From: Hyphomicrobium denitrificans ATCC 51888
GTDB lineage: Bacteria > Pseudomonadota > Alphaproteobacteria > Rhizobiales > Hyphomicrobiaceae
Reading direction: 5' to 3'
Length of the DNA stretch: 64,000 nucleotides
Assembly: GCF_000143145.1 (NCBI RefSeq)
Contig: NC_014313.1
Coordinates: forward strand, 620,001 to 684,000
The notes below the pieces were generated by a model. That model had not been told where the DNA came from, did not search any database, and saw only the letters and a program-made list of their open reading frames with translations. Shown piece by piece: positions 1-64,000 of this stretch. A program made the position numbers and the translations under genes. Numbering within the stretch: the first letter of the stretch is position 1; each line of letters opens with the position of its first letter.

Positions 1-293
1 ATGCTTGCCCGTCTCTGAAATGAGTTCCTCAACCGGCGTCGGATCGCACAGTGCGCAGTTCCGGCCCCTCGCAGGCGCCGACGTAAATCCGGAGTTCGGC
101 GCTGCGTCAACCTGTTTGCATGCGCTGATGCGTTCCGGCGCAGTTGATATCGGATAATCAGAATCGATTGGAAACGGGGTAGATTTGTAGGCGCGCGATC
201 ACCCGCGCTTTGACGTGGGCCGATCGCGGCGATTTTGCCGCGCGTCGCGAGTGTGCGTGAAGTCGCTCAGCAGTCTCCACACACGAGGAACCT
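1..293. other. leading intergenic sequence, no gene seen
   Basis: I see no credible reading frame here; an ATG at position 1 runs only five codons before a stop. The stretch presumably carries the promoter of the small gene and nnrS that follow. I looked for a Crp/Fnr-type TTG-N8-CAA box and found none. Confidence 0.4.
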
Positions 294-476
294 ATGACCG
301 ATCAAGAGCGTGCTCAGATCATCGTGCGGGACGTTTTCCTCCACGATCTAAAGGGAGAAATCGGGACGCTGGCACGGCTTGGCGTGCCGCTGGCCGATCG
401 TCAGGACATGATCCAGCGCTTGGCGCAAGCATTCGGGCGTGTGCGCGAAGAGGAACGCTCCAAGGCCGCGGCTTAG
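294..476 (+). CDS. small hypothetical protein upstream of nnrS
   Basis: A 60-residue, charged, probably helical protein without signal peptide or membrane segment. It starts at an ATG preceded by a GAGGAA-like ribosome binding site about seven bases upstream, and it ends 16 bases before nnrS, so the two are probably co-transcribed. It contains no cysteine and I do not recognise a family. Its position beside nnrS and nirK suggests a link to nitrogen-oxide metabolism, but this is context only. Residues 18-55 have a heptad-like pattern of hydrophobics compatible with a short helical hairpin. Confidence 0.6.
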   Translation: MTDQERAQIIVRDVFLHDLKGEIGTLARLGVPLADRQDMIQRLAQAFGRVREEERSKAAA

Positions 477-492
477 CGTTTCCGCATAAGGC

Positions 493-1692
493 ATGAGGTA
501 TCGCGTGCGCCCGGTGCGCTTCTTGTGCGCCGAGGCGTATGCCGTGCCGCCGTTTCGCATTTTCTTTGTTTTCGCTGCCCTCGATGCGGTTGCAGTGATT
601 GCGCCGTGGTTCCCGAAGCTTCTGGGTTATGCGGAAAGCGACGTTGCCGGCGTGCCGCTGGCGGTCTGGCATCGGGACGAGCTTCTTCTTGGAATGATGC
701 CGGCGGTTCTCGCCGGTTTTGTGCTGACGGCGTTGCCGCGCTGGACGCGACGTGCGCCGGAGAGCGCGAGGGTAGTGATAGCGCTCGCAGGTCTTTGGCT
801 TGCGGGGCGCGTCGCGCACGTCGTGGCAGCGGAAACCGTTCATGGAAGCGCGCTGGCTCCTGCTAGCGCTTTTTTGTTCATAGCCGCATTGAGCCTCATC
901 GCTGCACGGCAAGTCATCGCGGGCCGCGCATGGCGCGAGATCAAGGTCGTGCTGCTTCTTGCTGCGTTCGCCGCAGCGACAGGATTTCAATCGCTGTATC
1001 CGGCGGCTGCGGAGAGCGAAATAGCGATGCGTCTCGGGCTGGCGAGTGTGCTCGCTCTCGTCGTTGTGTTGGGCGGACGCATCGTGCCGGCGCTCACCGC
1101 CGCGTGGTTAGAGACGAGAGGACAAGCAGCTGCACAGGTTCGCGGCAATTGGTTCGAACCGCCCGCCGCCGTTGCGGTAATATGTGCGCTTCTGAGCTGG
1201 GCGGTCGCGCCTGAGGCCGAGATCAGCGCGCTGGCTTCTGGGCTTGCTTGCTTTGCTCAAGCGGGACGCTTGGCTCGCTGGCAGGGATGGCGGGCTGTGC
1301 GTTCGGCGCCGATACTTGCTTTGCACGTTGGCTATGGCTGGATACCTGCCGGCTTCGGACTTCACGCTGCGGCCGTCTTTTGGCCGTCCGCCGTGAGCCA
1401 AGCCGCTGCGGTTCATGCCTGGGGTATCGGAGCGATCGGGTTGATGAGCATCGCCGTCATGGCCAGCATGATCCGGCGTCACGCGCGTACCCCTTTCGCG
1501 GTCTCAGTTTCTCTGTTGCTATCTCTCGCCTGCGCGGCTCTCGCGGCTCCGGCGCGCATCGTTGCGGAGGCGACGGTAGATTCAAGACACGCGTGGCTGC
1601 TTGTTTCCGCATGCAGCTGGATTGCGGCTTTCGCGCTCTTTCTTTTCGCCTTCCGGAAGCTGCTGCTTAGACCGTCCGGTATCTCCAAATAA
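493..1692 (+). CDS. nnrS: NnrS family haem-copper membrane protein
   Basis: A 399-residue polytopic membrane protein, mostly hydrophobic, with about ten to twelve predicted helices. Residues 59-67 (WHRDELLLG) followed by FVLTALPRWT at 76-85 match the family signature, normally H-x-HE-x-LFG followed by GFLLTAxPNWT. NnrS proteins sit in the inner membrane, bind haem and copper, and help denitrifiers cope with nitric oxide; their exact reaction is unresolved. Length fits the family (about 400). The gene is 16 bases after a small ORF and converges on nirK across a strong shared terminator, consistent with a denitrification locus. The first His of the usual motif is Trp-His here, a mild deviation. 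Confidence 0.88.
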   Translation: MRYRVRPVRFLCAEAYAVPPFRIFFVFAALDAVAVIAPWFPKLLGYAESDVAGVPLAVWHRDELLLGMMPAVLAGFVLTALPRWTRRAPESARVVIALAGLWLAGRVAHVVAAETVHGSALAPASAFLFIAALSLIAARQVIAGRAWREIKVVLLLAAFAAATGFQSLYPAAAESEIAMRLGLASVLALVVVLGGRIVPALTAAWLETRGQAAAQVRGNWFEPPAAVAVICALLSWAVAPEAEISALASGLACFAQAGRLARWQGWRAVRSAPILALHVGYGWIPAGFGLHAAAVFWPSAVSQAAAVHAWGIGAIGLMSIAVMASMIRRHARTPFAVSVSLLLSLACAALAAPARIVAEATVDSRHAWLLVSACSWIAAFALFLFAFRKLLLRPSGISK

Positions 1693-1693
1693 A

Positions 1694-1728
1694 TACGGAG
1701 GCCTCAGGTCAACGCTGAGGCCTCCGTT
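1694..1728. terminator. bidirectional terminator between nnrS and nirK
   Basis: A perfect inverted repeat with 13-bp arms (1695-1707 and 1715-1727, arm ACGGAGGCCTCAG) and a 7-base loop. It lies exactly between the converging nnrS and nirK genes. There is no long T-run on either side, but the stem is very stable. Confidence 0.8.
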
Positions 1729-1750
1729 ACGCTTTGGACTCTACGCGACG

Positions 1751-3211
1751 CTACTGCTTCGCAGGTCCCTCATGCATGATCGAGTCGTTCTTCGGACCGT
1801 CGACGTTCAGGAAGCCGACGAGGCCATGCTCCAGGCGAGAGAGAGCATGATCGACCAGAATGTATTGCCCGGCACGATCGATCTTGAAGTCGACGATCGT
1901 GGCGCCACCCGGAGGAACCGAAACCGTCTGCACGCCGATCAGCGGGGGCGAAACAACGCTTCCGAGTGAATAGACATGATCGAAGATTTCACCGATGACG
2001 TGGAACGATGACGTGAAGTTCGGTCCGCCGACGCCGAAGTAGATGCGCACGGTTTCGCCGGCGTTGGCATAAAGCGGATGGCTACGCGTAAGCGAACCAA
2101 CCGAGCCGTTGAAGAGGAAGTATTCCGGCTTTTCATTGATCAGCTTTTCGTAGTCCATTTCCTGTTCGCCGGAAGTGCCGAACGATTTGACCGTATAGAT
2201 CTCGCCTTGCATGACGTAGAACTCACGGTCGACCTGCGGCAGGCCGCCTTCCGGCTCAACGAGCAGAAGTCCGTACATGCCGTTGGTGATGTGCGTCGGC
2301 ACGCTCGGCGTCGCGCAGTGATAGACATAGATGCCGGGGATCAGCGCCTTGAACGTCACGACGGTTTCTTCGCCGGGATCAGTCTGCGTGAATGCAGCTG
2401 CGCCGCCAGGTCCGGTTGCACCGTGGAAGTCCACGGAGTGAACCATCAAGCTGTCTTTGTGATTTTTCAGATGCAGCTCGACTGTGTCACCGACGCGAAC
2501 ACGAAGGAAGGGACCCGGAACTTTGCCGTTGAACGTCCAGTACATGTAGGTCGTGTTGTCGTCGAGCTGTCCCTTGACCTCGACAGTTTCGAGATCGATG
2601 CGGACCGTCTTTGCCTGACGCGGGCCGATCGGGCCTGGCAGATCGGCGGGGTCACGCGTGATGTCGACTCCGGACGATTTCATCTCGGCGCGATTGCCCG
2701 GCAGAACCTGTATATTCCCCTCCATGCCGGCTTGGCGATGGCCTGCGATCGAGCAATAATAAGCGAATTCACCGGCTTTTCTGGCGACGAACGAGAAGGT
2801 CGAGCTGGCGTTCTTGCCGTTAACGATCGCCGACCGCGCCGCATACTGGTCAACGACGATATCGTGCTGTGCACCTTCGCCGTTCACAAGGTTGACCTGA
2901 ACCGTTTCGCCTTCGTGGACAACGAGAGTCGGATTGATCTTGTGGTCGATGTCGCCGCCGACGCCGATGTAAACCATGCGTCCTTCAGCGATGCCGGTGC
3001 GGAGGGTAAATACGACAGGCGCGTGTGCGCCGGCCGTCGGATCTGTTTTTTCTTCCTCGTGGGATTTCGACTTGTCTTTCTTGGCCGGAGCATCGGCGGC
3101 AGGGGCGGCCTTCTGTGCCATATGCTGGTGCTGGTCTGCATGTGCAGCCGGCACCGAAAGTAGTGCGGCCATCATTAGGCCGACAACCGCCCCGAAGCGG
3201 TGGAATATCAT
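1751..3211 (-). CDS. nirK: copper-containing nitrite reductase with extra N-terminal cupredoxin domain
   Basis: Periplasmic enzyme reducing nitrite to nitric oxide in denitrification. The 486-residue product has a signal peptide (about 1-25), a Lys/Glu-rich linker, an extra cupredoxin domain (about 65-172) with a complete type 1 copper set (H116, C153, H158, M163), then the usual two-domain NirK core. In the core, type 1 ligands are H258, C299, H307 and M312; type 2 ligands are H263, H298 and H404; catalytic residues are D261 and H378. Numbers are my alignment to Alcaligenes-type NirK. The fused N-terminal blue copper domain matches the architecture known from Hyphomicrobium denitrificans. 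The start has an AGGAGG site seven bases upstream. It converges with nnrS. Confidence 0.97.
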   Translation of the reverse strand: MIFHRFGAVVGLMMAALLSVPAAHADQHQHMAQKAAPAADAPAKKDKSKSHEEEKTDPTAGAHAPVVFTLRTGIAEGRMVYIGVGGDIDHKINPTLVVHEGETVQVNLVNGEGAQHDIVVDQYAARSAIVNGKNASSTFSFVARKAGEFAYYCSIAGHRQAGMEGNIQVLPGNRAEMKSSGVDITRDPADLPGPIGPRQAKTVRIDLETVEVKGQLDDNTTYMYWTFNGKVPGPFLRVRVGDTVELHLKNHKDSLMVHSVDFHGATGPGGAAAFTQTDPGEETVVTFKALIPGIYVYHCATPSVPTHITNGMYGLLLVEPEGGLPQVDREFYVMQGEIYTVKSFGTSGEQEMDYEKLINEKPEYFLFNGSVGSLTRSHPLYANAGETVRIYFGVGGPNFTSSFHVIGEIFDHVYSLGSVVSPPLIGVQTVSVPPGGATIVDFKIDRAGQYILVDHALSRLEHGLVGFLNVDGPKNDSIMHEGPAKQ

Positions 3212-3554
3212 GCAATCTCCTCCTTGTGGTTCTCGCGCCTAAGTTTGCCGAGAGTGCTGCAGCCGATCGATCGCAGCGCGCGCGGCACGTGACCCTGACA
3301 GGCCGATTGATCCGTTTACGGATCGTTCGTTCTCGGGCCTCAGGCTGTGTCAAGCACGGGCCCGGAGAGGGAGCCTTGTCTTTGGATAAAAAAGGCGAGC
3401 CGCGCGTCGAAATCGCTCAGCGCATCGTGTCGCGACTACGTTTGACGCAGGCTCTGATGCGTTATGGGAATCGGATGTTTGCGGGAGCGGCAGGTCCGGT
3501 TCGCAATTGCGCGGGACTTAAGTTTTCAGGAGATGCAATACGGCGAGCGGGTCT
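3212..3554 (-). promoter_or_regulatory. nirK upstream region with palindrome
   Basis: This 343-base gap holds the nirK promoter. The clearest element is the palindrome GATCCGTTTACGGATC at 3309-3324 (7-bp arms, 2-base centre), about 100 bp upstream of the nirK start. A second palindrome, CGCAATTGCG, lies at 3502-3511. No TTG-N8-CAA box of the Fnr/NnrR type was found, so the regulator of nirK cannot be named from sequence. Confidence 0.45.
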
Positions 3555-4010
3555 CTATCGAGAGGCGCCGAGCACGTTCTCGATGCGTGACGCGATTTCG
3601 TTGTTTGGGATTTCGGCCGGGTCTTCGTCGATCTCGGCAACGACTTTGCTTCGGACTTCCGGCTTGATCATTTTGCGAAGGTTGCCCAGCATGGTGCCGG
3701 GGGCGATGATCACCAACCGGTCGAATGCTTCCTTGGCCGAGTGCTCCGCGAGCATCGTGGCGAGCTGGCTTGCAAACAGGGCTTCGAGGGCCGTGTTGGA
3801 AACACTGCGCGAACCAACGCCGAGGCGGGCAAGTCCGGCGGAGCCGTGGAGACGCTCTGATGGCGTCCTGCCGAGCTTACGGTCTGGCGCTTCCTCGCGT
3901 CGCGAGTCCGATCCGGAAATGACATGCACACCCTGGCGGTTTGCGGTCGTCTCCAGGATGCGGGCCTTGCCGCCATCTGTCACCAAGATCCATGTTCGCG
4001 TGTGTGTCAT
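3555..4010 (-). CDS. host attachment protein family (baeRF-like), stress-type
   Basis: A 151-residue soluble protein resembling the family named 'protein required for attachment to host cells'. The N terminus (THTRTWILVTDGGKARIL) and the late segment VIIAPGTMLGNLRKMI are typical: these proteins have an RNase-H/eRF1-domain-1-like fold and no proven enzyme activity. The name comes from an Agrobacterium phenotype and should not be taken as function here. The gene is upstream of nirK on the same strand but separated by 343 bases, so it is probably a separate unit, divergent from the FixL-like kinase. Confidence 0.75.
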   Translation of the reverse strand: MTHTRTWILVTDGGKARILETTANRQGVHVISGSDSRREEAPDRKLGRTPSERLHGSAGLARLGVGSRSVSNTALEALFASQLATMLAEHSAKEAFDRLVIIAPGTMLGNLRKMIKPEVRSKVVAEIDEDPAEIPNNEIASRIENVLGASR

Positions 4011-4205
4011 GCCGGGGCTGCGCGCTCATAGTGTATTTTCGTCCTTCAAATCTTTGCCGCGCATGCCGGGTGACGCCTTGATCGAAATCAGTAGAAATAG
4101 GGTGTTGCTGGACCATGCAGGAAGCAATTCGGCAATGGTTCTGCTAAGCTGAGCCGTTGCGTCAGATGCCTATCCAATACGTGAAATGAAGGAAAGAGCC
4201 GGCCG

Positions 4206-6098
4206 ATGCTGCAGGCGCTTCTCAAATCCGCCGTCGTGGCGATCCTGGCTATCGATGATCGCGGGCGAGTGCGGACGGTCAACCCCGCGGCCGAGCGCAT
4301 GTTTGGTTACACAGCGGAAGAGATGCTCGATCGCAACGTCAGCATGTTGATGCCGGAGCCGTACCGCACGCAGCACGACCACTACATGGAGCGGTATGTC
4401 CAGACGGGTGAGAAGCGGATCATCGGCATCGGCCGCGAAGTTGCGGGCCAGCGCAAGGACGGGTCGATATTTCCGATCCACCTCGCGGTTGGCGAATTCG
4501 AGATGCAGGGCGAGCGCTTCTTCTCCGGCATCATCACGGATTTGAGCGCGCATGCGCGATTGCAGGCGGAGATCGACCGTCAGTCACTGCTGTTCCAGGC
4601 GGTGTTCGACTATGTGCCAGAGACGCTGGTGATCTCGGCGCCCGAGGGACAGATCGTTCTCATCAATCCCGCCGCGACGCGCATGTTCGGCTATAGCGCG
4701 AGCGAAGCGATCGGGCTCGATTGGACGACGCTTTTCGATGCGCCGCCGGATAAAGCGCAACTTGAAAAAGAGATTGCATCGAAACATGCGGCCGACGGCG
4801 GAAGCGTTGAGATTTCAACCGTGCTCCGCCGCAAGGACGGGCGCACGTTTCCGGCGCAGGGGCATATCGCAGTCATTGCCGGCGCTGACGGGACGCAGAT
4901 GGCGGTGGTCAGCCTGTTCCGGGATATGACCGATGAGATGAAGCGGCGGGAAAGCTCGCTCAGGCTGCAGAAGCTCGAAGCCGTGGGCCAGCTGACGGGC
5001 GGCATCGCGCATGACTTCAACAATCTGCTGACGATCATTTCCGGCAATCTCGAATTGCTGGAAGGAACGATCGAAAATCCGGATGATCGTGAGCTTCTCT
5101 CGCGGGCGATGAGGGCCGCTGACTCGGGTGCGCGTCTGACCCGGAGACTGCTGACGTTTGCGCGCCGCCGGCAGCTGGCGCCGGAGGTGATCAATCTCAA
5201 CGAGCAGGTTCGGAGCATGACCGAGCTTCTGCATCGGACGCTTGGTGCGACAATCGATTTGCAGACGAGCTTCGCGCGCGATTTGTGGTTGACGCGCGCG
5301 GATGCGGGAGAGGTCGAATCCGCGGTCATCAACCTTGCGATCAATGCGCGCGATGCGATGCCCAATGGCGGCAAACTCGCCATCCGCACCAGCAATGCGG
5401 CGCTGGAAGGCGACGAGGTGGGCTTCGAGGGTCCGCTGGTGGCGGGCGATTATGTGCGCGTGTCGGTCTCGGACAACGGCTCCGGAATGACGAAGGACGT
5501 GCTCGGGCGCGTTTTCGAGCCATTCTTCACGACGAAGCCGCCGGGACGCGGAACGGGATTGGGGCTCAGCACCATCTACGGTTTCATCAAGCAATCCGGT
5601 GGGAGTATTACGATTTACAGCGAGCCCGGAGCGGGCACGACCGTGAACCTTTATTTTCCGCGATGCCTCGATTATCCGGGCGCTGTCGTTCCCGTGGCGG
5701 ACACGGCAAAGGAGGAACGAGGTCGCGGCGAGCGCATCCTGGTCGTAGAGGACAATGGCGACGTACGGGCGTTGACAGTTCAGCGTCTCGAACGTCTCGG
5801 CTACGAGGTGGTGGAGTTTCCCACGGGCACGGCTGCACGCGAAGCGCTCAAGGGCGGATTGAAGGTCGACCTCGTATTCAGCGACATCATCATGCCGGGA
5901 GGGATGACGGGGGTCGATCTCAGAAACTGGATCTGCGCGTTCGAGCCGGCTTTGCCAGTGATCTTGACGACGGGTTTTGCGGGAGACGCGGGCGATATTG
6001 CCACGATCGCCGATGAATGGCCGATCCTGCGCAAGCCTTATGGGCAAAGAGACCTTGCTGAAATCGTCCGGAAAACGCTGGAGAAGCGCAAGGTTTGA
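4206..6098 (+). CDS. hybrid FixL-like oxygen-sensing histidine kinase
   Basis: A soluble 630-residue hybrid sensor: PAS (1-125), second PAS (about 130-255), HisKA with phospho-acceptor H269, HATPase_c (about 370-495) and a C-terminal receiver with D560. The first PAS carries the FixL haem signature: H57 in the QHDHY segment aligns with the proximal histidine and R77 in GIGRE with the oxygen-linked arginine, followed by GQRKDGSIFP. It therefore probably binds haem and senses oxygen in the cytoplasm. No membrane segment is present, unlike classical membrane FixL; a fused receiver matches the hFixL type of Rhizobium etli. A ribosome site (AAGGAAAG) precedes the ATG. The OmpR-type regulator downstream, convergent, is the likely partner. 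Confidence 0.9.
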   Translation: MLQALLKSAVVAILAIDDRGRVRTVNPAAERMFGYTAEEMLDRNVSMLMPEPYRTQHDHYMERYVQTGEKRIIGIGREVAGQRKDGSIFPIHLAVGEFEMQGERFFSGIITDLSAHARLQAEIDRQSLLFQAVFDYVPETLVISAPEGQIVLINPAATRMFGYSASEAIGLDWTTLFDAPPDKAQLEKEIASKHAADGGSVEISTVLRRKDGRTFPAQGHIAVIAGADGTQMAVVSLFRDMTDEMKRRESSLRLQKLEAVGQLTGGIAHDFNNLLTIISGNLELLEGTIENPDDRELLSRAMRAADSGARLTRRLLTFARRRQLAPEVINLNEQVRSMTELLHRTLGATIDLQTSFARDLWLTRADAGEVESAVINLAINARDAMPNGGKLAIRTSNAALEGDEVGFEGPLVAGDYVRVSVSDNGSGMTKDVLGRVFEPFFTTKPPGRGTGLGLSTIYGFIKQSGGSITIYSEPGAGTTVNLYFPRCLDYPGAVVPVADTAKEERGRGERILVVEDNGDVRALTVQRLERLGYEVVEFPTGTAAREALKGGLKVDLVFSDIIMPGGMTGVDLRNWICAFEPALPVILTTGFAGDAGDIATIADEWPILRKPYGQRDLAEIVRKTLEKRKV

Positions 6099-6149
6099 GC
6101 GTGCTGCCGTCGACTTCTCGCGGCAGAGTTCATCGAGACGCGGTGCAGA

Positions 6150-6878
6150 CTAGGCTTTTCTTCGCCTGACATCGCTCGCGAACATATAGCCGATGCCGCG
6201 GATGGATTTGATCTTCGGCGACGTGCTTGAACCGTTGTCGATCTTGCGGCGCACTCTGCTCACCAATGCATCGATCGAACGGTCGAGCGGCGAATAGTCG
6301 TGCCCCTTCAAAATGTCCATGATCTCGTCGCGCGTCAGAGCGCGATGCGGGCGGCGGGCGAACATCTCGAGGAGGTTGAATTCGGCGGTCGTCAATTCGC
6401 GGGACACGCCATTTTCGTCTTTGAGTTCGCGGCTGGTGGCGTCCAACGACCAGCCGGCGAATTCGTAAATCTCGTGCGCTGGGGAGGATGTCGTCGAGGC
6501 GGCGCGGTTGCCGCCGTCGTGCCGTCGCAGGACGGAGCGTACGCGGGCTAGAACCTCGCGGAGGTTGAACGGCTTGGAGATATAATCGTCGGCTCCGATC
6601 TCGAGGCCGACGATGCGGTCGACGGTGTCGCCTTTACCCGAAACCATGACGATCGGAACATCGTGCTTGGCCCGGATTTCGCGGGCGAGTGAAAGTCCAT
6701 CTTCCTGCCCAAGGGCCAAATCCAGCGTGACGAGGCTGACGATATCCTCATTCAGCGCGGCGCGCGTCGCTGCGGCATCCGCGGCTTCCGCCACGGCGTA
6801 CCCTTCGCGCTCGAAGCACGTCCTCAGCAGACGTCGAATTTCGGGCTCGTCGTCAACGACCAGGATTTTCGTTGTCAC
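6150..6878 (-). CDS. OmpR/PhoB-family response regulator, FxkR-like
   Basis: A 242-residue regulator with an N-terminal receiver (phospho-acceptor D53 within TLDLALG, acidic pair at D9-D10, conserved Lys in SKPF) and a C-terminal winged-helix domain ending in VRRKIDNGS...IRGIGYMF. It converges on the hybrid FixL-like kinase and is divergent from the FixK-like gene. In Rhizobium etli an OmpR-type regulator, FxkR, couples hybrid FixL to fixK through a K-box (GTTACA-N4-GTTACA, recalled and not checked); a very similar repeat lies immediately upstream here. I infer an FxkR-type role. FixJ, the usual partner of FixL, is a NarL-type protein and is not what is seen here. Confidence 0.87.
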   Translation of the reverse strand: MTTKILVVDDEPEIRRLLRTCFEREGYAVAEAADAAATRAALNEDIVSLVTLDLALGQEDGLSLAREIRAKHDVPIVMVSGKGDTVDRIVGLEIGADDYISKPFNLREVLARVRSVLRRHDGGNRAASTTSSPAHEIYEFAGWSLDATSRELKDENGVSRELTTAEFNLLEMFARRPHRALTRDEIMDILKGHDYSPLDRSIDALVSRVRRKIDNGSSTSPKIKSIRGIGYMFASDVRRRKA

Positions 6879-6916
6879 GTCAGCTCTCCAAGGGGCATGG
6901 CGCGGTGAGAGTATAG

Positions 6917-6942
6917 ATTACAAATTGTTACAATTCTTTACC
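6917..6942 (+). promoter_or_regulatory. K-box-like triple repeat between fxkR-like and fixK-like genes
   Basis: Three hexamers in exact 10-bp register: ATTACA (6917-6922), GTTACA (6927-6932) and TTTACC (6937-6942), separated by AATT and ATTC. The first pair matches the recalled FxkR K-box, GTTACA-N4-GTTACA, with a single mismatch. The 10-bp phasing is typical of OmpR-family tandem half-sites. It lies 81 bases before the fixK-like start and 39 bases from the fxkR-like start. Confidence 0.7.
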
Positions 6943-7022
6943 GTTCAGGCAAACCTGGGCGAAAGCCATCGGCTTCTATGGTCTCGATTGATGCCGCCGT
7001 TCGAGAGCCAAGGAGAGCGGAT

Positions 7023-7715
7023 ATGCTGGGTGCAACTACTGTTCATGATGCTTTTTCGTACAACCCTCATCAGGGGCTATCGCGAAACTCCGGCGTAAGG
7101 AAGCGTGATGGGTTCGAGCACGCCTCGATCCGGCGGCTGCGAGCCAAAGAGTACATTTTCTGCGAGGGCGATCCGAGAACGCAGATTTTTTTAGTCGAGC
7201 AAGGGGTCGTCGCGCTTTCGAAGGTGCTGGGAGACGGGCGCCGACAGGTCATAGATTTCGCTTATCCCGGTGACTACATTGGGCTTGGCCTTCACGGCGA
7301 GTACATTTTCGACGCGCAGGCCACTTGTGCCGCAAAGGTTAAATGCATCGCGGCCTCGGCCCTTGAAGAAGCAGCCGCGTCCGATCCAGACCTCGCGCTG
7401 ATGCTCTATAAGGCGGTATCGGCCGAGCTTGCAACAGCCCGCAACCTGCTTGTCTGCGTCGGTCAGGGCACGGCGATGGAGCGCATTGCCGCTTTTCTCG
7501 TCAGGTTGCGTGACCGCGCAGCGAGTTCCGGCCGGAATGGCAGCGCCTTCAGCTTGATGATGCGCCGCTCGGATATCGGCGATCTCCTGGGGTTGACGAT
7601 CGAGACGGTCAGCAGAACACTGACGAAGTTGCGCAGCATGGGCGTGATCGAGATCGTCAACTCGACCGAGGTTCACGTTCTCGACGAGGTGAAGCTCGAG
7701 CAACTCGCGGCTTGA
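7023..7715 (+). CDS. FixK-like Crp/Fnr family transcription regulator
   Basis: A 230-residue regulator with an N-terminal cyclic-nucleotide-binding-type beta-roll and a C-terminal HTH whose recognition helix (TIETVSRTLTKL) has the E--SR pattern that reads TTGA half-sites. It lacks the N-terminal cysteine cluster of Fnr, so it is FixK-like: activity is probably set by its expression. I chose the ATG at 7023 because AAGGAG lies at 7010-7015; an upstream in-frame ATG at 6978 lacks such a site. The K-box-like repeat directly upstream suggests control by the adjacent two-component pair. Likely targets include the chuW-like promoter at 11.6 kb. Confidence 0.88.
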   Translation: MLGATTVHDAFSYNPHQGLSRNSGVRKRDGFEHASIRRLRAKEYIFCEGDPRTQIFLVEQGVVALSKVLGDGRRQVIDFAYPGDYIGLGLHGEYIFDAQATCAAKVKCIAASALEEAAASDPDLALMLYKAVSAELATARNLLVCVGQGTAMERIAAFLVRLRDRAASSGRNGSAFSLMMRRSDIGDLLGLTIETVSRTLTKLRSMGVIEIVNSTEVHVLDEVKLEQLAA

Positions 7716-7744
7716 TCTGATCACCCACGACAGTCGACTGGGAC

Positions 7745-7773
7745 CAAGGCCGCTTTCTCAGCGGCCTTTTTTA
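7745..7773 (+). terminator. rho-independent terminator after fixK-like gene
   Basis: Arms AAGGCCGC (7746-7753) and GCGGCCTT (7761-7768) with a 7-base loop, followed by a T-run. It closes the fixK-like gene and faces the converging PAS-protein gene. Confidence 0.85.
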
Positions 7774-7790
7774 TGAGTGCCCGGCTTTCT

Positions 7791-8945
7791 TCACGATGGC
7801 AGCGGCTCGTCCAGGATCAAGTCGTGGAACCCTTCGAGCACGACGCGAGCTTTGGCGCTGTCGTCGGCGATCACTCTGATGAAGCCTTCGAGCGCCAGCA
7901 GTTCGCCGCTGACGGAATAGACGCCGCGTCCTTGCTCCCAGATCCATTTTACCCGCCCAGACCTGTCGATGATGCGATAGACGAGCTGGAAGTTGCGCTT
8001 CAGCATGACCTGCTTGTGCACATGGTTCCAAGCATAGTCGCGGTCGTCGGGAAACATGATGTGCTGGAAATACAGGTTGGGGTCGTTCACCAGATGATAC
8101 GGCTCGTACCCAGTGACTTCGAGGCAACCGTCGCTGGCGAACTCGAAGCTCCAGTTGCGGTCGCTTTTGCAGCGATAAACCATGCCTGGAATGCTGTTGA
8201 GCAGCGTGCTCAGAGAGCGCCGCACCGCGCGTAGGCGCGCCTCGATTTCCTTCTGCTGATTTATGTCCGTCAATGTTCCGATGACGGTGCGATCCGAACC
8301 GTTGACGCCCCTGGCGCGCATATCGAGCCAACGGGATGTGTGATTGCGCGCGATCATGCGCAGCTCCATCCGGCAGGTATCGCGGTTGCAGCGCAGCAAA
8401 CCGCTGATCTGGGCGTCGGCCAAAGGGCGGTCTTCGGGATGCACGAACGTACCGAATGGCTGATTGAGGCTGTCGGCGATCGTGTAGTCCAGCAAATTCT
8501 CCCACGATGAGCTGAGCATCGAGATGTTTCCATCGCCGTCGATCGTGAAGACGATCTGCTCCATGTGCTCGACGATCTGTCGGTAGTCGACCGGCATAAG
8601 GCGACCTCTCGGGAGCGCTTGCGCGGTAGGACCGGCTGCCTCGTTCGGAGGGTCGAGAGGCGCTGTCGCGTCGAGCGATGTAATTGTTTGCGGAGTCGAG
8701 TCCGGTTTGATCTTTGTCAATACAGGCGGAGCCTGTTCCGGATCATCATCGCTCGATTTTAATTGTTCGCCACGTCGAACAATCGGGACGAGCACCAGAA
8801 CGATAACGCCAACGAGTATCGCGATCGCTCCCAGACCGAAGAGGGCGAATGCTTGTATGGTGCTGAAAATGAGCATCGTCATGAGCACGACCAGTCCGAT
8901 GACCACCGAAACAGCGCGTTCCTTCACACAGTCCCGCTTCGGCAA
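7791..8945 (-). CDS. membrane-anchored tandem PAS protein without output domain
   Basis: Two hydrophobic helices near the N terminus (about residues 12-53) anchor a Pro/Thr-rich linker and two PAS domains with PAC motifs (about 120-235 and 240-365; the second contains VYRCKSDRNWSFEFASDG and ends FIRVIADD). There is no kinase, GGDEF, EAL or HTH domain, so it may be a stand-alone sensor or partner. The start is unsure: TTG at 8945, GTG at 8927 or ATG at 8882; the last would remove part of the first helix. It is divergent from, and nearly touches, the NarX-like kinase gene, suggesting they share a regulatory region and perhaps a signal. Confidence 0.75.
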   Translation of the reverse strand: MPKRDCVKERAVSVVIGLVVLMTMLIFSTIQAFALFGLGAIAILVGVIVLVLVPIVRRGEQLKSSDDDPEQAPPVLTKIKPDSTPQTITSLDATAPLDPPNEAAGPTAQALPRGRLMPVDYRQIVEHMEQIVFTIDGDGNISMLSSSWENLLDYTIADSLNQPFGTFVHPEDRPLADAQISGLLRCNRDTCRMELRMIARNHTSRWLDMRARGVNGSDRTVIGTLTDINQQKEIEARLRAVRRSLSTLLNSIPGMVYRCKSDRNWSFEFASDGCLEVTGYEPYHLVNDPNLYFQHIMFPDDRDYAWNHVHKQVMLKRNFQLVYRIIDRSGRVKWIWEQGRGVYSVSGELLALEGFIRVIADDSAKARVVLEGFHDLILDEPLPS

Positions 8946-8976
8946 TCGCGGTAATTATTCTGCTTACATCAGCCGT

Positions 8977-10716
8977 GTGCGTAAAGCATTAGGTCGTTAC
9001 CCGCTATATTTTCGAACTGCGGGCTTGGTTACGAGCGCAGCGTTTGCGGCGCTGATTATTTTCACGGCATCGTGGTACTTATCGAATTACGGCGCGGCTA
9101 TCGGCGACGCACTGCGCAAGCTGCATGCAGCCGAGATTTCATTGGTGGCGCAGAAGCCCGAGGGTGCGAAGGATCAAAACGTATCGCCCGTCGCAGACCT
9201 CATTGGTTCGGACGTTTTTGACGATCAGACCATTTTGCGAGAGTCGAACGTCAATCTCGACGTCTTGAAGGACGGCCAGGAGGGCAAAAGCGAAATAGTC
9301 TCTCGCGATGCGATCGAGCTGTTGCAGCAGGCGGGGCTTAATCTTCAACGGAATTTGGAAGCGAGGCGTACGCAGGTTGCGTTTCTGCAGCTGTTGAGCT
9401 TTTGCGTTTTGCTGTTTTGCCTTGCTCGTCTGAGCGTCGGGTCGCGGCGGGTTCTCGTTGACCGCGTGGACCGGATCGCGGGGGCGGTGTCAGCTGGTGG
9501 CGCTTACTCGCAAGGTCGCGCGCGACGCGATGAGATCGCACGGCTCGAAGACCGCGTTGGCCGCTTGCTGACCGATATCGCAAATTCCGGTGCGGGAACG
9601 GACACGCGCACCTCGCTCGAGCGCATGGCGCGCATTCAAGATTATCTTTCGAATGCCATGAGCGTGATGCTTCGGCATCCGTTCGGCGACGGAATGCTTC
9701 GGAAAATTCTCTATGCACTGGAGCGCACGCTCGATTTGCAGAATACGGCGATCGTTTTTTCCGAGGACGCGGCGGTGTTTCATTCGGGACGATGCCTGTT
9801 CTCGAACCGGGAGCCGGCGGCGCTGTCGAAGCAGTTCGAGGCCGAGATATCGCAGGCCGGAGCCGGAGCCATCGTTGAAGAGCATGCGGAGGACTTGCGC
9901 ACGCGCAAAGTGGGTCTCGGATTCGTTGATGCGACGGGCGAAACAAGCGTGCTGCTGGTCGAGTTATCGGGCGATCGGACGCTAGAAGCGGTCGAGATCA
10001 AGACGCTGCGTATTACGGCGAGCTTGCTATCCATGGCGGCGAAACTCGATGGGCACGATCAAGAGGCCCGCCGTATCGCCGTGCTTGAAGAGCGCGCCGC
10101 GATCGCGCGAGAGCTGCACGACTCGCTCGCGCAGTCCTTGTCCTTCATGAAGATCCAGCTCGCGCGGCTGCAGTCTTATCAGAACAACGTGACCAGCGAA
10201 TCCCGCGAGCAGACGAAGGCCATCACCAGCGAATTGCGTCATGGCCTGGACAACGCGTACCGGGAATTGCGCGAGCTGCTTGCCACCTTCCGCGTTCACA
10301 TGGACGTCAGGGGGCTCGACTTTGCAATCGAGTCCGCGATCGAAGAATTCAGCCAGAGGTCGGGCCTGCCGATCTCTCTGGACAACAGGCTTGCCGGTGC
10401 AGCGCTGACGGTGAACGAGGAATTTCATGTCCTGCATGTCGTGCGCGAGGCGCTAAGCAACATCCTGCGCCATGCGCGCGCCACCAACGTCTGGATCACG
10501 ATGGACGTTCGGCGGAATGGGGAAGTGACCGTAACAATCGATGACGACGGCATCGGTTACCGCCCGGCGGAAACCAAGGAAACGTCGCATCACGGGCAGA
10601 CGATTATGAAGGAGCGTGCTTTCAGTCTCGGCGGAGCGATCGACATCGCTCCGAGGCCGGAAGCAGGCACGCGCGTGACGCTGACGTTCACGCCGCAGAA
10701 ATTGCAGTATCAATGA
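8977..10716 (+). CDS. NarX-type sensor histidine kinase
   Basis: Membrane sensor kinase with a first helix soon after the start, a periplasmic loop of about 95 residues, a second helix (VAFLQLLSFCVLLFCLARL), a HAMP-like and GAF-like linker, then HisKA_3 (RELHDSLAQSLSF, phospho-acceptor His) and HATPase_c (EALSNILRHARA, DDDGIGY). This is the NarX/NarQ order. The frame has no good start near the membrane helix: GTG at 8977 is my choice, while upstream ATGs such as 8899 would overlap the divergent PAS-protein gene. The NarL-type regulator follows after seven bases. The ligand is unknown; nitrate or nitrite is suggested only by family and context. Confidence 0.85.
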   Translation: MRKALGRYPLYFRTAGLVTSAAFAALIIFTASWYLSNYGAAIGDALRKLHAAEISLVAQKPEGAKDQNVSPVADLIGSDVFDDQTILRESNVNLDVLKDGQEGKSEIVSRDAIELLQQAGLNLQRNLEARRTQVAFLQLLSFCVLLFCLARLSVGSRRVLVDRVDRIAGAVSAGGAYSQGRARRDEIARLEDRVGRLLTDIANSGAGTDTRTSLERMARIQDYLSNAMSVMLRHPFGDGMLRKILYALERTLDLQNTAIVFSEDAAVFHSGRCLFSNREPAALSKQFEAEISQAGAGAIVEEHAEDLRTRKVGLGFVDATGETSVLLVELSGDRTLEAVEIKTLRITASLLSMAAKLDGHDQEARRIAVLEERAAIARELHDSLAQSLSFMKIQLARLQSYQNNVTSESREQTKAITSELRHGLDNAYRELRELLATFRVHMDVRGLDFAIESAIEEFSQRSGLPISLDNRLAGAALTVNEEFHVLHVVREALSNILRHARATNVWITMDVRRNGEVTVTIDDDGIGYRPAETKETSHHGQTIMKERAFSLGGAIDIAPRPEAGTRVTLTFTPQKLQYQ

Positions 10717-10723
10717 TGTTCAG

Positions 10724-11404
10724 GTGCCGATCATGATCAAGGTTGTTCTCATTGATGACCATCCGTTGTTTCGCAAAGGCGTTCGGCAAATGATCTCGCA
10801 GGACCCGAACTTCAGGGTCGTCGGGGAGGCGGCTTGCGGGCAGCAGGGCATCGAACTCGCGTTGGCGTTGAACCCCGATATCGTGCTGATCGACATCAAC
10901 ATGAAGGGCATGACCGGGATCGATACGCTTCGGCACTTGAAGGCGACGCATCTTCTTGCGCGCTATATCATCCTGACCGTCTCGAACTCAGAAGACGATC
11001 TGATCGAGGCGCTTCGTGCAGGCGCCGACGGCTATCTGCTCAAGGATATGGAGCCGGAAGATCTGTGCACGAACCTGCTCAAAGCCTCGAGCGGGGCGAC
11101 GGTTCTGCAAGACACGCTGGCGGAGGTTCTGAAAAGTGCGCTGCTCTCGCCGGTCAGTGCCGGAAGCTCCGGCGAGGAACTCCTGACGCCGCGCGAGCGC
11201 GAGATTCTCGAATGTCTGGCGGAAGGGCTGAACAACAAGACCATCGCGCGCAAACTCGGGATCAGCGATGCCACGGTGAAGGTTCACGTCAAAAACGTTT
11301 TGCGCAAGTTGAACCTCGCGAGCCGGCTTGAGGCCGCCGTGTGGAAGCATCGCCTGAAGCAGCCGAACCAAAACGGCGGCAAGATCGATCGCGGGCTGCA
11401 CTGA
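10724..11404 (+). CDS. NarL/FixJ-family response regulator
   Basis: A 226-residue regulator: receiver domain with phospho-acceptor D57 (VLIDINM), acidic pair DD at 11-12, conserved Lys in YLLKDMEP, and a C-terminal LuxR-type HTH (LTPREREILECLAEGLNNK, ISDATVKVHVKNVLRKL) typical of NarL. It is seven bases after the NarX-type kinase, so the two form a cognate pair. GTG at 10724 or ATG at 10733 may be the start; the latter has a CAGG element eight bases upstream. Expected to be phosphorylated by its neighbour and to act as a DNA-binding activator or repressor of nitrogen-oxide respiration genes. Confidence 0.9.
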   Translation: MPIMIKVVLIDDHPLFRKGVRQMISQDPNFRVVGEAACGQQGIELALALNPDIVLIDINMKGMTGIDTLRHLKATHLLARYIILTVSNSEDDLIEALRAGADGYLLKDMEPEDLCTNLLKASSGATVLQDTLAEVLKSALLSPVSAGSSGEELLTPREREILECLAEGLNNKTIARKLGISDATVKVHVKNVLRKLNLASRLEAAVWKHRLKQPNQNGGKIDRGLH

Positions 11405-11718
11405 CGGCCGCTCGTTCGGCCGGTCGCCATCCCTAAAACGTCATTGCGAATTTGAGCGCGGCTTTGATGCGATGGCGCGCGTTTGCGCCGTCGCGTGAAC
11501 TTCGGGTGCCGGGCTCGAGAAAATCGCGTGCGCAATGCGATTCTTTACTTATTTTGGAATGAATCTAAAAAGATATTTATTTCAATAACTTGACATGAAA
11601 CAAGCTCGCGCACGCTGCCAAAACATAACATCGTATCGGAGTGCGAGATTTATGCCGCTGGTCTCGGCCGGACGATGATCTCGATGGGGAATGTTTGTCT
11701 GCCGGGAACGTGAGGCGT
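11405..11718. other. intergenic region before chuW-like gene
   Basis: After a GC-rich palindrome just behind the narL-like stop (GGCCG-ctcgtt-CGGCC, no T-run), the sequence becomes notably AT-rich from about 11535 to 11600, unlike its surroundings. It holds the FixK-type promoter described separately. No gene is seen; an in-frame GTG at 11641 could extend chuW by 26 residues but lacks a ribosome site. Confidence 0.5.
11590..11631 (+). promoter_or_regulatory. FixK/Fnr-type class II promoter of chuW-like operon
   Basis: TTGACATGAAACAA at 11590-11603 fits the TTGAY-N4-RTCAA box with one mismatch in the right arm. A -10-like TAACAT lies at 11626-11631. If transcription starts at 11638, the box centre is at -41.5, the exact class II activator position, and TAACAT occupies -12 to -7. 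The FixK-like protein encoded at 7.0 kb is an obvious candidate activator. Confidence 0.68.
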
Positions 11719-13116
11719 ATGACCACTGTCGATCTCTCACGCTACTTCGCCAACCTCGACGGCGATGTCATCAGCACGGCGTTTGCGTCACGGCGCGCGG
11801 TGATGCCGTGGCGGGATCGCCGTCCGCTTGGCGAAGACGATATCGCGGACATCTGGTCCGGTGTGCTTGCCGAGTGCGGTCCGCCAAGGCGACGGCTGGC
11901 CTATATCCACGTTCCGTTCTGCGCCAATCATTGCCTGTTCTGCGGCTTCTACCGCAATGCCTATACGCCCGCGCAGGCGGCGACCTATACCGATCTTCTC
12001 GTCGCCGAGATTGAGCGTGAGCCAGGCGCAGCGGGAATCCGGCATCACCCGATCGACGCCGTATATCTCGGCGGCGGTACGCCGAGCGCATTGTCGGCCA
12101 GCGACCTGGCGCGCATCGTCGAGGCCGTGCGCACGAACCTGCCTTTGTCGCCGGACTGTGAAATCACGCTCGAAGGCCGCATCATTCATTTCGATGACGA
12201 CAAGATCGATGCCAGCCTCGCCGCCGGCGTGAACCGGATTTCGATCGGCGTGCAATGCTTCGATACCGAGGTGCGTCGCCGGCAAGGGCGGCGCGCCAGC
12301 AAAGATGAAGCGATCCGTTTCATCAAAGGCATTCGCGATCGCAATCGTGCGGCTCTGGTCATCGATCTGCTTTACGGGTTGCCTGGGCAAACTCTCGATA
12401 TATGGCGGGAAGACCTCCGCATCGCCGCGGATCTCGCGCCCGACGGCGTCGATCTTTATGGCCTCAATCTCATCCCAGGCTCGCCATTGCAGCGTGCGGT
12501 GGCGTCAGGCAAGCAGCAGCCGACGACGCTACAGAATCTCGGAGCGATGTATGAGGCCGGCGCCAGCATTCTCGGCGCGAAGGGCTGGCGGCAGATCAGC
12601 AATAGCCATTGGGCGCGAACACCGCGCGAGCGCAACCGCTACAACCTGCGCATCAAGCAAGGCGCCGAATGTCTGGCCTACGGCTCGGGTGGGGGCGGTA
12701 CGATCGGGCGCTACAGCTATCACGTCAGCAGCGATCTTCAGATTTATTCAGATGGGATTTTGGCGGGGCGCAAGCCGATCGGCGGCATGAGCCTGTCCGA
12801 CGATCTCGCCATCGCGCGCCATTATGTGACTGCCGGGTTCGAGGTCGGCCATCTCGACCTCGGCGGACTCGACGTGCCGCACATCGCCAACGCGAGCGCA
12901 CTGTTTCTGCCGTTGCTGGAGCAATGGCAGCGCGCCGGATTGGTTGTGATGGAGGGGAGCGTCGCCAATCTCACCCTCGCAGGGCGCTTTTGGTACAGCA
13001 ACCTGATTGCGGCATTCAACGACATCATGAGCAGCGCTGCGCCGGTTTCCGGCACGACGCATGGCGCGCCGCCCCGTCATTTCAAACCACATATGAAAAC
13101 AGGAGAATCCGTATGA
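11719..13116 (+). CDS. chuW: ChuW/HutW-like radical SAM haem-degrading enzyme (anaerobilin synthase type)
   Basis: A 465-residue radical SAM protein of the HemN-like group. The cluster motif C68-x3-C72-x2-C75 lies in HVPFCANHCLFCGFYRN, followed by YLGGGTPSALS. The E. coli relative ChuW opens haem without oxygen to a linear tetrapyrrole (anaerobilin). Assignment over HemN or HemW rests on the immediate downstream HutX/ChuX and ChuY-like genes, with which it overlaps (ATGA at 13113-13116). I chose ATG 11719, since it gives a length close to ChuW (about 445). Cytoplasmic; probably induced at low oxygen through the upstream FixK-type box. Confidence 0.82.
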   Translation: MTTVDLSRYFANLDGDVISTAFASRRAVMPWRDRRPLGEDDIADIWSGVLAECGPPRRRLAYIHVPFCANHCLFCGFYRNAYTPAQAATYTDLLVAEIEREPGAAGIRHHPIDAVYLGGGTPSALSASDLARIVEAVRTNLPLSPDCEITLEGRIIHFDDDKIDASLAAGVNRISIGVQCFDTEVRRRQGRRASKDEAIRFIKGIRDRNRAALVIDLLYGLPGQTLDIWREDLRIAADLAPDGVDLYGLNLIPGSPLQRAVASGKQQPTTLQNLGAMYEAGASILGAKGWRQISNSHWARTPRERNRYNLRIKQGAECLAYGSGGGGTIGRYSYHVSSDLQIYSDGILAGRKPIGGMSLSDDLAIARHYVTAGFEVGHLDLGGLDVPHIANASALFLPLLEQWQRAGLVVMEGSVANLTLAGRFWYSNLIAAFNDIMSSAAPVSGTTHGAPPRHFKPHMKTGESV

Positions 13117-13640
13117 ATGAGACCGCAGCCGCGTCAGTTCTGAGCCTCGTTCGCAAGGAACTTGCCGAGAAGCCGGACGGCGTGCTCGAGGCCGTCGCGT
13201 CGGCGCATGGGCTGTCGCTGCAAAGGGTCGTCGAATGCCTTCCCGCCGGAATGGGAAAAAACATTGCCGGCACGCATTTCATTGACGTCATGCAGGATAT
13301 CGCGAGCTGGGGCGACATCATCTTCATCGTCCATACCAAGGATGCGATCGTCGAGTATGAGGGCCCGTTGCCGAGCGGTTCGGCCGGTCACGGGTTCTAT
13401 AATCTCAAAGGCGGCAACGGCCTGAGCGGCCATTTGCGTGCGGGCAATTGCCATGCGATCGTGTTTTTGCGCCGGCCGTTCATGGGGGTCGAAACGATGT
13501 CGGTGCAGTTCTTCAATGCCGACGGAGAGGCGATGTTCAAGATTTTCGTCGGGCGCGACAAGGATCGCAAACTCAAGGCCGATCAGGTCGCACGGTTCGG
13601 AGTGCTCGAAGGCCGATTTGCTTCGGGTGGCGAGGCGTAA
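13113..13640 (+). CDS. hutX: HutX/ChuX family cytosolic haem-utilisation carrier
   Basis: A 175-residue cytosolic protein matching the HutX/ChuX haem-carrier family: LSLQRVVECLP near the N terminus, then GDIIFIVHTKDAIVEYEG and the hydrophobic strand AIVFLRRPFMGVETMSVQFF. Such proteins bind haem and are thought to buffer or hand it to ChuW-type enzymes. ATG 13113 has AGGAGA about eight bases upstream and overlaps the chuW stop by four bases, which implies translational coupling. The following gene starts on its stop codon (TAATG). A long upstream extension of this frame is inside chuW and is not coding. Confidence 0.88.
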   Translation: MNETAAASVLSLVRKELAEKPDGVLEAVASAHGLSLQRVVECLPAGMGKNIAGTHFIDVMQDIASWGDIIFIVHTKDAIVEYEGPLPSGSAGHGFYNLKGGNGLSGHLRAGNCHAIVFLRRPFMGVETMSVQFFNADGEAMFKIFVGRDKDRKLKADQVARFGVLEGRFASGGEA

Positions 13641-14329
13641 TGCGTCCTATTCTGATTTTCGGCGCAAGCCGTGGCGTCGGGCTCGCGCTGGCCCGGCAGA
13701 TGCGCCGTCGCGACGTTCCGGTAACGGCCATGCTGCGTCCCGGCTCTGCGAGCGATGAGCTCGCGGCGGACGGCGTTCGGATCGTGCGTGGTGATGCGAT
13801 GTCGCGCGAGGATGTCGCCGCTGCGTTCGCGGGCCTGCCGACGGGATGCGATGTGGTGTCGACGATTGGCGGGCGTACGCCGGATGGCATCTTCGTCGAT
13901 GAGGTCGGCAACATCAACATCATCGACGCCGCTGCCGCTCATGGGGTTCAACGCTTCGTTTTCGTCACGTCTATCGGTTGCGGTGACATGGCTCCGTTTC
14001 GCTCCGAGCGTGCAATCGCCGCGTTTGGCGCGACCGTCGATGCGAAGACGCGGGCCGAGGACCATCTGCGGCGCGCGATCCCGTCTGCGACGATCATCCG
14101 TCCGGGTGGACTTCGCTCAGATCCGGGCACGGGGCGGGGCATCCTCACGCACGATCCGGAGATGCATGGCTTCATCAATCGCGATGACGTCGCCGAGCTG
14201 ATCGTCCGTATGCTGGATGATCCGGCGACGATCGGGCAGACCTTTGCGGCAGTTGACGCCGATAATGCGCAGTCGGTCAATCCGATCCGGCCGTTCGAGC
14301 TGCGGTCCGCGTTGCCATTTGTGTCGTAG
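13640..14329 (+). CDS. chuY: ChuY-like NAD(P)H-dependent anaerobilin reductase (atypical SDR)
   Basis: A 229-residue Rossmann-fold protein of the NmrA-like atypical SDR group: GASRGVGLALA is the dinucleotide-binding loop at the N terminus, with VVSTIGG and FVFVTSIG strands. In E. coli, ChuY reduces the linear tetrapyrrole made by ChuW using NADPH. The name here rests on operon order (chuW-chuX-chuY) and fold; the protein alone could be another NAD(P)-binding oxidoreductase. Its ATG overlaps the hutX stop by one base, so all three genes are translated as one coupled unit. Confidence 0.72.
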   Translation: MRPILIFGASRGVGLALARQMRRRDVPVTAMLRPGSASDELAADGVRIVRGDAMSREDVAAAFAGLPTGCDVVSTIGGRTPDGIFVDEVGNINIIDAAAAHGVQRFVFVTSIGCGDMAPFRSERAIAAFGATVDAKTRAEDHLRRAIPSATIIRPGGLRSDPGTGRGILTHDPEMHGFINRDDVAELIVRMLDDPATIGQTFAAVDADNAQSVNPIRPFELRSALPFVS

Positions 14330-14630
14330 CGCGATGATTGTAATTGCGTGGGCATCGACGCTTCTATGATGCCCGCATCGCTGTTTAAGTTTATTATCTG
14401 TAAACTAATATTCTGATAACTTCAGCATACGGAGCGACTGATTGACACGATCAGGGCATGAAGCCATCTCGCCCCGCTCCGGTCTGCCCGGGATGATTTG
14501 ATTCGCATTCCAGTTTTTTCGTGCACGAAGCGCTCGATGATCTGTCGGCGTAGGTCCTTTGCGCGCTTTTTTTGACGACCGCGGCTGCGTGATCCTGCGC
14601 AGCTCAGACGTTATCCGGAGATGACCCCCG
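14330..14630. other. intergenic region between chuY-like gene and chemoreceptor
   Basis: Roughly 300 bases without a gene. A hairpin lies at its start (GGGCATC 14350-14356 with GATGCCC 14368-14374, no T-run), possibly ending the chu operon. An AT-rich patch around 14380-14415 may contain the chemoreceptor promoter. I found no TTG-N8-CAA box. Confidence 0.4.
14348..14376 (+). terminator. possible terminator hairpin after chuY-like gene
   Basis: Seven-bp perfect arms GGGCATC and GATGCCC around an 11-base loop, 20 bases after the stop codon. There is no poly-T tract, so termination is uncertain; it may instead stabilise the 3' end. Confidence 0.4.
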
Positions 14631-16223
14631 ATGTTTTTGAAATGGACGCGCCAGGCAGAACCCGAGCAGGCAAAACAGGGGCATGTCGAAACTGCCGTTG
14701 TGGATCCGGCCGAAGCGGAGCGAATCAAGGATCTGGAAGCGAAAGTCGCAGCCATGAACCGGTCGCAGGCGGTCATCGAGTTCAACCTGGACGGAACTGT
14801 GCTTCAGGCCAACGAAAACTTCCTGTCCGTTCTCGGTTATACGGCGGAGGAAGTCGCCGGTCGTCATCACCGCATGTTTGTGAACCGTGATTACGCGATG
14901 AGCGACGACTATCGCAACTTCTGGGACCGGCTCAATCGCGGAGAATTCGTCGCCGAGAAATTCAGCCGGATCGCCAAGAGCGGCAAGAATGTCTGGATCC
15001 AGGCATCCTATAATCCGATGATCGACGCCAACGGCAAAGTCTACAAGTTCGTCAAGTTTGCGACCGACATTACGGCTGCGGAAGAAGAGCGCGCGCGCAA
15101 TGAGCAGGATCGTGAAGAGCTTGCAGCGCGTCAGGACGAGGTCGTCAAAGCGCTTGGAAACGGGCTGCGCCAGCTGACCGAGGGCAAGCTGACGTTCCGT
15201 ATCAATGAACACTTCCCGCAAGAGTATGAGCAACTTCGGAGCGATTTCAACGTCGCGATGGGCAAGCTGCAGGACGCTCTCAAAGGCATCAGCATCAACG
15301 CGAACGCGGTCCGTTCCGGTGCCGCTGAACTCGCCGGTGGCTCCGACGATCTCTCGCGGCGCACGGAACAGCAGGCTGCATCGCTCGAAGAAACCGCAGC
15401 TGCGCTGAACGAGATCACGACAACCGTCACTAGGACGGCGGAAGGTTCGAAGCAGGCGAGCGCGACCGTCAGTACGGCGCGGTCCGAGGCCGAGCATAGC
15501 GGCGAGATCGTCCGTCAGGCGGTGACGGCGATGCAGCAGATCGAGACGTCATCGCGCAAGGTTTCGCAGATCATCAGCGTCATCGATGAGATTGCTTTCC
15601 AGACCAATCTTCTTGCGCTGAACGCGGGCGTCGAAGCGGCGCGCGCGGGCGATGCCGGACGTGGCTTCGCGGTCGTGGCGAGCGAAGTTCGTGCGCTGGC
15701 GCAGCGCTCGGCTGAAGCAGCGAAAGAGATCAAGGGTCTTATTTCAACCAGCTCGCATCAGGTCGAGACCGGGGCAAAGCTGGTCAGCGAGACGGGTGAC
15801 GCCTTGAACCGCATCGTCCTGCGGGTGAACGAGATCAGCGATCTCGTGCGCCACATCGCGACCGGCGCCGAAGAACAGGCAACGAGCCTGAGCGAGATCA
15901 ACAAGGCCATCGCTCAAATGGATGAAGGCACGCAGCAGAACGCGGCGATGGTCGAGGAGAGCACGGCCGCGGTCCATGCCCTGGCGACGGAAGCCGATAC
16001 GATGGCGAGCCTTATGGCGAACTTTGACATCGGGGAAAGAGATACGCTGCGCAGGGATCTCGAGCGCGCCGCTCCGCATGCCTTCCGGAACGCTCCGAAC
16101 GTTGCGCCGGGGCGAGCCGCTGCATCACGGCCGCATCCGAGGGCGGCGCGGTCTACAGTCAAACCGGCCGTATCGGCACGCAAGGTCGTCAACGGCGCCG
16201 ATGATGGCTGGACGGAATTTTAA
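14631..16223 (+). CDS. soluble PAS-containing methyl-accepting chemotaxis protein (Aer-like)
   Basis: A 530-residue chemoreceptor without a membrane segment. A single PAS domain (about 45-150, [20 protein letters not shown] and KFATDIT at its end) precedes a HAMP-like coil and a long MA signalling domain containing the hairpin tip [19 protein letters not shown]. The C-terminal tail is Ala/Pro/Arg-rich and ends DGWTEF; I see no CheR-binding pentapeptide of the NWETF type, although WTEF is reminiscent. Aer-type PAS receptors sense redox or oxygen through FAD or haem; the cofactor here is unknown. cheW follows after 66 bases, suggesting a dedicated coupling protein. Confidence 0.88.
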
Positions 16224-16289
16224 TCGCGAGCGGAAACGGAGAGGGTTCGGTTCGGCCGAGCCCTCGCACCTTGTCCAAAGGATGAGATC

Positions 16290-16757
16290 ATGACGACACC
16301 AACGAAATCCGACGGCGCTCAGGGCCGCGAACTGATCGCGTTTCGGCTGGGACAGCAGGAATTCTGTCTCGATGTGATGAACGTTCGCGAAATCCGTGGC
16401 TGGACTCCGGTGACGCCGCTTCCGCATGCTCCGAGCTACATGCTGGGCGTCATCAATCTGCGTGGCATGGTGCTGCCGATCATCGATCTTTCCGCGAGGA
16501 TGGGGTTCGCGCCCACCGAACCCTCGACGCGCCATGCCATCATGGTCGTTGAAATGGGCAAGCAGGCGATCGGATTTCTGGTCGATGCCGTTTCGGAAAT
16601 CTTCAGCGGCAAGGACAGCGATATTCAGCCGACGCCGGATGTCGCCTCTGCTGCCACGCGCAATCTGATTCAAGGCGTCATCGCAGGCGAAGGGCGGATG
16701 ATCAGTGTCCTCTCGCTCGACAGGGTTGCCGCGACCTCGGAAGTGCTGGCAGCGTAA
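16290..16757 (+). CDS. cheW: chemotaxis coupling protein CheW
   Basis: A 155-residue CheW-domain protein: LIAFRLGQQEFCLDVMNVREIR at the N terminus, YMLGVINLRGMVLPIIDL in the middle and GFLVDAVSEI near the end, all standard. It links chemoreceptors to the CheA kinase in the cytoplasm. It is directly downstream of the soluble PAS receptor on the same strand. No cheA, cheY or cheB lies in the window, so this pair must join a signalling array encoded elsewhere. Confidence 0.93.
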   Translation: MTTPTKSDGAQGRELIAFRLGQQEFCLDVMNVREIRGWTPVTPLPHAPSYMLGVINLRGMVLPIIDLSARMGFAPTEPSTRHAIMVVEMGKQAIGFLVDAVSEIFSGKDSDIQPTPDVASAATRNLIQGVIAGEGRMISVLSLDRVAATSEVLAA

Positions 16758-16779
16758 GACAAGGGCTTAACGATCGAGG

Positions 16780-16804
16780 CGATGCGGAACGGCGTTCCGC
16801 ATCG
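16780..16804. terminator. bidirectional hairpin after cheW
   Basis: Perfect 11-bp arms CGATGCGGAAC (16780-16790) and GTTCCGCATCG (16794-16804) around a 3-base loop, between cheW and the converging small gene. No T-run follows on either strand. Confidence 0.65.
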
Positions 16805-16836
16805 TTTGAACTCTGTTGCCGACTGCGCGACGCGCA

Positions 16837-17070
16837 TTAATAGCGATGGAAAATTTCGAGCTCGTGGGTCGTCGCGAACGCATCCAGCCGCTGACCCTGG
16901 TGCGGGAAGGCCTTCTCGTCCCAATCAATCCGCCATTCCTGAAACTCGTCATTGAAGTGAGCTTCGGGAAATTCCTTCAGGAGCAGCTCGGTCAGCCTGC
17001 CCTCCCTGGGCAATGCAAACGCATGACTTGGAGGTTTGTCGAAATGGTGGGCCTCCTTAGCATGATGCAT
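16837..17070 (-). CDS. small hypothetical protein, paralogue of its neighbour
   Basis: A 77-residue soluble protein with no cysteine and a His-rich start. From residue 16 (HAFALPREGRLTELLLKEFP) it aligns along its length with the product of the next gene upstream (17137-17382): shared pattern H-x2-A-x-PR-x-G-x-L-x-E, KxFPxAxF, EWR-x2-W and RL-x-AF. I do not recognise a family. The two lie 66 bases apart in tandem, so they arose by duplication. A GGAGA element precedes the start. Position near cynS and formate dehydrogenase is the only functional hint. Confidence 0.7.
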   Translation of the reverse strand: MHHAKEAHHFDKPPSHAFALPREGRLTELLLKEFPEAHFNDEFQEWRIDWDEKAFPHQGQRLDAFATTHELEIFHRY

Positions 17071-17136
17071 GCGAGTTCTCCGAGAAAAGCTCCGATTTAA
17101 AGGGATTTGGGAATCGCCGGGCGGGTTCGCCAGGAC

Positions 17137-17382
17137 TCAGCACTTATCGACGTGGACTACGGTTGCGCCGTTGTCGTGAAAAAACGCCTCGAGGCGTGCG
17201 TTGGAGTCGGCGTATGTGCCCTTCTTCCAGACCATGCGCCATTCGTGAGCGGACTCGTCGAATGCGGCTGTCGGGAAGGCCTTTTGAAATCGCTCCGCGA
17301 GTTCGCCGTCGCGAGGCATCGCGATGGAATGCAGTTCGCACATCTTGGTCAGGGTTACGTGCTTCTCGCTGGCGTCCGTCAT
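17137..17382 (-). CDS. small hypothetical protein, tandem paralogue
   Basis: An 81-residue soluble protein homologous to the following gene product (16837-17070): HSIAMPRDGELAERFQKAFP and HEWRMVWKK are the shared core. It ends in Lys-Cys and contains another cysteine in MCEL. The family is unknown to me. A terminator after cynS and a 177-base gap with AT-rich sequence suggest that the two small genes have their own promoter rather than being read through from cynS. Confidence 0.7.
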   Translation of the reverse strand: MTDASEKHVTLTKMCELHSIAMPRDGELAERFQKAFPTAAFDESAHEWRMVWKKGTYADSNARLEAFFHDNGATVVHVDKC

Positions 17383-17559
17383 CGCGTTCTAAAATCCTTT
17401 TCCTTATCGTCTTAAGATGGATCTAGCCGGCTCAGAGAGCGCGCATCACCCATGCCAGCGTTCGATGCAGAGCAAGGGTTGCGAACGCCTATTCATAGCC
17501 TAACGACTATATTGAATATTTGCAGCGTTCAAAAGCGCGCACCATGAGCCAAATCAAAC

Positions 17560-17605
17560 TGAAAAATGCCGGCCCTGCTGCTGCGCCGCAGCAACGTGAC
17601 CGGCA
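17560..17605 (-). terminator. rho-independent terminator downstream of cynS
   Basis: On the minus strand a branched hairpin (outer arms TGCCGG/CCGGCA at 17567-17572 and 17600-17605, inner GCTGC/GCAGC at 17580-17592) is followed directly by TTTTTC. It lies 48 bases beyond the cynS stop and should end the formate dehydrogenase-cyanase transcript. Confidence 0.75.
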
Positions 17606-17652
17606 CTCTGAATATCCATCTTATAATGCGGCGGCACAGGAGAAGGCGGACG

Positions 17653-18135
17653 CTAGTCTTCCTTCGTTCCGGTCTCCTGGATGCCTTCCTCGTTACCGTA
17701 ATACTTGTACGGCAGGAACTTGCCTGACATCGATATTTGCACCCTATCGCCTTTGGCGTGCGGCTGGCGTTCGATGCTCATGTCGAAATCAATCGCCGAC
17801 ATGATGCCATCGCCGAATTCTTCCTCGATCAAGGCTTTCCAAGCCGGTCCATTGACCATGACGAGTTCGTAGAACCGATAGATCAGCGGATCGGTCGGGG
17901 GCATTGGCATGCCGCGGTACGGCACTTCATTGAGCAGGCGCTCCTCGCTTTCCGACAAACCGAAGAGGTTGGCTGCCTTCTTTGCCAACGGTTTGACGAG
18001 CTTCTGCTGTCCGAGCAATGCGCCGACGACAAGGACAGGCGAAATACCTCCGATCGCATCGGTGATGTGCTTCCAGCTCCAACCCTTCGCACGCTTGATA
18101 TCAAGAATCTTCTCGGTCAATTGATCGCGACGCAT
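17653..18135 (-). CDS. cynS: cyanate hydratase (cyanase)
   Basis: Cytoplasmic decameric enzyme converting cyanate and bicarbonate to ammonia and CO2 via carbamate. The 160-residue product keeps the catalytic triad: R87 and E90 in YRFYE and S113 in GIMSAID, matching E. coli R96, E99 and S122 with exact spacing. The N-terminal half has the usual helical domain (KGWSWKHITDAI). I start it at ATG 18135, preceded by GGAGA; a TTG at 18147 would add four residues. It lies 71 bases after formate dehydrogenase and is separated from it by a strong hairpin, so they probably share a transcript with differential stability. Confidence 0.95.
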   Translation of the reverse strand: MRRDQLTEKILDIKRAKGWSWKHITDAIGGISPVLVVGALLGQQKLVKPLAKKAANLFGLSESEERLLNEVPYRGMPMPPTDPLIYRFYELVMVNGPAWKALIEEEFGDGIMSAIDFDMSIERQPHAKGDRVQISMSGKFLPYKYYGNEEGIQETGTKED

Positions 18136-18158
18136 GGTGCTCTCCAAGATGGTGATGA

Positions 18159-18184
18159 GGCGGCGAGCGTCACCGCTCGCCGCC
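18159..18184 (-). terminator. intercistronic hairpin between fdh and cynS
   Basis: Perfect 11-bp GC-rich arms GGCGGCGAGCG (18159-18169) and CGCTCGCCGCC (18174-18184), 4-base loop, without a T-run on the minus strand. It may attenuate read-through into cynS or protect the upstream fdh message from decay. Confidence 0.6.
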
Positions 18185-18206
18185 GATTGTCATGTGGCTA
18201 GAAGTT

Positions 18207-19412
18207 CTAGCGCTTGAACTTTGCCGCTTCTTCCGAGCCGCCCGTCGCGTTGCCGGCGCTGTAGGAGTGCGCGCCGACGCCCGCAAGCTTGCCGCCCTGA
18301 ACGATCAGATATTCGTTGCGGATCGGCTTTTTCGCGAAATAGCACTCGAGGATTTCACGCGTTCCAGCCGCATAGCGGGCCTGCGCCGACAGCGATGTGC
18401 CGGAGATGTGCGGGGTCATGCCGTGATGCGGCATCGTCCGCCACGGATGATCCTGTGGCGCCGGCTGCGGGAACCAGACGTCGCCGCCGTATCCTGCGAG
18501 CTGACCGCTTTCGAGCGCGCGCACGATCGCGTCGCGATCGCAAAGCTTGCCGCGAGCGGTGTTGACCAAGTACGCGCCGCGCTTGAAGTTCTTCAGCGAC
18601 TTGTCATTGATCATGTGCTCGGTTTCAGGATGCAATGGGCAGTTGAGCGTCACCACATCGCAAACCTTGGTTAGGCTTTCCAGGCTCGTGTGATGGGTGA
18701 GGTTCAACTCCTTCTCGACGGCTTCGGGCAGACGATGGCGATCGAGATAGTGCAGGTGGACATCGTGAGGCTTCAGCAGGCGCAGAACGCGCAGGCCGAT
18801 GCGGCCGGCGGCGACGGTGCCGATGTGCATGCCTTCGAGGTCGTAGGAGCGGCTTACGCAATCGGCGATATTCCAGCCGCCTTTGATCACCCAGTTGTAG
18901 GACGGGATGTAGTTGCGAACGAGCGCGAGCATCGTCATCACGACGTGCTCGGCAACGCTGTTGCTGTTGCAGTATGTGACCTCAGCAACGGTGATGCCGC
19001 GATCCATCGCAGCCTGAAGATCGGTGTGATCCGATCCGATGCCGGCCGTGACGATCATCTTCAGCTTCGGCGCCTTGGCGATGCGCTCGGCTGTCATATA
19101 GGCCGGCCAGAACGGCTGCGAGATGACGATCTCAGCGTCATGCAGTTCCTGGTCGAGCTTGGAATTCGCGCCGTCCTTGTCGGACGTCACGACGAGTGTG
19201 TGGCCGTTGCTTTCCAGAAACTTGCGCAGGCCGAGTTCGCCCGAAACGCTGCCGAGGAGCTCACCGGGCTTGAAGTCGATGGCCTGCGGCGTGGGCGCCG
19301 TTTGCCCGTCAGGGTATTTGGTGATGATGGGGATATCATCCCGCGCGTAGGACTTCGGAAGTCCGCCAACGGGATCATCGTAGAGGACACAGACGACTTT
19401 TGCCATTTTCAT
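18207..19412 (-). CDS. fdh: NAD-dependent formate dehydrogenase
   Basis: Metal-free D-2-hydroxyacid-type dehydrogenase oxidising formate to CO2 with NAD, the last step of methylotrophic C1 oxidation. The 401-residue product is clearly related to Pseudomonas sp. 101 FDH. Expected residues are present with a constant +3 offset: N149, D224 (NAD rather than NADP preference), R287, Q316 and H335 (TPHISGTS). The Rossmann loop is TVAAGRIGLRVL. ATG 19412 (or 19406) follows an AAGGAA site. LysR is encoded upstream on the same strand and cynS downstream; cyanase releases CO2 and ammonia, so the pairing may serve nitrogen supply during C1 growth. Confidence 0.95.
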   Translation of the reverse strand: MKMAKVVCVLYDDPVGGLPKSYARDDIPIITKYPDGQTAPTPQAIDFKPGELLGSVSGELGLRKFLESNGHTLVVTSDKDGANSKLDQELHDAEIVISQPFWPAYMTAERIAKAPKLKMIVTAGIGSDHTDLQAAMDRGITVAEVTYCNSNSVAEHVVMTMLALVRNYIPSYNWVIKGGWNIADCVSRSYDLEGMHIGTVAAGRIGLRVLRLLKPHDVHLHYLDRHRLPEAVEKELNLTHHTSLESLTKVCDVVTLNCPLHPETEHMINDKSLKNFKRGAYLVNTARGKLCDRDAIVRALESGQLAGYGGDVWFPQPAPQDHPWRTMPHHGMTPHISGTSLSAQARYAAGTREILECYFAKKPIRNEYLIVQGGKLAGVGAHSYSAGNATGGSEEAAKFKR

Positions 19413-19618
19413 ATTCCTTCATGGACTGGGGCATGAGGGAGCGCCCACGCACTCGCGTGCAGGTGGATTACTTTTGTGATGAGGGGCTGGTTGCGGATCA
19501 GCCTTGGCTAATCGCGTTTGCTGCTCCTCGCGCTTCCTCACCTCGACGGCGTGGCAATGTCTCCTGCCGTTGTCGCGCGTTAAGGTTGGTGCGACTGTCG
19601 GGGCGTGCGCCAAGATCG

Positions 19619-19660
19619 TCAAACAAATGGATTTTGTCGTTTGATCGATGCCATCGATCA
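19619..19660 (-). promoter_or_regulatory. inverted repeats upstream of fdh, just after lysR
   Basis: Two nested inverted repeats: TCAAAC (19619-19624) with GTTTGA (19639-19644), and TGATCGAT (19642-19649) with ATCGATCA (19653-19660, 3-base centre). They lie 8 bases past the lysR stop and more than 200 bases upstream of fdh. No T-run follows, so I favour an operator over a terminator. Confidence 0.4.
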
Positions 19661-19668
19661 GTTCGACG

Positions 19669-20577
19669 TCAGGTCGCTGCGAGCAAAGCGTCTTCGAAAT
19701 CCAGGCGTTTTGCGCATTGCAGCAGAGCGTGCGCGAGCGGCGGCATCGGATCGCGATCGGATGTGACCAAGCCGATGTTTTGTGAATGAATTGGATCGAT
19801 GAGGTCGATCGATACGAGATCTTTGCACTCGGAAAACAGGTACGAAAACGTGTGCGGGACGATGCTCGACCAGACGCCGCTGCAGACGTAGGAACAGACT
19901 GCAAGGAACGAGTTCGTCGTTACGGTCGGAGCGAGCTTGAGCCCAGCTGAACGGGCGATATTGTTAAGGACGCGCCGGTTCTGCATGCTTTCGTTCAGCA
20001 GGCACAGATTTTCGTTGGAAGCGTCCTGCCACGTGATGCTCGGCAGTTTTGCGAAGGGGCCGTGGGCGCTCGTCACGAAGACGTATTTTTCTTCGTAAAG
20101 CGGGCATTTGCGAACGTTTACCAAGGGTTCGTTGTCGAGATAGGTCAAGCCTGCATCGAGTTCGAACTTGTCGAGGCCGCTTTGAATTTCGACCGACGTC
20201 ATCGAGTTGACGTCGACGGACACGTGCGGATGCTTGGCACTAAATGCTGCGGTCAGTCTCGCGAGGGCCGGGATGGCGGCCGGGATGACGCCCAGGCGCA
20301 ACGTGCCTTTGAGGCCGTCACGCAATCCTTCGACGTCCTGTTTCAGGCTTTCGTAGTCGACGATGATTTGGGCTGCCCATTCGACGACGCGCTCGCCTTC
20401 GGGGGTCAGTCCCATGAAACGAGGCTCGCGAATGACAAGCCGCATATCAAGCTCGCGTTCGAGCGCCTTCAATCCGGCGGAGAGCGTCGATTGGGTAACG
20501 TTGCATTTCTCGGCCGCACGCGCGAAGTGCTTTTCGCGCGCGAGGGTCACGAGGTAGGTCAATTGACGAACAAACAT
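19669..20577 (-). CDS. LysR-family transcription regulator
   Basis: A 302-residue LysR-type regulator: N-terminal winged HTH (QLTYLVTLAREKHFARAAEK, then VTQSTLSAGLKALERELDM) and a C-terminal periplasmic-binding-like effector domain beginning GTLRLGVIPA. It is the gene upstream of fdh on the same strand, separated by 256 bases, so it is a likely regulator of fdh-cynS. The effector is unknown; formate, cyanate or a C1 intermediate are guesses. The inverted repeat ATATAGC-N6-GCTATAT, 45-64 bases before its start, is a candidate autoregulatory site. Confidence 0.9.
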   Translation of the reverse strand: MFVRQLTYLVTLAREKHFARAAEKCNVTQSTLSAGLKALERELDMRLVIREPRFMGLTPEGERVVEWAAQIIVDYESLKQDVEGLRDGLKGTLRLGVIPAAIPALARLTAAFSAKHPHVSVDVNSMTSVEIQSGLDKFELDAGLTYLDNEPLVNVRKCPLYEEKYVFVTSAHGPFAKLPSITWQDASNENLCLLNESMQNRRVLNNIARSAGLKLAPTVTTNSFLAVCSYVCSGVWSSIVPHTFSYLFSECKDLVSIDLIDPIHSQNIGLVTSDRDPMPPLAHALLQCAKRLDFEDALLAAT

Positions 20578-20621
20578 CGGTTGCGCGCTCGATCTTGAGG
20601 GTCGCGTCGAAACAAACTTAT

Positions 20622-20641
20622 ATATAGCGCTTTGGCTATAT
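20622..20641 (-). promoter_or_regulatory. inverted repeat upstream of lysR
   Basis: Perfect 7-bp arms ATATAGC (20622-20628) and GCTATAT (20635-20641) with a 6-base spacer, 45-64 bases upstream of the lysR start. It is a plausible LysR-type binding site or part of the promoter, given its AT-rich arms. Confidence 0.5.
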
Positions 20642-20742
20642 CGAAGAACAAGTTAAATTATCGATGAAGTCCGTCGAGAGCCATAGAGGGCGCCCGGATT
20701 TAGAACGTTTCGCAATGGCAGCCGGTTTTCGATGATGAAGGG

Positions 20743-22104
20743 TCACGACGTCGTAACGATCGACGGCTCCAGCTGTCCCACAGCAGCCTGCAGCGAGCGT
20801 CTGCTGCCTTGATCAAGGCCCAACGCTTCAAACGTTCGCTCCAGGTATTGGAGAAAAACCCGCCAATCGCTTGCCGTAATCGGGAGGTGCGCGTGGGCAC
20901 TTACCATGTCACGCCCGGCGTAACGTGTGGGCCCGCCAAGCTCAGAACACAGATACTGAATCAGAAGTTTTTCTTCCTGGCGGATACCGACGATGCTGCG
21001 ATCGGACCAGAACCGGCCCACTTGCGGATCTGCCTGCATGCGGCCAAGAAGGTCACGCGCCAGCGCGGTGATCGTCGCGCGCCCTCCGATCCGCAAGTAC
21101 AGCGAGTCTGCTGCGGGGCGCTGAATGTCCAAAGCCTTGAGACGCGACGCCAGAGTGGAGGGATTCATGCGCAGAAGTTCCGCTGCGCCGCCCTTGCCGG
21201 ATACGCGCCATTTCGCGACTTCCAGCGCGGCAATCAGATTATTGCGTTCAAAAGACAGCACTTCATCGGCGGTGACATAGTCGCCGTCGACGGTTTCGGT
21301 TGGCGTGCGCGGAAGAGCGGCTGCCCTTGGTTTCGGAGCGGGCGGCAGAACGGCGTCCAAATCCGCGCTGCCAAGAATAATGACTCGCTCGAGGACGTTG
21401 CGGAGTTCGCGAATGTTTCCCGGCCAGTCGTAAGCGCAGAGCTGGCGCACTTGCTGCTTCGAAAGACGCGGCGGTTTGCGCCGCAAGCGGCCTGCGATCT
21501 CGGCCAGGATGTGATCCGAAAGCATGCCGATGTCGTCGGCGCGCTCTCGCAGAGGAGGAACCTCGATCGGAAACGTGCTCAGCCTGTAGTAAAGATCGGG
21601 CCGGAACCTTCCGGATGCCGCATCGTCCGCCAGGCATCGATTGGTTGCCGCAATCACGCGGACATCGACTTGCCGGGTCTGATCGTCGCCGACGCGCTCG
21701 AAGGACATTTGCTGAAGCGCGCGCAAAAGCTTTCCCTGCAGCTCAGGGGGGATCTCTCCGACCTCGTCGAGGAGAAGCGTGCCCTGATGCGCGGTTTCGA
21801 GCCGCCCCTTGCGGTCGCGCGTTGCGCCGCTGAATGCGCCCTTCACGTGGCCGAAGAATTCGCTTTCGAACAAGTCTCTCGGGACTGCCGCGCAGTTCAC
21901 GACGACCAGCGGCTGGCGAGCGCGCCGGCTACGCTCGTGGATACGGCGGGCGATGAGTTCCTTGCCGACGCCGGACTCGCCGAGGATGAGAACCGTTGCA
22001 TCGGTCAGTGCGACGGCGTCCGCGCGCTCCACACATTGCCGGAGACTTCGGCTTTGTCCGATGATGGCAGAAGAGCTGTTATCAGTCATCGCGAGATTTC
22101 GCAT
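20743..22104 (-). CDS. sigma-54 activator fused to a C-terminal truncated haemoglobin domain
   Basis: A 453-residue regulator with three parts: AAA+ sigma-54 interaction domain (about 14-250, Walker A GESGVGKE at 42-49, GAFSGAT loop variant of GAFTGA, Walker [10 protein letters not shown]), a Fis-type HTH (about 297-335, ending [12 protein letters not shown]) and a C-terminal globin (about 338-453) beginning [15 protein letters not shown]. The globin matches group I truncated haemoglobins: [17 protein letters not shown], proximal H404 in [11 protein letters not shown]1-type Phe in VGRFWSD. Polar distal residues seem replaced (Leu at B10 and E11). There is no N-terminal sensory domain, so the globin is the probable gas sensor. 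Start ATG 22104 is my choice; the frame continues upstream to 22248. It is divergent from a -24/-12 promoter. Confidence 0.9.
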
Positions 22105-22131
22105 TGGTTTGCGATTTCTCACGATAGCGTG

Positions 22132-22193
22132 GTTATGACTTTTCGCAAATGAGTTCGATGCAAATTTTGTGGAGGGCGTAACACCGTCATAAC
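22132..22193 (+). promoter_or_regulatory. candidate upstream activator sequence for the sigma-54 activator
   Basis: Perfect 8-bp inverted arms GTTATGAC (22132-22139) and GTCATAAC (22186-22193), centres 54 bp apart, about five helical turns. They lie 28-89 bases upstream of the -24 element, where enhancer sites of sigma-54 activators are found. Confidence 0.5.
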
Positions 22194-22219
22194 GCTGATG
22201 ATTTTCCGTTGGCAGCATG

Positions 22220-22235
22220 TGGCACGCAAAATGCT
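22220..22235 (+). promoter_or_regulatory. sigma-54 (-24/-12) promoter of the cupin gene
   Basis: TGGCAC at 22220-22225 and ATGCT at 22231-22235 give the invariant GG-N10-GC spacing (GG 22221-22222, GC 22233-22234). Only one base of the TTGCW element deviates. Predicted transcription start near 22246, 21 bases before the cupin ATG. The divergent gene encodes a sigma-54 activator. Confidence 0.75.
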
Positions 22236-22266
22236 CTCTCCTCATCAAAAACTAGGGAGAGTTTGA

Positions 22267-22752
22267 ATGCTCAAAGCATCCATTTTTCTGTCGGCTCTTT
22301 TTCTTGCAGCGCAGGCCGCGAGCGCGGCTGAGGTCGGATCGAATGTGGCGCCGTTGTCCTTCGGCAAGGATCAGACAATCGTCGATATCGGCAAGGCCGT
22401 CTGGGGTCCGCTCAAAGTCGAGGGATTGCCGGAAGGGGGCGAGATCGCAGTCCTCAGAGGCGACCTTTCCAAGGGCGACGCCGAGGTGCTTTTGCGGTTT
22501 CCGCCGGGATATGTCGTTCCCAATCACAGCCACACCTCGGACGAGGTTTATCTCTGGCTGAGCGGGGCTTTCACGCTCGTCGCGCATGATGGAACGAGGA
22601 CGGCATTCAATGGACCGGCCTACATCAGCTTTCCCGGCAACGCGCCTCCGCATGGTCTGGAATGCGGAGCCTCCGCCCCGTGCGTTCTCTATCTGAAGTA
22701 TTCGCGGCCGTTCGATATCCAGTATTTCCCCGAACCGCCGCCGAAGCGATAG
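22267..22752 (+). CDS. exported cupin-domain protein
   Basis: A 161-residue protein with a signal peptide (about 1-21, ending AQAASAA) and a single cupin barrel. Motif 1 is present as VVPNHSHTSDEVYLWLSG (H-x-H-x4-E) and motif 2 as SFPGNAPPHGLE, so a metal site is likely. A cysteine pair (CGASAPC) lies near the end. Similar ChrR-type cupins bind zinc or iron; the reaction is unknown. It follows a -24/-12 promoter and an AGGGAGAG ribosome site, and is divergent from the globin-bearing sigma-54 activator, which is its likely regulator. Confidence 0.78.
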   Translation: MLKASIFLSALFLAAQAASAAEVGSNVAPLSFGKDQTIVDIGKAVWGPLKVEGLPEGGEIAVLRGDLSKGDAEVLLRFPPGYVVPNHSHTSDEVYLWLSGAFTLVAHDGTRTAFNGPAYISFPGNAPPHGLECGASAPCVLYLKYSRPFDIQYFPEPPPKR

Positions 22753-22777
22753 GTGTTGCAGCCGTCAGGAAGCAGCG

Positions 22778-23245
22778 ATGGGCATTCATAATGCGCATTA
22801 CCGCGTCGGGGCGCTCGCCGTTGTGGCGATGGCGTTCCTGCCGAGCGAAACGCAGGGCACGGGGTTGAACCATGTCCTGCAGCCGGGCAGCTATGAGGTC
22901 GAGGTGATCGCAGAAGATCCGGCGACCAGAGCACAGCAGACGGTTCGCAAAGTCGAGCGCTGCCTCGAAGCTCCCGCGATCGTCAAGCATGAGGTCTTTG
23001 CCATCCTGAGCGATATGCCGGCGTCGGACTGTCCGAAATACGAGGTCTGTGCGGGGGAAACGCGAACCGGTTTCATCGCGCAATGTGCGTCGGCGGACAT
23101 ATCTAGCGCGGTTGGCATGTTCGCTCTCGAACCCACGGCCTTTCGCGGCCGCATCGAGGTCAAGGATGCGTCCGGAAAACTGAAGAACGTCGAAATCCAG
23201 TACGGGCGGCGGACAGGGGCGTGCGGAGCGACGACAACGCCATAA
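22778..23245 (+). CDS. exported DUF3617-like protein
   Basis: A 155-residue protein with an N-terminal hydrophobic segment (YRVGALAVVAMAFLPSETQG) resembling a signal peptide. The body has the DUF3617 pattern: GSYEVEVIAE at the start, conserved cysteines (RCLEAP, DCPKYEVC, QCASA, GACG) and a final strand GRRTGACG. The function of this periplasmic family is not known. It is 25 bases after the cupin gene with an AGGAAG site, so both are likely one transcript under the sigma-54 promoter. Confidence 0.65.
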   Translation: MGIHNAHYRVGALAVVAMAFLPSETQGTGLNHVLQPGSYEVEVIAEDPATRAQQTVRKVERCLEAPAIVKHEVFAILSDMPASDCPKYEVCAGETRTGFIAQCASADISSAVGMFALEPTAFRGRIEVKDASGKLKNVEIQYGRRTGACGATTTP

Positions 23246-23455
23246 TCAGGCGAAAATGGCTGCTGTGGTGTTGCTGGCGCGCCTGCCGCGATTGCGCAGC
23301 GAGGGTGGGGTAGGCACTCACGCCGCGTTAACCCCCACGGCGTGTTACCGCATTGCCAACACAACTGGTATGCTGCCAATCGTGGTGAAGCACGGTGACA
23401 ATTGCGTCGCGACGTGCTCATCCTAAAATCGCTGTTCAACAACACGGACTTTGAC

Positions 23456-25285
23456 ATGCCTCCCTATCGTTCACGAACGACGACTCACGGCCGGAACATG
23501 GCGGGGGCCCGCGGTCTGTGGCGCGCGACCGGCATGAAGGATGAGGATTTCGGCAAGCCGATCATCGCGGTCGTGAACTCGTTCACGCAGTTCGTCCCGG
23601 GGCATGTGCATCTCAAGGATCTCGGCCAGCTGGTTGCGCGCGAGATCGAGCGCGCGGGCGGCGTCGCGAAGGAGTTCAATACCATCGCTGTTGATGACGG
23701 CATCGCGATGGGCCACGACGGCATGCTCTATTCGCTTCCCTCGCGAGAGTTAATCGCGGACAGCGTCGAGTACATGGTCAATGCGCACTGCGCCGACGCG
23801 ATGGTGTGTATTTCCAACTGCGATAAGATCACGCCCGGCATGCTGATGGCGTCGCTGCGCGTGAACATTCCGACCGTCTTCGTTTCCGGCGGACCGATGG
23901 AAGCGGGCAAAGTCGTTCTGGGCGGCAAGCAGCATGCGCTCGATCTGGTCGACGCCATGGTCGCGGCGGCCGACGACAGCGTTTCGGATGAAGACGTCAA
24001 GACGATCGAGCGATCGGCGTGCCCGACGTGCGGGTCGTGCTCGGGCATGTTCACCGCCAATTCCATGAACTGCCTGACCGAGGCGTTGGGTCTCGCATTG
24101 CCGGGCAACGGCTCGACGCTTGCGACGCATGCGGATCGCAAGCGGCTGTTCGTCGAAGCGGGGCACCTCATCGTCGATCTTGCGCGCCGCTATTATGAGC
24201 AGAATGACTCCAGCGCTTTGCCGCGCTCGATCGCGAGCTTTGCGGCGTTCGAGAATGCGATGACGCTCGATATCGCGATGGGTGGCTCGACCAACACGGT
24301 TCTGCATCTACTTGCGGCGGCGCATGAAGCCGACATTCCTTTCACCATGCAGGATATCGACCGTCTCTCGCGCCGCGTGCCGTGTCTTTGCAAGGTCGCG
24401 CCGGCGAAGTCGGACGTTCACATGGAAGACGTACATCGCGCGGGTGGCATCATGGCGATCCTCGGCGAACTGGATCGCGCCGGGCTGCTCGAGACGGAGC
24501 TTCCGACGGTGCATTCGGCAAGTCTCGGCGAGGCTTTGGCGCGCTGGGATATCAAGCAGACCAACGGCGAAACGGCCTATAAATTCTACAGCGCGGCGCC
24601 GGGCGGCGTGCCGTCGCAAGTCGCGTTCAGTCAGGAGCGCCGGTACTCGGAGCTTGATCTCGATCGCGAAAAGGGCGTCATTCGCGATAAGGCGCATGCG
24701 TTCTCGCAGGACGGCGGGCTGGCGGTTCTTTACGGGAACCTCGCCGAGGACGGCTGCATCGTGAAGACCGCCGGCGTGGACGACAGCCTGCTGACGTTCT
24801 CGGGCCGCGCGCGTGTGTTCGACAGTCAGGACGCGGCGGTGTCCGCCATTCTCGGGGGCGATATCAAGCCGGGTGACGTCGTCGTCATTCGCTACGAAGG
24901 TCCGCGCGGCGGTCCCGGCATGCAAGAGATGCTGTATCCGACGAGCTATCTCAAATCGAAGGGTTTGGGCAAAGCCTGTGCGCTCGTCACCGACGGGCGG
25001 TTCTCGGGCGGATCGTCGGGGCTTTCGATCGGGCACGTGTCTCCGGAAGCCGCGGAAGGCGGTGCGATCGGGCTGATCCAAGATGGCGATATGATCGATA
25101 TCGACATCCCCAATCGCAAGATCGATCTCAGGGTCGATGACAAGGAACTCGGAGAGCGTCGCGCCAAGCAGTCGGCGGTCGGGTGGCAGCCAGCCGTGCC
25201 GCGCAAACGGCAGGTTTCGAAAGCACTCCGGGCTTACGCCGCGATGGCGACGAGTGCCGCGAAGGGTGCAATTCGCAACGTCTGA
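23456..25285 (+). CDS. ilvD: dihydroxy-acid dehydratase
   Basis: Iron-sulfur enzyme of the valine, leucine and isoleucine pathway, dehydrating 2,3-dihydroxy-3-methylvalerate and -isovalerate. The 609-residue product begins [20 protein letters not shown], the standard family start, so I use ATG 23456 over the in-frame TTG at 23402. Cluster cysteines lie in [10 protein letters not shown] and [13 protein letters not shown], and [10 protein letters not shown] is the C-terminal signature ([15 protein letters not shown] here). Cytoplasmic, stand-alone; no other ilv gene is in the window. It converges on the carboxypeptidase gene. Confidence 0.97.
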
Positions 25286-25316
25286 TCTCTACGAGCTGGC
25301 GCGTGGTGAGCGGAAT

Positions 25317-27068
25317 CTATTGTCCGGCCATCACGAAGCAATCGACGCCTTTGCGGCGTAGCTCCGTGCATGTCGATGCGGCGCGACCGGCGTCGAAGCC
25401 TGCGAAGCGGGCACGGAAAATCTGGCGGCCGTTGGCTGTCGCCGGGTGGGTGACGGACGGAACACCGGCCAGGAGCTTTTTGGCGCGGTCCTGCACGGAA
25501 TTGAGGGCTCGCTGGGCCTCGGCGATCGAGCCGTAGGCGCCGATCTGGACTTCATATGCCCCGGCTGCGGCGCTGACGCGTGTGACCTGCCGCTGCTCGT
25601 ATTGTGGCTGAGCTGGCGGCGGTTGCGACCGGCCCGTTAAGGCCCACGCCTGCGCATTCAGCGTCGACGGCGGCAAGCCGCGCTGGCGAGGTTCGGACGG
25701 CTGTGCGGCGCCGATAGCCGCCTGAGGCGGCGCGGGAGCAGGCTCGGTTTCGGCCACCGGCATTGAGGAGGCGGCAAAAGCCACGGGTTTCGCGGCAGGT
25801 CGCGCAACCGGCTTGGCGGCGGGAGCAGGCTTACGCGCTGCTGCGTTGGACGTGCCGAGCATTTCGGCGCGCTGGCCGAGGCGTTCGGCAGCGGCGAGGA
25901 ACCCGGCATCGTCGCTGTGATCGGCGCTGGCGGTCTTGACGACGCCAGTCTCCGGCGGTTCGCCGGTGTCCGGGCGTGACTCCGGGGCGGAATCCTGAGG
26001 CGTGTCCTGCATGTCCGTCGTTTCGCTGGCAGCCGGCGCGGCGGGTTTCGCTTTCAGCGGGACGGGCTTGACCTTGAAGATCTGGATCGGGGTTTCGCGG
26101 CTTTTCGCTTCCGCGAAGCGCGGCGCCGGCTTTGCGGATAGCGGTTCGGGTTCGGCGGCCGCAACGTTGGTCGGCTTGGGCGTGCGCTGGGATGGGCGCG
26201 GCGCAGCTTTCGGCGCACCTTTGAGTTTGGCAACCAGCATCGGCTTGCGCGTTTTCGCCGTCGAGGCGCGCGTGAAGGCTTTCGTCAACAGAACGCGCAT
26301 CTCGGCGTTGCGCGCCGCTGCCGTCGAGCCGCCGAAGACGACGCCGACGAGATGGCGGCCGCCGCGATGCACGGACGTTACGAGGTTGAACCCGGAGGCT
26401 CGCGTATAGCCGGTCTTGATGCCGTCGACGCCCTGGAACGTGTTGAGCATCGTGTTGTGGTTGCGGTACGACTTGCCGCGATACGCGAAGGTGCGGGTCG
26501 AGAAAACCTGGTAGTGGGCCGGGAAATCGTCCATCAGGCGCAATGCCAGAATTGCCATATCGTGCGCCGTGGAGACGTGATCGTCGTCGGGAAGTCCGGA
26601 CGGGTTCTCGAAATGCGTCTTCGTCATCCCCAAATCGCGGGCGCGGGTGTTCATCAGCCGGACGAAGTTCGCTTCCGTGCCGCCGATCTTCTCGGCGAGC
26701 GCCACGGCTATGTCGTTGGCCGATTTCGTGACGACGGCCTTGATGCTGTCGGCGACGGAAATCTGAGCGCCGGGTTTGAGATCGAGCTTGGATGGTGCAG
26801 CGTTCGCGGCGCGATCTGAAATTGTGATCATGTCCGACATTTTCAGCCGGCTGCTCTCGATGAGCTCGAACGTGAGGTAGAGCGTCATCATCTTGGTGAG
26901 GGAGGCCGGATGGCGAATGGCGTCGCCGTCGTCATTGTGCAGGACCGCGCCGGAGTTCACGTCCAGCACGAACGCGGCATGCTTCTGCGGGGCTGCCGCA
27001 GCGCGCGCCGGGACGGCTCCGGAAAACGCCAGACATAGGAGCGCAAACGCAAACGCCCGTCGGAACAC
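25317..27068 (-). CDS. D-alanyl-D-alanine carboxypeptidase with C-terminal SPOR domain
   Basis: Periplasmic penicillin-binding protein of the DacC/DacA group that trims pentapeptide side chains of peptidoglycan. Taking GTG 27068 as the start (AGAGGG upstream) gives a 583-residue protein with a signal peptide (FAFALLCLAFSGAVPARA). Catalytic motifs: S56-L-T-K59, SAND and KTGYTRASG. A long Ala/Pro-rich linker leads to a SPOR domain (YEVQIGAYGSIAEAQRAL to the end) that should bind denuded glycan at the septum. An in-frame TTG at 27233 would add 55 residues and hide the signal peptide, so I reject it. Confidence 0.92.
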   Translation of the reverse strand: MFRRAFAFALLCLAFSGAVPARAAAAPQKHAAFVLDVNSGAVLHNDDGDAIRHPASLTKMMTLYLTFELIESSRLKMSDMITISDRAANAAPSKLDLKPGAQISVADSIKAVVTKSANDIAVALAEKIGGTEANFVRLMNTRARDLGMTKTHFENPSGLPDDDHVSTAHDMAILALRLMDDFPAHYQVFSTRTFAYRGKSYRNHNTMLNTFQGVDGIKTGYTRASGFNLVTSVHRGGRHLVGVVFGGSTAAARNAEMRVLLTKAFTRASTAKTRKPMLVAKLKGAPKAAPRPSQRTPKPTNVAAAEPEPLSAKPAPRFAEAKSRETPIQIFKVKPVPLKAKPAAPAASETTDMQDTPQDSAPESRPDTGEPPETGVVKTASADHSDDAGFLAAAERLGQRAEMLGTSNAAARKPAPAAKPVARPAAKPVAFAASSMPVAETEPAPAPPQAAIGAAQPSEPRQRGLPPSTLNAQAWALTGRSQPPPAQPQYEQRQVTRVSAAAGAYEVQIGAYGSIAEAQRALNSVQDRAKKLLAGVPSVTHPATANGRQIFRARFAGFDAGRAASTCTELRRKGVDCFVMAGQ

Positions 27069-27735
27069 GACGCTAATCCCTCTAACCGCCCGAAGGAGGC
27101 GGCCCGCTTGACTGCCTGTTGCGCCGCGAGTTCGCCAAATTTGGCTCCCGCGGGTTTGCCCCACCCAGATTTTCGAGCAGAGCACTGTTTTTAGGCACCT
27201 TTTGGGCGCGGGAGCACCGGCCCGCACATTCAAGGAGCTTATAGACTGTATCGCGGAGGGGCTGCGGTAACGTTAAAAACCGCGGTAAATATTGGGTATC
27301 GGGACGTCCCGAAACGGGAATGGGCAAATTGTGTCGGGGGTGGTTGAGCGGGCGAGCTTAGAAGGATTCAGGCCTTTCCAGCAGAGCGGGTGGATGGACG
27401 CATGGAGACAACCCACTCGCGGGTGATCGAAAGCTTCGATGACGTCATTCGAACGGAAAATTTGCGAATTGCGATGGGACACCCCACTTTGCCCATTCTG
27501 TTTTTTGCTTGGGCGATGCTTATATTGAGATCCAAATTCGTGTGGGCGCGTTCTGTTGGATATTTGGCGAAACGCATTGGTAGCCGTCTGGGCCCGGGTC
27601 TGGGCAGTGGAGCGCAGCTTTTCTGCCTCGCCCGCGTCCGTATTGGCGGCTAGGTTCCGGAGGATAGAAGGATTCGGGACTTCCTTGAGGCGGGAGATGA
27701 AGACGAGAAATTTGCCCATTGCTGCGCTGATCCGG
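27069..27735. other. long intergenic region between carboxypeptidase and clpS
   Basis: About 670 bases without a convincing gene. It contains the promoters of the divergent dac and clpS genes. A perfect 14-bp palindrome, TCGGGACGTCCCGA, lies at 27299-27312. Open frames here (for example plus strand 27390-27653) lack ribosome sites and recognisable domains. An ATG at 27697 could extend clpS by 13 residues. Confidence 0.5.
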
Positions 27736-28086
27736 ATGGCAGGGAAAGACGATCCACCGAACGGTCCGGGTCGCGACGATCGCGATGGGGATTCAAAGAC
27801 CGGTATCGTCACAAAGACCCGACCGAAAACGAAGAAGCCGAGCCTCTACAAGGTTCTCCTTCTCAATGACGATTTCACGCCGATGGAGTTCGTCGTTCTT
27901 GTCCTTCAGCGGTTCTTCAACAAAGGACAGGAAGACGCGACGCGCATCATGCTGCACGTTCACCACAAGGGCGTCGGCATTTGCGGAGTTTATACGTACG
28001 AGATTGCCGAGACCAAGGTGACGCAGGTCATGGACTTTTCGCGGCAACATGGCCACCCTCTACAGTGCACTATGGAGAAAGAGTAG
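27736..28086 (+). CDS. clpS: ATP-dependent Clp protease adaptor ClpS
   Basis: Adaptor that delivers N-degron substrates to ClpAP. The conserved core is present: [20 protein letters not shown], then [25 protein letters not shown] and [13 protein letters not shown]. The ClpA-contacting and N-end binding residues (ND in LLNDD, MLHVH) are intact. From ATG 27736 the protein is 116 residues; ATG 27697 is an alternative. clpA begins eight bases after the stop, so the two are co-translated. Confidence 0.95.
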
Positions 28087-28093
28087 GACTCGA

Positions 28094-30544
28094 TTGACAT
28101 CGCTCTCCAAAAATCTCGAAGCATCACTGCACCGCGCGGTGCAGTACGCGAATGTGCGCCATCATGAATTTGCAACGCTTGAGCACCTGTTGCTGGCGCT
28201 CGTCGACGACCGCGATGCAGCGGCCGTCATGCGCGCCTGCTCGGTCGATCTCGAGCAGCTGCGTGCGCGGCTGATCGAATACCTCGACACCGAGCTTAAG
28301 CCGATCGTTTCGAAGTCGGCGCGCGACGCTCATCCGACGAACTCGTTCCAGCGCGTCGTGCAGCGCGCGATCGTCCACGTGCAGACGTCGGGCCGCGAGG
28401 AAGTCACCGGCGCTAACGTGCTCGTCGGCATCTTCTCCGAGCGGGAAAGCCACGCTGCATATTTCCTGCAGGAACAGGAAATGACGCGGTTCGACGCCGT
28501 GCAGTATATTGCGCACGGCATCGCCAAGCGTCCGGGCATGTTCGAGCCGCGCACGGTTCGCGGCGTCGACGAGGATGCCACGGCGACAGAGGGCGAAGAG
28601 AGAAAGCCCGGCGACGCGCTGAACACCTACTGCGTGAACCTCAACAAGAAGGCGCGCGACGGCAAGATCGATCCGCTGATCGGCCGCGAGCAGGAAGTCA
28701 TGCGCACCGTGCAGGTGCTCTGCCGCCGTCAGAAGAACAATCCGTTGTTCGTCGGTGATCCGGGCGTCGGCAAGACGGCGATTGCCGAGGGCTTGGCGCG
28801 CAAGATCGTTGGCGGACAAGTGCCGGACGTGCTCAAGGGCGCGACTATCTTCGCGCTCGATATGGGCGCGCTGCTTGCCGGAACGCGTTATCGCGGCGAC
28901 TTCGAGGAACGCCTCAAAGCCGTGATGAAGGAAGTCGAGGCTTTCCCGGGCGCGGTGCTCTTCATCGACGAGATTCACACGGTCATCGGCGCGGGCGCGA
29001 CGTCCGGCGGCGCGATGGATGCGTCGAACCTGCTGAAGCCGGCGCTGCAGTCGGGCACGCTCCGTTGCATCGGCTCGACCACCTACAAAGAATATCGCCA
29101 GCACTTCGAGAAGGATCGCGCTCTCGTCCGTCGCTTCCAAAAGATCGACGTGAAGGAGCCGACGGTTGAAGATGCGATCGAGATCCTCAAGGGTCTGAAG
29201 ACCGTGTTCGAGGATTATCACAAGGTCAAATACACGAACGAGGCGATCAAGGCGGCGGTCGATCTTTCGGCCAAGTACATTCACGACCGCAAGCTGCCCG
29301 ACAAGGCGATCGACGTGATCGACGAGACGGGTGCGTCGCAGATGTTGCTGCCGGAAGGCAAGCGCAAGCGGAAGATCACGACCAAGGAGATCGAGGCGAC
29401 GGTCGCCGTGATGGCGCGCATCCCGCCGAAGACGGTCACCAAGAGCGATGCGCAGGTCATCGCGCATATCGATCGCGACCTGAAGCGGCTGGTGTTCGGG
29501 CAGGACAAAGCCATCGAGGCTCTGTCGAGCGCGATCAAGCTGGCGCGTGCAGGTCTGCGCGAACCGGAGAAGCCGATCGGTTGCTACCTGTTCTCGGGTC
29601 CGACCGGCGTCGGTAAGACCGAGGTCGCGAAGCAGCTCGCCAATCTGATGGGCGTCGAGCTTTTGCGTTTCGACATGTCGGAATACATGGAGAAGCACAC
29701 GGTTTCGCGTTTGATCGGTGCGCCTCCGGGCTACGTTGGCTTCGACCAGGGCGGTCTTCTGACCGATGGCGTCGATCAGCATCCGCATTGCGTGCTGCTG
29801 CTCGACGAAATCGAGAAGGCGCATCCGGACCTGTTCAACATCCTGTTGCAAGTGATGGACCACGGCAAGCTGACGGATCACAACGGCAAGTCGGTCGATT
29901 TCCGCAACGTCATTCTGATCATGACGACCAACGCGGGTGCGTCCGACATGGCGCGGCCGCCGATGGGCTTCAACCGTCAGAAGCGCGAGGGTGAAGATAC
30001 GGAAGCCGTGACGAAGCTGTTCACGCCGGAGTTCCGCAACCGTCTCGACGCCATCGTGCCGTTCTCGGGTCTGTCGCCGGAGATCATTGCGCAGGTCGTC
30101 GAGAAGTTCATCTTCCAGCTCGAAGCGCAGCTGGCGGATCGCAGCGTTTCGATCGAACTGTCGGACGAGGCGACGCGCTGGCTGGCGGAAAAAGGCTACG
30201 ACGAGAAGTTCGGCGCACGGCCGCTGGCGCGCGTCATACAGGAGTACATCAAGAAGCCGCTGGCGGAAGAGCTGCTGTTCGGCAAGCTCGAGAACGGCGG
30301 AACGGTGAAGGTACTCGTGAAGGGCAAAGGTCCGGATCGCGAACTGGCGTTCGAGTTCCTGCCGCTCGATCCGTCGAAGCGGGTCAGGTCGGCCGAGGAC
30401 GAGGAGACGGACGACGACAGTCCGCAGCCCGTGCTCGCCGATGCAACGCCGAAGAAGGCGCTGCCCGGTCCGAAGGAGAAAGGCGAGAAGCCGAAAGAGT
30501 CCGGCGCGGTGCCGAGCGTTCCGCGCAAAAAGAAAGAGGAGTAG
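28094..30544 (+). CDS. clpA: ATP-dependent Clp protease ATP-binding subunit ClpA
   Basis: AAA+ unfoldase partner of ClpP. Domains in order: Clp_N repeats (about 1-145, NVRHHEFATLEHLLLAL), AAA1 with Walker A GDPGVGKTAIAEG, AAA2 with Walker A GPTGVGKTEVAKQ, and a C-terminal D2-small domain. A Lys/Pro/Glu-rich tail of about 50 residues follows, longer than in E. coli. I choose TTG 28094 (AGGA six bases upstream) because relatives start at this point; ATG 28049 would overlap clpS by 38 bases and add an unrelated 15 residues. Operon with clpS, closed by a terminator. Confidence 0.95.
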   Translation: MTSLSKNLEASLHRAVQYANVRHHEFATLEHLLLALVDDRDAAAVMRACSVDLEQLRARLIEYLDTELKPIVSKSARDAHPTNSFQRVVQRAIVHVQTSGREEVTGANVLVGIFSERESHAAYFLQEQEMTRFDAVQYIAHGIAKRPGMFEPRTVRGVDEDATATEGEERKPGDALNTYCVNLNKKARDGKIDPLIGREQEVMRTVQVLCRRQKNNPLFVGDPGVGKTAIAEGLARKIVGGQVPDVLKGATIFALDMGALLAGTRYRGDFEERLKAVMKEVEAFPGAVLFIDEIHTVIGAGATSGGAMDASNLLKPALQSGTLRCIGSTTYKEYRQHFEKDRALVRRFQKIDVKEPTVEDAIEILKGLKTVFEDYHKVKYTNEAIKAAVDLSAKYIHDRKLPDKAIDVIDETGASQMLLPEGKRKRKITTKEIEATVAVMARIPPKTVTKSDAQVIAHIDRDLKRLVFGQDKAIEALSSAIKLARAGLREPEKPIGCYLFSGPTGVGKTEVAKQLANLMGVELLRFDMSEYMEKHTVSRLIGAPPGYVGFDQGGLLTDGVDQHPHCVLLLDEIEKAHPDLFNILLQVMDHGKLTDHNGKSVDFRNVILIMTTNAGASDMARPPMGFNRQKREGEDTEAVTKLFTPEFRNRLDAIVPFSGLSPEIIAQVVEKFIFQLEAQLADRSVSIELSDEATRWLAEKGYDEKFGARPLARVIQEYIKKPLAEELLFGKLENGGTVKVLVKGKGPDRELAFEFLPLDPSKRVRSAEDEETDDDSPQPVLADATPKKALPGPKEKGEKPKESGAVPSVPRKKKEE

Positions 30545-30573
30545 TTGCGCGGATCACCGCGCGACTGGAATTG

Positions 30574-30606
30574 AAAAGAGCGCGGTCCAGGCCGCGCTCT
30601 TTTTCT
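30574..30606 (+). terminator. rho-independent terminator after clpA
   Basis: Perfect 11-bp arms AAAGAGCGCGG (30575-30585) and CCGCGCTCTTT (30592-30602), 6-base loop, running into a T-rich tract. It ends clpS-clpA and faces the converging SDR gene. Confidence 0.9.
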
Positions 30607-30631
30607 TTATCCGCTTTTGTTTGTCGGCTTT

Positions 30632-31273
30632 TCAATCGACCAGGAGCGGTGTTTTTCCAAAGAGCGTTGCATCGTCGAGATGCTTGACGAGAAAATTCGC
30701 GACGTCGGCGCGCGAGATGAAGCCGCCGCGCCAGTCCTTCGGCTCATTCAGGATTTTGTAGCGCCCTGTCGCAGATCTGTTCGTCAGTCCGCCGGGGCGC
30801 GCGATCGTCCAGTCGAGCCCGCTTTTTTCGACGATGTCTTCGGCGATGTCCTTGTCGTTATAGGCCCGTTGCAGCACGAGCGGAAAAATCAGGTTGTCGT
30901 AAAGGAAGTTGATGCGGCCGCGGCTGTTTCCGGCACCGGCGCCCGTCACCATCATCAGTCGGCGAACGCCGGCGCCTTGCATCGCCTCGACGAGCGCGCG
31001 CGTTGAATCGGAAAACAACGTCGTTCCGAGAAGCAAATCCGATAGGCTGGTCGCTCCGACGGCGTAGATCACGGCGTCGACGCCTTGAACGGCGGCTGCA
31101 ACCTCGCCCCGCACGCGCGCGTCGCCGGTGATCTTCGTCAGGTTGGGATCAGAAATATCGATCGATGGGGCCGATCGTGCGAAGGCCCGCACCTTGTGGC
31201 CCGCTGCGAGCGCCGCCTTCACTGTTTCCAGTCCGATGCCGCGGCTTGCGCCGATTACAAGGATTAAAGCCAT
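30632..31273 (-). CDS. NAD(P)-binding protein, atypical SDR / NmrA-like
   Basis: A 213-residue Rossmann-fold protein: GASRGIGLETV is the dinucleotide loop, followed by a short-chain core with VIYAVGA and DWTIARPGGLTNR. It belongs to the NAD(P)H-binding group with NmrA- and SDR5-like members whose substrates are mostly unknown. It is similar in type to, but not operonic with, the ChuY-like protein at 13.6 kb. ATG 31273 has GGGAG nine bases upstream; the TTG at 31282 would add three residues. Single gene, divergent region shared with none. Confidence 0.82.
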   Translation of the reverse strand: MALILVIGASRGIGLETVKAALAAGHKVRAFARSAPSIDISDPNLTKITGDARVRGEVAAAVQGVDAVIYAVGATSLSDLLLGTTLFSDSTRALVEAMQGAGVRRLMMVTGAGAGNSRGRINFLYDNLIFPLVLQRAYNDKDIAEDIVEKSGLDWTIARPGGLTNRSATGRYKILNEPKDWRGGFISRADVANFLVKHLDDATLFGKTPLLVD

Positions 31274-31348
31274 AAGCGTCAACTCCCGTTCAGTCGGATA
31301 TCTCGAGCGTATCAGACCAAAGCTTTGAAGCCGAGCACGGTTCCGGCT

Positions 31349-31771
31349 TTACGCCGCAAGCGCTGCCTTCAGCTTTTCGGCATTGGCTGCGAGCACTGCA
31401 TTGTCTTCCATGTTGCGCGCGTGGGTGTTCAGCGGCTTGCCTTCGTAACGCGGGATGACGTGGAAATGCAGGTGAAAGACCGTCTGTCCGCCTGCGGTCT
31501 CATTGAATTGCGCGATGCTGACGCCGTCAGCGTCGTAAGCTGATTTCGCGGCAACCGCCACTTTCTGAACCAGCGTAATGATTTTAGCGAGCACGGCGGG
31601 ATCGGCGTCGAGGAGATTGCGCGAGGCTGATTTCGGCAGGATGAGCGCGTGCCCTGGCGATTGCGGCATCACATCCATGAAGACGATGGCGTCGGCGTTC
31701 TCGTAGACCTTGTGGCACGGAATTTCGCCGCGGAGGATCTTCGCGAAAATGTTGTTCGTGTCATAGGACAT
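31349..31771 (-). CDS. HIT family protein (Hint-like nucleotide hydrolase)
   Basis: A 140-residue protein with the histidine triad HLHFHV near residue 98, preceded by FNETAGGQTVFHL, plus NIFAKILRGEIPCHKVYE at the N terminus as in bacterial Hint proteins. Such enzymes hydrolyse phosphoramidate or related bonds of AMP. I start at ATG 31771, since the family starts about ten residues before NIFAKI; the 16-residue extension to 31819 is unlike relatives. Cytosolic, probably a single gene. Confidence 0.93.
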   Translation of the reverse strand: MSYDTNNIFAKILRGEIPCHKVYENADAIVFMDVMPQSPGHALILPKSASRNLLDADPAVLAKIITLVQKVAVAAKSAYDADGVSIAQFNETAGGQTVFHLHFHVIPRYEGKPLNTHARNMEDNAVLAANAEKLKAALAA

Positions 31772-31872
31772 GATGAGGCTCGCTTGCGCTGGCTTTTCGC
31801 ACGTCCGGCCCATCCGCACGTGCCCTAGAGCCTTACCGCTTCTCGTTGAAGCGCGGACCGGCTCCAGGTCTT

Positions 31873-31928
31873 CGTTTTATCGCGCTTCTTATTGGAAAAC
31901 CGGTTCCCACTTTTCCGGAAGCACTTTA
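31873..31928. repeat. Rhizobiales-type interspersed palindromic element
   Basis: The segment centred on AAAACCGGTTCCCACTTTTC resembles the short 'ACCGG-TTCC-CACTT-TTCC-GG' intergenic elements scattered through many Rhizobiales genomes. The recognition is from memory of such elements; no second clear copy is visible in this window. It lies between the HIT gene and the FemAB-like gene, touching the end of the latter. Confidence 0.45.
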
Positions 31929-33098
31929 GGCGTCGTCTTTGCGATAGGGACCAAGGTCGGTCAAGTCGGCAGAGTATTGCGTGACAAGCGCCCGCTCCTT
32001 TTTGAGGAACCGTTCGACGGCGCTATGCAGGCCAGGGTCTGACAGCCAGTGCGCGGAATAGGTCTCGACGGGGAGATAGCCGCGCGCCAGCTTATGCTCG
32101 CCCTGCGCGCCCGCCTCGACGCGCGCCAGTTTGCGGCTGATCGCGAAATCGATGGCCTGATAGTAGCAGATCTCGAAATGCAGAGCGGGATGATGCTCGG
32201 TTGAGCCCCAGTAACGGCCATAGAGGCAATCGCCGCCGATGAGGTTCAACGCACCGGCAATATAGCGGCCGTCGCGTTTCGCCAGGACGAGCAGGCAGCT
32301 TTCCGGCATCGTCTGTCCGAGTTCGGAAAAGAACACGCGGTTGAGATAGGGCCGGCCCCACTTGCGATTGCCGGTGTCCATGTAGAACGCGAACATCGCG
32401 TCCCAATGCGCTTCGGTGATGTCGCTGCCGGTGACGTGTTCGATCTCGATGCCCGGGGCGATAGCCGCCTGGCGTTCCTTGCGGATCGCTTTGCGCTTTC
32501 GCGAGGCGAGGCTTGCGAGAAAATCGTCGAACGAGGTGTAGTCGCGGTTCTGCCAATGAAACTGTTGGCCGGTGCGCGTCAGAAAACCAATCCCGCGCAG
32601 GCGTTCGGCGGCATCGGCGGATAGAAACGTCAAGTGCACGGACGACAGCCCGCCCTGACGCGCAAGCTCCATCGATGCCGCTGCGAGCAACTGTTCGTCC
32701 GCGTTGGCTCGCGGGCCGGGCTTCACAAGAAGCCGAGGTCCAGGCACCGGCGTGAACGGCACGGCGATCTGCAGCTTCGGATAATATTGTCCGCCCGCCT
32801 GCTCGTAGGCTTCCGCCCAGGCATGGTCGAAAACGTATTCGCCCTGGCTGTGCGATTTGAGGTAGGCGGGCGCGGCGGCGGCAATGGCCCCTGTGTCATC
32901 TTCGAGGATCAGGTGGCGTGGTAGCCAGCCGCTTCCACGGCCGACTGAGTTCGAGACCTCCAGCGCTTTCAGGAACGCGTGCGAGACGAACGGATTGAAC
33001 GTGGTTGGATCAGGATTTGCGCACGCATCCCATTGTTCAGCGTCGGCGGCTGCAATGGACGGTATGAATTTGACCACGGCGTCGGATGATGTCGGCAT
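31926..33098 (-). CDS. FemAB/GNAT-like acyltransferase (DUF482)
   Basis: A 390-residue cytosolic protein of the DUF482/FemAB-like group: FNPFVSHAFLKALEVSNSVG near the start, YVFDHAWAEAYEQAGGQYYPKL, a Lys/Arg-rich segment SRKRKAIRKERQA, and a C-terminal GNAT-like half with YGRYWGSTEHHPALHFEICY and GAQGEHKLARGY. The substrate is unknown; the fold suggests aminoacyl or acyl transfer. ATG 33098 is chosen over TTG 33125. Downstream genes on the same strand are HIT and SDR; upstream is the phosphodiesterase. Confidence 0.85.
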   Translation of the reverse strand: MPTSSDAVVKFIPSIAAADAEQWDACANPDPTTFNPFVSHAFLKALEVSNSVGRGSGWLPRHLILEDDTGAIAAAAPAYLKSHSQGEYVFDHAWAEAYEQAGGQYYPKLQIAVPFTPVPGPRLLVKPGPRANADEQLLAAASMELARQGGLSSVHLTFLSADAAERLRGIGFLTRTGQQFHWQNRDYTSFDDFLASLASRKRKAIRKERQAAIAPGIEIEHVTGSDITEAHWDAMFAFYMDTGNRKWGRPYLNRVFFSELGQTMPESCLLVLAKRDGRYIAGALNLIGGDCLYGRYWGSTEHHPALHFEICYYQAIDFAISRKLARVEAGAQGEHKLARGYLPVETYSAHWLSDPGLHSAVERFLKKERALVTQYSADLTDLGPYRKDDA

Positions 33099-33222
33099 GA
33101 ACTCAACGAATTGAACCGGACACAACGGATTTATGCAATGGCGTAATCGCCGATCAAAGCGCCGCGAGGGCAGATCTGGTGTGCGCCGGATGTCCGGCGG
33201 AGCCAGTACTTTTGGCGCTGAC

Positions 33223-33972
33223 CTACGGTTCGAAGCCTTCGAAAATCATGGCGTCGGCGAAACTCGCCGCGATGCGCCGCTGTTTCGCAGTTCGGACTGT
33301 CCAGGTGAACAGCGGAAGACCCTGTACGATCCGCGCGTATTCGGTGACCGGCGTCGGAAGTGCGTTTACGTCGTAGGCGTAAAAATCCGGCGCGACGGGA
33401 GCGGATTCCAACAGATCGCGCAGTGCGGCGCCGCGCTTCGCGCTGATTTTGCGCGACCACCATCCCGCACCAATGTAGCTGCCCGAGATCATGCCGCGCG
33501 GCAGCTTTGGCGCGAGCGAGCGGATCATGGTCATCACGGCGGGATCGAACGACATCAGCGCGATCGGTCCGCGATAGGCGGAGGCGGACGCGGCGAGCTT
33601 GGCGAGAAACGATTTCTGCGGCGGATGCCATTCGCTCTTGATTTCGACGAGCAACGGCACGCGGCCCGAAACCAGTTCGAGCAATTCGTCGAAGGTCAGG
33701 ATCGGCGCGCCGCCGACGCGATGGCGCAGCGATTGAAGCTGCCGTTCCGTGACTTTGGCGACCGGACCGCGACCGGCGACGAGGCGCGACAGCGCTTCAT
33801 CATGGAATACGACCGGCAAGCCGTCGGCGGCCGGACGCACGTCGCATTCGATGCCGTAGCCTTTGGCGATCGCCGCTTCGAATGCGGGGCCGGTATTTTC
33901 GATGATCCCGCGCTTCGCGTTGTGCAGTCCGCGATGCGCAATGGGACGCAGGAATGTCGCGCGGTCGAGCAT
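33223..33972 (-). CDS. glycerophosphodiester phosphodiesterase
   Basis: A 249-residue GDPD-family hydrolase releasing glycerol-3-phosphate from deacylated phospholipids. Catalytic motifs are near the N terminus: IAHRGLHN, then NTGPAFEAAIAKGYGIECDV and VFHDEALSRL. No signal peptide, so a cytoplasmic UgpQ-type enzyme. The stop of ridA is three bases from its start region (33976), which indicates a two-gene operon ridA-gdpD. Confidence 0.9.
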   Translation of the reverse strand: MLDRATFLRPIAHRGLHNAKRGIIENTGPAFEAAIAKGYGIECDVRPAADGLPVVFHDEALSRLVAGRGPVAKVTERQLQSLRHRVGGAPILTFDELLELVSGRVPLLVEIKSEWHPPQKSFLAKLAASASAYRGPIALMSFDPAVMTMIRSLAPKLPRGMISGSYIGAGWWSRKISAKRGAALRDLLESAPVAPDFYAYDVNALPTPVTEYARIVQGLPLFTWTVRTAKQRRIAASFADAMIFEGFEP

Positions 33973-33975
33973 GGC

Positions 33976-34437
33976 CTAACGGATTTTGATGATCGCGTCG
34001 ATTTCAACGCATGTGTTGAGCGGAAGGTTCGCCACGCCGACGGCAGATCGCGTGTGGCGTCCGGCGTCTCCCAACGCGGCGACGAGCAGATCGGATGCGC
34101 CGTTGATCACGGCGGGCTGCTCGTAAAATCCCGGTGCGGAGGCGACGAAGCCGGTCACGCGCAAAACCTGGGCGACGCGGTCCAGGGTTCCAAGCGCGGC
34201 CTTGGCTTGCGCCAACAGACTGAGGGCTGCGAAGCGGGCGGCGATACGCCCGTCCTCGACCGAGACGTCTGTCCCGAGCAAGCCGGTTAACACGCGTCCA
34301 GTCTCGTCCTTGGCGATCTGGCCGGAAATGAAAAGTTGGTCGCCGGATACGATGTGAGGCACATAATTGGCGACGGGTTGCGGAGCCTCTGGCAGTTTCA
34401 AACCCAGATCCGCGAGGCGCCGTTCAGCATCCGACAT
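33976..34437 (-). CDS. RidA family deaminase
   Basis: A 153-residue YjgF/YER057c/UK114-type protein: [20 protein letters not shown] and the C-terminal [17 protein letters not shown] are the family's first and last signatures. RidA enzymes hydrolyse reactive 2-aminoacrylate and related imines from PLP enzymes. The arginine that normally contacts the substrate carboxylate is replaced or shifted here (the segment reads [12 protein letters not shown]), so this may be one of the Rid subgroups with other function. Upstream partner of the phosphodiesterase gene. Confidence 0.9.
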
Positions 34438-34568
34438 GACTTTTCCTTTAGTTTCCAGCGAGCAGGGCGAGAATTGGCCGTCGTGGCGCCTCTTTGCAAT
34501 GCCTTTATTGACCCTTTAGATTGGGGCAATATGAAATACTGCCTTGTCGCGAAAGTGAGCGAACGCCG

Positions 34569-35441
34569 ATGACCAGCCGGATTGAAATCAGCGCCCGGAG
34601 CGTGCTCGCAGCTCTCGCCGGACTGGCGTGGGCGGCTCCCGCAGGAGCGCAGGAGCCGGTGCATTTCGCTCCGCATCGCGCGGTCTATGAACTGTCGCTC
34701 GCGGATTCGAGCGCGGGAGCGGGCGTCTCGGGTGTTGCAGGTCGCATGGTGTACGAGCTGAACGGCTCGTCGTGCGACGGCTATACGCAGAACATGCGCT
34801 TCGTCACCGTGATGACGAACCAGGAAGGAACCGAGACGCTGAGCGATCTCCGGAACTCGAGCTGGGAAGACGCGGACGGCAAGAAGCTCAGGTTTTCTTC
34901 GACCCAGTATCAAAACGACGAGTTGGCGGATGCGAGCCAGGGCGATGCGGCCCGCTCGAAAGGCACCACGCCCGTGGTCGGTGTCGATCTCGTGAAGCCG
35001 TCGAAGAAGCGTGTGGCGCTGCCGAACGACATTTATTTTCCGATGCAGCACGCCTCGACGCTCGTTCAGGCCGCTAAGAACGGCGTCAAGCTTTTGACGG
35101 CCAACCTCTATGACGGCTCGGAAAAGGGCGAGAAGTATTATCTGACGAGCACGGCCATCGGGCGCGAGTACGCGCCGGGCGCCAAGCCGCTTTCGGCGGC
35201 TGCCAAGGGCGGTGAGAAACTCGCTGGCGTCGCCTCGTGGCCGATGTCGATCAGCTATTTCGATGCCGGCAAGGATCAGGAAGATCAGCTTCCGGCCTAC
35301 GAGCTTTCGTTCCGGTATTTCGAGGACGGCGTGACCAGCGATCTCAAGATCGACTACGGCGAGTTCGCGATCAAAGGCGAACTTAAAGAGCTGACGTTCC
35401 TCGAACCGGGTAAGTGCCCGGCGTCGGCCAGCGCCCACTAA
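34569..35441 (+). CDS. eipB: EipB-family periplasmic cell-envelope protein (DUF1849)
   Basis: A 290-residue exported protein with signal peptide (SVLAALAGLAWAAPAGA) and the DUF1849 beta-spiral body: HRAVYELSLADSS, then SSCDGYTQNMRF and a C-terminal EPGKCP. The two cysteines correspond to the conserved disulfide of Brucella EipB, a periplasmic protein needed for envelope integrity. ATG 34569 is chosen since a signal peptide follows directly; GTG or TTG starts upstream give an extension without character. Divergent from ridA. Confidence 0.88.
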   Translation: MTSRIEISARSVLAALAGLAWAAPAGAQEPVHFAPHRAVYELSLADSSAGAGVSGVAGRMVYELNGSSCDGYTQNMRFVTVMTNQEGTETLSDLRNSSWEDADGKKLRFSSTQYQNDELADASQGDAARSKGTTPVVGVDLVKPSKKRVALPNDIYFPMQHASTLVQAAKNGVKLLTANLYDGSEKGEKYYLTSTAIGREYAPGAKPLSAAAKGGEKLAGVASWPMSISYFDAGKDQEDQLPAYELSFRYFEDGVTSDLKIDYGEFAIKGELKELTFLEPGKCPASASAH

Positions 35442-35505
35442 ATCCGATCATCGTTAGCGCAGGCTGAAGCCTCCGGCTGATGCAACTCCGAGGCGGCGCC
35501 CGGGT

Positions 35506-35799
35506 TCAGCTCTGCCCGCTGAGCAGGGCGTGCGCCGGGCCTATCGCGATCGGATCGATCCCCGCCTCCTGGCAAAACGCCAGCAGCAAGCTCTCGTCGC
35601 TGAGCATGTAATCCAGCGTCGCCACCTGAAAATCCCGGTTTTTTGCTTCGGCGCGCAGCTGTCCCGGATCGGTCCCGGTCAGCGACAGAAAACGCGATAC
35701 GCGTTGCGGGTCGTCAGCCAGGAATCCCAAAGCCTGCAATGCGATCGTCTCAGCGTCGTCGGGGGTGATTCGATCTGGTCTTAACCGAGGCATGCGCAT
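35506..35799 (-). CDS. DUF3572 protein
   Basis: A 97-residue acidic helical protein of the alphaproteobacterial DUF3572 family: DDAETIALQALGFLADDPQRV and a second half DYMLSDESLLLAFCQEAGID. Function unknown. It is divergent from divK, a neighbour pairing I recall as common in Rhizobiales. The start may be the second ATG six bases further in. Confidence 0.85.
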   Translation of the reverse strand: MRMPRLRPDRITPDDAETIALQALGFLADDPQRVSRFLSLTGTDPGQLRAEAKNRDFQVATLDYMLSDESLLLAFCQEAGIDPIAIGPAHALLSGQS

Positions 35800-35900
35800 C
35801 CTGCTGTTAACTGTTGGTTACGGCTTTTGGCGTCAAAGTAGGTCAATGGTTTAGCCGAGAATCGGTGCAGAAACTGCCGTAGGGAGTGTGGGCGGTTGCC

Positions 35901-36335
35901 ATGACGTATCAGGAAACCCGAACCAACGTCGAGCGTCGTGGCGCGGAGCCGCGCGTGGCGACGCAATCGGTTCTGATCGTCGAGGACAACGAGCTCAATA
36001 TGAAGCTCTTCAACGATCTGCTTGCGGCGCACGGTTATAAGACGATTCAGACGCGCAACGGGTTCGAAGCTCTGGAACTCGCGCGGAAGCATCGCCCTGA
36101 TCTCATCCTGATGGATATTCAGTTGCCCGAGGTCTCTGGGCTTGAGGTCACGAAATGGCTCAAGGACGATGACGAACTGTGCCGGATTCCGGTCGTCGCC
36201 GTTACCGCGTTCGCAATGAAAGGCGACGAGGAGCGCATCAGATCAGGTGGCTGTGAGGCGTATGTCTCCAAACCGATTTCGGTGATGACCTTTCTTGAGA
36301 CCGTCCGCAAATTCATAGGTCCCTCGAAATCGTAA
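35901..36335 (+). CDS. divK: single-domain response regulator DivK
   Basis: A 144-residue stand-alone receiver: [13 protein letters not shown], phospho-acceptor D72 (ILMDIQLP), [13 protein letters not shown] and YVSKPI. In alphaproteobacteria DivK controls polar development with PleC and DivJ and acts on CckA through DivL. A 20-residue N-terminal tail precedes the receiver. ATG 35901 is used; GTG 35886 is possible. pleD follows after six bases, the classical divK-pleD operon. Confidence 0.94.
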
Positions 36336-36341
36336 AGCTCC

Positions 36342-37712
36342 ATGACCGCCCGCGTACTCGTCGTCGATGATATTCTCGCCAATGTGAAGCTTCTCGAGGC
36401 GCGGCTGCAGGCCGAGTACTTCGAGGTGCTGACCGCGAACAGCGGCCGGCAGGCGCTCGACCTGCTGGAGCGCGAAAGCGTCGACGTCGTGCTGCTCGAC
36501 GTCATGATGCCGGGAATGGACGGGTTTGAAACCTGCCGCCACATCAAGGCAAGCCACGCAACGCATCATATTCCCGTCGTCATGGTGACCGCGCTGGATC
36601 AGCCCTCCGACAAGGTGCAGGGGCTGGAGAGCGGCGCCGATGATTTTCTGACGAAGCCCGTCGACGATATCGCGTTGGTGACGCGCGTGAAAAACCTCGC
36701 GCGCCTGAAAATGCTCAACGACGAAATGATGATGCGAGCCTCGACGGGCCGCGACATGGGCATTCCCGACGACGGCTCCTATGCGCGGGCTTTGTCGGCT
36801 CGTTCCGGGCGCGTGCTGCTCGTCGACGACAATGAGCGCTCGGCGGCGCGCCTATTGGAATTTCTTTCGAAAGGCAATGACGCCTTCGCTGAACGCGACA
36901 TGCACGCGGCGCTGACAAAGCTGACGGAAAGCAATTTCGACCTGCTGGTCGTCAGTCTGTCGCTGGATGCTGCCGACGGATTGCGTTTGTGCTCGCAGGT
37001 GCGATCGCTCGAACGCACGCGGCATTTGCCGATCATCATGCTGGTGGAGCCGGGCGACGAAGCGCGGCTGCTGCGCGGGCTCGACATGGGTGTCAACGAT
37101 TACCTGATGCGCCCCATCGACCGGCATGAGCTTCTCGCTCGGGTCAAAACTCAGATCAAGCGCAAGCGTCATTCGGATTTCCTGCGGCACCGGCTGGCGG
37201 AGAGCGTCGAGCTTTCGGTTACGGATTCTCTGACCGGGCTGCACAACCGGCGATACATGGAAGGGCATCTCAGGACACTGGTCTCCGAAGCCATTCGCAC
37301 GGGACGCAGCCTGTCGATGCTCGTGGCGGACATCGATCACTTCAAGGACGTCAACGATACTCACGGCCACGATGCGGGCGATGCGGTGCTGAAGGAGTTT
37401 TCGGTCCGGCTGAAGCGCAACACGCGTGGCGTCGATCTCGCCTGCCGTCTCGGCGGCGAAGAGTTCGTCATCATCATGCCGGATACCGATCTCGACCGCG
37501 CGTATCAAATCGGAGAGCGGCTGCGTGCGTGCGTCGCCGCCGATGAGTTCACTATCGATGGCGGACAGAGCGTCCGCGTGACGGCCAGCGTCGGGATCGC
37601 GACGCTCGAAAGCCCGCAAGATACGCCCGAGTCGATGTTCAAGCGTGCCGACAACGCGCTCTATAAGGCCAAGCGCCGGGGCCGGAACCGGGTCGTTTCA
37701 GACGCCGCATAG
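36342..37712 (+). CDS. pleD: diguanylate cyclase response regulator PleD
   Basis: A 456-residue cyclic-di-GMP synthase: REC1 with phospho-acceptor Asp in VVLLDVMMPG, REC2 (about 150-275) in which the acceptor position reads VVSLSLD and looks degenerate, as in PleD's adaptor domain, and a GGDEF domain with an active GGEEF motif. The allosteric inhibitory I-site RxxD is present as RGVD five residues before GGEEF. In Caulobacter PleD drives the swarmer-to-stalked change; Hyphomicrobium also has polar stalks or hyphae, so the same job is likely. Operon with divK. Confidence 0.95.
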   Translation: MTARVLVVDDILANVKLLEARLQAEYFEVLTANSGRQALDLLERESVDVVLLDVMMPGMDGFETCRHIKASHATHHIPVVMVTALDQPSDKVQGLESGADDFLTKPVDDIALVTRVKNLARLKMLNDEMMMRASTGRDMGIPDDGSYARALSARSGRVLLVDDNERSAARLLEFLSKGNDAFAERDMHAALTKLTESNFDLLVVSLSLDAADGLRLCSQVRSLERTRHLPIIMLVEPGDEARLLRGLDMGVNDYLMRPIDRHELLARVKTQIKRKRHSDFLRHRLAESVELSVTDSLTGLHNRRYMEGHLRTLVSEAIRTGRSLSMLVADIDHFKDVNDTHGHDAGDAVLKEFSVRLKRNTRGVDLACRLGGEEFVIIMPDTDLDRAYQIGERLRACVAADEFTIDGGQSVRVTASVGIATLESPQDTPESMFKRADNALYKAKRRGRNRVVSDAA

Positions 37713-38278
37713 TCATCCGCAGAGCACAGCTGTCCGGATTGACGACGCCATATATCCTTGATCAGGCCGCAGAGCTGCCAAGGAAAAGGCTCACATTTCC
37801 AGCCTATTAGTCGGGACCGGAGCGATCAGCGCGAGCGAATCGTGACTGTGGAGCAACAGGTAAAGCAGTTCTTGATTTCTGCACCGTTATCTGGCACCAA
37901 CTACCCGGTTGACAAAGGGGGGCCACGAGAAATCGAAGCCTTTGCGTCACGATGCCCACTCGGGGCTCGTGGCGTCCTTAGTTCCCGATCTGCTGGGCCC
38001 GCCGCATAGCCTGGTAGGACGGGGATGGATCGATCCGAGTGACCACGCGAGTGGCCTCCTCGAACGGTTGCAGAGGGTCGATCGTGAAGCTGGGTGAGGA
38101 ACAACGCCCTCTTTGAACTTCGCCCGGTTGTGGCCAGGGTCGTGAAGCTGTCTCGGAACGATTTACCCCGCTGCCGAGTTTGCTTTCAGCCCTGGCCACT
38201 TAATGCGGCCAGTGCTCCCACCAATCTCAAAATACGGAATTCCGAGTAAGCGGACGCGGGTTAAATCCCTGCGCCTAA
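37713..38278. other. 566-base region without a supported gene, with nested inverted repeats
   Basis: No frame here has a ribosome site or recognisable domain. The right half has a perfect 10-bp inverted repeat, GTGGCCAGGG (38130-38139) and CCCTGGCCAC (38190-38199), enclosing a smaller stem CTCGG/CCGAG around 38154-38179. A palindrome GGATCGATCC lies at 38027-38036. A structured RNA or the relic of an insertion are both possible; I cannot assign it. Confidence 0.45.
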
Positions 38279-38446
38279 TTACTTAATCTTCGTTTCCTTG
38301 AACTCGACGTGCTTGCGCGCGACGGGATCGTACTTCTTGAAAACAAGCTTTTCAGTCGACGTGCGCGGGTTCTTCTTCGTGACGTAGAAGAAGCCCGTTC
38401 CAGCGGACGACAACAACTTGATCTTTTGTGTAACCGGCTTTGCCAT
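38279..38446 (-). CDS. rpmG: 50S ribosomal protein L33
   Basis: A 55-residue basic protein, read directly from the minus strand: starts [20 protein letters not shown], then [20 protein letters not shown] and ends KETKIK. This is the cysteine-free (zinc-independent) L33 form with the standard alphaproteobacterial length. The product is part of the 50S E-site region. It lies next to the nudix gene on the same strand, in a gene order conserved in Rhizobiales. Confidence 0.97.
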
Positions 38447-38522
38447 GATTCACGCTTGGAAAGAAAAAGGGCTGACCCAGGTCAGCCGCAGAGCGCGCAA
38501 CATACGCGTGGGATTTTCTATG

Positions 38523-39230
38523 TCAAGGTGTAGGCTGCGGCATCGTGCACGAGACCAAGGTGCGCTGAAAGCCGCAGGCATCCTCGAAGTAGAACGGCAA
38601 ATCCGAGCCGGTGAAATCCCCCTGGTTCGAATCTTCCAGCCGCAGAGAAACGTCGTCCAGCACCAATCGTGTGATGTTCGGTAGATCGAGCTTGCGCGCT
38701 TCATCGAGCGTAAACCAATCGAGATCGAGCAATTCACCGTCCGGCGCCGATTGGGCGTTCGCGACCGTCGAGCGTGGTGCAGTAAAAAACCACGTGTCGT
38801 AGCGGCGGACGCGGCCTGGAGGGGTTATGGCGCGCGCCAGCGGAGAAAGATGAATCGGAGCCGGTGCGTAGCCTGCGGCCGAGAATGACGGCCAGAGCTC
38901 GTTCCGCAGATCGCTGGCCGCTTCCGCGCCGATGAGCATTCCGGCTTCTTCGTAGAGTTCGCGCACGGCCGCCAATGCGAAGGGACGGATTTCGGCGACG
39001 AGGTCGCGCGGCAGGTAAGGCGTGTCGAACGAACGCGCGAGCACACGGTCGGCATCATCGACACGGCCGCCGGGGAAGACCCATTTGTCGGGCAAAAAAA
39101 TCTGATCGGCATGACGCCGGCCCATCAGCAGCCTTGGGTCCGGGGTGGTGTCGTCGATAACGACCACGCAGGCCGCGTCGCGAATTTCGACATGGCCTGC
39201 TGCGGTGAGAGATGACGACGCCTCGATCAT
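38523..39230 (-). CDS. NUDIX hydrolase
   Basis: A 235-residue NUDIX-domain protein. The Nudix box is split by a long insertion: GGRVDDADRV, then about 35 residues later AAVRELYEEAGMLIG. Such insertions are seen in NUDT7/NUDT19-like CoA or acyl-CoA pyrophosphatases, so a CoA-ester substrate is possible but unproven. Located between rpmG and the DUF983 gene on the same strand; 18 bases separate it from the latter, so both are likely in one transcript. Confidence 0.88.
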   Translation of the reverse strand: MIEASSSLTAAGHVEIRDAACVVVIDDTTPDPRLLMGRRHADQIFLPDKWVFPGGRVDDADRVLARSFDTPYLPRDLVAEIRPFALAAVRELYEEAGMLIGAEAASDLRNELWPSFSAAGYAPAPIHLSPLARAITPPGRVRRYDTWFFTAPRSTVANAQSAPDGELLDLDWFTLDEARKLDLPNITRLVLDDVSLRLEDSNQGDFTGSDLPFYFEDACGFQRTLVSCTMPQPTP

Positions 39231-39248
39231 TGCGCGATCGCTTTCGAC

Positions 39249-39743
39249 TTACTTTACCGCTTCCGGCTCGGCTGATGGAAGGCGCGACAGGTCATCGTTA
39301 TCGAAAGCGGGATTGCCGAAGCCGTGCATGCGCAGCGCCCATTGATATCCGATGAGCGCGCCTTTCACACGCGGCAGCAGCCAGAGGCTGAGCAACACGG
39401 TGACGGGCAGCCAGACCGCAAGTTCGACCCACACAGGCGGCGCGAACATTTTTTCGGTCATCAGAATACCGCCGACGATGACGTGGCCGGTGATCGTCAT
39501 CACGAAATAGGGCGGCGCGTCGTCGGCGCGATGATGAAATAGTTCGGTCCCGCACGACGAGCATACGTCGTTGACCTTGAGGAATTTTCCGTAGATGCGG
39601 CCGTTGCCGCAGCACGGGCACTTCTGGCGCCATCCGCGCTTCAACGATTGCCACACATCACGAGGCGGTAGGCTGTCGTCGACGGGCGCTGCCATTTGAT
39701 TTAAGTCATGCATGCTCATGGTGATGGGCTGTCCAGGCGGCAT
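39249..39743 (-). CDS. DUF983 membrane protein
   Basis: A small membrane protein with a zinc-ribbon-like cysteine set (CPCCGNGRIYGKFLKVND then CSSCGTELFHHRADDAPP) followed by two transmembrane helices (VMTITGHVIVGGILM; LAVWLPVTVLLSLWLLPRVK). This is the DUF983 family, of unknown function, often beside rnr in alphaproteobacteria. I start at ATG 39743, 29 bases after the rnr stop; ATG 39719 or 39713 are alternatives and the frame continues into rnr. A cysteine quartet suggests metal binding. Confidence 0.85.
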   Translation of the reverse strand: MPPGQPITMSMHDLNQMAAPVDDSLPPRDVWQSLKRGWRQKCPCCGNGRIYGKFLKVNDVCSSCGTELFHHRADDAPPYFVMTITGHVIVGGILMTEKMFAPPVWVELAVWLPVTVLLSLWLLPRVKGALIGYQWALRMHGFGNPAFDNDDLSRLPSAEPEAVK

Positions 39744-39771
39744 GGTCAATACGTAGGCGGTTTCTGCGACG

Positions 39772-42075
39772 TTATCGACGACGCTGGAATTTGCCGAATC
39801 TTCTTCTCGGAGCCCCGCGCGTGCCCGCCTTGAGCGCCGCAAAATTCCCGCGCGAGGCTGGCGTCAGCATTTCAAATCGCAGCGCTCCGGCGGACGGGAT
39901 GGCTTCCAGCAGCCGCACTTCGACCGTGTCTCCGAGGCGATAGCCGGCGCCCGTGCGCGCGCCCACCAGCGCGTGAGAGGCTTCAATGTGGTGATAATAA
40001 TCGTCGCCAAGGCTCGAGATGGGGATGTATCCATCCGCACCGGTGTCTTTCAGGCGCACGAACAGGCCGGAGCGCGTCACGCCCGCGATGCGCGCTGGGA
40101 ACGTCGCGCCGATGCGATCGGCGAGGTGAGCGGCGATGAGACGGTCGGTCGTTTCGCGCTCCGCCGACATGGCGCGCCGCTCCGTGTCGGAGATCGCCTT
40201 GGCGACGCTCGCGAGGTGTGGGATTTCTTCGTCCGTCAGTCCATCGGGTCCGAGATCCAACGCGCGGATCAGCGCGCGGTGCACGATGAGGTCGGCGTAA
40301 CGGCGGATAGGTGACGTGAAGTGCGCGTAGCGGACGAGGTTCAGGCCGAAGTGTCCGATGTTCTTCGGGGTGTATTCCGCCTGCGATTGCGAACGCAGGA
40401 TCACCTCGCTGATGAGATCCGGCACCGGCAGGTTTTTTGCCTGTTCGAGAACTTTGTTGAAGGCTTCGGGCCTGAGCGCGCCTGCGTGCGGAACCTTCAT
40501 GTCGAGCGTTTCGAGGAAGTCGCGCAGGCCTTTCAGCTTCTCCGCGCTCGGCGCATCGTGCACGCGATAGACGAGCGGCAAGCGCTTTTCTTCGAGCGTC
40601 TCGGCGGCCGCGACGTTCGCCTGGATCATGAATTCTTCGATGAGGCGGTGCGCGTCGAGACGTTCCGGCGTGACGACGCGTGCGACGCGGCCTTTGTCAT
40701 CGAGAACAATCCGGCGCTCCGGCAGATCGAGATCGAGAGGCCCGCGCTTGTCGCGTGCGATGGCAACGGCGCGATACGCAGCCCAGAGCGGCTTCAGAGC
40801 GCGCTCCATCAGCGGTTCGCATTTTTCCGAAGGCTGCCCGTCGATTGCCGCCTGCGCTTCCTGATACGAGAGCTTGGCAGCCGAACGCATCATCGCGCGA
40901 ACGAACTTGTGACGACGCTTCTCGCCGTGACGGTCGAACACGAGATGCACGGCGAGGCAGGCGCGCTCTTCGCCTTCGCGCAGTGAGCAGAGGTCGTTCG
41001 AAATCTTTTCCGGCAGCATCGGCACGACGCGATCCGGAAAGTAGACCGAGTTGCCGCGCAGTTGCGCTTCGCGATCGATCTTCGAGCCGGGGCGGATGTA
41101 ATGCGCGACGTCGGCGATCGCGACGGTCACGATAAAGCCGCCCTCGTTCTTCGGATCGCTGTCGAACTCGGCATGCACGGCGTCGTCGTGATCGCGCGCG
41201 TCGACGGGGTCGATCGTCAGAAGCGGGACTGCGCGTAGGTCTTCGCGGCGATCCATCGTCGGGGCGGAAAGCGTTTCGCATTCCTTCAGCACGCTTTCGG
41301 GAAAGTCTTCCGGAATGCCGTGGGCGTGGATGGCGATCAGGGAAATCTGGCGCTGGTCGTCGGGATTGCCGAGGCTTTCGACGATTTCCGCACGCGGCGT
41401 CGCAAAGCGGCCGCGGCGGACGAGTTCGAAGCGCACGAGATCGCCGTCGCTGGCTTCGCCCATGTCGTCGGGCAGGATCGGCCAGCTCTTCAGCTCCTTG
41501 CGGTCGATCGGCTCGATCGTTCCGCCGCCACGCTTCGACGCGCGGAAGATGCCGAGCAGGCGGCGTTTCTCTTTCGGCAGCTTCTTGATCGGCGTCGCTT
41601 CAAAGATCGCGCCGCCGCCGGTTGCGCGGGGGAGTCTGGTGAGCTTCGCCAGAACGCGGTCGCCGATGCCGATGTCGTTATCCGCCGAGCGCGCCGAAAG
41701 CGACAGGCGCACGGTGGGGCGCTTGCCCTCGTCTTCGTCCCATTGCAGCGGCTTGGCGATCAGATCGCCGTCGGCGTCGCGTCCGGTGACTTCGAGCGTC
41801 GTGACGGGCGGAAGCTTGCCCTTTTCCTTGAGATGCTTCTTGTCGCCGGTGAGCGTGCCATCGGCGGCCATCTCGGCGAGGATGCGCTTCAGTGCGATGC
41901 GCGCGCCGCCCGAGACGCCGAATGCGCGCGCAATCTCGCGCTTGCCCGCCTTGCCTTGGGCAGAGTTCAGGAATTCGAGGATCTGTTCTTTGCTCGGCAG
42001 ACCGCGATCGGTGGCAACGCGCGCTGCGCCCTGCGGTTTGCCGCGCGGTGTCTTCCCTCGTAGCTTCTGCTTCAG
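39772..42075 (-). CDS. rnr: ribonuclease R, probable CTG start
   Basis: Processive 3'-5' exoribonuclease degrading structured RNA. RNB catalytic Asp cluster is TIDPVDARDHDDAVHAEF; an S1 domain follows (ARIAGVTRSGLFVRLKDTGA); the C terminus is basic. The first ATG (41871) would remove the N-terminal winged helix. The frame stays open for a further 68 residues containing LPSKEQILEFLNS and REIARAFGVSGGARIALKRI, which is the family's N-terminal domain. No ATG, GTG or TTG occurs there. A CTG at 42075-42073 overlaps the topA stop (CTGA) and has AAAGG seven bases upstream, so I take it as the start (767 residues). Confidence 0.88.
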   Translation of the reverse strand: MKQKLRGKTPRGKPQGAARVATDRGLPSKEQILEFLNSAQGKAGKREIARAFGVSGGARIALKRILAEMAADGTLTGDKKHLKEKGKLPPVTTLEVTGRDADGDLIAKPLQWDEDEGKRPTVRLSLSARSADNDIGIGDRVLAKLTRLPRATGGGAIFEATPIKKLPKEKRRLLGIFRASKRGGGTIEPIDRKELKSWPILPDDMGEASDGDLVRFELVRRGRFATPRAEIVESLGNPDDQRQISLIAIHAHGIPEDFPESVLKECETLSAPTMDRREDLRAVPLLTIDPVDARDHDDAVHAEFDSDPKNEGGFIVTVAIADVAHYIRPGSKIDREAQLRGNSVYFPDRVVPMLPEKISNDLCSLREGEERACLAVHLVFDRHGEKRRHKFVRAMMRSAAKLSYQEAQAAIDGQPSEKCEPLMERALKPLWAAYRAVAIARDKRGPLDLDLPERRIVLDDKGRVARVVTPERLDAHRLIEEFMIQANVAAAETLEEKRLPLVYRVHDAPSAEKLKGLRDFLETLDMKVPHAGALRPEAFNKVLEQAKNLPVPDLISEVILRSQSQAEYTPKNIGHFGLNLVRYAHFTSPIRRYADLIVHRALIRALDLGPDGLTDEEIPHLASVAKAISDTERRAMSAERETTDRLIAAHLADRIGATFPARIAGVTRSGLFVRLKDTGADGYIPISSLGDDYYHHIEASHALVGARTGAGYRLGDTVEVRLLEAIPSAGALRFEMLTPASRGNFAALKAGTRGAPRRRFGKFQRRR

Positions 42076-44834
42076 GCTTTGGCCTTTGCGAGTTTTTTAG
42101 CGGCGGGTTTGGCTGCTGACTTCTTAGCCGGAGCCGCTTTCTTCGCCGCTGCCGGTTTTGCAGTCCGTTTTGCGGCGGGTGCTGCTTCGCCCTTGGCGGG
42201 CTTTGCAGCCTTCGCGGCTTTCGGCTTGGCGGACGAACGCGATGCTTTCGATTTCTTGCCGCCGCCGTTGGCGATGCGCTCGGCGATGAGTGCCACGGCT
42301 TCATCCATCGTCAGCGCCGAAGGGTCCTTGCCGCGCGGCACGGTGGCGTTGACCTTATTGTGCGTGACGTAAGGACCGTAGCGGCCTTCGAGCACCTGCA
42401 CGGGGCCGCCTTCGCTCGGATGCGCGCCGAGGTCTTTCAGAACCTTGGGAGCATTCCGCTGGAAGCGGCTCTTGCCGCCGCCCGCGCGCTTTTCGGCAAG
42501 CAGCGTCACGGCGTGATTGATGCCGATCGTGAACACGTCTTCGACGTTGCCGAGATTGACGTAGGTTTTGGCGCCGTCGTGCTCGTGCAGGATGAACGGC
42601 CCGAAGCGGCCAAGGCTCGCGGTGATCATGCCGCCTTCGGTCGGATGCACGCCGACGTCGCGCGGCAGCGAGAGAAGCTGCATCGCCTTTTCGAAGTCGA
42701 GCGTCGCGGCGTCGATGCCCTTCGGAATGCTCGAGCGTTTCGGCTTCTCGTCGCCTGTGGCTTCGCCGAGCTGGATGTAAGGACCGAAGCGGCCGGTGCG
42801 CAGCGCGACGGCGATGCCGTCGTCATTATATCCGAGCACTTTGCCGTCGAGCGCCGCCTCGCCATTGTTGGCGCTTTGGGAAAGCTGGCGCGTGTAGTTG
42901 CATTCCGGATAGTTGCCGCAACCGATGAAGGCGCCGTATTTGCCTGAAATCTTGAGGCTGAGCCGACCCTGATTGCACTTCGGGCATAGGCGCGGATCGC
43001 TGCCGTCGCCCTTGTCGGGGAAGACGTGCGGCCCGAGCATTTCGTTCAGGGCTTCGAGAACGTCGCCGACGCGCAGATCCTTGATCTCGCCAACCGAGGC
43101 AATGAACTGCCGCCAGAAATCGCGCAGCACTTCTTTATAGGCCAGCTCGTTGTTGGAGATGAGGTCGAGCTTTTCTTCCAGCTCCGCCGTGAAATCGTAT
43201 TCGACGTAGCGCTTGAAGAAGCTCTCGAGGAACGCGATGACGAGGCGGCCCTTGTCCTCGGGAACGAGGCGTTTCTTCTCGATGCGGACATAGTCGCGAT
43301 CGACGAGCACGGCCATCGTCGAGGCGTAGGTGGAAGGCCGGCCGATGCCGAGTTCTTCCATGCGCTTGACGAGCGTCGCCTCGGAAAAGCGCGGCGGCGG
43401 CTGCGTGAAGTGCTGGTCCGCGCTGATTTCCTTGTCTTTGAGATGATCGCCCTCGGCGAGCGCCGGCAGGCGGCGGTCCTCGTCTTCGCCTTCCGGGTCG
43501 TCCTTGCCCTTCTCGATGTAGCGGAAGCGGTCGTCGCGGCCTTCCTCGTAGACTTTGAGGAAGCCGTCGAACAGCAGCACCGAGCCGTTGGCGCGCAGGC
43601 CGTAGTTTTTGCCGTCGCTGCCTTTGGCCTCGATCTCGACGGCGGTCTGTTCCATGTCGGCGGGGGCCATCTGGCTCGCGATCGCGCGCTTCCAGATCAG
43701 ATCGTAAAGCGCCGCCTGATCCTTTTCGAGGTACTTGCGAACCTGATCGGGTTTGCGGCGCGGGTCGGTCGGACGGATGGCTTCGTGCGCTTCCTGCGCA
43801 TTTTTCGCCTTCGTTTTGTATTCGCGCGCGAACGGCGTGTACTGCTTGCCGTATTCGGCCGAGATGACGTCGCGGATCTGGCTCACGGCTTCAGGGACGA
43901 TCTGAACGCCGTCGGTTCGCATATAAGTAATGAGGCCGACCGTCTCGCCGCCGATGTCGACGCCTTCATAAAGACGCTGCGCGATCTGCATCGTCTGCTT
44001 GGCCGAGAAGCCGAGCTTGCGCGACGCGTCCATCTGTAGGGTCGAGGTCGTGAACGGCGGATAGGGGTTGCGCTTTGCCGCCTTCTTCTCGATCGACGCG
44101 ACGCGGAAATCGCGGCCTTCAAGGGCGGCTTTGATCGCGGTCGCGGATGCTTCGTCCTTGATGTCGAGCTTTTTGAGCGCGGTGCCTTCAATGGCGACGA
44201 GGCGCGTCTTGACGTCGTCGCCTCTGCTCGTCGTCAGCAGCGCTTCGATCGTCCAGTATTCGTCGGTCTTGAAGGCTTCGATCTCGGCTTCGCGATCGCA
44301 GACGAGACGGAGCGCCACCGACTGCACGCGGCCGGCCGAGCGTGCGCCCGGCAGTTTGCGCCAGAGAACCGGCGACAGCGTGAAGCCGACGAGATAATCG
44401 AGCGCGCGACGGGCAAGGTAGGCTTCGACGAGCGGTTCGTCGATCTTGCGCGGCTCTTTCAGCGCGGCGAGGATCGACTGCTTGGTGATGGCGTTGAAGG
44501 CGACGCGTTCGACCTCGGTGCCCTTTTTCAGCGCCTTCTTATTATTGAGGATCTCCAGGATGTGCCAGGAGATCGCCTCGCCTTCGCGATCAGGGTCGGT
44601 CGCGAGGATCAGCTTGTCGGCGTTCTTGAGCGCGTCGGCGATCTCGCGCATGATCTTCTGGGACTTGCTATCGACTTCCCATTGCATCGCGAAATCGTGG
44701 TCCGGCTCCACCGAGCCATCCTTCGCAGGAAGGTCACGGACGTGCCCGTAGGACGCAATGACTTTGTAGCCAGACCCCAAATACTTGTTGATCGTCTTGG
44801 CCTTAGCGGCGGATTCGACGATAACGACGTTCAT
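42072..44834 (-). CDS. topA: DNA topoisomerase I
   Basis: Type IA topoisomerase relaxing negative supercoils. The 920-residue protein begins MNVVIVESAAKAKTINKYLG (TOPRIM domain), with the active tyrosine in GLITYMRTDG. One four-cysteine zinc ribbon (CPKCNQGRLSLKISGKYGAF then CGNYPEC) and repeated topoisomerase C-terminal domains follow. A Lys/Ala-rich tail of about 60 residues ends the protein. ATG 44834 is used; an upstream in-frame extension of 38 residues is unlike relatives. It sits between dprA and rnr; its stop overlaps the rnr start. Confidence 0.96.
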   Translation of the reverse strand: MNVVIVESAAKAKTINKYLGSGYKVIASYGHVRDLPAKDGSVEPDHDFAMQWEVDSKSQKIMREIADALKNADKLILATDPDREGEAISWHILEILNNKKALKKGTEVERVAFNAITKQSILAALKEPRKIDEPLVEAYLARRALDYLVGFTLSPVLWRKLPGARSAGRVQSVALRLVCDREAEIEAFKTDEYWTIEALLTTSRGDDVKTRLVAIEGTALKKLDIKDEASATAIKAALEGRDFRVASIEKKAAKRNPYPPFTTSTLQMDASRKLGFSAKQTMQIAQRLYEGVDIGGETVGLITYMRTDGVQIVPEAVSQIRDVISAEYGKQYTPFAREYKTKAKNAQEAHEAIRPTDPRRKPDQVRKYLEKDQAALYDLIWKRAIASQMAPADMEQTAVEIEAKGSDGKNYGLRANGSVLLFDGFLKVYEEGRDDRFRYIEKGKDDPEGEDEDRRLPALAEGDHLKDKEISADQHFTQPPPRFSEATLVKRMEELGIGRPSTYASTMAVLVDRDYVRIEKKRLVPEDKGRLVIAFLESFFKRYVEYDFTAELEEKLDLISNNELAYKEVLRDFWRQFIASVGEIKDLRVGDVLEALNEMLGPHVFPDKGDGSDPRLCPKCNQGRLSLKISGKYGAFIGCGNYPECNYTRQLSQSANNGEAALDGKVLGYNDDGIAVALRTGRFGPYIQLGEATGDEKPKRSSIPKGIDAATLDFEKAMQLLSLPRDVGVHPTEGGMITASLGRFGPFILHEHDGAKTYVNLGNVEDVFTIGINHAVTLLAEKRAGGGKSRFQRNAPKVLKDLGAHPSEGGPVQVLEGRYGPYVTHNKVNATVPRGKDPSALTMDEAVALIAERIANGGGKKSKASRSSAKPKAAKAAKPAKGEAAPAAKRTAKPAAAKKAAPAKKSAAKPAAKKLAKAKA

Positions 44835-45057
44835 GTGGTGTTTTCGCTCCTGGCCCGTCTGGCCTCCGAGCCAGGTCGAGAATCTGCCGCTTACATCGGT
44901 GTCCGTGCGGCGGGCGGGGAACATGGTTGATCGCCGCAGCGGTGTCAAATACCGACGATTGCTACCTGAGATAATTTAGCATGCTTGTTGCAACCTATAG
45001 AGGAATGAGGTAACTAACGTTCATTACGCTGACGATGCTCAACGTGAGGAAATGGGA

Positions 45058-45237
45058 ATGGCCGAGGCTCAAGCGCGCGCTCTAGCGCCCGACCTGGAAA
45101 GGCGAGAGCGCCTTGAATACCTTGCGGATCTCCTGAGCGAGCTCAAGACGCTCGCCGAACGCGAACGTTGCGAGAAGCTACCGGCGCTGATCGCACAGTC
45201 CCGAGAAGAAGCGATTGCTGAATCGCTTAAGGGCTAA
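45058..45237 (+). CDS. small hypothetical protein, coiled-coil-like
   Basis: A 59-residue, strongly charged, helical protein (LERRERLEYLADLLSELKTL is the central heptad stretch) with one cysteine and no membrane segment. ATG 45058 follows GAGGAA by seven bases; ATG 45052 is closer to that site and less likely. It is divergent from topA and converges on dprA. Family unknown to me; similar short proteins without a name are common in Rhizobiales. Confidence 0.6.
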   Translation: MAEAQARALAPDLERRERLEYLADLLSELKTLAERERCEKLPALIAQSREEAIAESLKG

Positions 45238-45270
45238 ATTTCTTAACTATAATTTCGCCGAAGACCTCGG

Positions 45271-46470
45271 TCAGGGGGCTTTCAACGACACGAGACTAAG
45301 TCCGTGACGTTCGATGCGGCCTGCCAGATCGAGTTCCAAAAGCGCTATTTGCACGCTCTGAATGGCGAGCCCGGTGCCGCGCGCAATGGCATCGACCGCG
45401 ATCGGTGCGGGACTTAGGGCTGCGAGGACGGCGCTTATATCTGCTAGTCCGTCGGGTTTACGGCGCACGGCGACGGTCGGCGAAATTGGATGGGGGGACG
45501 TGCGGGGCGTTTCTGACGCCGACGCGAAGTCCGTTTCACCAACAGTCTCGCGAAATGCCTGCTGACCAATAATAGGCTGTAGCGTTTCAATGACGTCTTC
45601 GGCGTCGGTGACGAGCGTGGCACCCTGTTTGATCAGACGATTGGTGCCTTCGGCGCGCGGGTCGAGCGGGTGACCCGGCACAGCAAAAACTTCGCGGCCG
45701 AGATCGTTGGCGTAGCGGGCTGTCGTCAGGGTTCCGGAGCGCAACGCCGCTTCGACGATAACGACGCCATAAGAGAGTCCGGCGATGAAGCGGTTACGTC
45801 TTGGGAAATCCTTTTCGCGCGGATTGAAGCCCGGCGGGCGGTCTGTGAGAAGGCACCCCTGCTCGCCGATGACGCGTTGCAGGTCGGCATGCTCGCGCGG
45901 GTAGATCCAATCCAGTCCGCCGGCGAGGACGGCGATCGTGCCGGAAGCGAGCGAGGCTTCGTGCGCGGCGCGGTCGATGCCGCGCGCGAGGCCGGATACC
46001 ACGACGAGGCCGGACTTTCCCAAGTCATGCGCGAAGCGCTGGGCGAGTTGGGTGCCCGCGGCCGAGCATTGGCGTGATCCGACGATCGCAACGGCCGGCT
46101 TATTCAAAAGCTCAAGGCGGCCTTTGACGTAGAGCATCGGCGGCGGCGCATCGATGCGTGCGAGCATGGCGGGATAGCCCGGCTCGATCGTGAACAAGGA
46201 AATAGCTCCGCAGCGGCGGGCGTTTTCGAGTTCACGCTCGGCGTCGGGCGCGGGGCAAACGCGAACGGGACGGCCAAAGCCGCCGCGCCGTGACAACTCG
46301 GGCAATGCGTCGAGCGCGTTCTGCGCGCCGCCGAAATGGTTGATCAGTTCGCGAAACGTGACAGGCCCGACGTTTTCGGACCGGATCAAGCGCAGACAGG
46401 CAAGCCGTTCGGCGTCCGAAAGCGCGGCTATCGGCAATGGCGCGGGACTGAAAAGCTCAGGCTTTGGCAC
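45271..46470 (-). CDS. dprA: DNA processing protein DprA
   Basis: A 399-residue DprA/Smf protein that loads RecA on incoming single strands during transformation. The Rossmann-like core shows [32 protein letters not shown] and [22 protein letters not shown]-terminal winged helix (about 330-399) follows a Pro/Thr-rich linker, as in many proteobacteria. Its start overlaps the plsY stop by 14 bases, so the two are cotranscribed in a conserved plsY-dprA-topA order. Confidence 0.94.
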
Positions 46471-47059
46471 CGATCTTCGGCTCCTCGCCCGCCAGAAGCC
46501 TGCGGATGTTTGCGCGGTGCTTGATCAGGATGATCGCGCCCATCAGCGCGGCCGCGACGGCAATTTGCTCGTAGCCCATCAGGAACGCCGCGACCGGAAC
46601 GGCGACGGTCGCGACGAGGGCCGAAAGCGATGAAATTCGCGTGGTCGCCGCGACGGCAAGCCAGACGATGGCAAAGACCGCCGCCAGTTGCCACGCCAGC
46701 GCGACCAGCACGCCAAGGAACGTCGCGACGCCCTTTCCGCCTTTGAATTTCAGCCAGACCGGAAAGATGTGTCCGAGCAGCGCTCCGAAGCCCGCGACGG
46801 TCGCGGCTGTCGGTCCGAACGCGGCGTGCATGATCAGCACGGCGGCTGCGCCTTTGGCGGCATCGAGAAGGAGCGTCGCGGCGGCGAGACCTTTGCGGCC
46901 GGTGCGCAGCACGTTGGTCGCGCCGATATTTCCCGATCCGATCTGGCGAACGTCGCCGAGTCCGGCGAGACGCGTCAGCAGCAGGCCGAATGGGATGGAG
47001 CCCAAAGCGTATCCGACGCCGAATGCGAGCAGCAGCGTGGGGAGGGACGAGGGGTCCAT
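46457..47059 (-). CDS. plsY: acyl-phosphate:glycerol-3-phosphate acyltransferase PlsY
   Basis: Integral membrane enzyme transferring an acyl group from acyl-phosphate to glycerol-3-phosphate. The 200-residue product has five helices and the three conserved motifs: [21 protein letters not shown] and [18 protein letters not shown], plus [14 protein letters not shown] at the end. I start at ATG 47059; the open frame upstream to 47302 runs through pyrC and has no relation to the family. It overlaps dprA by 14 bases. Confidence 0.96.
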
Positions 47060-47093
47060 GCGCGAAGCGAATTCCGTTGAATTGCCGAAAGGC

Positions 47094-48440
47094 TCAGGTG
47101 CGTTCGACGCCAGCGTATTCGTAGACGGTTTCTCCGGCAACAACCGTTCTGAGCACGCGACCCTGCATCTTGGCTTCGTCGAACGGCGTGTTCTTGGACC
47201 GCGAGCGCAGCAGGTCCTTGTTGACGACCCAGGGCTCGCCGGGATCGAACAGCACGAGATCGGCGATCGCGCCTTTTGCAAGACGGCCGCTGTGCAGCCC
47301 AAGGAGGCGTGCCGGATTGATGGTCAGCGCCTTCAGCATCGCGGGAAGGGTGACGTCGCCGGAATGCACCAGACGCAAGGCCGCCGAGAGCAGCGTTTCA
47401 AGCCCGACGGCGCCGTCGGCTGCTTCCGCGAAGGGGCGCCGCTTGGTGTCGGCGTCCTGCGGATCGTGGCTCGACACGATCACGTCGATGTCGCCGTTCG
47501 CGAGCCCCTGCACCATCGCCGCGCGGTCTTCTTCGCGGCGGAGCGGGGGGCGGACCTTGAAGAAGGTGCGATACGGGCCGATGTCGTTTTCGTTGAGCGT
47601 CAAGTGATTGATCGAGACGCCGCACGTGACGGGCAGTTTTTTCGCCTTCGCCGCCTTCACGACGTCGAGGCTTTCCTGGCAGCTGATCGTCGCGGCGTGG
47701 TAGCGGCCGCCGGTCATTTCGACGAGGCGCACGTCGCGTTCGAGGGTGATCGTCTCGGCGATTTTCGAGATGCCCGGAAGTCCGAGGCGCGAGGCGACTT
47801 CGCCGGAATTCATTGCGCCGCTGCCCGAGAGATAGGGGTCTTCGGTGTGGTGCACGACGAGAGCGTTGAAGTCTTTGGCGTAGCTCAGCACGTTGCGCAT
47901 CACGCGCGTGTTCACGACGCTCGACTTGCCGTTCGAGAATGCGATCGCTCCGGCCCGTTTCAGGAGGCCGATCTCGGTCATCTCTTCGCCTTTGAGGCCC
48001 TTTGTCATCGCCGCCATCGTGTGGACGTGGACGAGGGCGTTGTCGCGGGCGCGACGCTGGATGAAGTCGACGAGCGAGACCTGGTCGATCACCGGATTGG
48101 TGTCGGGCATGACGACAATGGTCGTGACGCCACCGGCAGCAGCGGCGTGGCTGGCGGTCTTCAGTGTTTCGCGGTGCTCGTAACCCGGTTCGCCGGTGAA
48201 GACCTGCGCGTCGATCAGGCCGGGTGCCAGAACGTGGCCTTTGCAGTCGATAACCGTTGCGCCTTCGGGCGCATTGCGGCGCAGATGGCTGCCGAGGTCG
48301 GCGATGATGCCGTCCTTGACGAGCAGACCGCCCGGCTCGTCGCGGCTGGATGCGGGATCGAGCAGCCGCGCGTTGATGAAAACGGTTGCCGGACCGGCGC
48401 TCTTCGGCTTCTCGATGGTTTTGCTTGCTGCCTTGCTCAT
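47094..48440 (-). CDS. pyrC': inactive dihydroorotase homologue (PyrC'/PyrX type)
   Basis: A 448-residue amidohydrolase of the dihydroorotase type encoded directly after pyrB. The zinc-binding HxH is lost: the canonical ID-x-HVH-x-REPG reads [11 protein letters not shown], with Q79 and F81 at the His positions, and the catalytic Asp of the TDHAPH motif is S324 in SSHDPQ. It therefore should not turn over dihydroorotate. Comparable non-catalytic PyrC' proteins form a complex with aspartate carbamoyltransferase in Pseudomonas. Its ATG overlaps the pyrB stop (TGATG). A true dihydroorotase must lie elsewhere. Confidence 0.88.
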
Positions 48441-49411
48441 CAGGCGACGTCCTTGAAGCTTGGCAGATGCGCCGAGAGCGCTTCGAGCACGGCCATACGC
48501 ACGGCAACCCCCATTTCGACCTGTTCGCGGATCACGCTGCGGGAATGATCGGCGACCGTGGATGCGATCTCGACGCCGCGATTCATCGGGCCGGGATGCA
48601 TCACGAGCGCGTCGGGCTTGGCGCGCGCGAGCTTCTCGTGATCGAGCCCGAAGAAGTGGAAGAACTCGCGGCTGGAGGGAACGTAGGATGCGTCCATGCG
48701 CTCGCGCTGCAGGCGCAGCATCATGACGACGTCGACGCCGTCGATGCCTTTCCACATGTCGGTGTAAACCTCGGTCCCGAGCCGTTCGGGCGACGAAGGA
48801 AGAAGCGTCGAGGGTGCGACGAGGCGCACCTGCGCGCCGAGCGCGTTCAGGACATTGATATTGGAGCGTGCGACGCGCGAGTGCAGGATGTCGCCGCAGA
48901 TCGCGACGGTCAGCCCGGCGACGCGGCCCTTGGCGCGGCGGATCGTCAGGGCGTCGAGCAGGGCCTGGGTCGGATGCTGGTGAGCGCCGTCGCCGGCGTT
49001 GATGACCGAGCAATCGACCTTTTGCGACAACAGCTCGACCGCGCCGGCGGCATGATGGCGGACGACGATGATGTCGGGGCGCATCGCATTGAGCGTCACG
49101 GCCGTATCGACCAGCGTTTCGCCTTTGGTGACCGACGAGGTCGCGACGTTCATGTTCATCACGTCGGCGCCGAGACGCTTGCCCGCCATTTCGAAGGAGG
49201 CTTGCGTTCTGGTCGAGGATTCAAAGAAGAGATTGATCAGCGTGCGCCCGTCGAGGACGTCGCGCTTCTTGCCGTTCTGCCGGATGTGATCGGCAGCCTT
49301 GTCGGCAAGATCGAGCACAAAATTGATCTCATTCGCCGACAGCCCCTCGCAGGTCAGCAAATGGCGGCGCGGAAAAACTTTCAGCGCGTTCGAGTTCGGT
49401 TTTGATGTCAT
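48440..49411 (-). CDS. pyrB: aspartate carbamoyltransferase catalytic subunit
   Basis: Pyrimidine pathway enzyme joining carbamoyl phosphate and aspartate. The 323-residue product has the carbamoyl-phosphate loop S65-S66-T67-R68-T69 ([12 protein letters not shown]), [10 protein letters not shown] and HPTQALLDA, and the aspartate-binding RLQRERMD and [11 protein letters not shown] start at ATG 49411, where the family begins; the upstream extension to 49603 is unlike relatives. The stop overlaps the start of the inactive pyrC, so they form a coupled pair. Confidence 0.97.
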
Positions 49412-49526
49412 TAAAGCCGTGTCTATAGGCGGAGTCTGGCGTGCCCGCAAGCGCGGTGCGTCGGCGTAGTGGAAATCCCTTAACGGCCGGTAGACGGTTC
49501 TGTGAAGAGAAAGTTCGCGAGGCTTT

Positions 49527-50039
49527 TCAGCGCTGGCGTCCGAGACGGTCAAGAGCGCTTTGCAGGATAATCGTAGCTGCGAGCTTATCGATGACCTCGC
49601 CACGGCGTTTGCGGCTCTGGTCGGCGTCGATCAGCATGCGCTCTGCCTCCGCCGTGGTCAGACGCTCATCCCAAAGCAGGATCGGCAGGGGGCTCAGCTT
49701 ATTGAGATTGCGCGCCAGGGCCCGCGTCGCTTGCGCGCGGGGACCTTCGGTGCCGTCGAGGTTGCGCGGCAGGCCGAGAACCAGGCCGGTGACGCCGTGC
49801 TCGGTGGCGAGCGCCAGAAGGCGCGCGGCGTCAGCTGTGAACTTCGTCCGCCGGATGGTTTCGAGCGCCGAGGCGATGGTGCGCGTCACGTCCGAAAGCG
49901 CGAGCCCGAGCGTCTTCGTGCCGCCGTCGATGCCGATCAGGCGGCCCGACGCGGTCGCGGCGGCAATAAATTCCTGTGGGTCTTCGGTCGTGCGGCCGGG
50001 TATTTCCGGGGAAGCCGGCTGGCTCATGCGGGTCGCCAT
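49527..50039 (-). CDS. ruvX: Holliday junction resolvase-like YqgF/RuvX
   Basis: A 170-residue YqgF-family nuclease with an RNase H-like fold: [18 protein letters not shown] is the first catalytic strand, [15 protein letters not shown] and [15 protein letters not shown] carry the other acidic residues. Roles reported for the family include 16S rRNA 3' processing and recombination intermediates. ATG 50039 (or 50027) is chosen; the open frame upstream to 50807 covers gatC on the other strand and is not coding. Divergent from gatC. Confidence 0.93.
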
Positions 50040-50237
50040 TCGCTCTGAATTGATGCTTGCCAAGGAAGTAGCAGCGCCGCGAGCCCAGCGACACCGCAAA
50101 TGCAAGCGGAAACAAGACGTTTGGTCCCAGTCGCCGTGTCGCCGTGCAAGAACGCTCCGGGCAGGTTGCCTCGGAGGCACCGGGACGGGTAAGAGAGCAG
50201 CGAAGACCTTTCTCCGAGCTTTTCGAAGGAATTCCAA

Positions 50238-50525
50238 ATGCAGGTCGACGAAGCGACCGTTCGCCGGATCGCGCGCCTCGCCCGGATCCGGATCAGCGAT
50301 GCCGAGGCCAAGGGCCTGGAAAAAGAACTTTCCGGCATTCTCGATTGGGCGCAGCAACTCGACGAGGTCGATACGTCTGCGGTCGAGCCGATGACGCGTG
50401 TCGTCGCCCAGGAACTGGCGATGCGCGACGACGTGGTCAACGACGGCGAAATCGCCGACGCGGTAACGGCCAACGCGCCGCTGACCGAAGATCATTATTT
50501 CGTCGTTCCGAAAATCGTGGAGTAG
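50238..50525 (+). CDS. gatC: Asp/Glu-tRNA(Asn/Gln) amidotransferase subunit C
   Basis: A 95-residue GatC protein: [20 protein letters not shown] at the start and [15 protein letters not shown] at the end are standard. It stabilises the GatAB complex, which amidates Glu-tRNA(Gln) and Asp-tRNA(Asn). First gene of a transcript that also carries gatA and gatB with inserted small genes. The next gene begins three bases after its stop. Confidence 0.95.
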
Positions 50526-50528
50526 CGG

Positions 50529-50942
50529 ATGCTTCGCAGCGCAGTTCTGGCGGCTGGGCTCTGTCTGATTTCGACGGCGGGCTATTGCGCCGATGAAAAG
50601 ACTTCGGGCGCGTTCGTCGGCGAAGGCATCTACTCGCCGACGACCGGATGCAAGAAGCTCAAGGACATCGAGAGCGGCAAGGCGACGCCCAACATCGCGA
50701 CGTATCCTTTGATGCTCACGCAAGAGGGCACGCGCAGCTGGGAAGGCGGCTGTAAATTTGAATCGATCCGCGAGACGTCGGCGAACACCTTCGAAACGAA
50801 AATGCAATGTTCCGAGGGCGCCGAGGAGTACGAGGAGACGGTGACGTTCACGCGTCTCGATGCCGACCGCATCAAGGTTGCCAGCGACGGCGAGGCTCTC
50901 GTTTATGAGCGCTGCAAAGGACTGAAAGGGACTGTTGAGTGA
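50529..50942 (+). CDS. small exported hypothetical protein inside the gat operon
   Basis: A 137-residue protein with a signal peptide ([20 protein letters not shown]) and about 115 residues of mature sequence with four cysteines (GCKKL, GCKFE, QCSEG, RCKGL), suggesting disulfides in the periplasm. I do not recognise a family. It starts three bases after gatC and its stop overlaps the gatA start (GTGA), so it must be translated as part of the operon. There is no evident link to tRNA amidation. Confidence 0.75.
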
Positions 50943-52438
50943 CGGATCTCACGAAACTGACGATGGCCGAGGCTCGCGATGGCCTCAAGAACAAGTCCTT
51001 TTCTGCCCTGGAATTGACGGACGCATTTCTCGCGGCGATCGATACCGCCAACCCGGCGATCAATGCGTATGTTCTGCAAACGCCGGAGCATGCGCGCGCT
51101 CAGGCGAAGGACAGCGACAAGCGGATCGCGGCCGGACAGGCGCGATCGCTCGAAGGGCTGCCGATCGGCAACAAGGATCTGTTCTGCACGAAGGGTATCC
51201 GGACGACCGCGTGCTCGAAGATCCTCGACGATTTCAAACCGCCGTATGAATCGACGGTCGGGCAGAATCTTTGGGATGCCGGGGCGATCATGCTCGGCAA
51301 GCTCAATAACGACGAGTTCGCGATGGGTTCGTCGAACGAGACGAGCGCCTTCGGCAACGTCGTCAGTCCGTGGCGCCGCAAAGGTGCGGACGGCAAGATT
51401 TCGGACGACAAGCTGGTTCCGGGCGGTTCGTCCGGCGGGTCGTCGGCGGCGGTTGCGGCCGATCTTTGTCTCGCGGCGACGGCAACCGACACAGGCGGGT
51501 CGATCCGCCAGCCTGCGGCGCTGACCGGCACGGTCGGTATGAAGCCGACTTACGGCCGCTGCTCGCGCTGGGGCATCGTCGCGTTCGCGTCGTCGCTCGA
51601 TCAGGCGGGGCCGATCTCGAAAACCGTCCGCGACAGTGCGATCATGCTGCGCGCGATGGCGAGCCACGATCCGAAGGATACGACGTCGGTCGATGCGCCG
51701 GTTCCCGATTATGAAGCGGCGGTCGGCAAGGGCGTCAAAGGCCTGCGCATCGGCATTCCGAAGGAGTATCGGGTCGACGGCATGTCGGCGGAAATTCAGA
51801 AGCTCTGGGACGAGGGCATCGCGTGGCTGAAGGCGGCCGGTGCCACGATCCATGAAATCTCGCTGCCGCACACGAAGTACGCGCTGCCTGCCTATTACAT
51901 CGTCGCGCCGGCGGAGTGTTCTTCGAACCTCGCGCGCTACGACGGCATGCGTTACGGCCTTCGCGTCAGCGGCGACAATCTGACAGACACCTACGAAAAA
52001 ACGCGCGCGGCCGGATTCGGCAAGGAAGTGCGCCGCCGTATCCTGATCGGCACCTACGTGCTGTCGGCGGGATATTACGACGCGTACTATCTCAAGGCGC
52101 AGAAGGTGCGCACGCTCATCAAGCGTGATTTCGATCTCGCCTGGGACAAGGTCGATGTCGTGCTGACGCCGACGACGCCGTCGCCCGCATTCGCGTTCGG
52201 CGAAAAGTCGGGTGATCCGCTGGCGATGTATCTCGAGGATATTTTCACCGTGACGGTGAACATGGCGGGGCTGCCCGGCATGTCGGTTCCGGCCGGGCTT
52301 TCCTCGCAGGGAACGCCGCTCGGGCTGCAACTGATCGGCAAGCCGTTCGACGAGGAAACGCTGTTCCGGACGGCGCAGGTGATTGAGGATTCGGCAGGCC
52401 GGTTCGCGGTGCCTGCCAAATGGTGGATGAAGGGTTAG
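50939..52438 (+). CDS. gatA: Asp/Glu-tRNA(Asn/Gln) amidotransferase subunit A
   Basis: The glutaminase subunit that releases ammonia from glutamine. The 499-residue product keeps the Ser-cisSer-Lys triad: K79 (IGNKDLF), S164 (PGGSSGGSS) and S188 ([11 protein letters not shown]), matching S. aureus K79, S154 and S178 in order and spacing between the serines. It starts at GTG 50939 and overlaps the preceding gene. Ends three bases before the chorismate mutase gene. Confidence 0.97.
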
Positions 52439-52441
52439 ACG

Positions 52442-52792
52442 ATGGATCCGAAACGGCCGTGGGAATGCGCAGACATGTCCCAAGTGCGCAGCGAGATCGA
52501 CCGCATCGATGCGGCGCTCGTCGACCTCATCGCCGAGCGGTACGGCTACGTCGACCGCGCCTGGCAGCTTAAAATGACGACGCAGGAAGGCGCCGTCGTT
52601 CAGTGGCGCATCCAGCAGGTCATCGATCGCGTGAAGGCGCGTGCAAGCGAGAAAAACATGCCGCCGGAAATGGTCGACATGGTCGGCGCGCAATGGCGCA
52701 ACATGATCGGCTGGTTCGTGCAGTATGAGGAAGAAAAGCTTCGGCAGGCGCAGGACGCCAAAGTGAAAAGCGGAGACAACGGCAGTGCCTGA
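52442..52792 (+). CDS. chorismate mutase (AroQ type)
   Basis: A 116-residue all-helical AroQ-class protein: VRSEIDRIDAALVDLIAERY is the first helix with the catalytic Arg, and RIQQVIDRVKARASEKNM with ALVDLIAERYGYVDRAWQLK complete the usual set. It converts chorismate to prephenate in aromatic amino acid synthesis, or may be a PchB-like lyase. It lies between gatA and gatB, with an 8-base overlap with the next gene, so it is expressed with the amidotransferase. Confidence 0.85.
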   Translation: MDPKRPWECADMSQVRSEIDRIDAALVDLIAERYGYVDRAWQLKMTTQEGAVVQWRIQQVIDRVKARASEKNMPPEMVDMVGAQWRNMIGWFVQYEEEKLRQAQDAKVKSGDNGSA

Positions 52793-53084
52793 CTTCGAAC
52801 AGACCGTGCCTCTGGTCGAGGTTCTGCTTTACGGAATTCTCAACCCGGCAACGATCGTCGTCGCGTTCATGCTGGGTCAGAAGGCCAACGAAAAGAGCAA
52901 GCTGCTGATCGCGGCTTTTGCGGGTGCGATTGCGGGCGTCGCTGTGCTCTACGTCGCAACGCTGCTTCGCATCTGGGACGCGCCGACCCTTGGGCGCTCG
53001 GTCGCGGGCGTCTTCATCGTGTCGCTGGTGGCCGGCTTCGTCTATGCGGGCGTGGGCTATCTCACGAAGCGCAATCGTAACTAG
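52785..53084 (+). CDS. small membrane protein of unknown function
   Basis: A 99-residue protein with three predicted helices (PLVEVLLYGILNPATIVVAF; LLIAAFAGAIAGVAVLYVAT; VAGVFIVSLVAGFVYAGVGY) and a Lys/Arg-rich C terminus on the cytoplasmic side. It overlaps the chorismate mutase stop by eight bases. I do not recognise a named family; similar small ORFs occur near gatB in Rhizobiales as far as I recall. Confidence 0.72.
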   Translation: MPDFEQTVPLVEVLLYGILNPATIVVAFMLGQKANEKSKLLIAAFAGAIAGVAVLYVATLLRIWDAPTLGRSVAGVFIVSLVAGFVYAGVGYLTKRNRN

Positions 53085-53138
53085 GAATTGTCTGGCGCTT
53101 GGCCTTGGATGAAGGCGGCGCAGGGCTGGAGATGACGA

Positions 53139-54620
53139 ATGAGCTCTCAGAAAGTCGCAGTGAAATCCAAGCCGAACAACCTGATCGCGGGCGCAACTGG
53201 CGATTGGGAAGTCATCATCGGCATGGAAGTTCATGCTCAGGTCGCGTCGAATGCGAAGCTGTTTTCGGGAGCTTCGACGGCGTTCGGCGCAGAGCCCAAC
53301 AGCCATGTGTCGCTCGTCGACGCGGCAATGCCGGGCATGCTGCCAGTCATCAACAAGGAATGCGTGGCGCAGGCGATCCGCACGGGCCTCGGTATCAAGG
53401 CTGAGATCAATCTGAAAAGCGTGTTCGATCGCAAGAACTACTTCTATCCCGATCTGCCGCAGGGCTATCAGATCTCGCAGTACAAGCAGCCTGTCGTCGG
53501 CGAAGGCGAGGTCGAGATCGACGCCGACGGCGAGACGCTGAAGATCGGTATCGAGCGGCTGCATCTCGAGCAGGATGCGGGCAAGTCGCTGCACGATCAG
53601 CATCCGGATTATTCCTACGTCGATCTCAACCGCTCCGGCGTGGCGCTGATGGAAATCGTGTCGAAGCCGGATTTGCGATCGTCGAAGCAGGCGCAGGCGT
53701 ACGTCACGAAGCTGCGCACCATCCTGCGCTACCTCGGGACGTGCGACGGTGACATGGAGAAGGGCAACCTGCGCGCCGACGTCAACGTGTCAGTCCGCAA
53801 GCCCGGCGACGAGCTCGGTACGCGCTGCGAGATCAAGAACGTCAACTCCATTCGCTTCATCGGTCAGGCGATCGAAGTGGAAGCTCGGCGCCAGATCGAC
53901 ATCATCGAGGATGGTGGCAAGATCGATCAGGAGACGCGCCTGTTCGACTCGGTCAAAGGCGAGACGCGTTCGATGCGCTCGAAGGAAGAGGCGCACGACT
54001 ACCGCTACTTCCCCGATCCCGACTTGCTGCCGCTGGAGCTGACGCAAGACTACGTGGACGATCTCAAGTCGAAGCTGCCCGAGCTTCCGGACGAAAAGCG
54101 CGCGCGCTTCATCAAGTCGTTCGGCCTTTCGGCTTACGACGCGGACGTGCTCGTCGCCGAGCGCTCGTCGGCCGACTACTTCGAGAGCGTTGCGAATGGC
54201 CGCGACGGCAAGCTCGCCGCGAACTGGGTCATCAACGAGCTGTTCGGCCGCCTGAACAAAGAGGGCAAGGACATCGAGACGTGTCCGGTGTCGGCGCAGC
54301 AACTCGGAGCGATCGTCGATCTCATCGCGTCGAATGCGATTTCAGGAAAGATCGCGAAGGATCTTTTCGAAATCGTCTGGACGGAAGGCGGAGACCCGGC
54401 CGAGATCGTCGAAAAGCGCGGCATGAAGCAGGTGACCGATACCGGCGCCATCGAAAAGGCGGTCGATGCGATCATCGCGTCAAATCCCGACAAGGTCGAG
54501 CAGGCGAAAGCCAAGCCGTCCATGCTCGGATGGTTCGTCGGTCAGGTCATGAAGGCGACAGGCGGAAAAGCCAATCCTGCTGCGGTCAATGACATCCTGA
54601 AGGCCAAGCTCGGCATTTGA
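53139..54620 (+). CDS. gatB: Asp/Glu-tRNA(Asn/Gln) amidotransferase subunit B
   Basis: The kinase/transamidase subunit of GatCAB. A 493-residue protein with [36 protein letters not shown] and [15 protein letters not shown] near the start, [13 protein letters not shown] in the middle and a C-terminal YqeY-like tail ([15 protein letters not shown]). Together with GatA and GatC it makes Gln-tRNA(Gln), so the organism probably lacks a GlnRS. It is the last gene of the operon. Confidence 0.97.
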
Positions 54621-54643
54621 AGCGCGGCGCGTCGGCGATGACG

Positions 54644-54781
54644 TCAGGCGGGCAATCCGGCCGTCTGACGCTGTCGGCGTTCACGAAGTCCGACGCGGAC
54701 GACGTGAAGAATTCCGATGGCTGCGAGAAGGATGAATCCGCCTGGTGCGATTGCAGCTAGGGCATAAAAGATCTTTGCCAT
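54644..54781 (-). CDS. 45-residue membrane protein
   Basis: A very short protein with one transmembrane helix (YALAAIAPGGFILLAAIGIL) followed by an Arg-rich tail (RVGLRERRQRQ), consistent with an inside C terminus. ATG 54781 has GAGAGG about nine bases upstream, and the longer frame to 54859 lacks a ribosome site. It converges on gatB. No family recognised; a small envelope protein is likely. Confidence 0.55.
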   Translation of the reverse strand: MAKIFYALAAIAPGGFILLAAIGILHVVRVGLRERRQRQTAGLPA

Positions 54782-54948
54782 TGTCGTTAGCCTCTCCTTT
54801 GGAGGCAGCTTTTGCTTGTGCGACAAAACATAGCAGCAAGTGATTGCGATCCCGCTCACGGGATTGCGTGAAATGCGAAATGAAAATTCGCGGAGCGGTA
54901 ATTTCGGTAAACGAAACGCTAACGGTGCGAAGCGCGCCTGCGCGGGCG

Positions 54949-56346
54949 TCAGAGCGGCTTGACGATCAGCGGCATGCCGCCCTTAGGCCTGAGCGTTACG
55001 CGGCTCACGGGCTCCGGAGCATGGCGTCCGTCCCATTCGAACCGTGCGCCTTGCAATAGCGTCGCGAGGATTGCGGTCGCCTCGATCAGCGCGAACGACG
55101 ATCCGATGCAGATGCGAGGGCCGAAGCCGAACGGCATGAACTGCGTGCGCGGATATTTGGCTTCGTTCTCGGGGAGAAACCTGTCCGGATCGAAGCGGCC
55201 GGGATCGTCCCATAAGCGCTGGTGGCGATGCAGGACGAAAATCGGAATGACGATCAACGATCCTCTCGGCACGTGCGTGCCTGCGAGGTCGAGATCCTGG
55301 TTCGCGAGCCGCGTCATGACCGGCGCCGGAGGGTAGAGGCGCAGCGACTCTTTCAGCACGCGTAACGTCAACGGCAAGCGCTCGATGGTTCCGGGGCTGA
55401 CGCGTTGCGAAGTGCGCAAGGCGTGCCGCACCTCATCCCGCAGGCGATCCTGCCATTGCGGCGCGCGTGCGAGCAGATAGAGCGTCCAGGTCAAAGCCTT
55501 GGCGGTCGTTTCGTGACCCGCAAACAGGAACGTCGCCAGATTGTCGACGATCGTGGCGTCGGACATCTGCTCGCCGGTCGCGGGATCGCGCGCGCTGATC
55601 AAGCGAGCGACGAGATCATTGCCTGATCCGGGCTGTGCGCGGCGCTGCGCGAGCAGGCGCTCGACGATCGTGCGCACCTCCTTTGCGGAGGTGCGCATGT
55701 TGGCTTTTCCAGGGTGCCACATCGTCGGAGGGAGACGCAAAATCGCGGCTGCGACTTCCCACGAAATGCGATCCAGATACGTTCGTGCCGCGTGTTTAAC
55801 CGCGCTCGCTTCGGTTTCGTCGATGCCTGCCAGAACCGTGCGTGCGATGACCGAGAACGTCGTTTCCGTCATCGCGTCTTCGACATCGGTCGTGAACGCG
55901 TGCCCGCGCTGCTTCCAGGTGTCGAGGAGCTGCTCGGTCGCTTCCACCATCGCCGGCACGTAGGCCAGGATCTCGGCGTAGCGAAACATCGGGCTCGCGA
56001 TTTTTCGCTGCCAGCGCCAGCTTTCACCTTCCGCGGTCAGGATGCCGTTGCCGAGCATGGGCGTCAGCACGCGGCGGTCGAGCGGCGTCTTCGGAAAGTG
56101 CTCAACGTCTTTGAGGAGGATGCGCTCGATCAGCGCCGGATCGGTGACCCAGGTGACCAACGGGCGCTTCGAGCCGTAGGTGACGACGGGCTCGGTGTAG
56201 ACAGCGCGCGGGAGTGCCTGAAGGGGATTGCGAATGAAGCGAGCAATAAATCGCGGCAACGGCAGCGCTCGCTCGGGCGGCTGAACCGTCGGTGGGTAGA
56301 GCTTTTCGGGAGGCGGTATCGTGTTCACGTCGCGAACGCCAACCAA
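54949..56346 (-). CDS. cytochrome P450
   Basis: A 465-residue (from TTG 56346) P450 monooxygenase. Heme loop FGFGPRICIGSSFALIEA contains the thiolate cysteine; the I-helix oxygen motif is FAGHETTAKAL and the K-helix ESLRLYPP (ExxR). There is no N-terminal membrane anchor, so it is a soluble class I enzyme needing ferredoxin partners that are not adjacent. The start may be GTG 56328, since TTG 56346 has no good ribosome site. Substrate cannot be predicted. Stand-alone gene. Confidence 0.93.
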   Translation of the reverse strand: MVGVRDVNTIPPPEKLYPPTVQPPERALPLPRFIARFIRNPLQALPRAVYTEPVVTYGSKRPLVTWVTDPALIERILLKDVEHFPKTPLDRRVLTPMLGNGILTAEGESWRWQRKIASPMFRYAEILAYVPAMVEATEQLLDTWKQRGHAFTTDVEDAMTETTFSVIARTVLAGIDETEASAVKHAARTYLDRISWEVAAAILRLPPTMWHPGKANMRTSAKEVRTIVERLLAQRRAQPGSGNDLVARLISARDPATGEQMSDATIVDNLATFLFAGHETTAKALTWTLYLLARAPQWQDRLRDEVRHALRTSQRVSPGTIERLPLTLRVLKESLRLYPPAPVMTRLANQDLDLAGTHVPRGSLIVIPIFVLHRHQRLWDDPGRFDPDRFLPENEAKYPRTQFMPFGFGPRICIGSSFALIEATAILATLLQGARFEWDGRHAPEPVSRVTLRPKGGMPLIVKPL

Positions 56347-56427
56347 CCATGCCGATCCGGCCGGGGCGACTGGTCAGGCGCAGCCGGTGAATAGCTGAGC
56401 CTGATCCAGGTCTTCTGTGTCAGTCGC

Positions 56428-56589
56428 TCAGGCCGATGCCTTGGCGGCGCGGGCCTTGCCGGCCAGCTTCTTCAGACGAGTCCGGACGCCTGCGGTATTG
56501 CCTTGAATGCGCGATTGTGCCGGACGCGGAATGGTGCGGCTGGCCTTCTTCTTCTGCTTCTGAATGTTCTTGAGAGATGTCTTGGACAT
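56428..56589 (-). CDS. small basic protein, 53 residues
   Basis: A very basic, alanine-rich 53-residue frame: begins MSKTSLKNIQKQKKKASRTI, contains GVRTRLKKLAGKARAAK and ends ASA. ATG 56589 has GAGG seven bases upstream (GAGGCCTTTCC). It has the look of a nucleic-acid-binding or ribosome-associated protein, but I do not recognise a family. No membrane segment, no cysteine. It lies between the P450 and the DedA gene on the same strand. Confidence 0.5.
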   Translation of the reverse strand: MSKTSLKNIQKQKKKASRTIPRPAQSRIQGNTAGVRTRLKKLAGKARAAKASA

Positions 56590-56700
56590 GGAAAGGCCTC
56601 GGCCATAGCGGGTTGCGAAAGCGCCGGTGCGACGCCAAATCGAACCGCTCCTCTAAGGGATTGGCCTTGCCGACGCAAGCTTCCGCAGCGTCCTACCGCC

Positions 56701-57231
56701 TCACTTCAGCAAATAGCTCATCCCGAAGTAGGTCGGCGCAATGATGCCTGCGGCCCAAATGAACGCCGATGTCACATTGGCGAGTTGAAACTGCCACTGC
56801 GGCACTGCGTACATGCCGGCAATGACGGGGATTACGGCGCGGACGGGTCCAAAGAAGTGCCCGAAGAAGACGCCGATCGCTCCCCATTTCTGGAAAAACT
56901 CCTGGCCGCGTTCGACCATCGCCGGGTTCCGGCTAAACGGCCAAATCTCGCGAATGCCGTCTTTGTAATAGAGCCCGATCCAATACGATACGGCATAGCC
57001 AAGCGAGCCGCCGACGGCCGCCCAGATGATCGCCGGACCCATGATGCTCATCTCGACGCCGCTCTTGGCGAGAAGCGCCGATATGCCGATCAGGATTGCG
57101 GTTCCCGGCCAAAGGATCGAGAGAAAGCAAAAGCTTTCGAGAAAGGCGACGAGGAACGCAACCGGTCCCGCCCAGCCTTCGTTGGCCCGGACGAACGCAA
57201 CGATGGCATCGACGAAGTCCTGAACGTTCAT
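56701..57231 (-). CDS. DedA family membrane protein
   Basis: A 176-residue DedA/SNARE-associated-type membrane protein: FLESFCFLSILWPGTAILIG, GGSLGYAVSYWIGLYYKDGI, GQEFFQKWGAIGVFFGHFFGPVRAV and IAGMYAVPQWQFQLANV. The conserved FGPVRAVIP stretch is the reported transport region (E/D...R). DedA proteins flip lipid carriers or phosphatidylethanolamine. It is slightly shorter than the usual about 200 residues but contains the full domain. Confidence 0.92.
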   Translation of the reverse strand: MNVQDFVDAIVAFVRANEGWAGPVAFLVAFLESFCFLSILWPGTAILIGISALLAKSGVEMSIMGPAIIWAAVGGSLGYAVSYWIGLYYKDGIREIWPFSRNPAMVERGQEFFQKWGAIGVFFGHFFGPVRAVIPVIAGMYAVPQWQFQLANVTSAFIWAAGIIAPTYFGMSYLLK

Positions 57232-57349
57232 GAATGTGCTTTCGCGTTGAGGCGGGCGAGGTGTGAACGTCCGCGATGACTGGGGGCAGTGTCGAGCGCT
57301 GTCCCGGCGACATAAGGAAACGGAAGCGTATCTTCAAGGATCGACGGTT

Positions 57350-57805
57350 TTATCGGCAGCGACGCGCCATTTCGTTGGCAAGCTCGCGCGATACCTCGCG
57401 GGCGAGCATTGCGCCGCGTGCCACCTGCGCTGTCGTGAGCCCGACGTAGGAGCCGCCGCTGAGCGAGGCTGGACCGCGGTCGGCTTCCTCCTTGGCGTGG
57501 GCAAGCTGTTCACACGACAAGTCCTTTCGCATCTTGCTGTAAGCCATCAGGCGGACGCCGGAGGCATATTCGTGCGGGCCGGCGGGCTGTTTCATCCAGG
57601 CGCGGGATTTGTCGGCCATATAGGAGTCGAACACCATCTTGCGCTGGCTGATGCAGACATTGCTGTCGTCGACGCACTTCAGGCCACGCTGCTGCGCGAA
57701 CGCCGGGTCCGGAGCGCCGGCGCATCCCGCGAGTTCGAAGCACGTCGCGAGCGCTGCGATCAATCGAAGTCCTCTGAAGTCGGACGTAAATCCCAAAATG
57801 GTCAA
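57350..57805 (-). CDS. putative lipoprotein, unknown function
   Basis: A 151-residue protein with a hydrophobic N terminus ending in a lipobox-like sequence (CFELAGC, C at about 28), so it is probably a lipoprotein of the envelope. The mature part has cysteines at KCVDDSNVCIS and SCEQLAH and a charged, helical C terminus ending MARRCR. I do not recognise a family. It stands alone between the DedA and quinone oxidoreductase genes. Confidence 0.65.
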   Translation of the reverse strand: MTILGFTSDFRGLRLIAALATCFELAGCAGAPDPAFAQQRGLKCVDDSNVCISQRKMVFDSYMADKSRAWMKQPAGPHEYASGVRLMAYSKMRKDLSCEQLAHAKEEADRGPASLSGGSYVGLTTAQVARGAMLAREVSRELANEMARRCR

Positions 57806-57962
57806 AGCGAATCCCGATTTATAGTTTTATGGGCCGTAGAAAGTGAGCATGGCAGACTCGTGGCGGAGGCGCCATGAAGCGGCGAATTGCCTGTTGGCGT
57901 GACGAAGGATTCGCCGTCAGGCTGTATGTGACCGAAAATCCTGGAAAAAAGGAGCCGTGATT

Positions 57963-58931
57963 ATGGCGTATGCGGTGCGAGTTCACGCCTATGGCGGGCC
58001 AGAGGTTTTGCAATACGAGCAGGTCGACGCCGGACAGCCGGGGCCGGGCGAGGTTCTGCTCAAGCAGCACGCCATCGGTGTCAACTTCATCGATATCTAT
58101 CAGCGTGATGGTCTCTACAAGCTTCCGAGCCTGCCGGCGATTCTCGGCTCGGAGGGCGCGGGAGAGGTGCTGGCGGTCGGGCCGGATGTCGTAGGCTTCA
58201 AGGTCGGCGACAGAGCGGCCTACGGAAGCGTTCCGGGAGCTTACGTCGACACGCGGCGGGTTCCGGCGGACAAGCTGATCAAACTTCCGGACGGCATCAC
58301 CTACGACACAGCCGCAGCCATGATGCTGCAGGGCATGACGGCGCGCTATCTATTGCGCGAGACGTTCAAGGTCGGTCCGGGGACGGTCATGCTGTTTCAC
58401 GCCGCGGCAGGCGGGGTCGGGCTGATCGCATGCCAATGGGCGCACGCGCTTGGCGCGACAATCATCGGCACGGTCAGCACGGATGAGAAGGCCGAGCTGG
58501 CGAAAGCCTACGGCTGCACGCACACGATCAATACCAAGCGCGAAGATTTCGTGGCGCGCGTCGCGGAACTGACGAACGGCGCTGGCTGCGACGTCGTCTA
58601 TGATTCCGTCGGCAAGGACACGTTTCCGAAATCGCTCGACTGCCTGAAGCCGATGGGACTGTGGGTCTCGTTCGGCAACTCTTCGGGTCCTGTCCCGCCG
58701 TTCGAGCTGACGGCGTTGAAGGGCTCGCTGTTCGCCACGCGTCCGTCGCTTTTCGCCTATACCGCGAAACGGCAGGATCTCGAGCAGAACGCTGCGGATC
58801 TGTTTGCGATGGTCCTGGCCGGAAAAATCAAGATCGCGGTCAACCATCGTTACGCGTTGAAGGCAGCTGACGAAGCTCATCGCGATTTAGCCGGACGCCG
58901 CACGACCGGCTCCATCATTCTTGTTCCATAA
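57963..58931 (+). CDS. NADPH:quinone oxidoreductase, zinc-independent MDR family
   Basis: A 322-residue medium-chain dehydrogenase/reductase of the QOR type: AIGVNFIDIYQRDGLYKLP, GSEGAGEVLAVGPDV, MLFHAAAGGVGLIACQWAHA (NADPH loop) and YDSVGKDTFPKSLDCL. No zinc-binding cysteines of the alcohol-dehydrogenase type are present. The product reduces quinones or conjugated carbonyls. ATG 57963 has GGAG eight bases upstream. The GST gene follows after eight bases, so the two may form a detoxification operon. Confidence 0.93.
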   Translation: MAYAVRVHAYGGPEVLQYEQVDAGQPGPGEVLLKQHAIGVNFIDIYQRDGLYKLPSLPAILGSEGAGEVLAVGPDVVGFKVGDRAAYGSVPGAYVDTRRVPADKLIKLPDGITYDTAAAMMLQGMTARYLLRETFKVGPGTVMLFHAAAGGVGLIACQWAHALGATIIGTVSTDEKAELAKAYGCTHTINTKREDFVARVAELTNGAGCDVVYDSVGKDTFPKSLDCLKPMGLWVSFGNSSGPVPPFELTALKGSLFATRPSLFAYTAKRQDLEQNAADLFAMVLAGKIKIAVNHRYALKAADEAHRDLAGRRTTGSIILVP

Positions 58932-58939
58932 GGTCAGAC

Positions 58940-59593
58940 ATGCAGGACGACGGACTCGACGAGCCGATCAAGCTCTATTTTTGGACGACTCCAAACGGAT
59001 ACAAAATCGCGATCATGCTCGAAGAGCTTGGTACGCCTTATCGTACGCAATTCATCGACATCACGAAGGGCGAACAATTCGCGCCGGAGTTTCTTGCGGT
59101 TTCACCGAATAACCGCATCCCGGCGATCGTTGATCCCGATGGCCCCGATGGACAGCCGCTTTCGATTTTTGAATCGGGCGCGATTCTGCAATACCTCGGG
59201 CGCAAGTTCGGCGCGTTCTATCCGTCGAATGAACGTACGAAGGCGGAGATCGATCAGTGGCTGTTCTGGCAGGTCGGTGGCCTCGGTCCGATGGCCGGGC
59301 AGTACAAGCACTTCAAGAATGTGGCGCCTGACAAGATACCCTACGCCATCGATCGCTATGGGAAAGAAGTCGAGCGGCTGTTCGGCGTCCTCGAAAAGCG
59401 CTTGCAGGGGCGCGAGTACATCGCGGGCACCTACTCCATCGCGGATATCGCGAATTTCACATGGACGCGCGTCTGGGCTGATATCGGCCAGGATGTTCGC
59501 AAGTTTCCGAATATCGAAGCCTGGCTCGCACGCATTGCGGAACGTCCCGCGGTCGTGCGTGGTCTGGCGCTCAAGAAGCCCGAAGCCGGTTGA
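58940..59593 (+). CDS. glutathione S-transferase, YfcG/YghU-like
   Basis: A 217-residue GST: thioredoxin-like domain with KLYFWTTPNGYKIAIMLEEL (catalytic Thr/Asn region instead of Tyr), SPNNRIPAIVDPDG and the GSH-binding ESGAILQYLG, followed by the all-helical domain. This matches nu-class disulfide-bond reductases such as YfcG. Eight bases after the quinone oxidoreductase gene and on the same strand. Confidence 0.93.
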   Translation: MQDDGLDEPIKLYFWTTPNGYKIAIMLEELGTPYRTQFIDITKGEQFAPEFLAVSPNNRIPAIVDPDGPDGQPLSIFESGAILQYLGRKFGAFYPSNERTKAEIDQWLFWQVGGLGPMAGQYKHFKNVAPDKIPYAIDRYGKEVERLFGVLEKRLQGREYIAGTYSIADIANFTWTRVWADIGQDVRKFPNIEAWLARIAERPAVVRGLALKKPEAG

Positions 59594-59626
59594 TCCGGCT
59601 CGGGCGTGATCGCGCGACGTCGTCGA

Positions 59627-59887
59627 TTATTTGCCGTTGAGGCGTTCCGGATCGACTGTGCGGCCGGTGATGCGCTGGAACGCCATCGCGCCGAGCACTT
59701 TGTTCGATTGCACGTACCGCGTTGCTTCAGACGGCGGCTCCGCCGCGACTGTCTGGGCGCTGGCTTCAGCCGGCGTCAGATCCATGAGACCGATATAGGA
59801 CGGCCGGGATGCACCATCTTGAGCGCAGCCCGCAAGCGCCAGGAAACTCGCAAGCGCGAGCGCACGGCAAACGAATGTCTGCTTCAT
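59627..59887 (-). CDS. small putative lipoprotein
   Basis: From ATG 59887, an 86-residue protein with a lipobox LALAGC near residue 20 and a short mature domain ending GRTVDPERLNGK. No cysteine other than the lipid one. Family unknown to me; similar proteins are annotated hypothetical in Rhizobiales. It converges on the GST gene. Confidence 0.6.
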   Translation of the reverse strand: MKQTFVCRALALASFLALAGCAQDGASRPSYIGLMDLTPAEASAQTVAAEPPSEATRYVQSNKVLGAMAFQRITGRTVDPERLNGK

Positions 59888-60239
59888 ATCCCTCGTCCGG
59901 AACATTCCGTCCCGGCCCTCCGAACCCCCTCGGCGAAGACGTTCTCCGTCAACGCGATCATGGTTAGCGAACCGAGGCTGAACCATCGCTGAATGTCGCG
60001 CTGCCCTGCGCGACCGACAGGCTGCCCCATAGCCTGATTCAAAACATGGTTAGCCAAAGATGACAACCGTCGTTAAGCAGTCGTAACGGTATGCCGCATT
60101 TCGGGCGAAATGTGCCGATTTCCGCCAAAGCTTGTCGGTGCGGAAACGAAGATTCTCCAGGTATTACAGAGATTTTTCGAAGCTTTTTACGAGATTTCAT
60201 CCATCCGCTGCAATTCTGATTGCGCGCCGCGAGGGCGAG
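59888..60239. promoter_or_regulatory. intergenic region with palindrome CATTTCG-GG-CGAAATG
   Basis: About 350 bases between the divergent small lipoprotein and Sel1-type genes. A perfect palindrome (7-bp arms, 60097-60112) lies 128 bases before the Sel1 gene. No gene is seen. Confidence 0.4.
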
Positions 60240-60587
60240 ATGCCGACTGATGGCTCGAAGCTTTCGCAACCCTTCACCAGCGTTGTGGCGCTCAATGGAG
60301 ACTTAAAAAAAATGTCGCGTATGGACATGTTATCGCGTGAGATCGGAGGATACGCAGCCCAAGGCGGCGGTCACCACGACGCGCTTTTCGAACTTGGCCT
60401 TAGCTGTTGCACGGGCCGCGATGGAACGCTCGATCTCGTCGAAGCTCACAAGTGGTTCAATATCGCTGCGATGCGCGGCAATGACGAGGCCAAGCGTTAT
60501 CGCCTCGAGCTTGCACGCGATATGAGCAAGGCGGAAATCATGCGGGCGCAGAAGCGCGCGCGCGAATGGCTGTCGACCGTCCACTGA
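60240..60587 (+). CDS. Sel1-like repeat protein
   Basis: From ATG 60240, a 115-residue cytosolic protein with at least one Sel1-type helical repeat (DALFELGLSCCTGRDGTLDL then EAHKWFNIAAMRGNDEAKRY). Sel1 repeats mediate protein interactions. No signal peptide, so an intracellular role. Longer start at 60132 lacks a good ribosome site. Family-wide function is unclear; alphaproteobacteria have many such proteins. Confidence 0.7.
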   Translation: MPTDGSKLSQPFTSVVALNGDLKKMSRMDMLSREIGGYAAQGGGHHDALFELGLSCCTGRDGTLDLVEAHKWFNIAAMRGNDEAKRYRLELARDMSKAEIMRAQKRAREWLSTVH

Positions 60588-60630
60588 GTGCTTGCACGCG
60601 TCAGCGATCGACAGCGGACGTTGGCGGCAT

Positions 60631-61230
60631 TCAGCAGTTCGAGAAAAACGACGAGAGACATTTCCACGATGTCTTGGCGGCAGACCCGACGGCGGACCCT
60701 GCCTTCTCGAGCGCCGTTCCAGCCGATTTGGCAGCGTCTCCGGCTGACTTCTGCGTCTCCGCAAGACTCGCGGAGACCTGGCTCTTCTCGACCATGTCCT
60801 TCACGGTTTTCGGTGGCGCGTCGTTCGCCGTTTGCGGCGGGGGCTGTTCGCCAACCTGCTCCTGACCGGCGACCGGTGTGACACCGTCAGCGGGAAGCGC
60901 GGGCGTGCCGGCGTTTTGCTCGAGCGGGGCTCCGAATGGTCCGTCAACACTCGCGGGAAGCGTGAATTCCTTGCGCTCTCCCTGGCAGGGGGACACGCTG
61001 GCGCGGTCAATGGCGCAACTTGCGTGGGGTCCGACTTTCGCCAGGGCCGTGATGCAATAGAGCTTCGTGACCGTATCGGCCGACGGCGAGCCGTTGACGA
61101 CGCAATCATAGCTTGCATCGGGGCCGGTGCATTTGACGCAAATGTCTGCCGCGCCTGCCGCGCCGGTCACCAGCATCAGCGAAACGACGCAAGTTTGTAA
61201 TTTCAATGCGGTCGACACGGCGCCTTCCAT
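60631..61230 (-). CDS. exported hypothetical protein
   Basis: From ATG 61230, a 199-residue protein with a signal peptide (LQTCVVSLMLVTGAAGAADI). The mature part contains a cysteine-rich segment (CVKCTGPDASYDC, YCITALAK, SCAIDRASVSPCQGERKEFT) followed by a Pro/Gln-rich linker and an Ala/Ser/Lys helical tail ending WKCLSSFFSNC. No known domain recognised. The last residues with two cysteines are unusual. It lies beside tRNA-Ser, in the transition to the island-like region. Confidence 0.65.
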   Translation of the reverse strand: MEGAVSTALKLQTCVVSLMLVTGAAGAADICVKCTGPDASYDCVVNGSPSADTVTKLYCITALAKVGPHASCAIDRASVSPCQGERKEFTLPASVDGPFGAPLEQNAGTPALPADGVTPVAGQEQVGEQPPPQTANDAPPKTVKDMVEKSQVSASLAETQKSAGDAAKSAGTALEKAGSAVGSAAKTSWKCLSSFFSNC

Positions 61231-61385
61231 CCGGCTGAGAGCGACACTGATTTCAGCACAGTAGGACGACTTTACGGCGACGAACAGGACAACTCTTACG
61301 TTTCGGGGAAAGGTCAGGGAAACGAAGGAGGGTTGCTTGCATTGCAGCGGGCGCGCCTCTATAGGGTTGCGACCCACTGGTTTGG

Positions 61386-61478
61386 GGAGACGTGGCCGAG
61401 TGGCTGAAGGCAACGGTTTGCTAAATCGTCATACGCTTTAAAGGCGTATCGAGGGTTCGAATCCCTCCGTCTCCGCCA
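61386..61478 (+). tRNA. tRNA-Ser (anticodon GCU)
   Basis: Acceptor 5' arm GGAGACG (61386-61392) pairs with CGTCTCC (61468-61474); discriminator G and encoded CCA follow. The anticodon loop is TTGCTAA, giving GCU, which reads AGC/AGU. A long variable arm (ATACGC/GCGTAT) and T-arm GGGTTCGAATCCC are present, as expected for type II tRNA-Ser. Confidence 0.97.
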
Positions 61479-61522
61479 TATGTTGTTGATTTTATTGTGT
61501 TTTCGGACGTTTTTGTAGGCCA

Positions 61523-61543
61523 GTCATACGTCTGGTCATACGT
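61523..61543 (+). repeat. tandem GTCATACGT repeat beside tRNA-Ser
   Basis: Two direct copies of GTCATACGT (61523-61531 and 61535-61543) in a 12-bp period. The 8-mer GTCATACG also occurs inside the tRNA variable arm (61428-61435). Possible integrase arm or excisionase sites at an attachment site. Confidence 0.5.
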
Positions 61544-61646
61544 GGAGGCTTTGAAGTCCTTAGCCGTCCGCACGCGTCCGGCCTCGTCTAACTATCCACG
61601 GCTTTCGCCCGTCTGACCTGCATCGCGATACAGTTCTCGCAACGCT

Positions 61647-61781
61647 TCACGCATCGGATGACTCGACATCGCGCATGATCGATTCCGATATCGCGCGCAC
61701 TTGCGACGCGTGCCAATTGTTTTCGATCGCGCGAGCCAGGCGGCGCACCTTCCATGCGAGCGCATCCGGCGTATCGGTCAT
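61647..61781 (-). CDS. 44-residue hypothetical protein in island region
   Basis: Short charged protein beginning MTDTPDALAWKVRRLARAIE with a GGAGACAATC ribosome site before ATG 61781. It has no recognisable domain. An operator-like cluster lies 86-127 bases upstream. It is the last member of the minus-strand gene group. Confidence 0.5.
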   Translation of the reverse strand: MTDTPDALAWKVRRLARAIENNWHASQVRAISESIMRDVESSDA

Positions 61782-61866
61782 GATTGTCTCCGGTTCGATA
61801 TGACGGGCGCACCATGCCATGCGTGTCGCCGCCCGGCTCGAAATCATGGGTCTTTGGCTAACAAAC

Positions 61867-61908
61867 TCCGTATACGGATATATCCGTTGACGTGACGGAT
61901 TTGTCCGT
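61867..61908 (-). promoter_or_regulatory. repeated ACGGA/TCCGT operator cluster
   Basis: Five half-sites: TCCGT 61867-61871, ACGGA 61874-61878, TCCGT 61883-61887, ACGGA 61895-61899, TCCGT 61904-61908. Two full palindromes ACGGA-N4-TCCGT (61874-61887 and 61895-61908) are exactly 21 bp apart, two helical turns, so a dimeric regulator could bind side by side. It lies upstream of the 44-residue gene. Confidence 0.65.
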
Positions 61909-61931
61909 CGCGCATGAGGAAAAAAGTTTGG

Positions 61932-62396
61932 CTAGGCGTTGAGAATCCGCTGCACCATTTCCTCCACATCCGGAGTAGCCTTGCGCGTCACCGGCCCGTG
62001 CGAATAGGCAATCCGCAGCGCAACGGCTTCCGGGTCACGATCTTCGACTATCTGTAGCGCGAACTCGTCAGGCGTCGTGCCGACGGCAATAGCTTCGGCA
62101 AGGGCGCGTTCGTCCGCCTCCATCGCGCGAGCCAGGCGGCGCAGCTGTTCTTCGCGCGTTCCGGTGAGTTGCCGGGCGGGCTTTGGTATAGGTGCGGCTG
62201 CAATCGGCTCGGAGACAGGCGCGGGCGCATTGGGTTCCGGCGCGAAATGTCCGGCTTCCGCCTCCAGTCGCGCAACGCGCGCGCGATGCGTGGCCACGTT
62301 TTGCTCGGCATATGGATTGACGCCAGCCGTTAGCGCGGCTTCGGCATCGGCCAGCCGGGCCTTGGCTTGGGCCAACTCTTCTGCAAAATTTCTCAT
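61932..62396 (-). CDS. hypothetical protein, phage-like gene group
   Basis: A 154-residue protein with an N-terminal charged coiled-coil region (about 1-50), a Pro/Ala-rich linker (PEPNAPAPVSEPIAAAPIPK) and a C-terminal helical domain (REEQLRRLARAMEADERALAE to VEEMVQRILNA). No family recognised. Its start overlaps the stop of the preceding gene by four bases (ATGA), so it is translated as part of an operon with the two upstream genes. Confidence 0.6.
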   Translation of the reverse strand: MRNFAEELAQAKARLADAEAALTAGVNPYAEQNVATHRARVARLEAEAGHFAPEPNAPAPVSEPIAAAPIPKPARQLTGTREEQLRRLARAMEADERALAEAIAVGTTPDEFALQIVEDRDPEAVALRIAYSHGPVTRKATPDVEEMVQRILNA

Positions 62397-62629
62397 AAAC
62401 CTCCCCTCTCCGCCGCACGGGCGGCTTGAATGTTGGTGCGATCGGCCGGCGTCAGACGTGTGACCATGAAAGGCGACAACCCCGTGATCCGCGCCAGAAC
62501 CTCGTCCGGTTCCGCGTCAGCCAGCGCCTCAAGCTCATCGGCACGCAGATTACGCACCAGGCAAAATTCCGCCGGTCCAATATCGCGCAGACCTGAGTCG
62601 ATCGGGTGTTCGAGGCGGATTTTCATCAT
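62393..62629 (-). CDS. small protein resembling phage tail assembly chaperone
   Basis: From ATG 62629, a 78-residue protein: KIRLEHPIDSGLRDIGPAEF followed by DELEALADAEPDEVLARITG and LTPADRTNIQAA. The organisation (short beta start, helical D/E/A-rich body ending in a 'D-x-x-A' segment) is reminiscent of Mu gp41-type tail assembly proteins, but the similarity is weak and I would not rely on it. Four-base overlaps with both flanking genes indicate a coupled operon. Confidence 0.5.
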   Translation of the reverse strand: MMKIRLEHPIDSGLRDIGPAEFCLVRNLRADELEALADAEPDEVLARITGLSPFMVTRLTPADRTNIQAARAAERGGL

Positions 62630-63045
62630 GCCGCCGTCCGCCAATACGCACCGCGTTCGCGATAACGACCGCCACACGCCGGCCCGCCCGCGCGTCCATT
62701 GATCGCCGCCAACGCCGCACCAAGGGTTTCCTCATCTGATCGGAAATGCTGGCCGATTTCGTCTAGCGCATCGCGCACGTCGGCGGGCAGATTTTCCAGC
62801 GGCGGCACCGGCACCAGCTGCCAGCCAAACGCCCCTAGCGTTGCTTCGATCGATTGAAGACTCGGCGTCTTTTCGTTGCGCCAGCTTTTGATTGTCGAGC
62901 GCAGGATGCCCGAATCCCATTCCAGAGCATCATAGGTTTTACCGTTGTCCCGCATTAGTTGAAAGACGAGGCGCACCAGTGGATGTGCATGCGCCGGAAT
63001 CGTAATGCGAGACGGTTTCCGATAGGGTTCGCGTTGAATAAGCAT
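62626..63045 (-). CDS. Xre-like HTH protein, phage or island type
   Basis: A 139-residue protein with an N-terminal HTH-like segment (VRLVFQLMRDNGKTYDALEW then SGILRSTIKSWRNEKTPSLQ), typical of phage-type Cro/C1-like DNA-binding proteins, and IEATLGAFGWQLVPVP as in many cryptic phage regulators. The CGAAAC operator cluster lies directly upstream (63129-63199), so self-regulation is likely. First gene of a coupled three-gene set. Confidence 0.72.
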   Translation of the reverse strand: MLIQREPYRKPSRITIPAHAHPLVRLVFQLMRDNGKTYDALEWDSGILRSTIKSWRNEKTPSLQSIEATLGAFGWQLVPVPPLENLPADVRDALDEIGQHFRSDEETLGAALAAINGRAGGPACGGRYRERGAYWRTAA

Positions 63046-63128
63046 GCCGCGATGGTGGTAGCTTTAGCCGCCCTTGTCGGGACCATTCTGGTAGCCTGAT
63101 TTACATCGATATCACCGGCCCGAATGAT

Positions 63129-63199
63129 CGAAACAAACGGATTTTTGCCATTTTATATTTCGTTTCGGCGGGCAGTCGAAACAAGTTTCGATTCGAAAC
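63129..63199 (-). promoter_or_regulatory. CGAAAC/GTTTCG operator cluster
   Basis: Five copies of CGAAAC or its complement at 63129, 63162, 63177, 63185 and 63194. 63177-63190 is a perfect palindrome CGAAAC-AA-GTTTCG, and the last two copies form GTTTCG-ATT-CGAAAC. The cluster lies 84-154 bases before the Xre-like gene and is AT-rich. Confidence 0.6.
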
Positions 63200-63273
63200 T
63201 ATTGTCTAGCGATACTCCGGGGTTCGGGCGTTACCCGTGGTGGTGGGGGCCTTGGAAGGACCCACGGCTTTTT

Positions 63274-64000
63274 TCAGGGCAGCAAGCCACTCCCTGAGAA
63301 ATCTCGGCTACCATCGGGAAGGAGCACGTATTCAAATATCAATTCATTGATTGCATCACCGCGACTGTCATCTTTGATGCCAACCACGCGGGTCGCGCCG
63401 TATAGGCCATTCACGTTACGCCAGAGGATGATTTGACCAAGGTTGGCGGTTCTGACACGAGACGAATAGTCAAACGCCTCCGCGTCAGTCACTTTACTAA
63501 TCGCCACCGCGCCTTTCGCCAAAGCCAGAGCGTCGATGCTTGGCGCATCGGTGTACGCGTAGATTGCAACATTGCTAGCCTTCGACCACATGGTTTCAAA
63601 CAAATGCTGTGCTTCACCTAACGCATAGCGGTGATTGTTATTCGTATAATCGAACGCGACGACTCCTCTGAGCGCGCGTGAATGATAGTCAGGCGATATG
63701 CCGTCTGTAGGCAAGGTGCGCGGAGTCGATCTCAGAACGATGTGGTCGACGTGTGCCAGCGCTTCTGCCGGCGTCATCACAACGACACCAGGGCCATGCC
63801 GCAACTGGTCCCGGCGGCGTAGGATGCCCCGATCATCAGTCACGAAGATATCGCGACAGTCGATGACGTGGCCCGTCAAATGATCGACGTCGTTTATCTT
63901 ATTGCTGTAACGGGCGTCGGCAGGGGTGAGGCCGGGAAAGATAATCTGCTGAATTTCATCATTTAGGCGGGCCGTTCGCTTGTCCGCAAACACATCGCCA
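63274..64000 (-). CDS. PIN-like domain protein, 5' end outside the window
   Basis: The minus-strand frame is open to the window edge, so the true start is probably beyond 64000 (a GTG at 63993 is possible). The visible 240 residues begin inside a domain with NKINDVDHLTGHVIDCRDIF then VTDDRGILRRRDQL and VVVMTPAEALAHV, which is the C-terminal half of a PIN-like nuclease fold (Asp-rich, FVT-D-D). A further 150 residues follow (HRYALGEAQHLFETM, IFEYVLLPDGSRDFSGSG) without a recognised domain. Island context suggests a defence or toxin-like role, which is inference. Confidence 0.6.
   Translation of the reverse strand, partial: GDVFADKRTARLNDEIQQIIFPGLTPADARYSNKINDVDHLTGHVIDCRDIFVTDDRGILRRRDQLRHGPGVVVMTPAEALAHVDHIVLRSTPRTLPTDGISPDYHSRALRGVVAFDYTNNNHRYALGEAQHLFETMWSKASNVAIYAYTDAPSIDALALAKGAVAISKVTDAEAFDYSSRVRTANLGQIILWRNVNGLYGATRVVGIKDDSRGDAINELIFEYVLLPDGSRDFSGSGLLP

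Follow-up and report, generated by a model that had tools for sequence, protein, structure and literature searches.

The window, by which we mean the whole stretch of 64,000 nucleotides analysed here, sits in the complete 3.64-Mb genome of a Hyphomicrobium strain, a soil bacterium with a single rpoN. On its minus strand, positions 20743..22104 form one unbroken frame encoding 453 aa (448 aa if translation starts at the alternative ATG 22089). By Pfam, this protein comprises a Sigma-54 interaction AAA+ domain (residues 14-181 of 453; 21562..22065, minus; PF00158, 6.3e-67), an AAA+ lid (residues 186-246; 21367..21549, minus; PF25601, 7.3e-19), a Fis-type helix-turn-helix (HTH; residues 285-324; 21133..21252, minus; PF02954, 3.2e-5, 24.0 bits for a cut-off of 22) and, at its C terminus, a group I truncated globin (residues 334-445; 20770..21105, minus). 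The same Pfam scan finds no domain ahead of residue 14. The AAA+ part carries what we take to be the Walker A, Walker B, arginine-finger and sensor II motifs, and its sigma-54-contact loop reads GAFSGA in the sequence, for a consensus of GAFTGA (residues 89-94; 21823..21840, minus). In the globin, the truncated fold, the GG motifs and the proximal histidine F8 (H404; 20893..20895, minus) are all present. In the protein model, a linker of about 10 residues separates the HTH helix at 315-324 from the first globin helix, which begins at 335.

The AAA+ motifs, the L1 loop GAFSGA, the single rpoN and a -24/-12 site at the divergent gene (see below) together support the assignment of the product as a predicted sigma-54 activator. 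Against it, the loop deviates from GAFTGA (Thr to Ser), and most mutants of this loop are given as inactive in the available part of a review (PMC7175178). Among the 94 fused proteins recognised by pattern, in which loop variants were counted by architecture, 19 have GAFSGA and 39 GAFTGA. The best NCBIfam match of the activator is the NorR model, with 336.5 bits under a cut-off of 476; this score and the missing N-terminal GAF domain led us to reject membership of the NorR family.

A rare fusion with a conserved layout

The same layout recurs in other proteins. A protein search returned the best 120 of at least 8000 scored candidates, and the first 97 of these minus the truncated P0046 gave the 96 proteins that were aligned (own cluster P0001 included, rows below P0097 left out). 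Thus, among the matches listed, at least 96 proteins from several sources align over the AAA+ domain, the HTH region and the globin in the same order, with His at F8 in 96/96. An HTH_8 assignment is precomputed in just 13 of the 97 listed relatives. Ahead of the AAA+ domain, 61 of the 96 are bare, 5 carry a PAS domain and 30 a nucleotide-cyclase-like domain.

A tree of the AAA+ and HTH regions contains one split (support 0.815) that has all of the 94 fused proteins recognised by pattern on the same side; for comparison, the tree included only about two dozen non-globin activators, taken from the same match list. Also on the fused side are P0010 and P0082, which are fused and were missed by the pattern, P0112, which has no globin, and P0046 and P0098, which have broken globin frames. 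In the globin tree, 55 single-domain relatives stand apart from the 96 fused globins (support 0.797) with two outgroup globins on the fused side, so that this tree does not isolate the fused globins. A single fusion event would therefore be the simplest reading of the AAA+/HTH tree, and the globin tree gives it no confirmation. That two genes were joined by a frameshift, an assembly error or faulty annotation is practically negligible as an explanation: the open frame, the shared layout of the 96 aligned proteins and the grouping of the fused ones in the AAA+/HTH tree refute it.

The fusion is rare. By open-frame length it occurs in 3 of 103 genomes of the family (G000, G041 and G050, all of the window's genus). 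Three of 397 genomes of the order matched at E <= 1e-40, of which G000 and G050 are fused and G1124 has the globin in a 135-aa frame with no activator frame before it. The own genome is the only fused one among 385 of the class (6 matches, E <= 1e-25) and among 398 of the phylum (3 matches, E <= 1e-30). These absences are soft, because at most 8-9 first-look candidates were scored per genome. On plasmids, no fused protein was found among the best 20 of 31 matching records, the best-ranked of which has 36.9% identity; 17 of the 20 bear the annotation group 1 truncated haemoglobin, and the other 3 have none at that place. Carriers with named records are Hyphomicrobium MAG-139, one member each of the Woeseiaceae and the Geminicoccaceae, and a gammaproteobacterial MAG in which the activator frame is broken (L093:9006-10309); Hyphomicrobium and Filomicrobium MAGs occur among the listed relatives. 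One record, present as both G050:C13 and L034, was counted once.

No description of a sigma-54 activator with a globin domain was found in open PMC full text (5.39 million papers) among the matches listed, subscription literature being outside the scope; the strictest of the searches matched no paper whatever. Automatic annotations do exist, for example 'transcriptional regulator with GAF, ATPase, and Fis domain/truncated hemoglobin YjbI', so the architecture has already been met by annotation software; no study of such proteins was found in the open literature. A preliminary description of this DNA, made from its letters, had proposed a sigma-54 activator with an empty N terminus, an AAA+ domain, a Fis-type HTH and a group I truncated globin with proximal H404 behind it, all in one frame, and had called the arrangement rare or undescribed. 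The Pfam domains, the model and the 96 relatives bear out the layout, which we regard as confirmed in one intact frame, and rarity and novelty hold within the genomes and open literature just given. Its further reading, in which the binding of NO, CO or O2 would be tied to sigma-54 transcription, we regard as partly supported. The domain search and the survey of relatives that it proposed are those reported above.

The divergent cupin gene and its putative promoter

Upstream of the activator and in the opposite orientation lies a gene that the preliminary description had left unnamed and that is the likely target, judging from its position and promoter. It encodes a 161-aa cupin (22267-22752, plus; Cupin_7, 2.2e-7) with an N terminus that looks like a signal peptide by eye and with what is presumably the canonical cupin motif 1; the protein is predicted to function as a cupin. 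A second gene (22778..23245, plus), whose 155-aa product matches no Pfam family at cut-off, likely belongs to the same operon. The pair is kept at another fusion locus, L101, with 91% and 77% identity, and in the gammaproteobacterial locus L093 a cupin 46-48% identical to that of the window is again divergent from the activator, as in the window and L101. With another cupin at L050, 4 of the 6 fusion loci have a cupin gene in the divergent position. Among the 103 family genomes, G000 and G041, which both carry the fusion, are the only ones with a close homologue of the window cupin; five other genomes have distant ones (39-57 bits), and G050 has the fusion without such a cupin.

Two loci speak against a uniform target. 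At L102 the divergent gene encodes a molybdopterin oxidoreductase, and at L036 it encodes an uncharacterised protein that matches no Pfam family; genes for Cu/Zn-SOD and redoxin come after it. This L036 operon, which belongs to a PAS-type fusion of a Woeseiaceae MAG (L036:5238-8327), stands behind a sigma-54-type site, and near it lies a gene that we take, by eye, to be Dps-like.

A putative -24/-12 (sigma-54) promoter, GTGGCACGCAAAATGCT (22219..22235, plus), precedes the cupin start by 31 bases and scores 14.5 of 16. The best sites at the other fusion loci score 14.5 (L101), 13.5 (L102), 14.0 (L093), 15.0 (L036) and 13.0 (L050). Thus, a site of at least 13 precedes the divergent gene in 6/6 fusion loci versus 5/117 control windows of the same loci, a comparison in which the control windows have mechanical starts and include some target genes, the target starts were chosen by hand, and an initial look at L093 and L050 was followed by a scan over a wider range. 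The L050 site is the weakest: its 13.0 is reached by 4% of control windows and was found after shifting the assumed gene start, the first scan, nearer the activator, having given 11.0 at best. Genome-wide, the pattern TGGCACG-N5-TGC has 11 perfect matches and its reversed control 23, so that the pattern alone means little.

Upstream of the promoter we noticed three copies of a repeat, all on the plus strand: ATTTCGCA (22096..22103, which overlaps the start codon if translation of the activator begins at 22104), ATTTCTCA (22114..22121) and TTTTCGCA (22140..22147). They are putative enhancer sites. Of the 11 perfect promoter matches, only the window site has more than one repeat copy with at most one mismatch (it has three), and one other has a single copy. 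Similar repeats occur 107-126 bases before the -24/-12 site in 5 of 6 loci, and at least two copies are found in 4/6 target regions versus 7/117 control windows, with none at L093. In shuffled sequences, the 12 copies observed (mean 2.2) were reached in 0/500 cases, a circular result since the motif was derived from the sequences in which it was counted. An unbiased 7-mer count puts GAAATCT first (z 6.5) and GCGAAAT third (z 5.8); the null maximum was 3.6-5.4 for 19 shuffles and reached 9.0 for one more. The repeat statistics are weak, given that the motif was derived from the very sequences examined and ranks only third in the unbiased count.

Distal pocket and gene neighbourhoods as clues to the ligand

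To map the pocket, globin positions were hand-counted from alignments onto the truncated-haemoglobin fold, with fold comparison by VIA-align and with the residue numbering of trHbN and Paramecium globin as we take it to be. The distal side is mostly apolar. B10 is L353 (Leu in 39 of the 96 fused globins, Phe in 49, other residues in 8, never Tyr), E11 is L381 (Leu in 90/96, with no Gln in the 96) and G8 is F417 (Phe in 82/96; Leu also occurs). The exceptions are CD1, W366, which is Trp in 96/96, and E7, E377, which is Glu in 95/96. Catalytic trHbN relies on Tyr B10 and Gln E11, and with both absent from all 96 proteins we rejected membership of this NO dioxygenase class. Compared with trHbN, the activator globin has Trp at CD1, Glu at E7 and a three-residue insertion before helix E; unlike trHbN and Shewanella benthica TrHbN, it is fused to an activator and apolar at both B10 and E11.

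The globin would bind haem with H404 as its proximal ligand. The E10 position argues against this: in the available text of Bustamante et al. (PMC4720485) a basic residue there usually supports the haem, and in the fused globins it is replaced by Leu in 81/96 and is not basic among the rows listed. The same text links hydrophobic distal residues in truncated haemoglobins to rapid O2 release and a low affinity for O2, its residues for group N being Leu at positions E7, E11 and G8 (PMC4720485); in the fused globins E7 is Glu. The apolar pocket thus speaks against both NO dioxygenation and stable binding of O2 and makes NO or CO the better guesses, but the Trp at CD1 and the Glu at E7 might touch the ligand, which leaves room for O2.

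These features bear on what the globin does. We consider it quite improbable that this domain, instead of being a sensor, is a tethered enzyme that removes NO or peroxide, or a module for oligomerisation. Globins, including truncated ones, do act as NO dioxygenases (PMC3820574, available part), and the sensor role of the activator's globin is a proposal only; however, the globin lacks the Tyr B10 and Gln E11 typical of catalytic trHbN, no reductase domain is present, and the globin constantly adjoins the HTH in the 96 proteins. A less likely alternative to NO sensing keeps the same device with O2 or oxidative stress as the signal: high O2 or peroxide would be needed to load or oxidise a haem of low affinity, and periplasmic protection would then be induced. 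The Cu/Zn-SOD and redoxin operon at L036 with the presumably Dps-like gene nearby, the window cupin, which is of the ChrR type, and the possible contact of CD1 Trp and E7 Glu with O2 agree with it, whereas the apolar B10, E11 and G8 and the NO-related company of some single-domain relatives do not.

This company was seen in 57 loci with single-domain relatives of the globin, from several phyla, a set in which the columns R, F and W are partly fixed by the scan pattern DPQ[LV][GS]RFW. NnrS is nearby in 4/57 loci and a flavohaemoglobin in 2/57, together 5/57, since both stand with the globin at L059, where a gene that we take by eye to be NorR-like lies beside them. A FAD-domain match in L069 at 6 kb was left out of the flavohaemoglobin count. 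If nnrS is assumed to occur once per 4 Mb, the 0.88 Mb covered should contain 0.2 copies. Neither gene is present in the DNA fetched for the other 52/57 loci, which counts against NO. The globins at L059:5369-10360, L041:99-1762, L074:8454-10357 and L080:4295-6770, beside flavohaemoglobin or NnrS, have a similar pocket signature, and such single-domain globins may possibly form an NO-related subfamily. A Pfam tally of 146 proteins beside the single-domain relatives (25 of 169 families listed) has no dominant family, with 4 PNPOx, 4 GST, 2 NnrS and 2 flavohaemoglobin-type domains and 1 cytochrome d1. Two recurrent neighbours were set aside, one in 10 loci that looks like an antisense frame of the globin and a 9-locus cluster first considered as NnrS, an example of which reads as a histidine kinase. 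Against NO stand the activator's own divergent genes, none of which is a known NO gene, and the L036 SOD operon, which points to oxidative stress.

The preliminary description had also placed the gene next to denitrification genes. NnrS and a 486-aa NirK (family match from residue 184 only) do lie in the same 64 kb, which leans towards NO, but 17.5 kb away, which makes this a link of neighbourhood only. Positions 493-13116 of the window hold NnrS, NirK, a FixK-like protein, a NarX/NarQ-like kinase and ChuW/HutW, and thus form a region of denitrification and anaerobic haem genes. The anaerobic haem-degradation gene ChuW/HutW, at 11641-13116, agrees with a further reading in which the haem binds CO or sulfide, or haem availability itself is the signal. 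Apolar pockets also suit CO. We regard this reading as improbable; no CO-oxidation or sulfide genes were noticed in passing beside the six fusion loci. In the available text of PMC12423496, ChuW, ChuX and ChuY of H. denitrificans are Hden_0599-0601 and follow a cluster that includes genes for nitric oxide reductase, and narQL are numbered Hden_0557/0558, a mismatch with the NarX/NarQ-like kinase directly before ChuW in the window.

Two further observations concern neighbouring or similar genes. At 17653-19412 of the window, a cyanase gene adjoins that of a NAD-dependent formate dehydrogenase. At L113:8569-10107, another type of group I globin stands beside a ferredoxin-like reductase (labels by eye), which suggests a functional pair, and a similar globin is present in the own genome (C1:759195).

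Proposed working and known systems

The architecture, the conservation of motifs, the globin fold, the recurrent promoter and the divergent arrangement are computational observations, on which we build a proposal for haem binding, the ligand, and the sign and path of the signal. We propose that the protein is a haem-gas-responsive sigma-54 enhancer-binding protein with its C-terminal group I truncated haemoglobin as sensor and NO as the most likely ligand, a reading to which we give a probability of about 0.6. The haem held by H404 would take up a diatomic gas, most likely NO, in the mostly apolar distal pocket, and the change would travel through the short linker into the adjoining HTH, changing how the protein binds its enhancer or assembles into a ring at the repeats 22096-22147. 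Via GAFSGA, the AAA+ ring would then touch sigma-54 and open the promoter 22219-22235, and the cupin operon 22267-23245 would be transcribed. Because the only candidate sensor follows the HTH, coupling is likeliest through DNA binding or the arrangement of HTH pairs, and hence ring assembly; alternatively, the globin might contact the AAA+ surface directly, as in NorR.

Like NorR, the window protein is an AAA+ activator with an HTH, probably of the sigma-54 type and probably responding to NO. In NorR, an N-terminal GAF domain represses the AAA+ domain without NO (PMC2941729, available part), whereas the window protein has no N-terminal domain and a C-terminal globin. PspF is also without an N-terminal domain, and the window protein adds the C-terminal globin. 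PspF itself is not known to have a C-terminal domain, and its control is exerted in trans. The globin-coupled sensors AfGcHK and NmpU likewise tie a haem globin to regulation, and NmpRSTU ends in the NtrC-like NmpR (PMC11841059, available part). There, however, a protoglobin sits on a histidine kinase separate from the activator, while the window protein has a truncated globin on the activator's own C terminus; since the sensor globin is N-terminal in globin-coupled sensors and C-terminal here, we rejected membership of that class.

In the part of the review available to us, the regulatory domain of sigma-54 activators is N-terminal or absent (PMC7175178), and the corresponding part of a globin survey names two groups of chimeric globins, flavohaemoglobins and globin-coupled sensors (PMC1457004). 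If our proposal is true, sigma-54 activators can accept a sensory domain behind the HTH, which would be a further route to their control besides N-terminal domains and partner proteins. Truncated haemoglobins are common, and most discussion of them concerns NO and O2 chemistry; in the window protein one forms part of a transcription activator, where it would have a direct sensing role. As a putative promoter and a likely target gene can be named, the gas-sensor role of such globins is testable by one reporter assay.

More tentatively, and with somewhat less than even confidence, the fused proteins may constitute a rare, scattered family whose truncated haemoglobin, behind the DNA-binding domain, acts as an NO-selective sensor for transcription, and of which one branch without GAFTGA (30/96) may have left sigma-54 control. 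These 30 cyclase-type proteins (among P0063-P0097, with a PF00211 front) keep Walker A and the globin and have lost GAFTGA (GAVPGS and others in its place). In at least 7 of the 30, the Walker B Glu is replaced by Gln. This branch may therefore no longer use sigma-54 or ATP hydrolysis.
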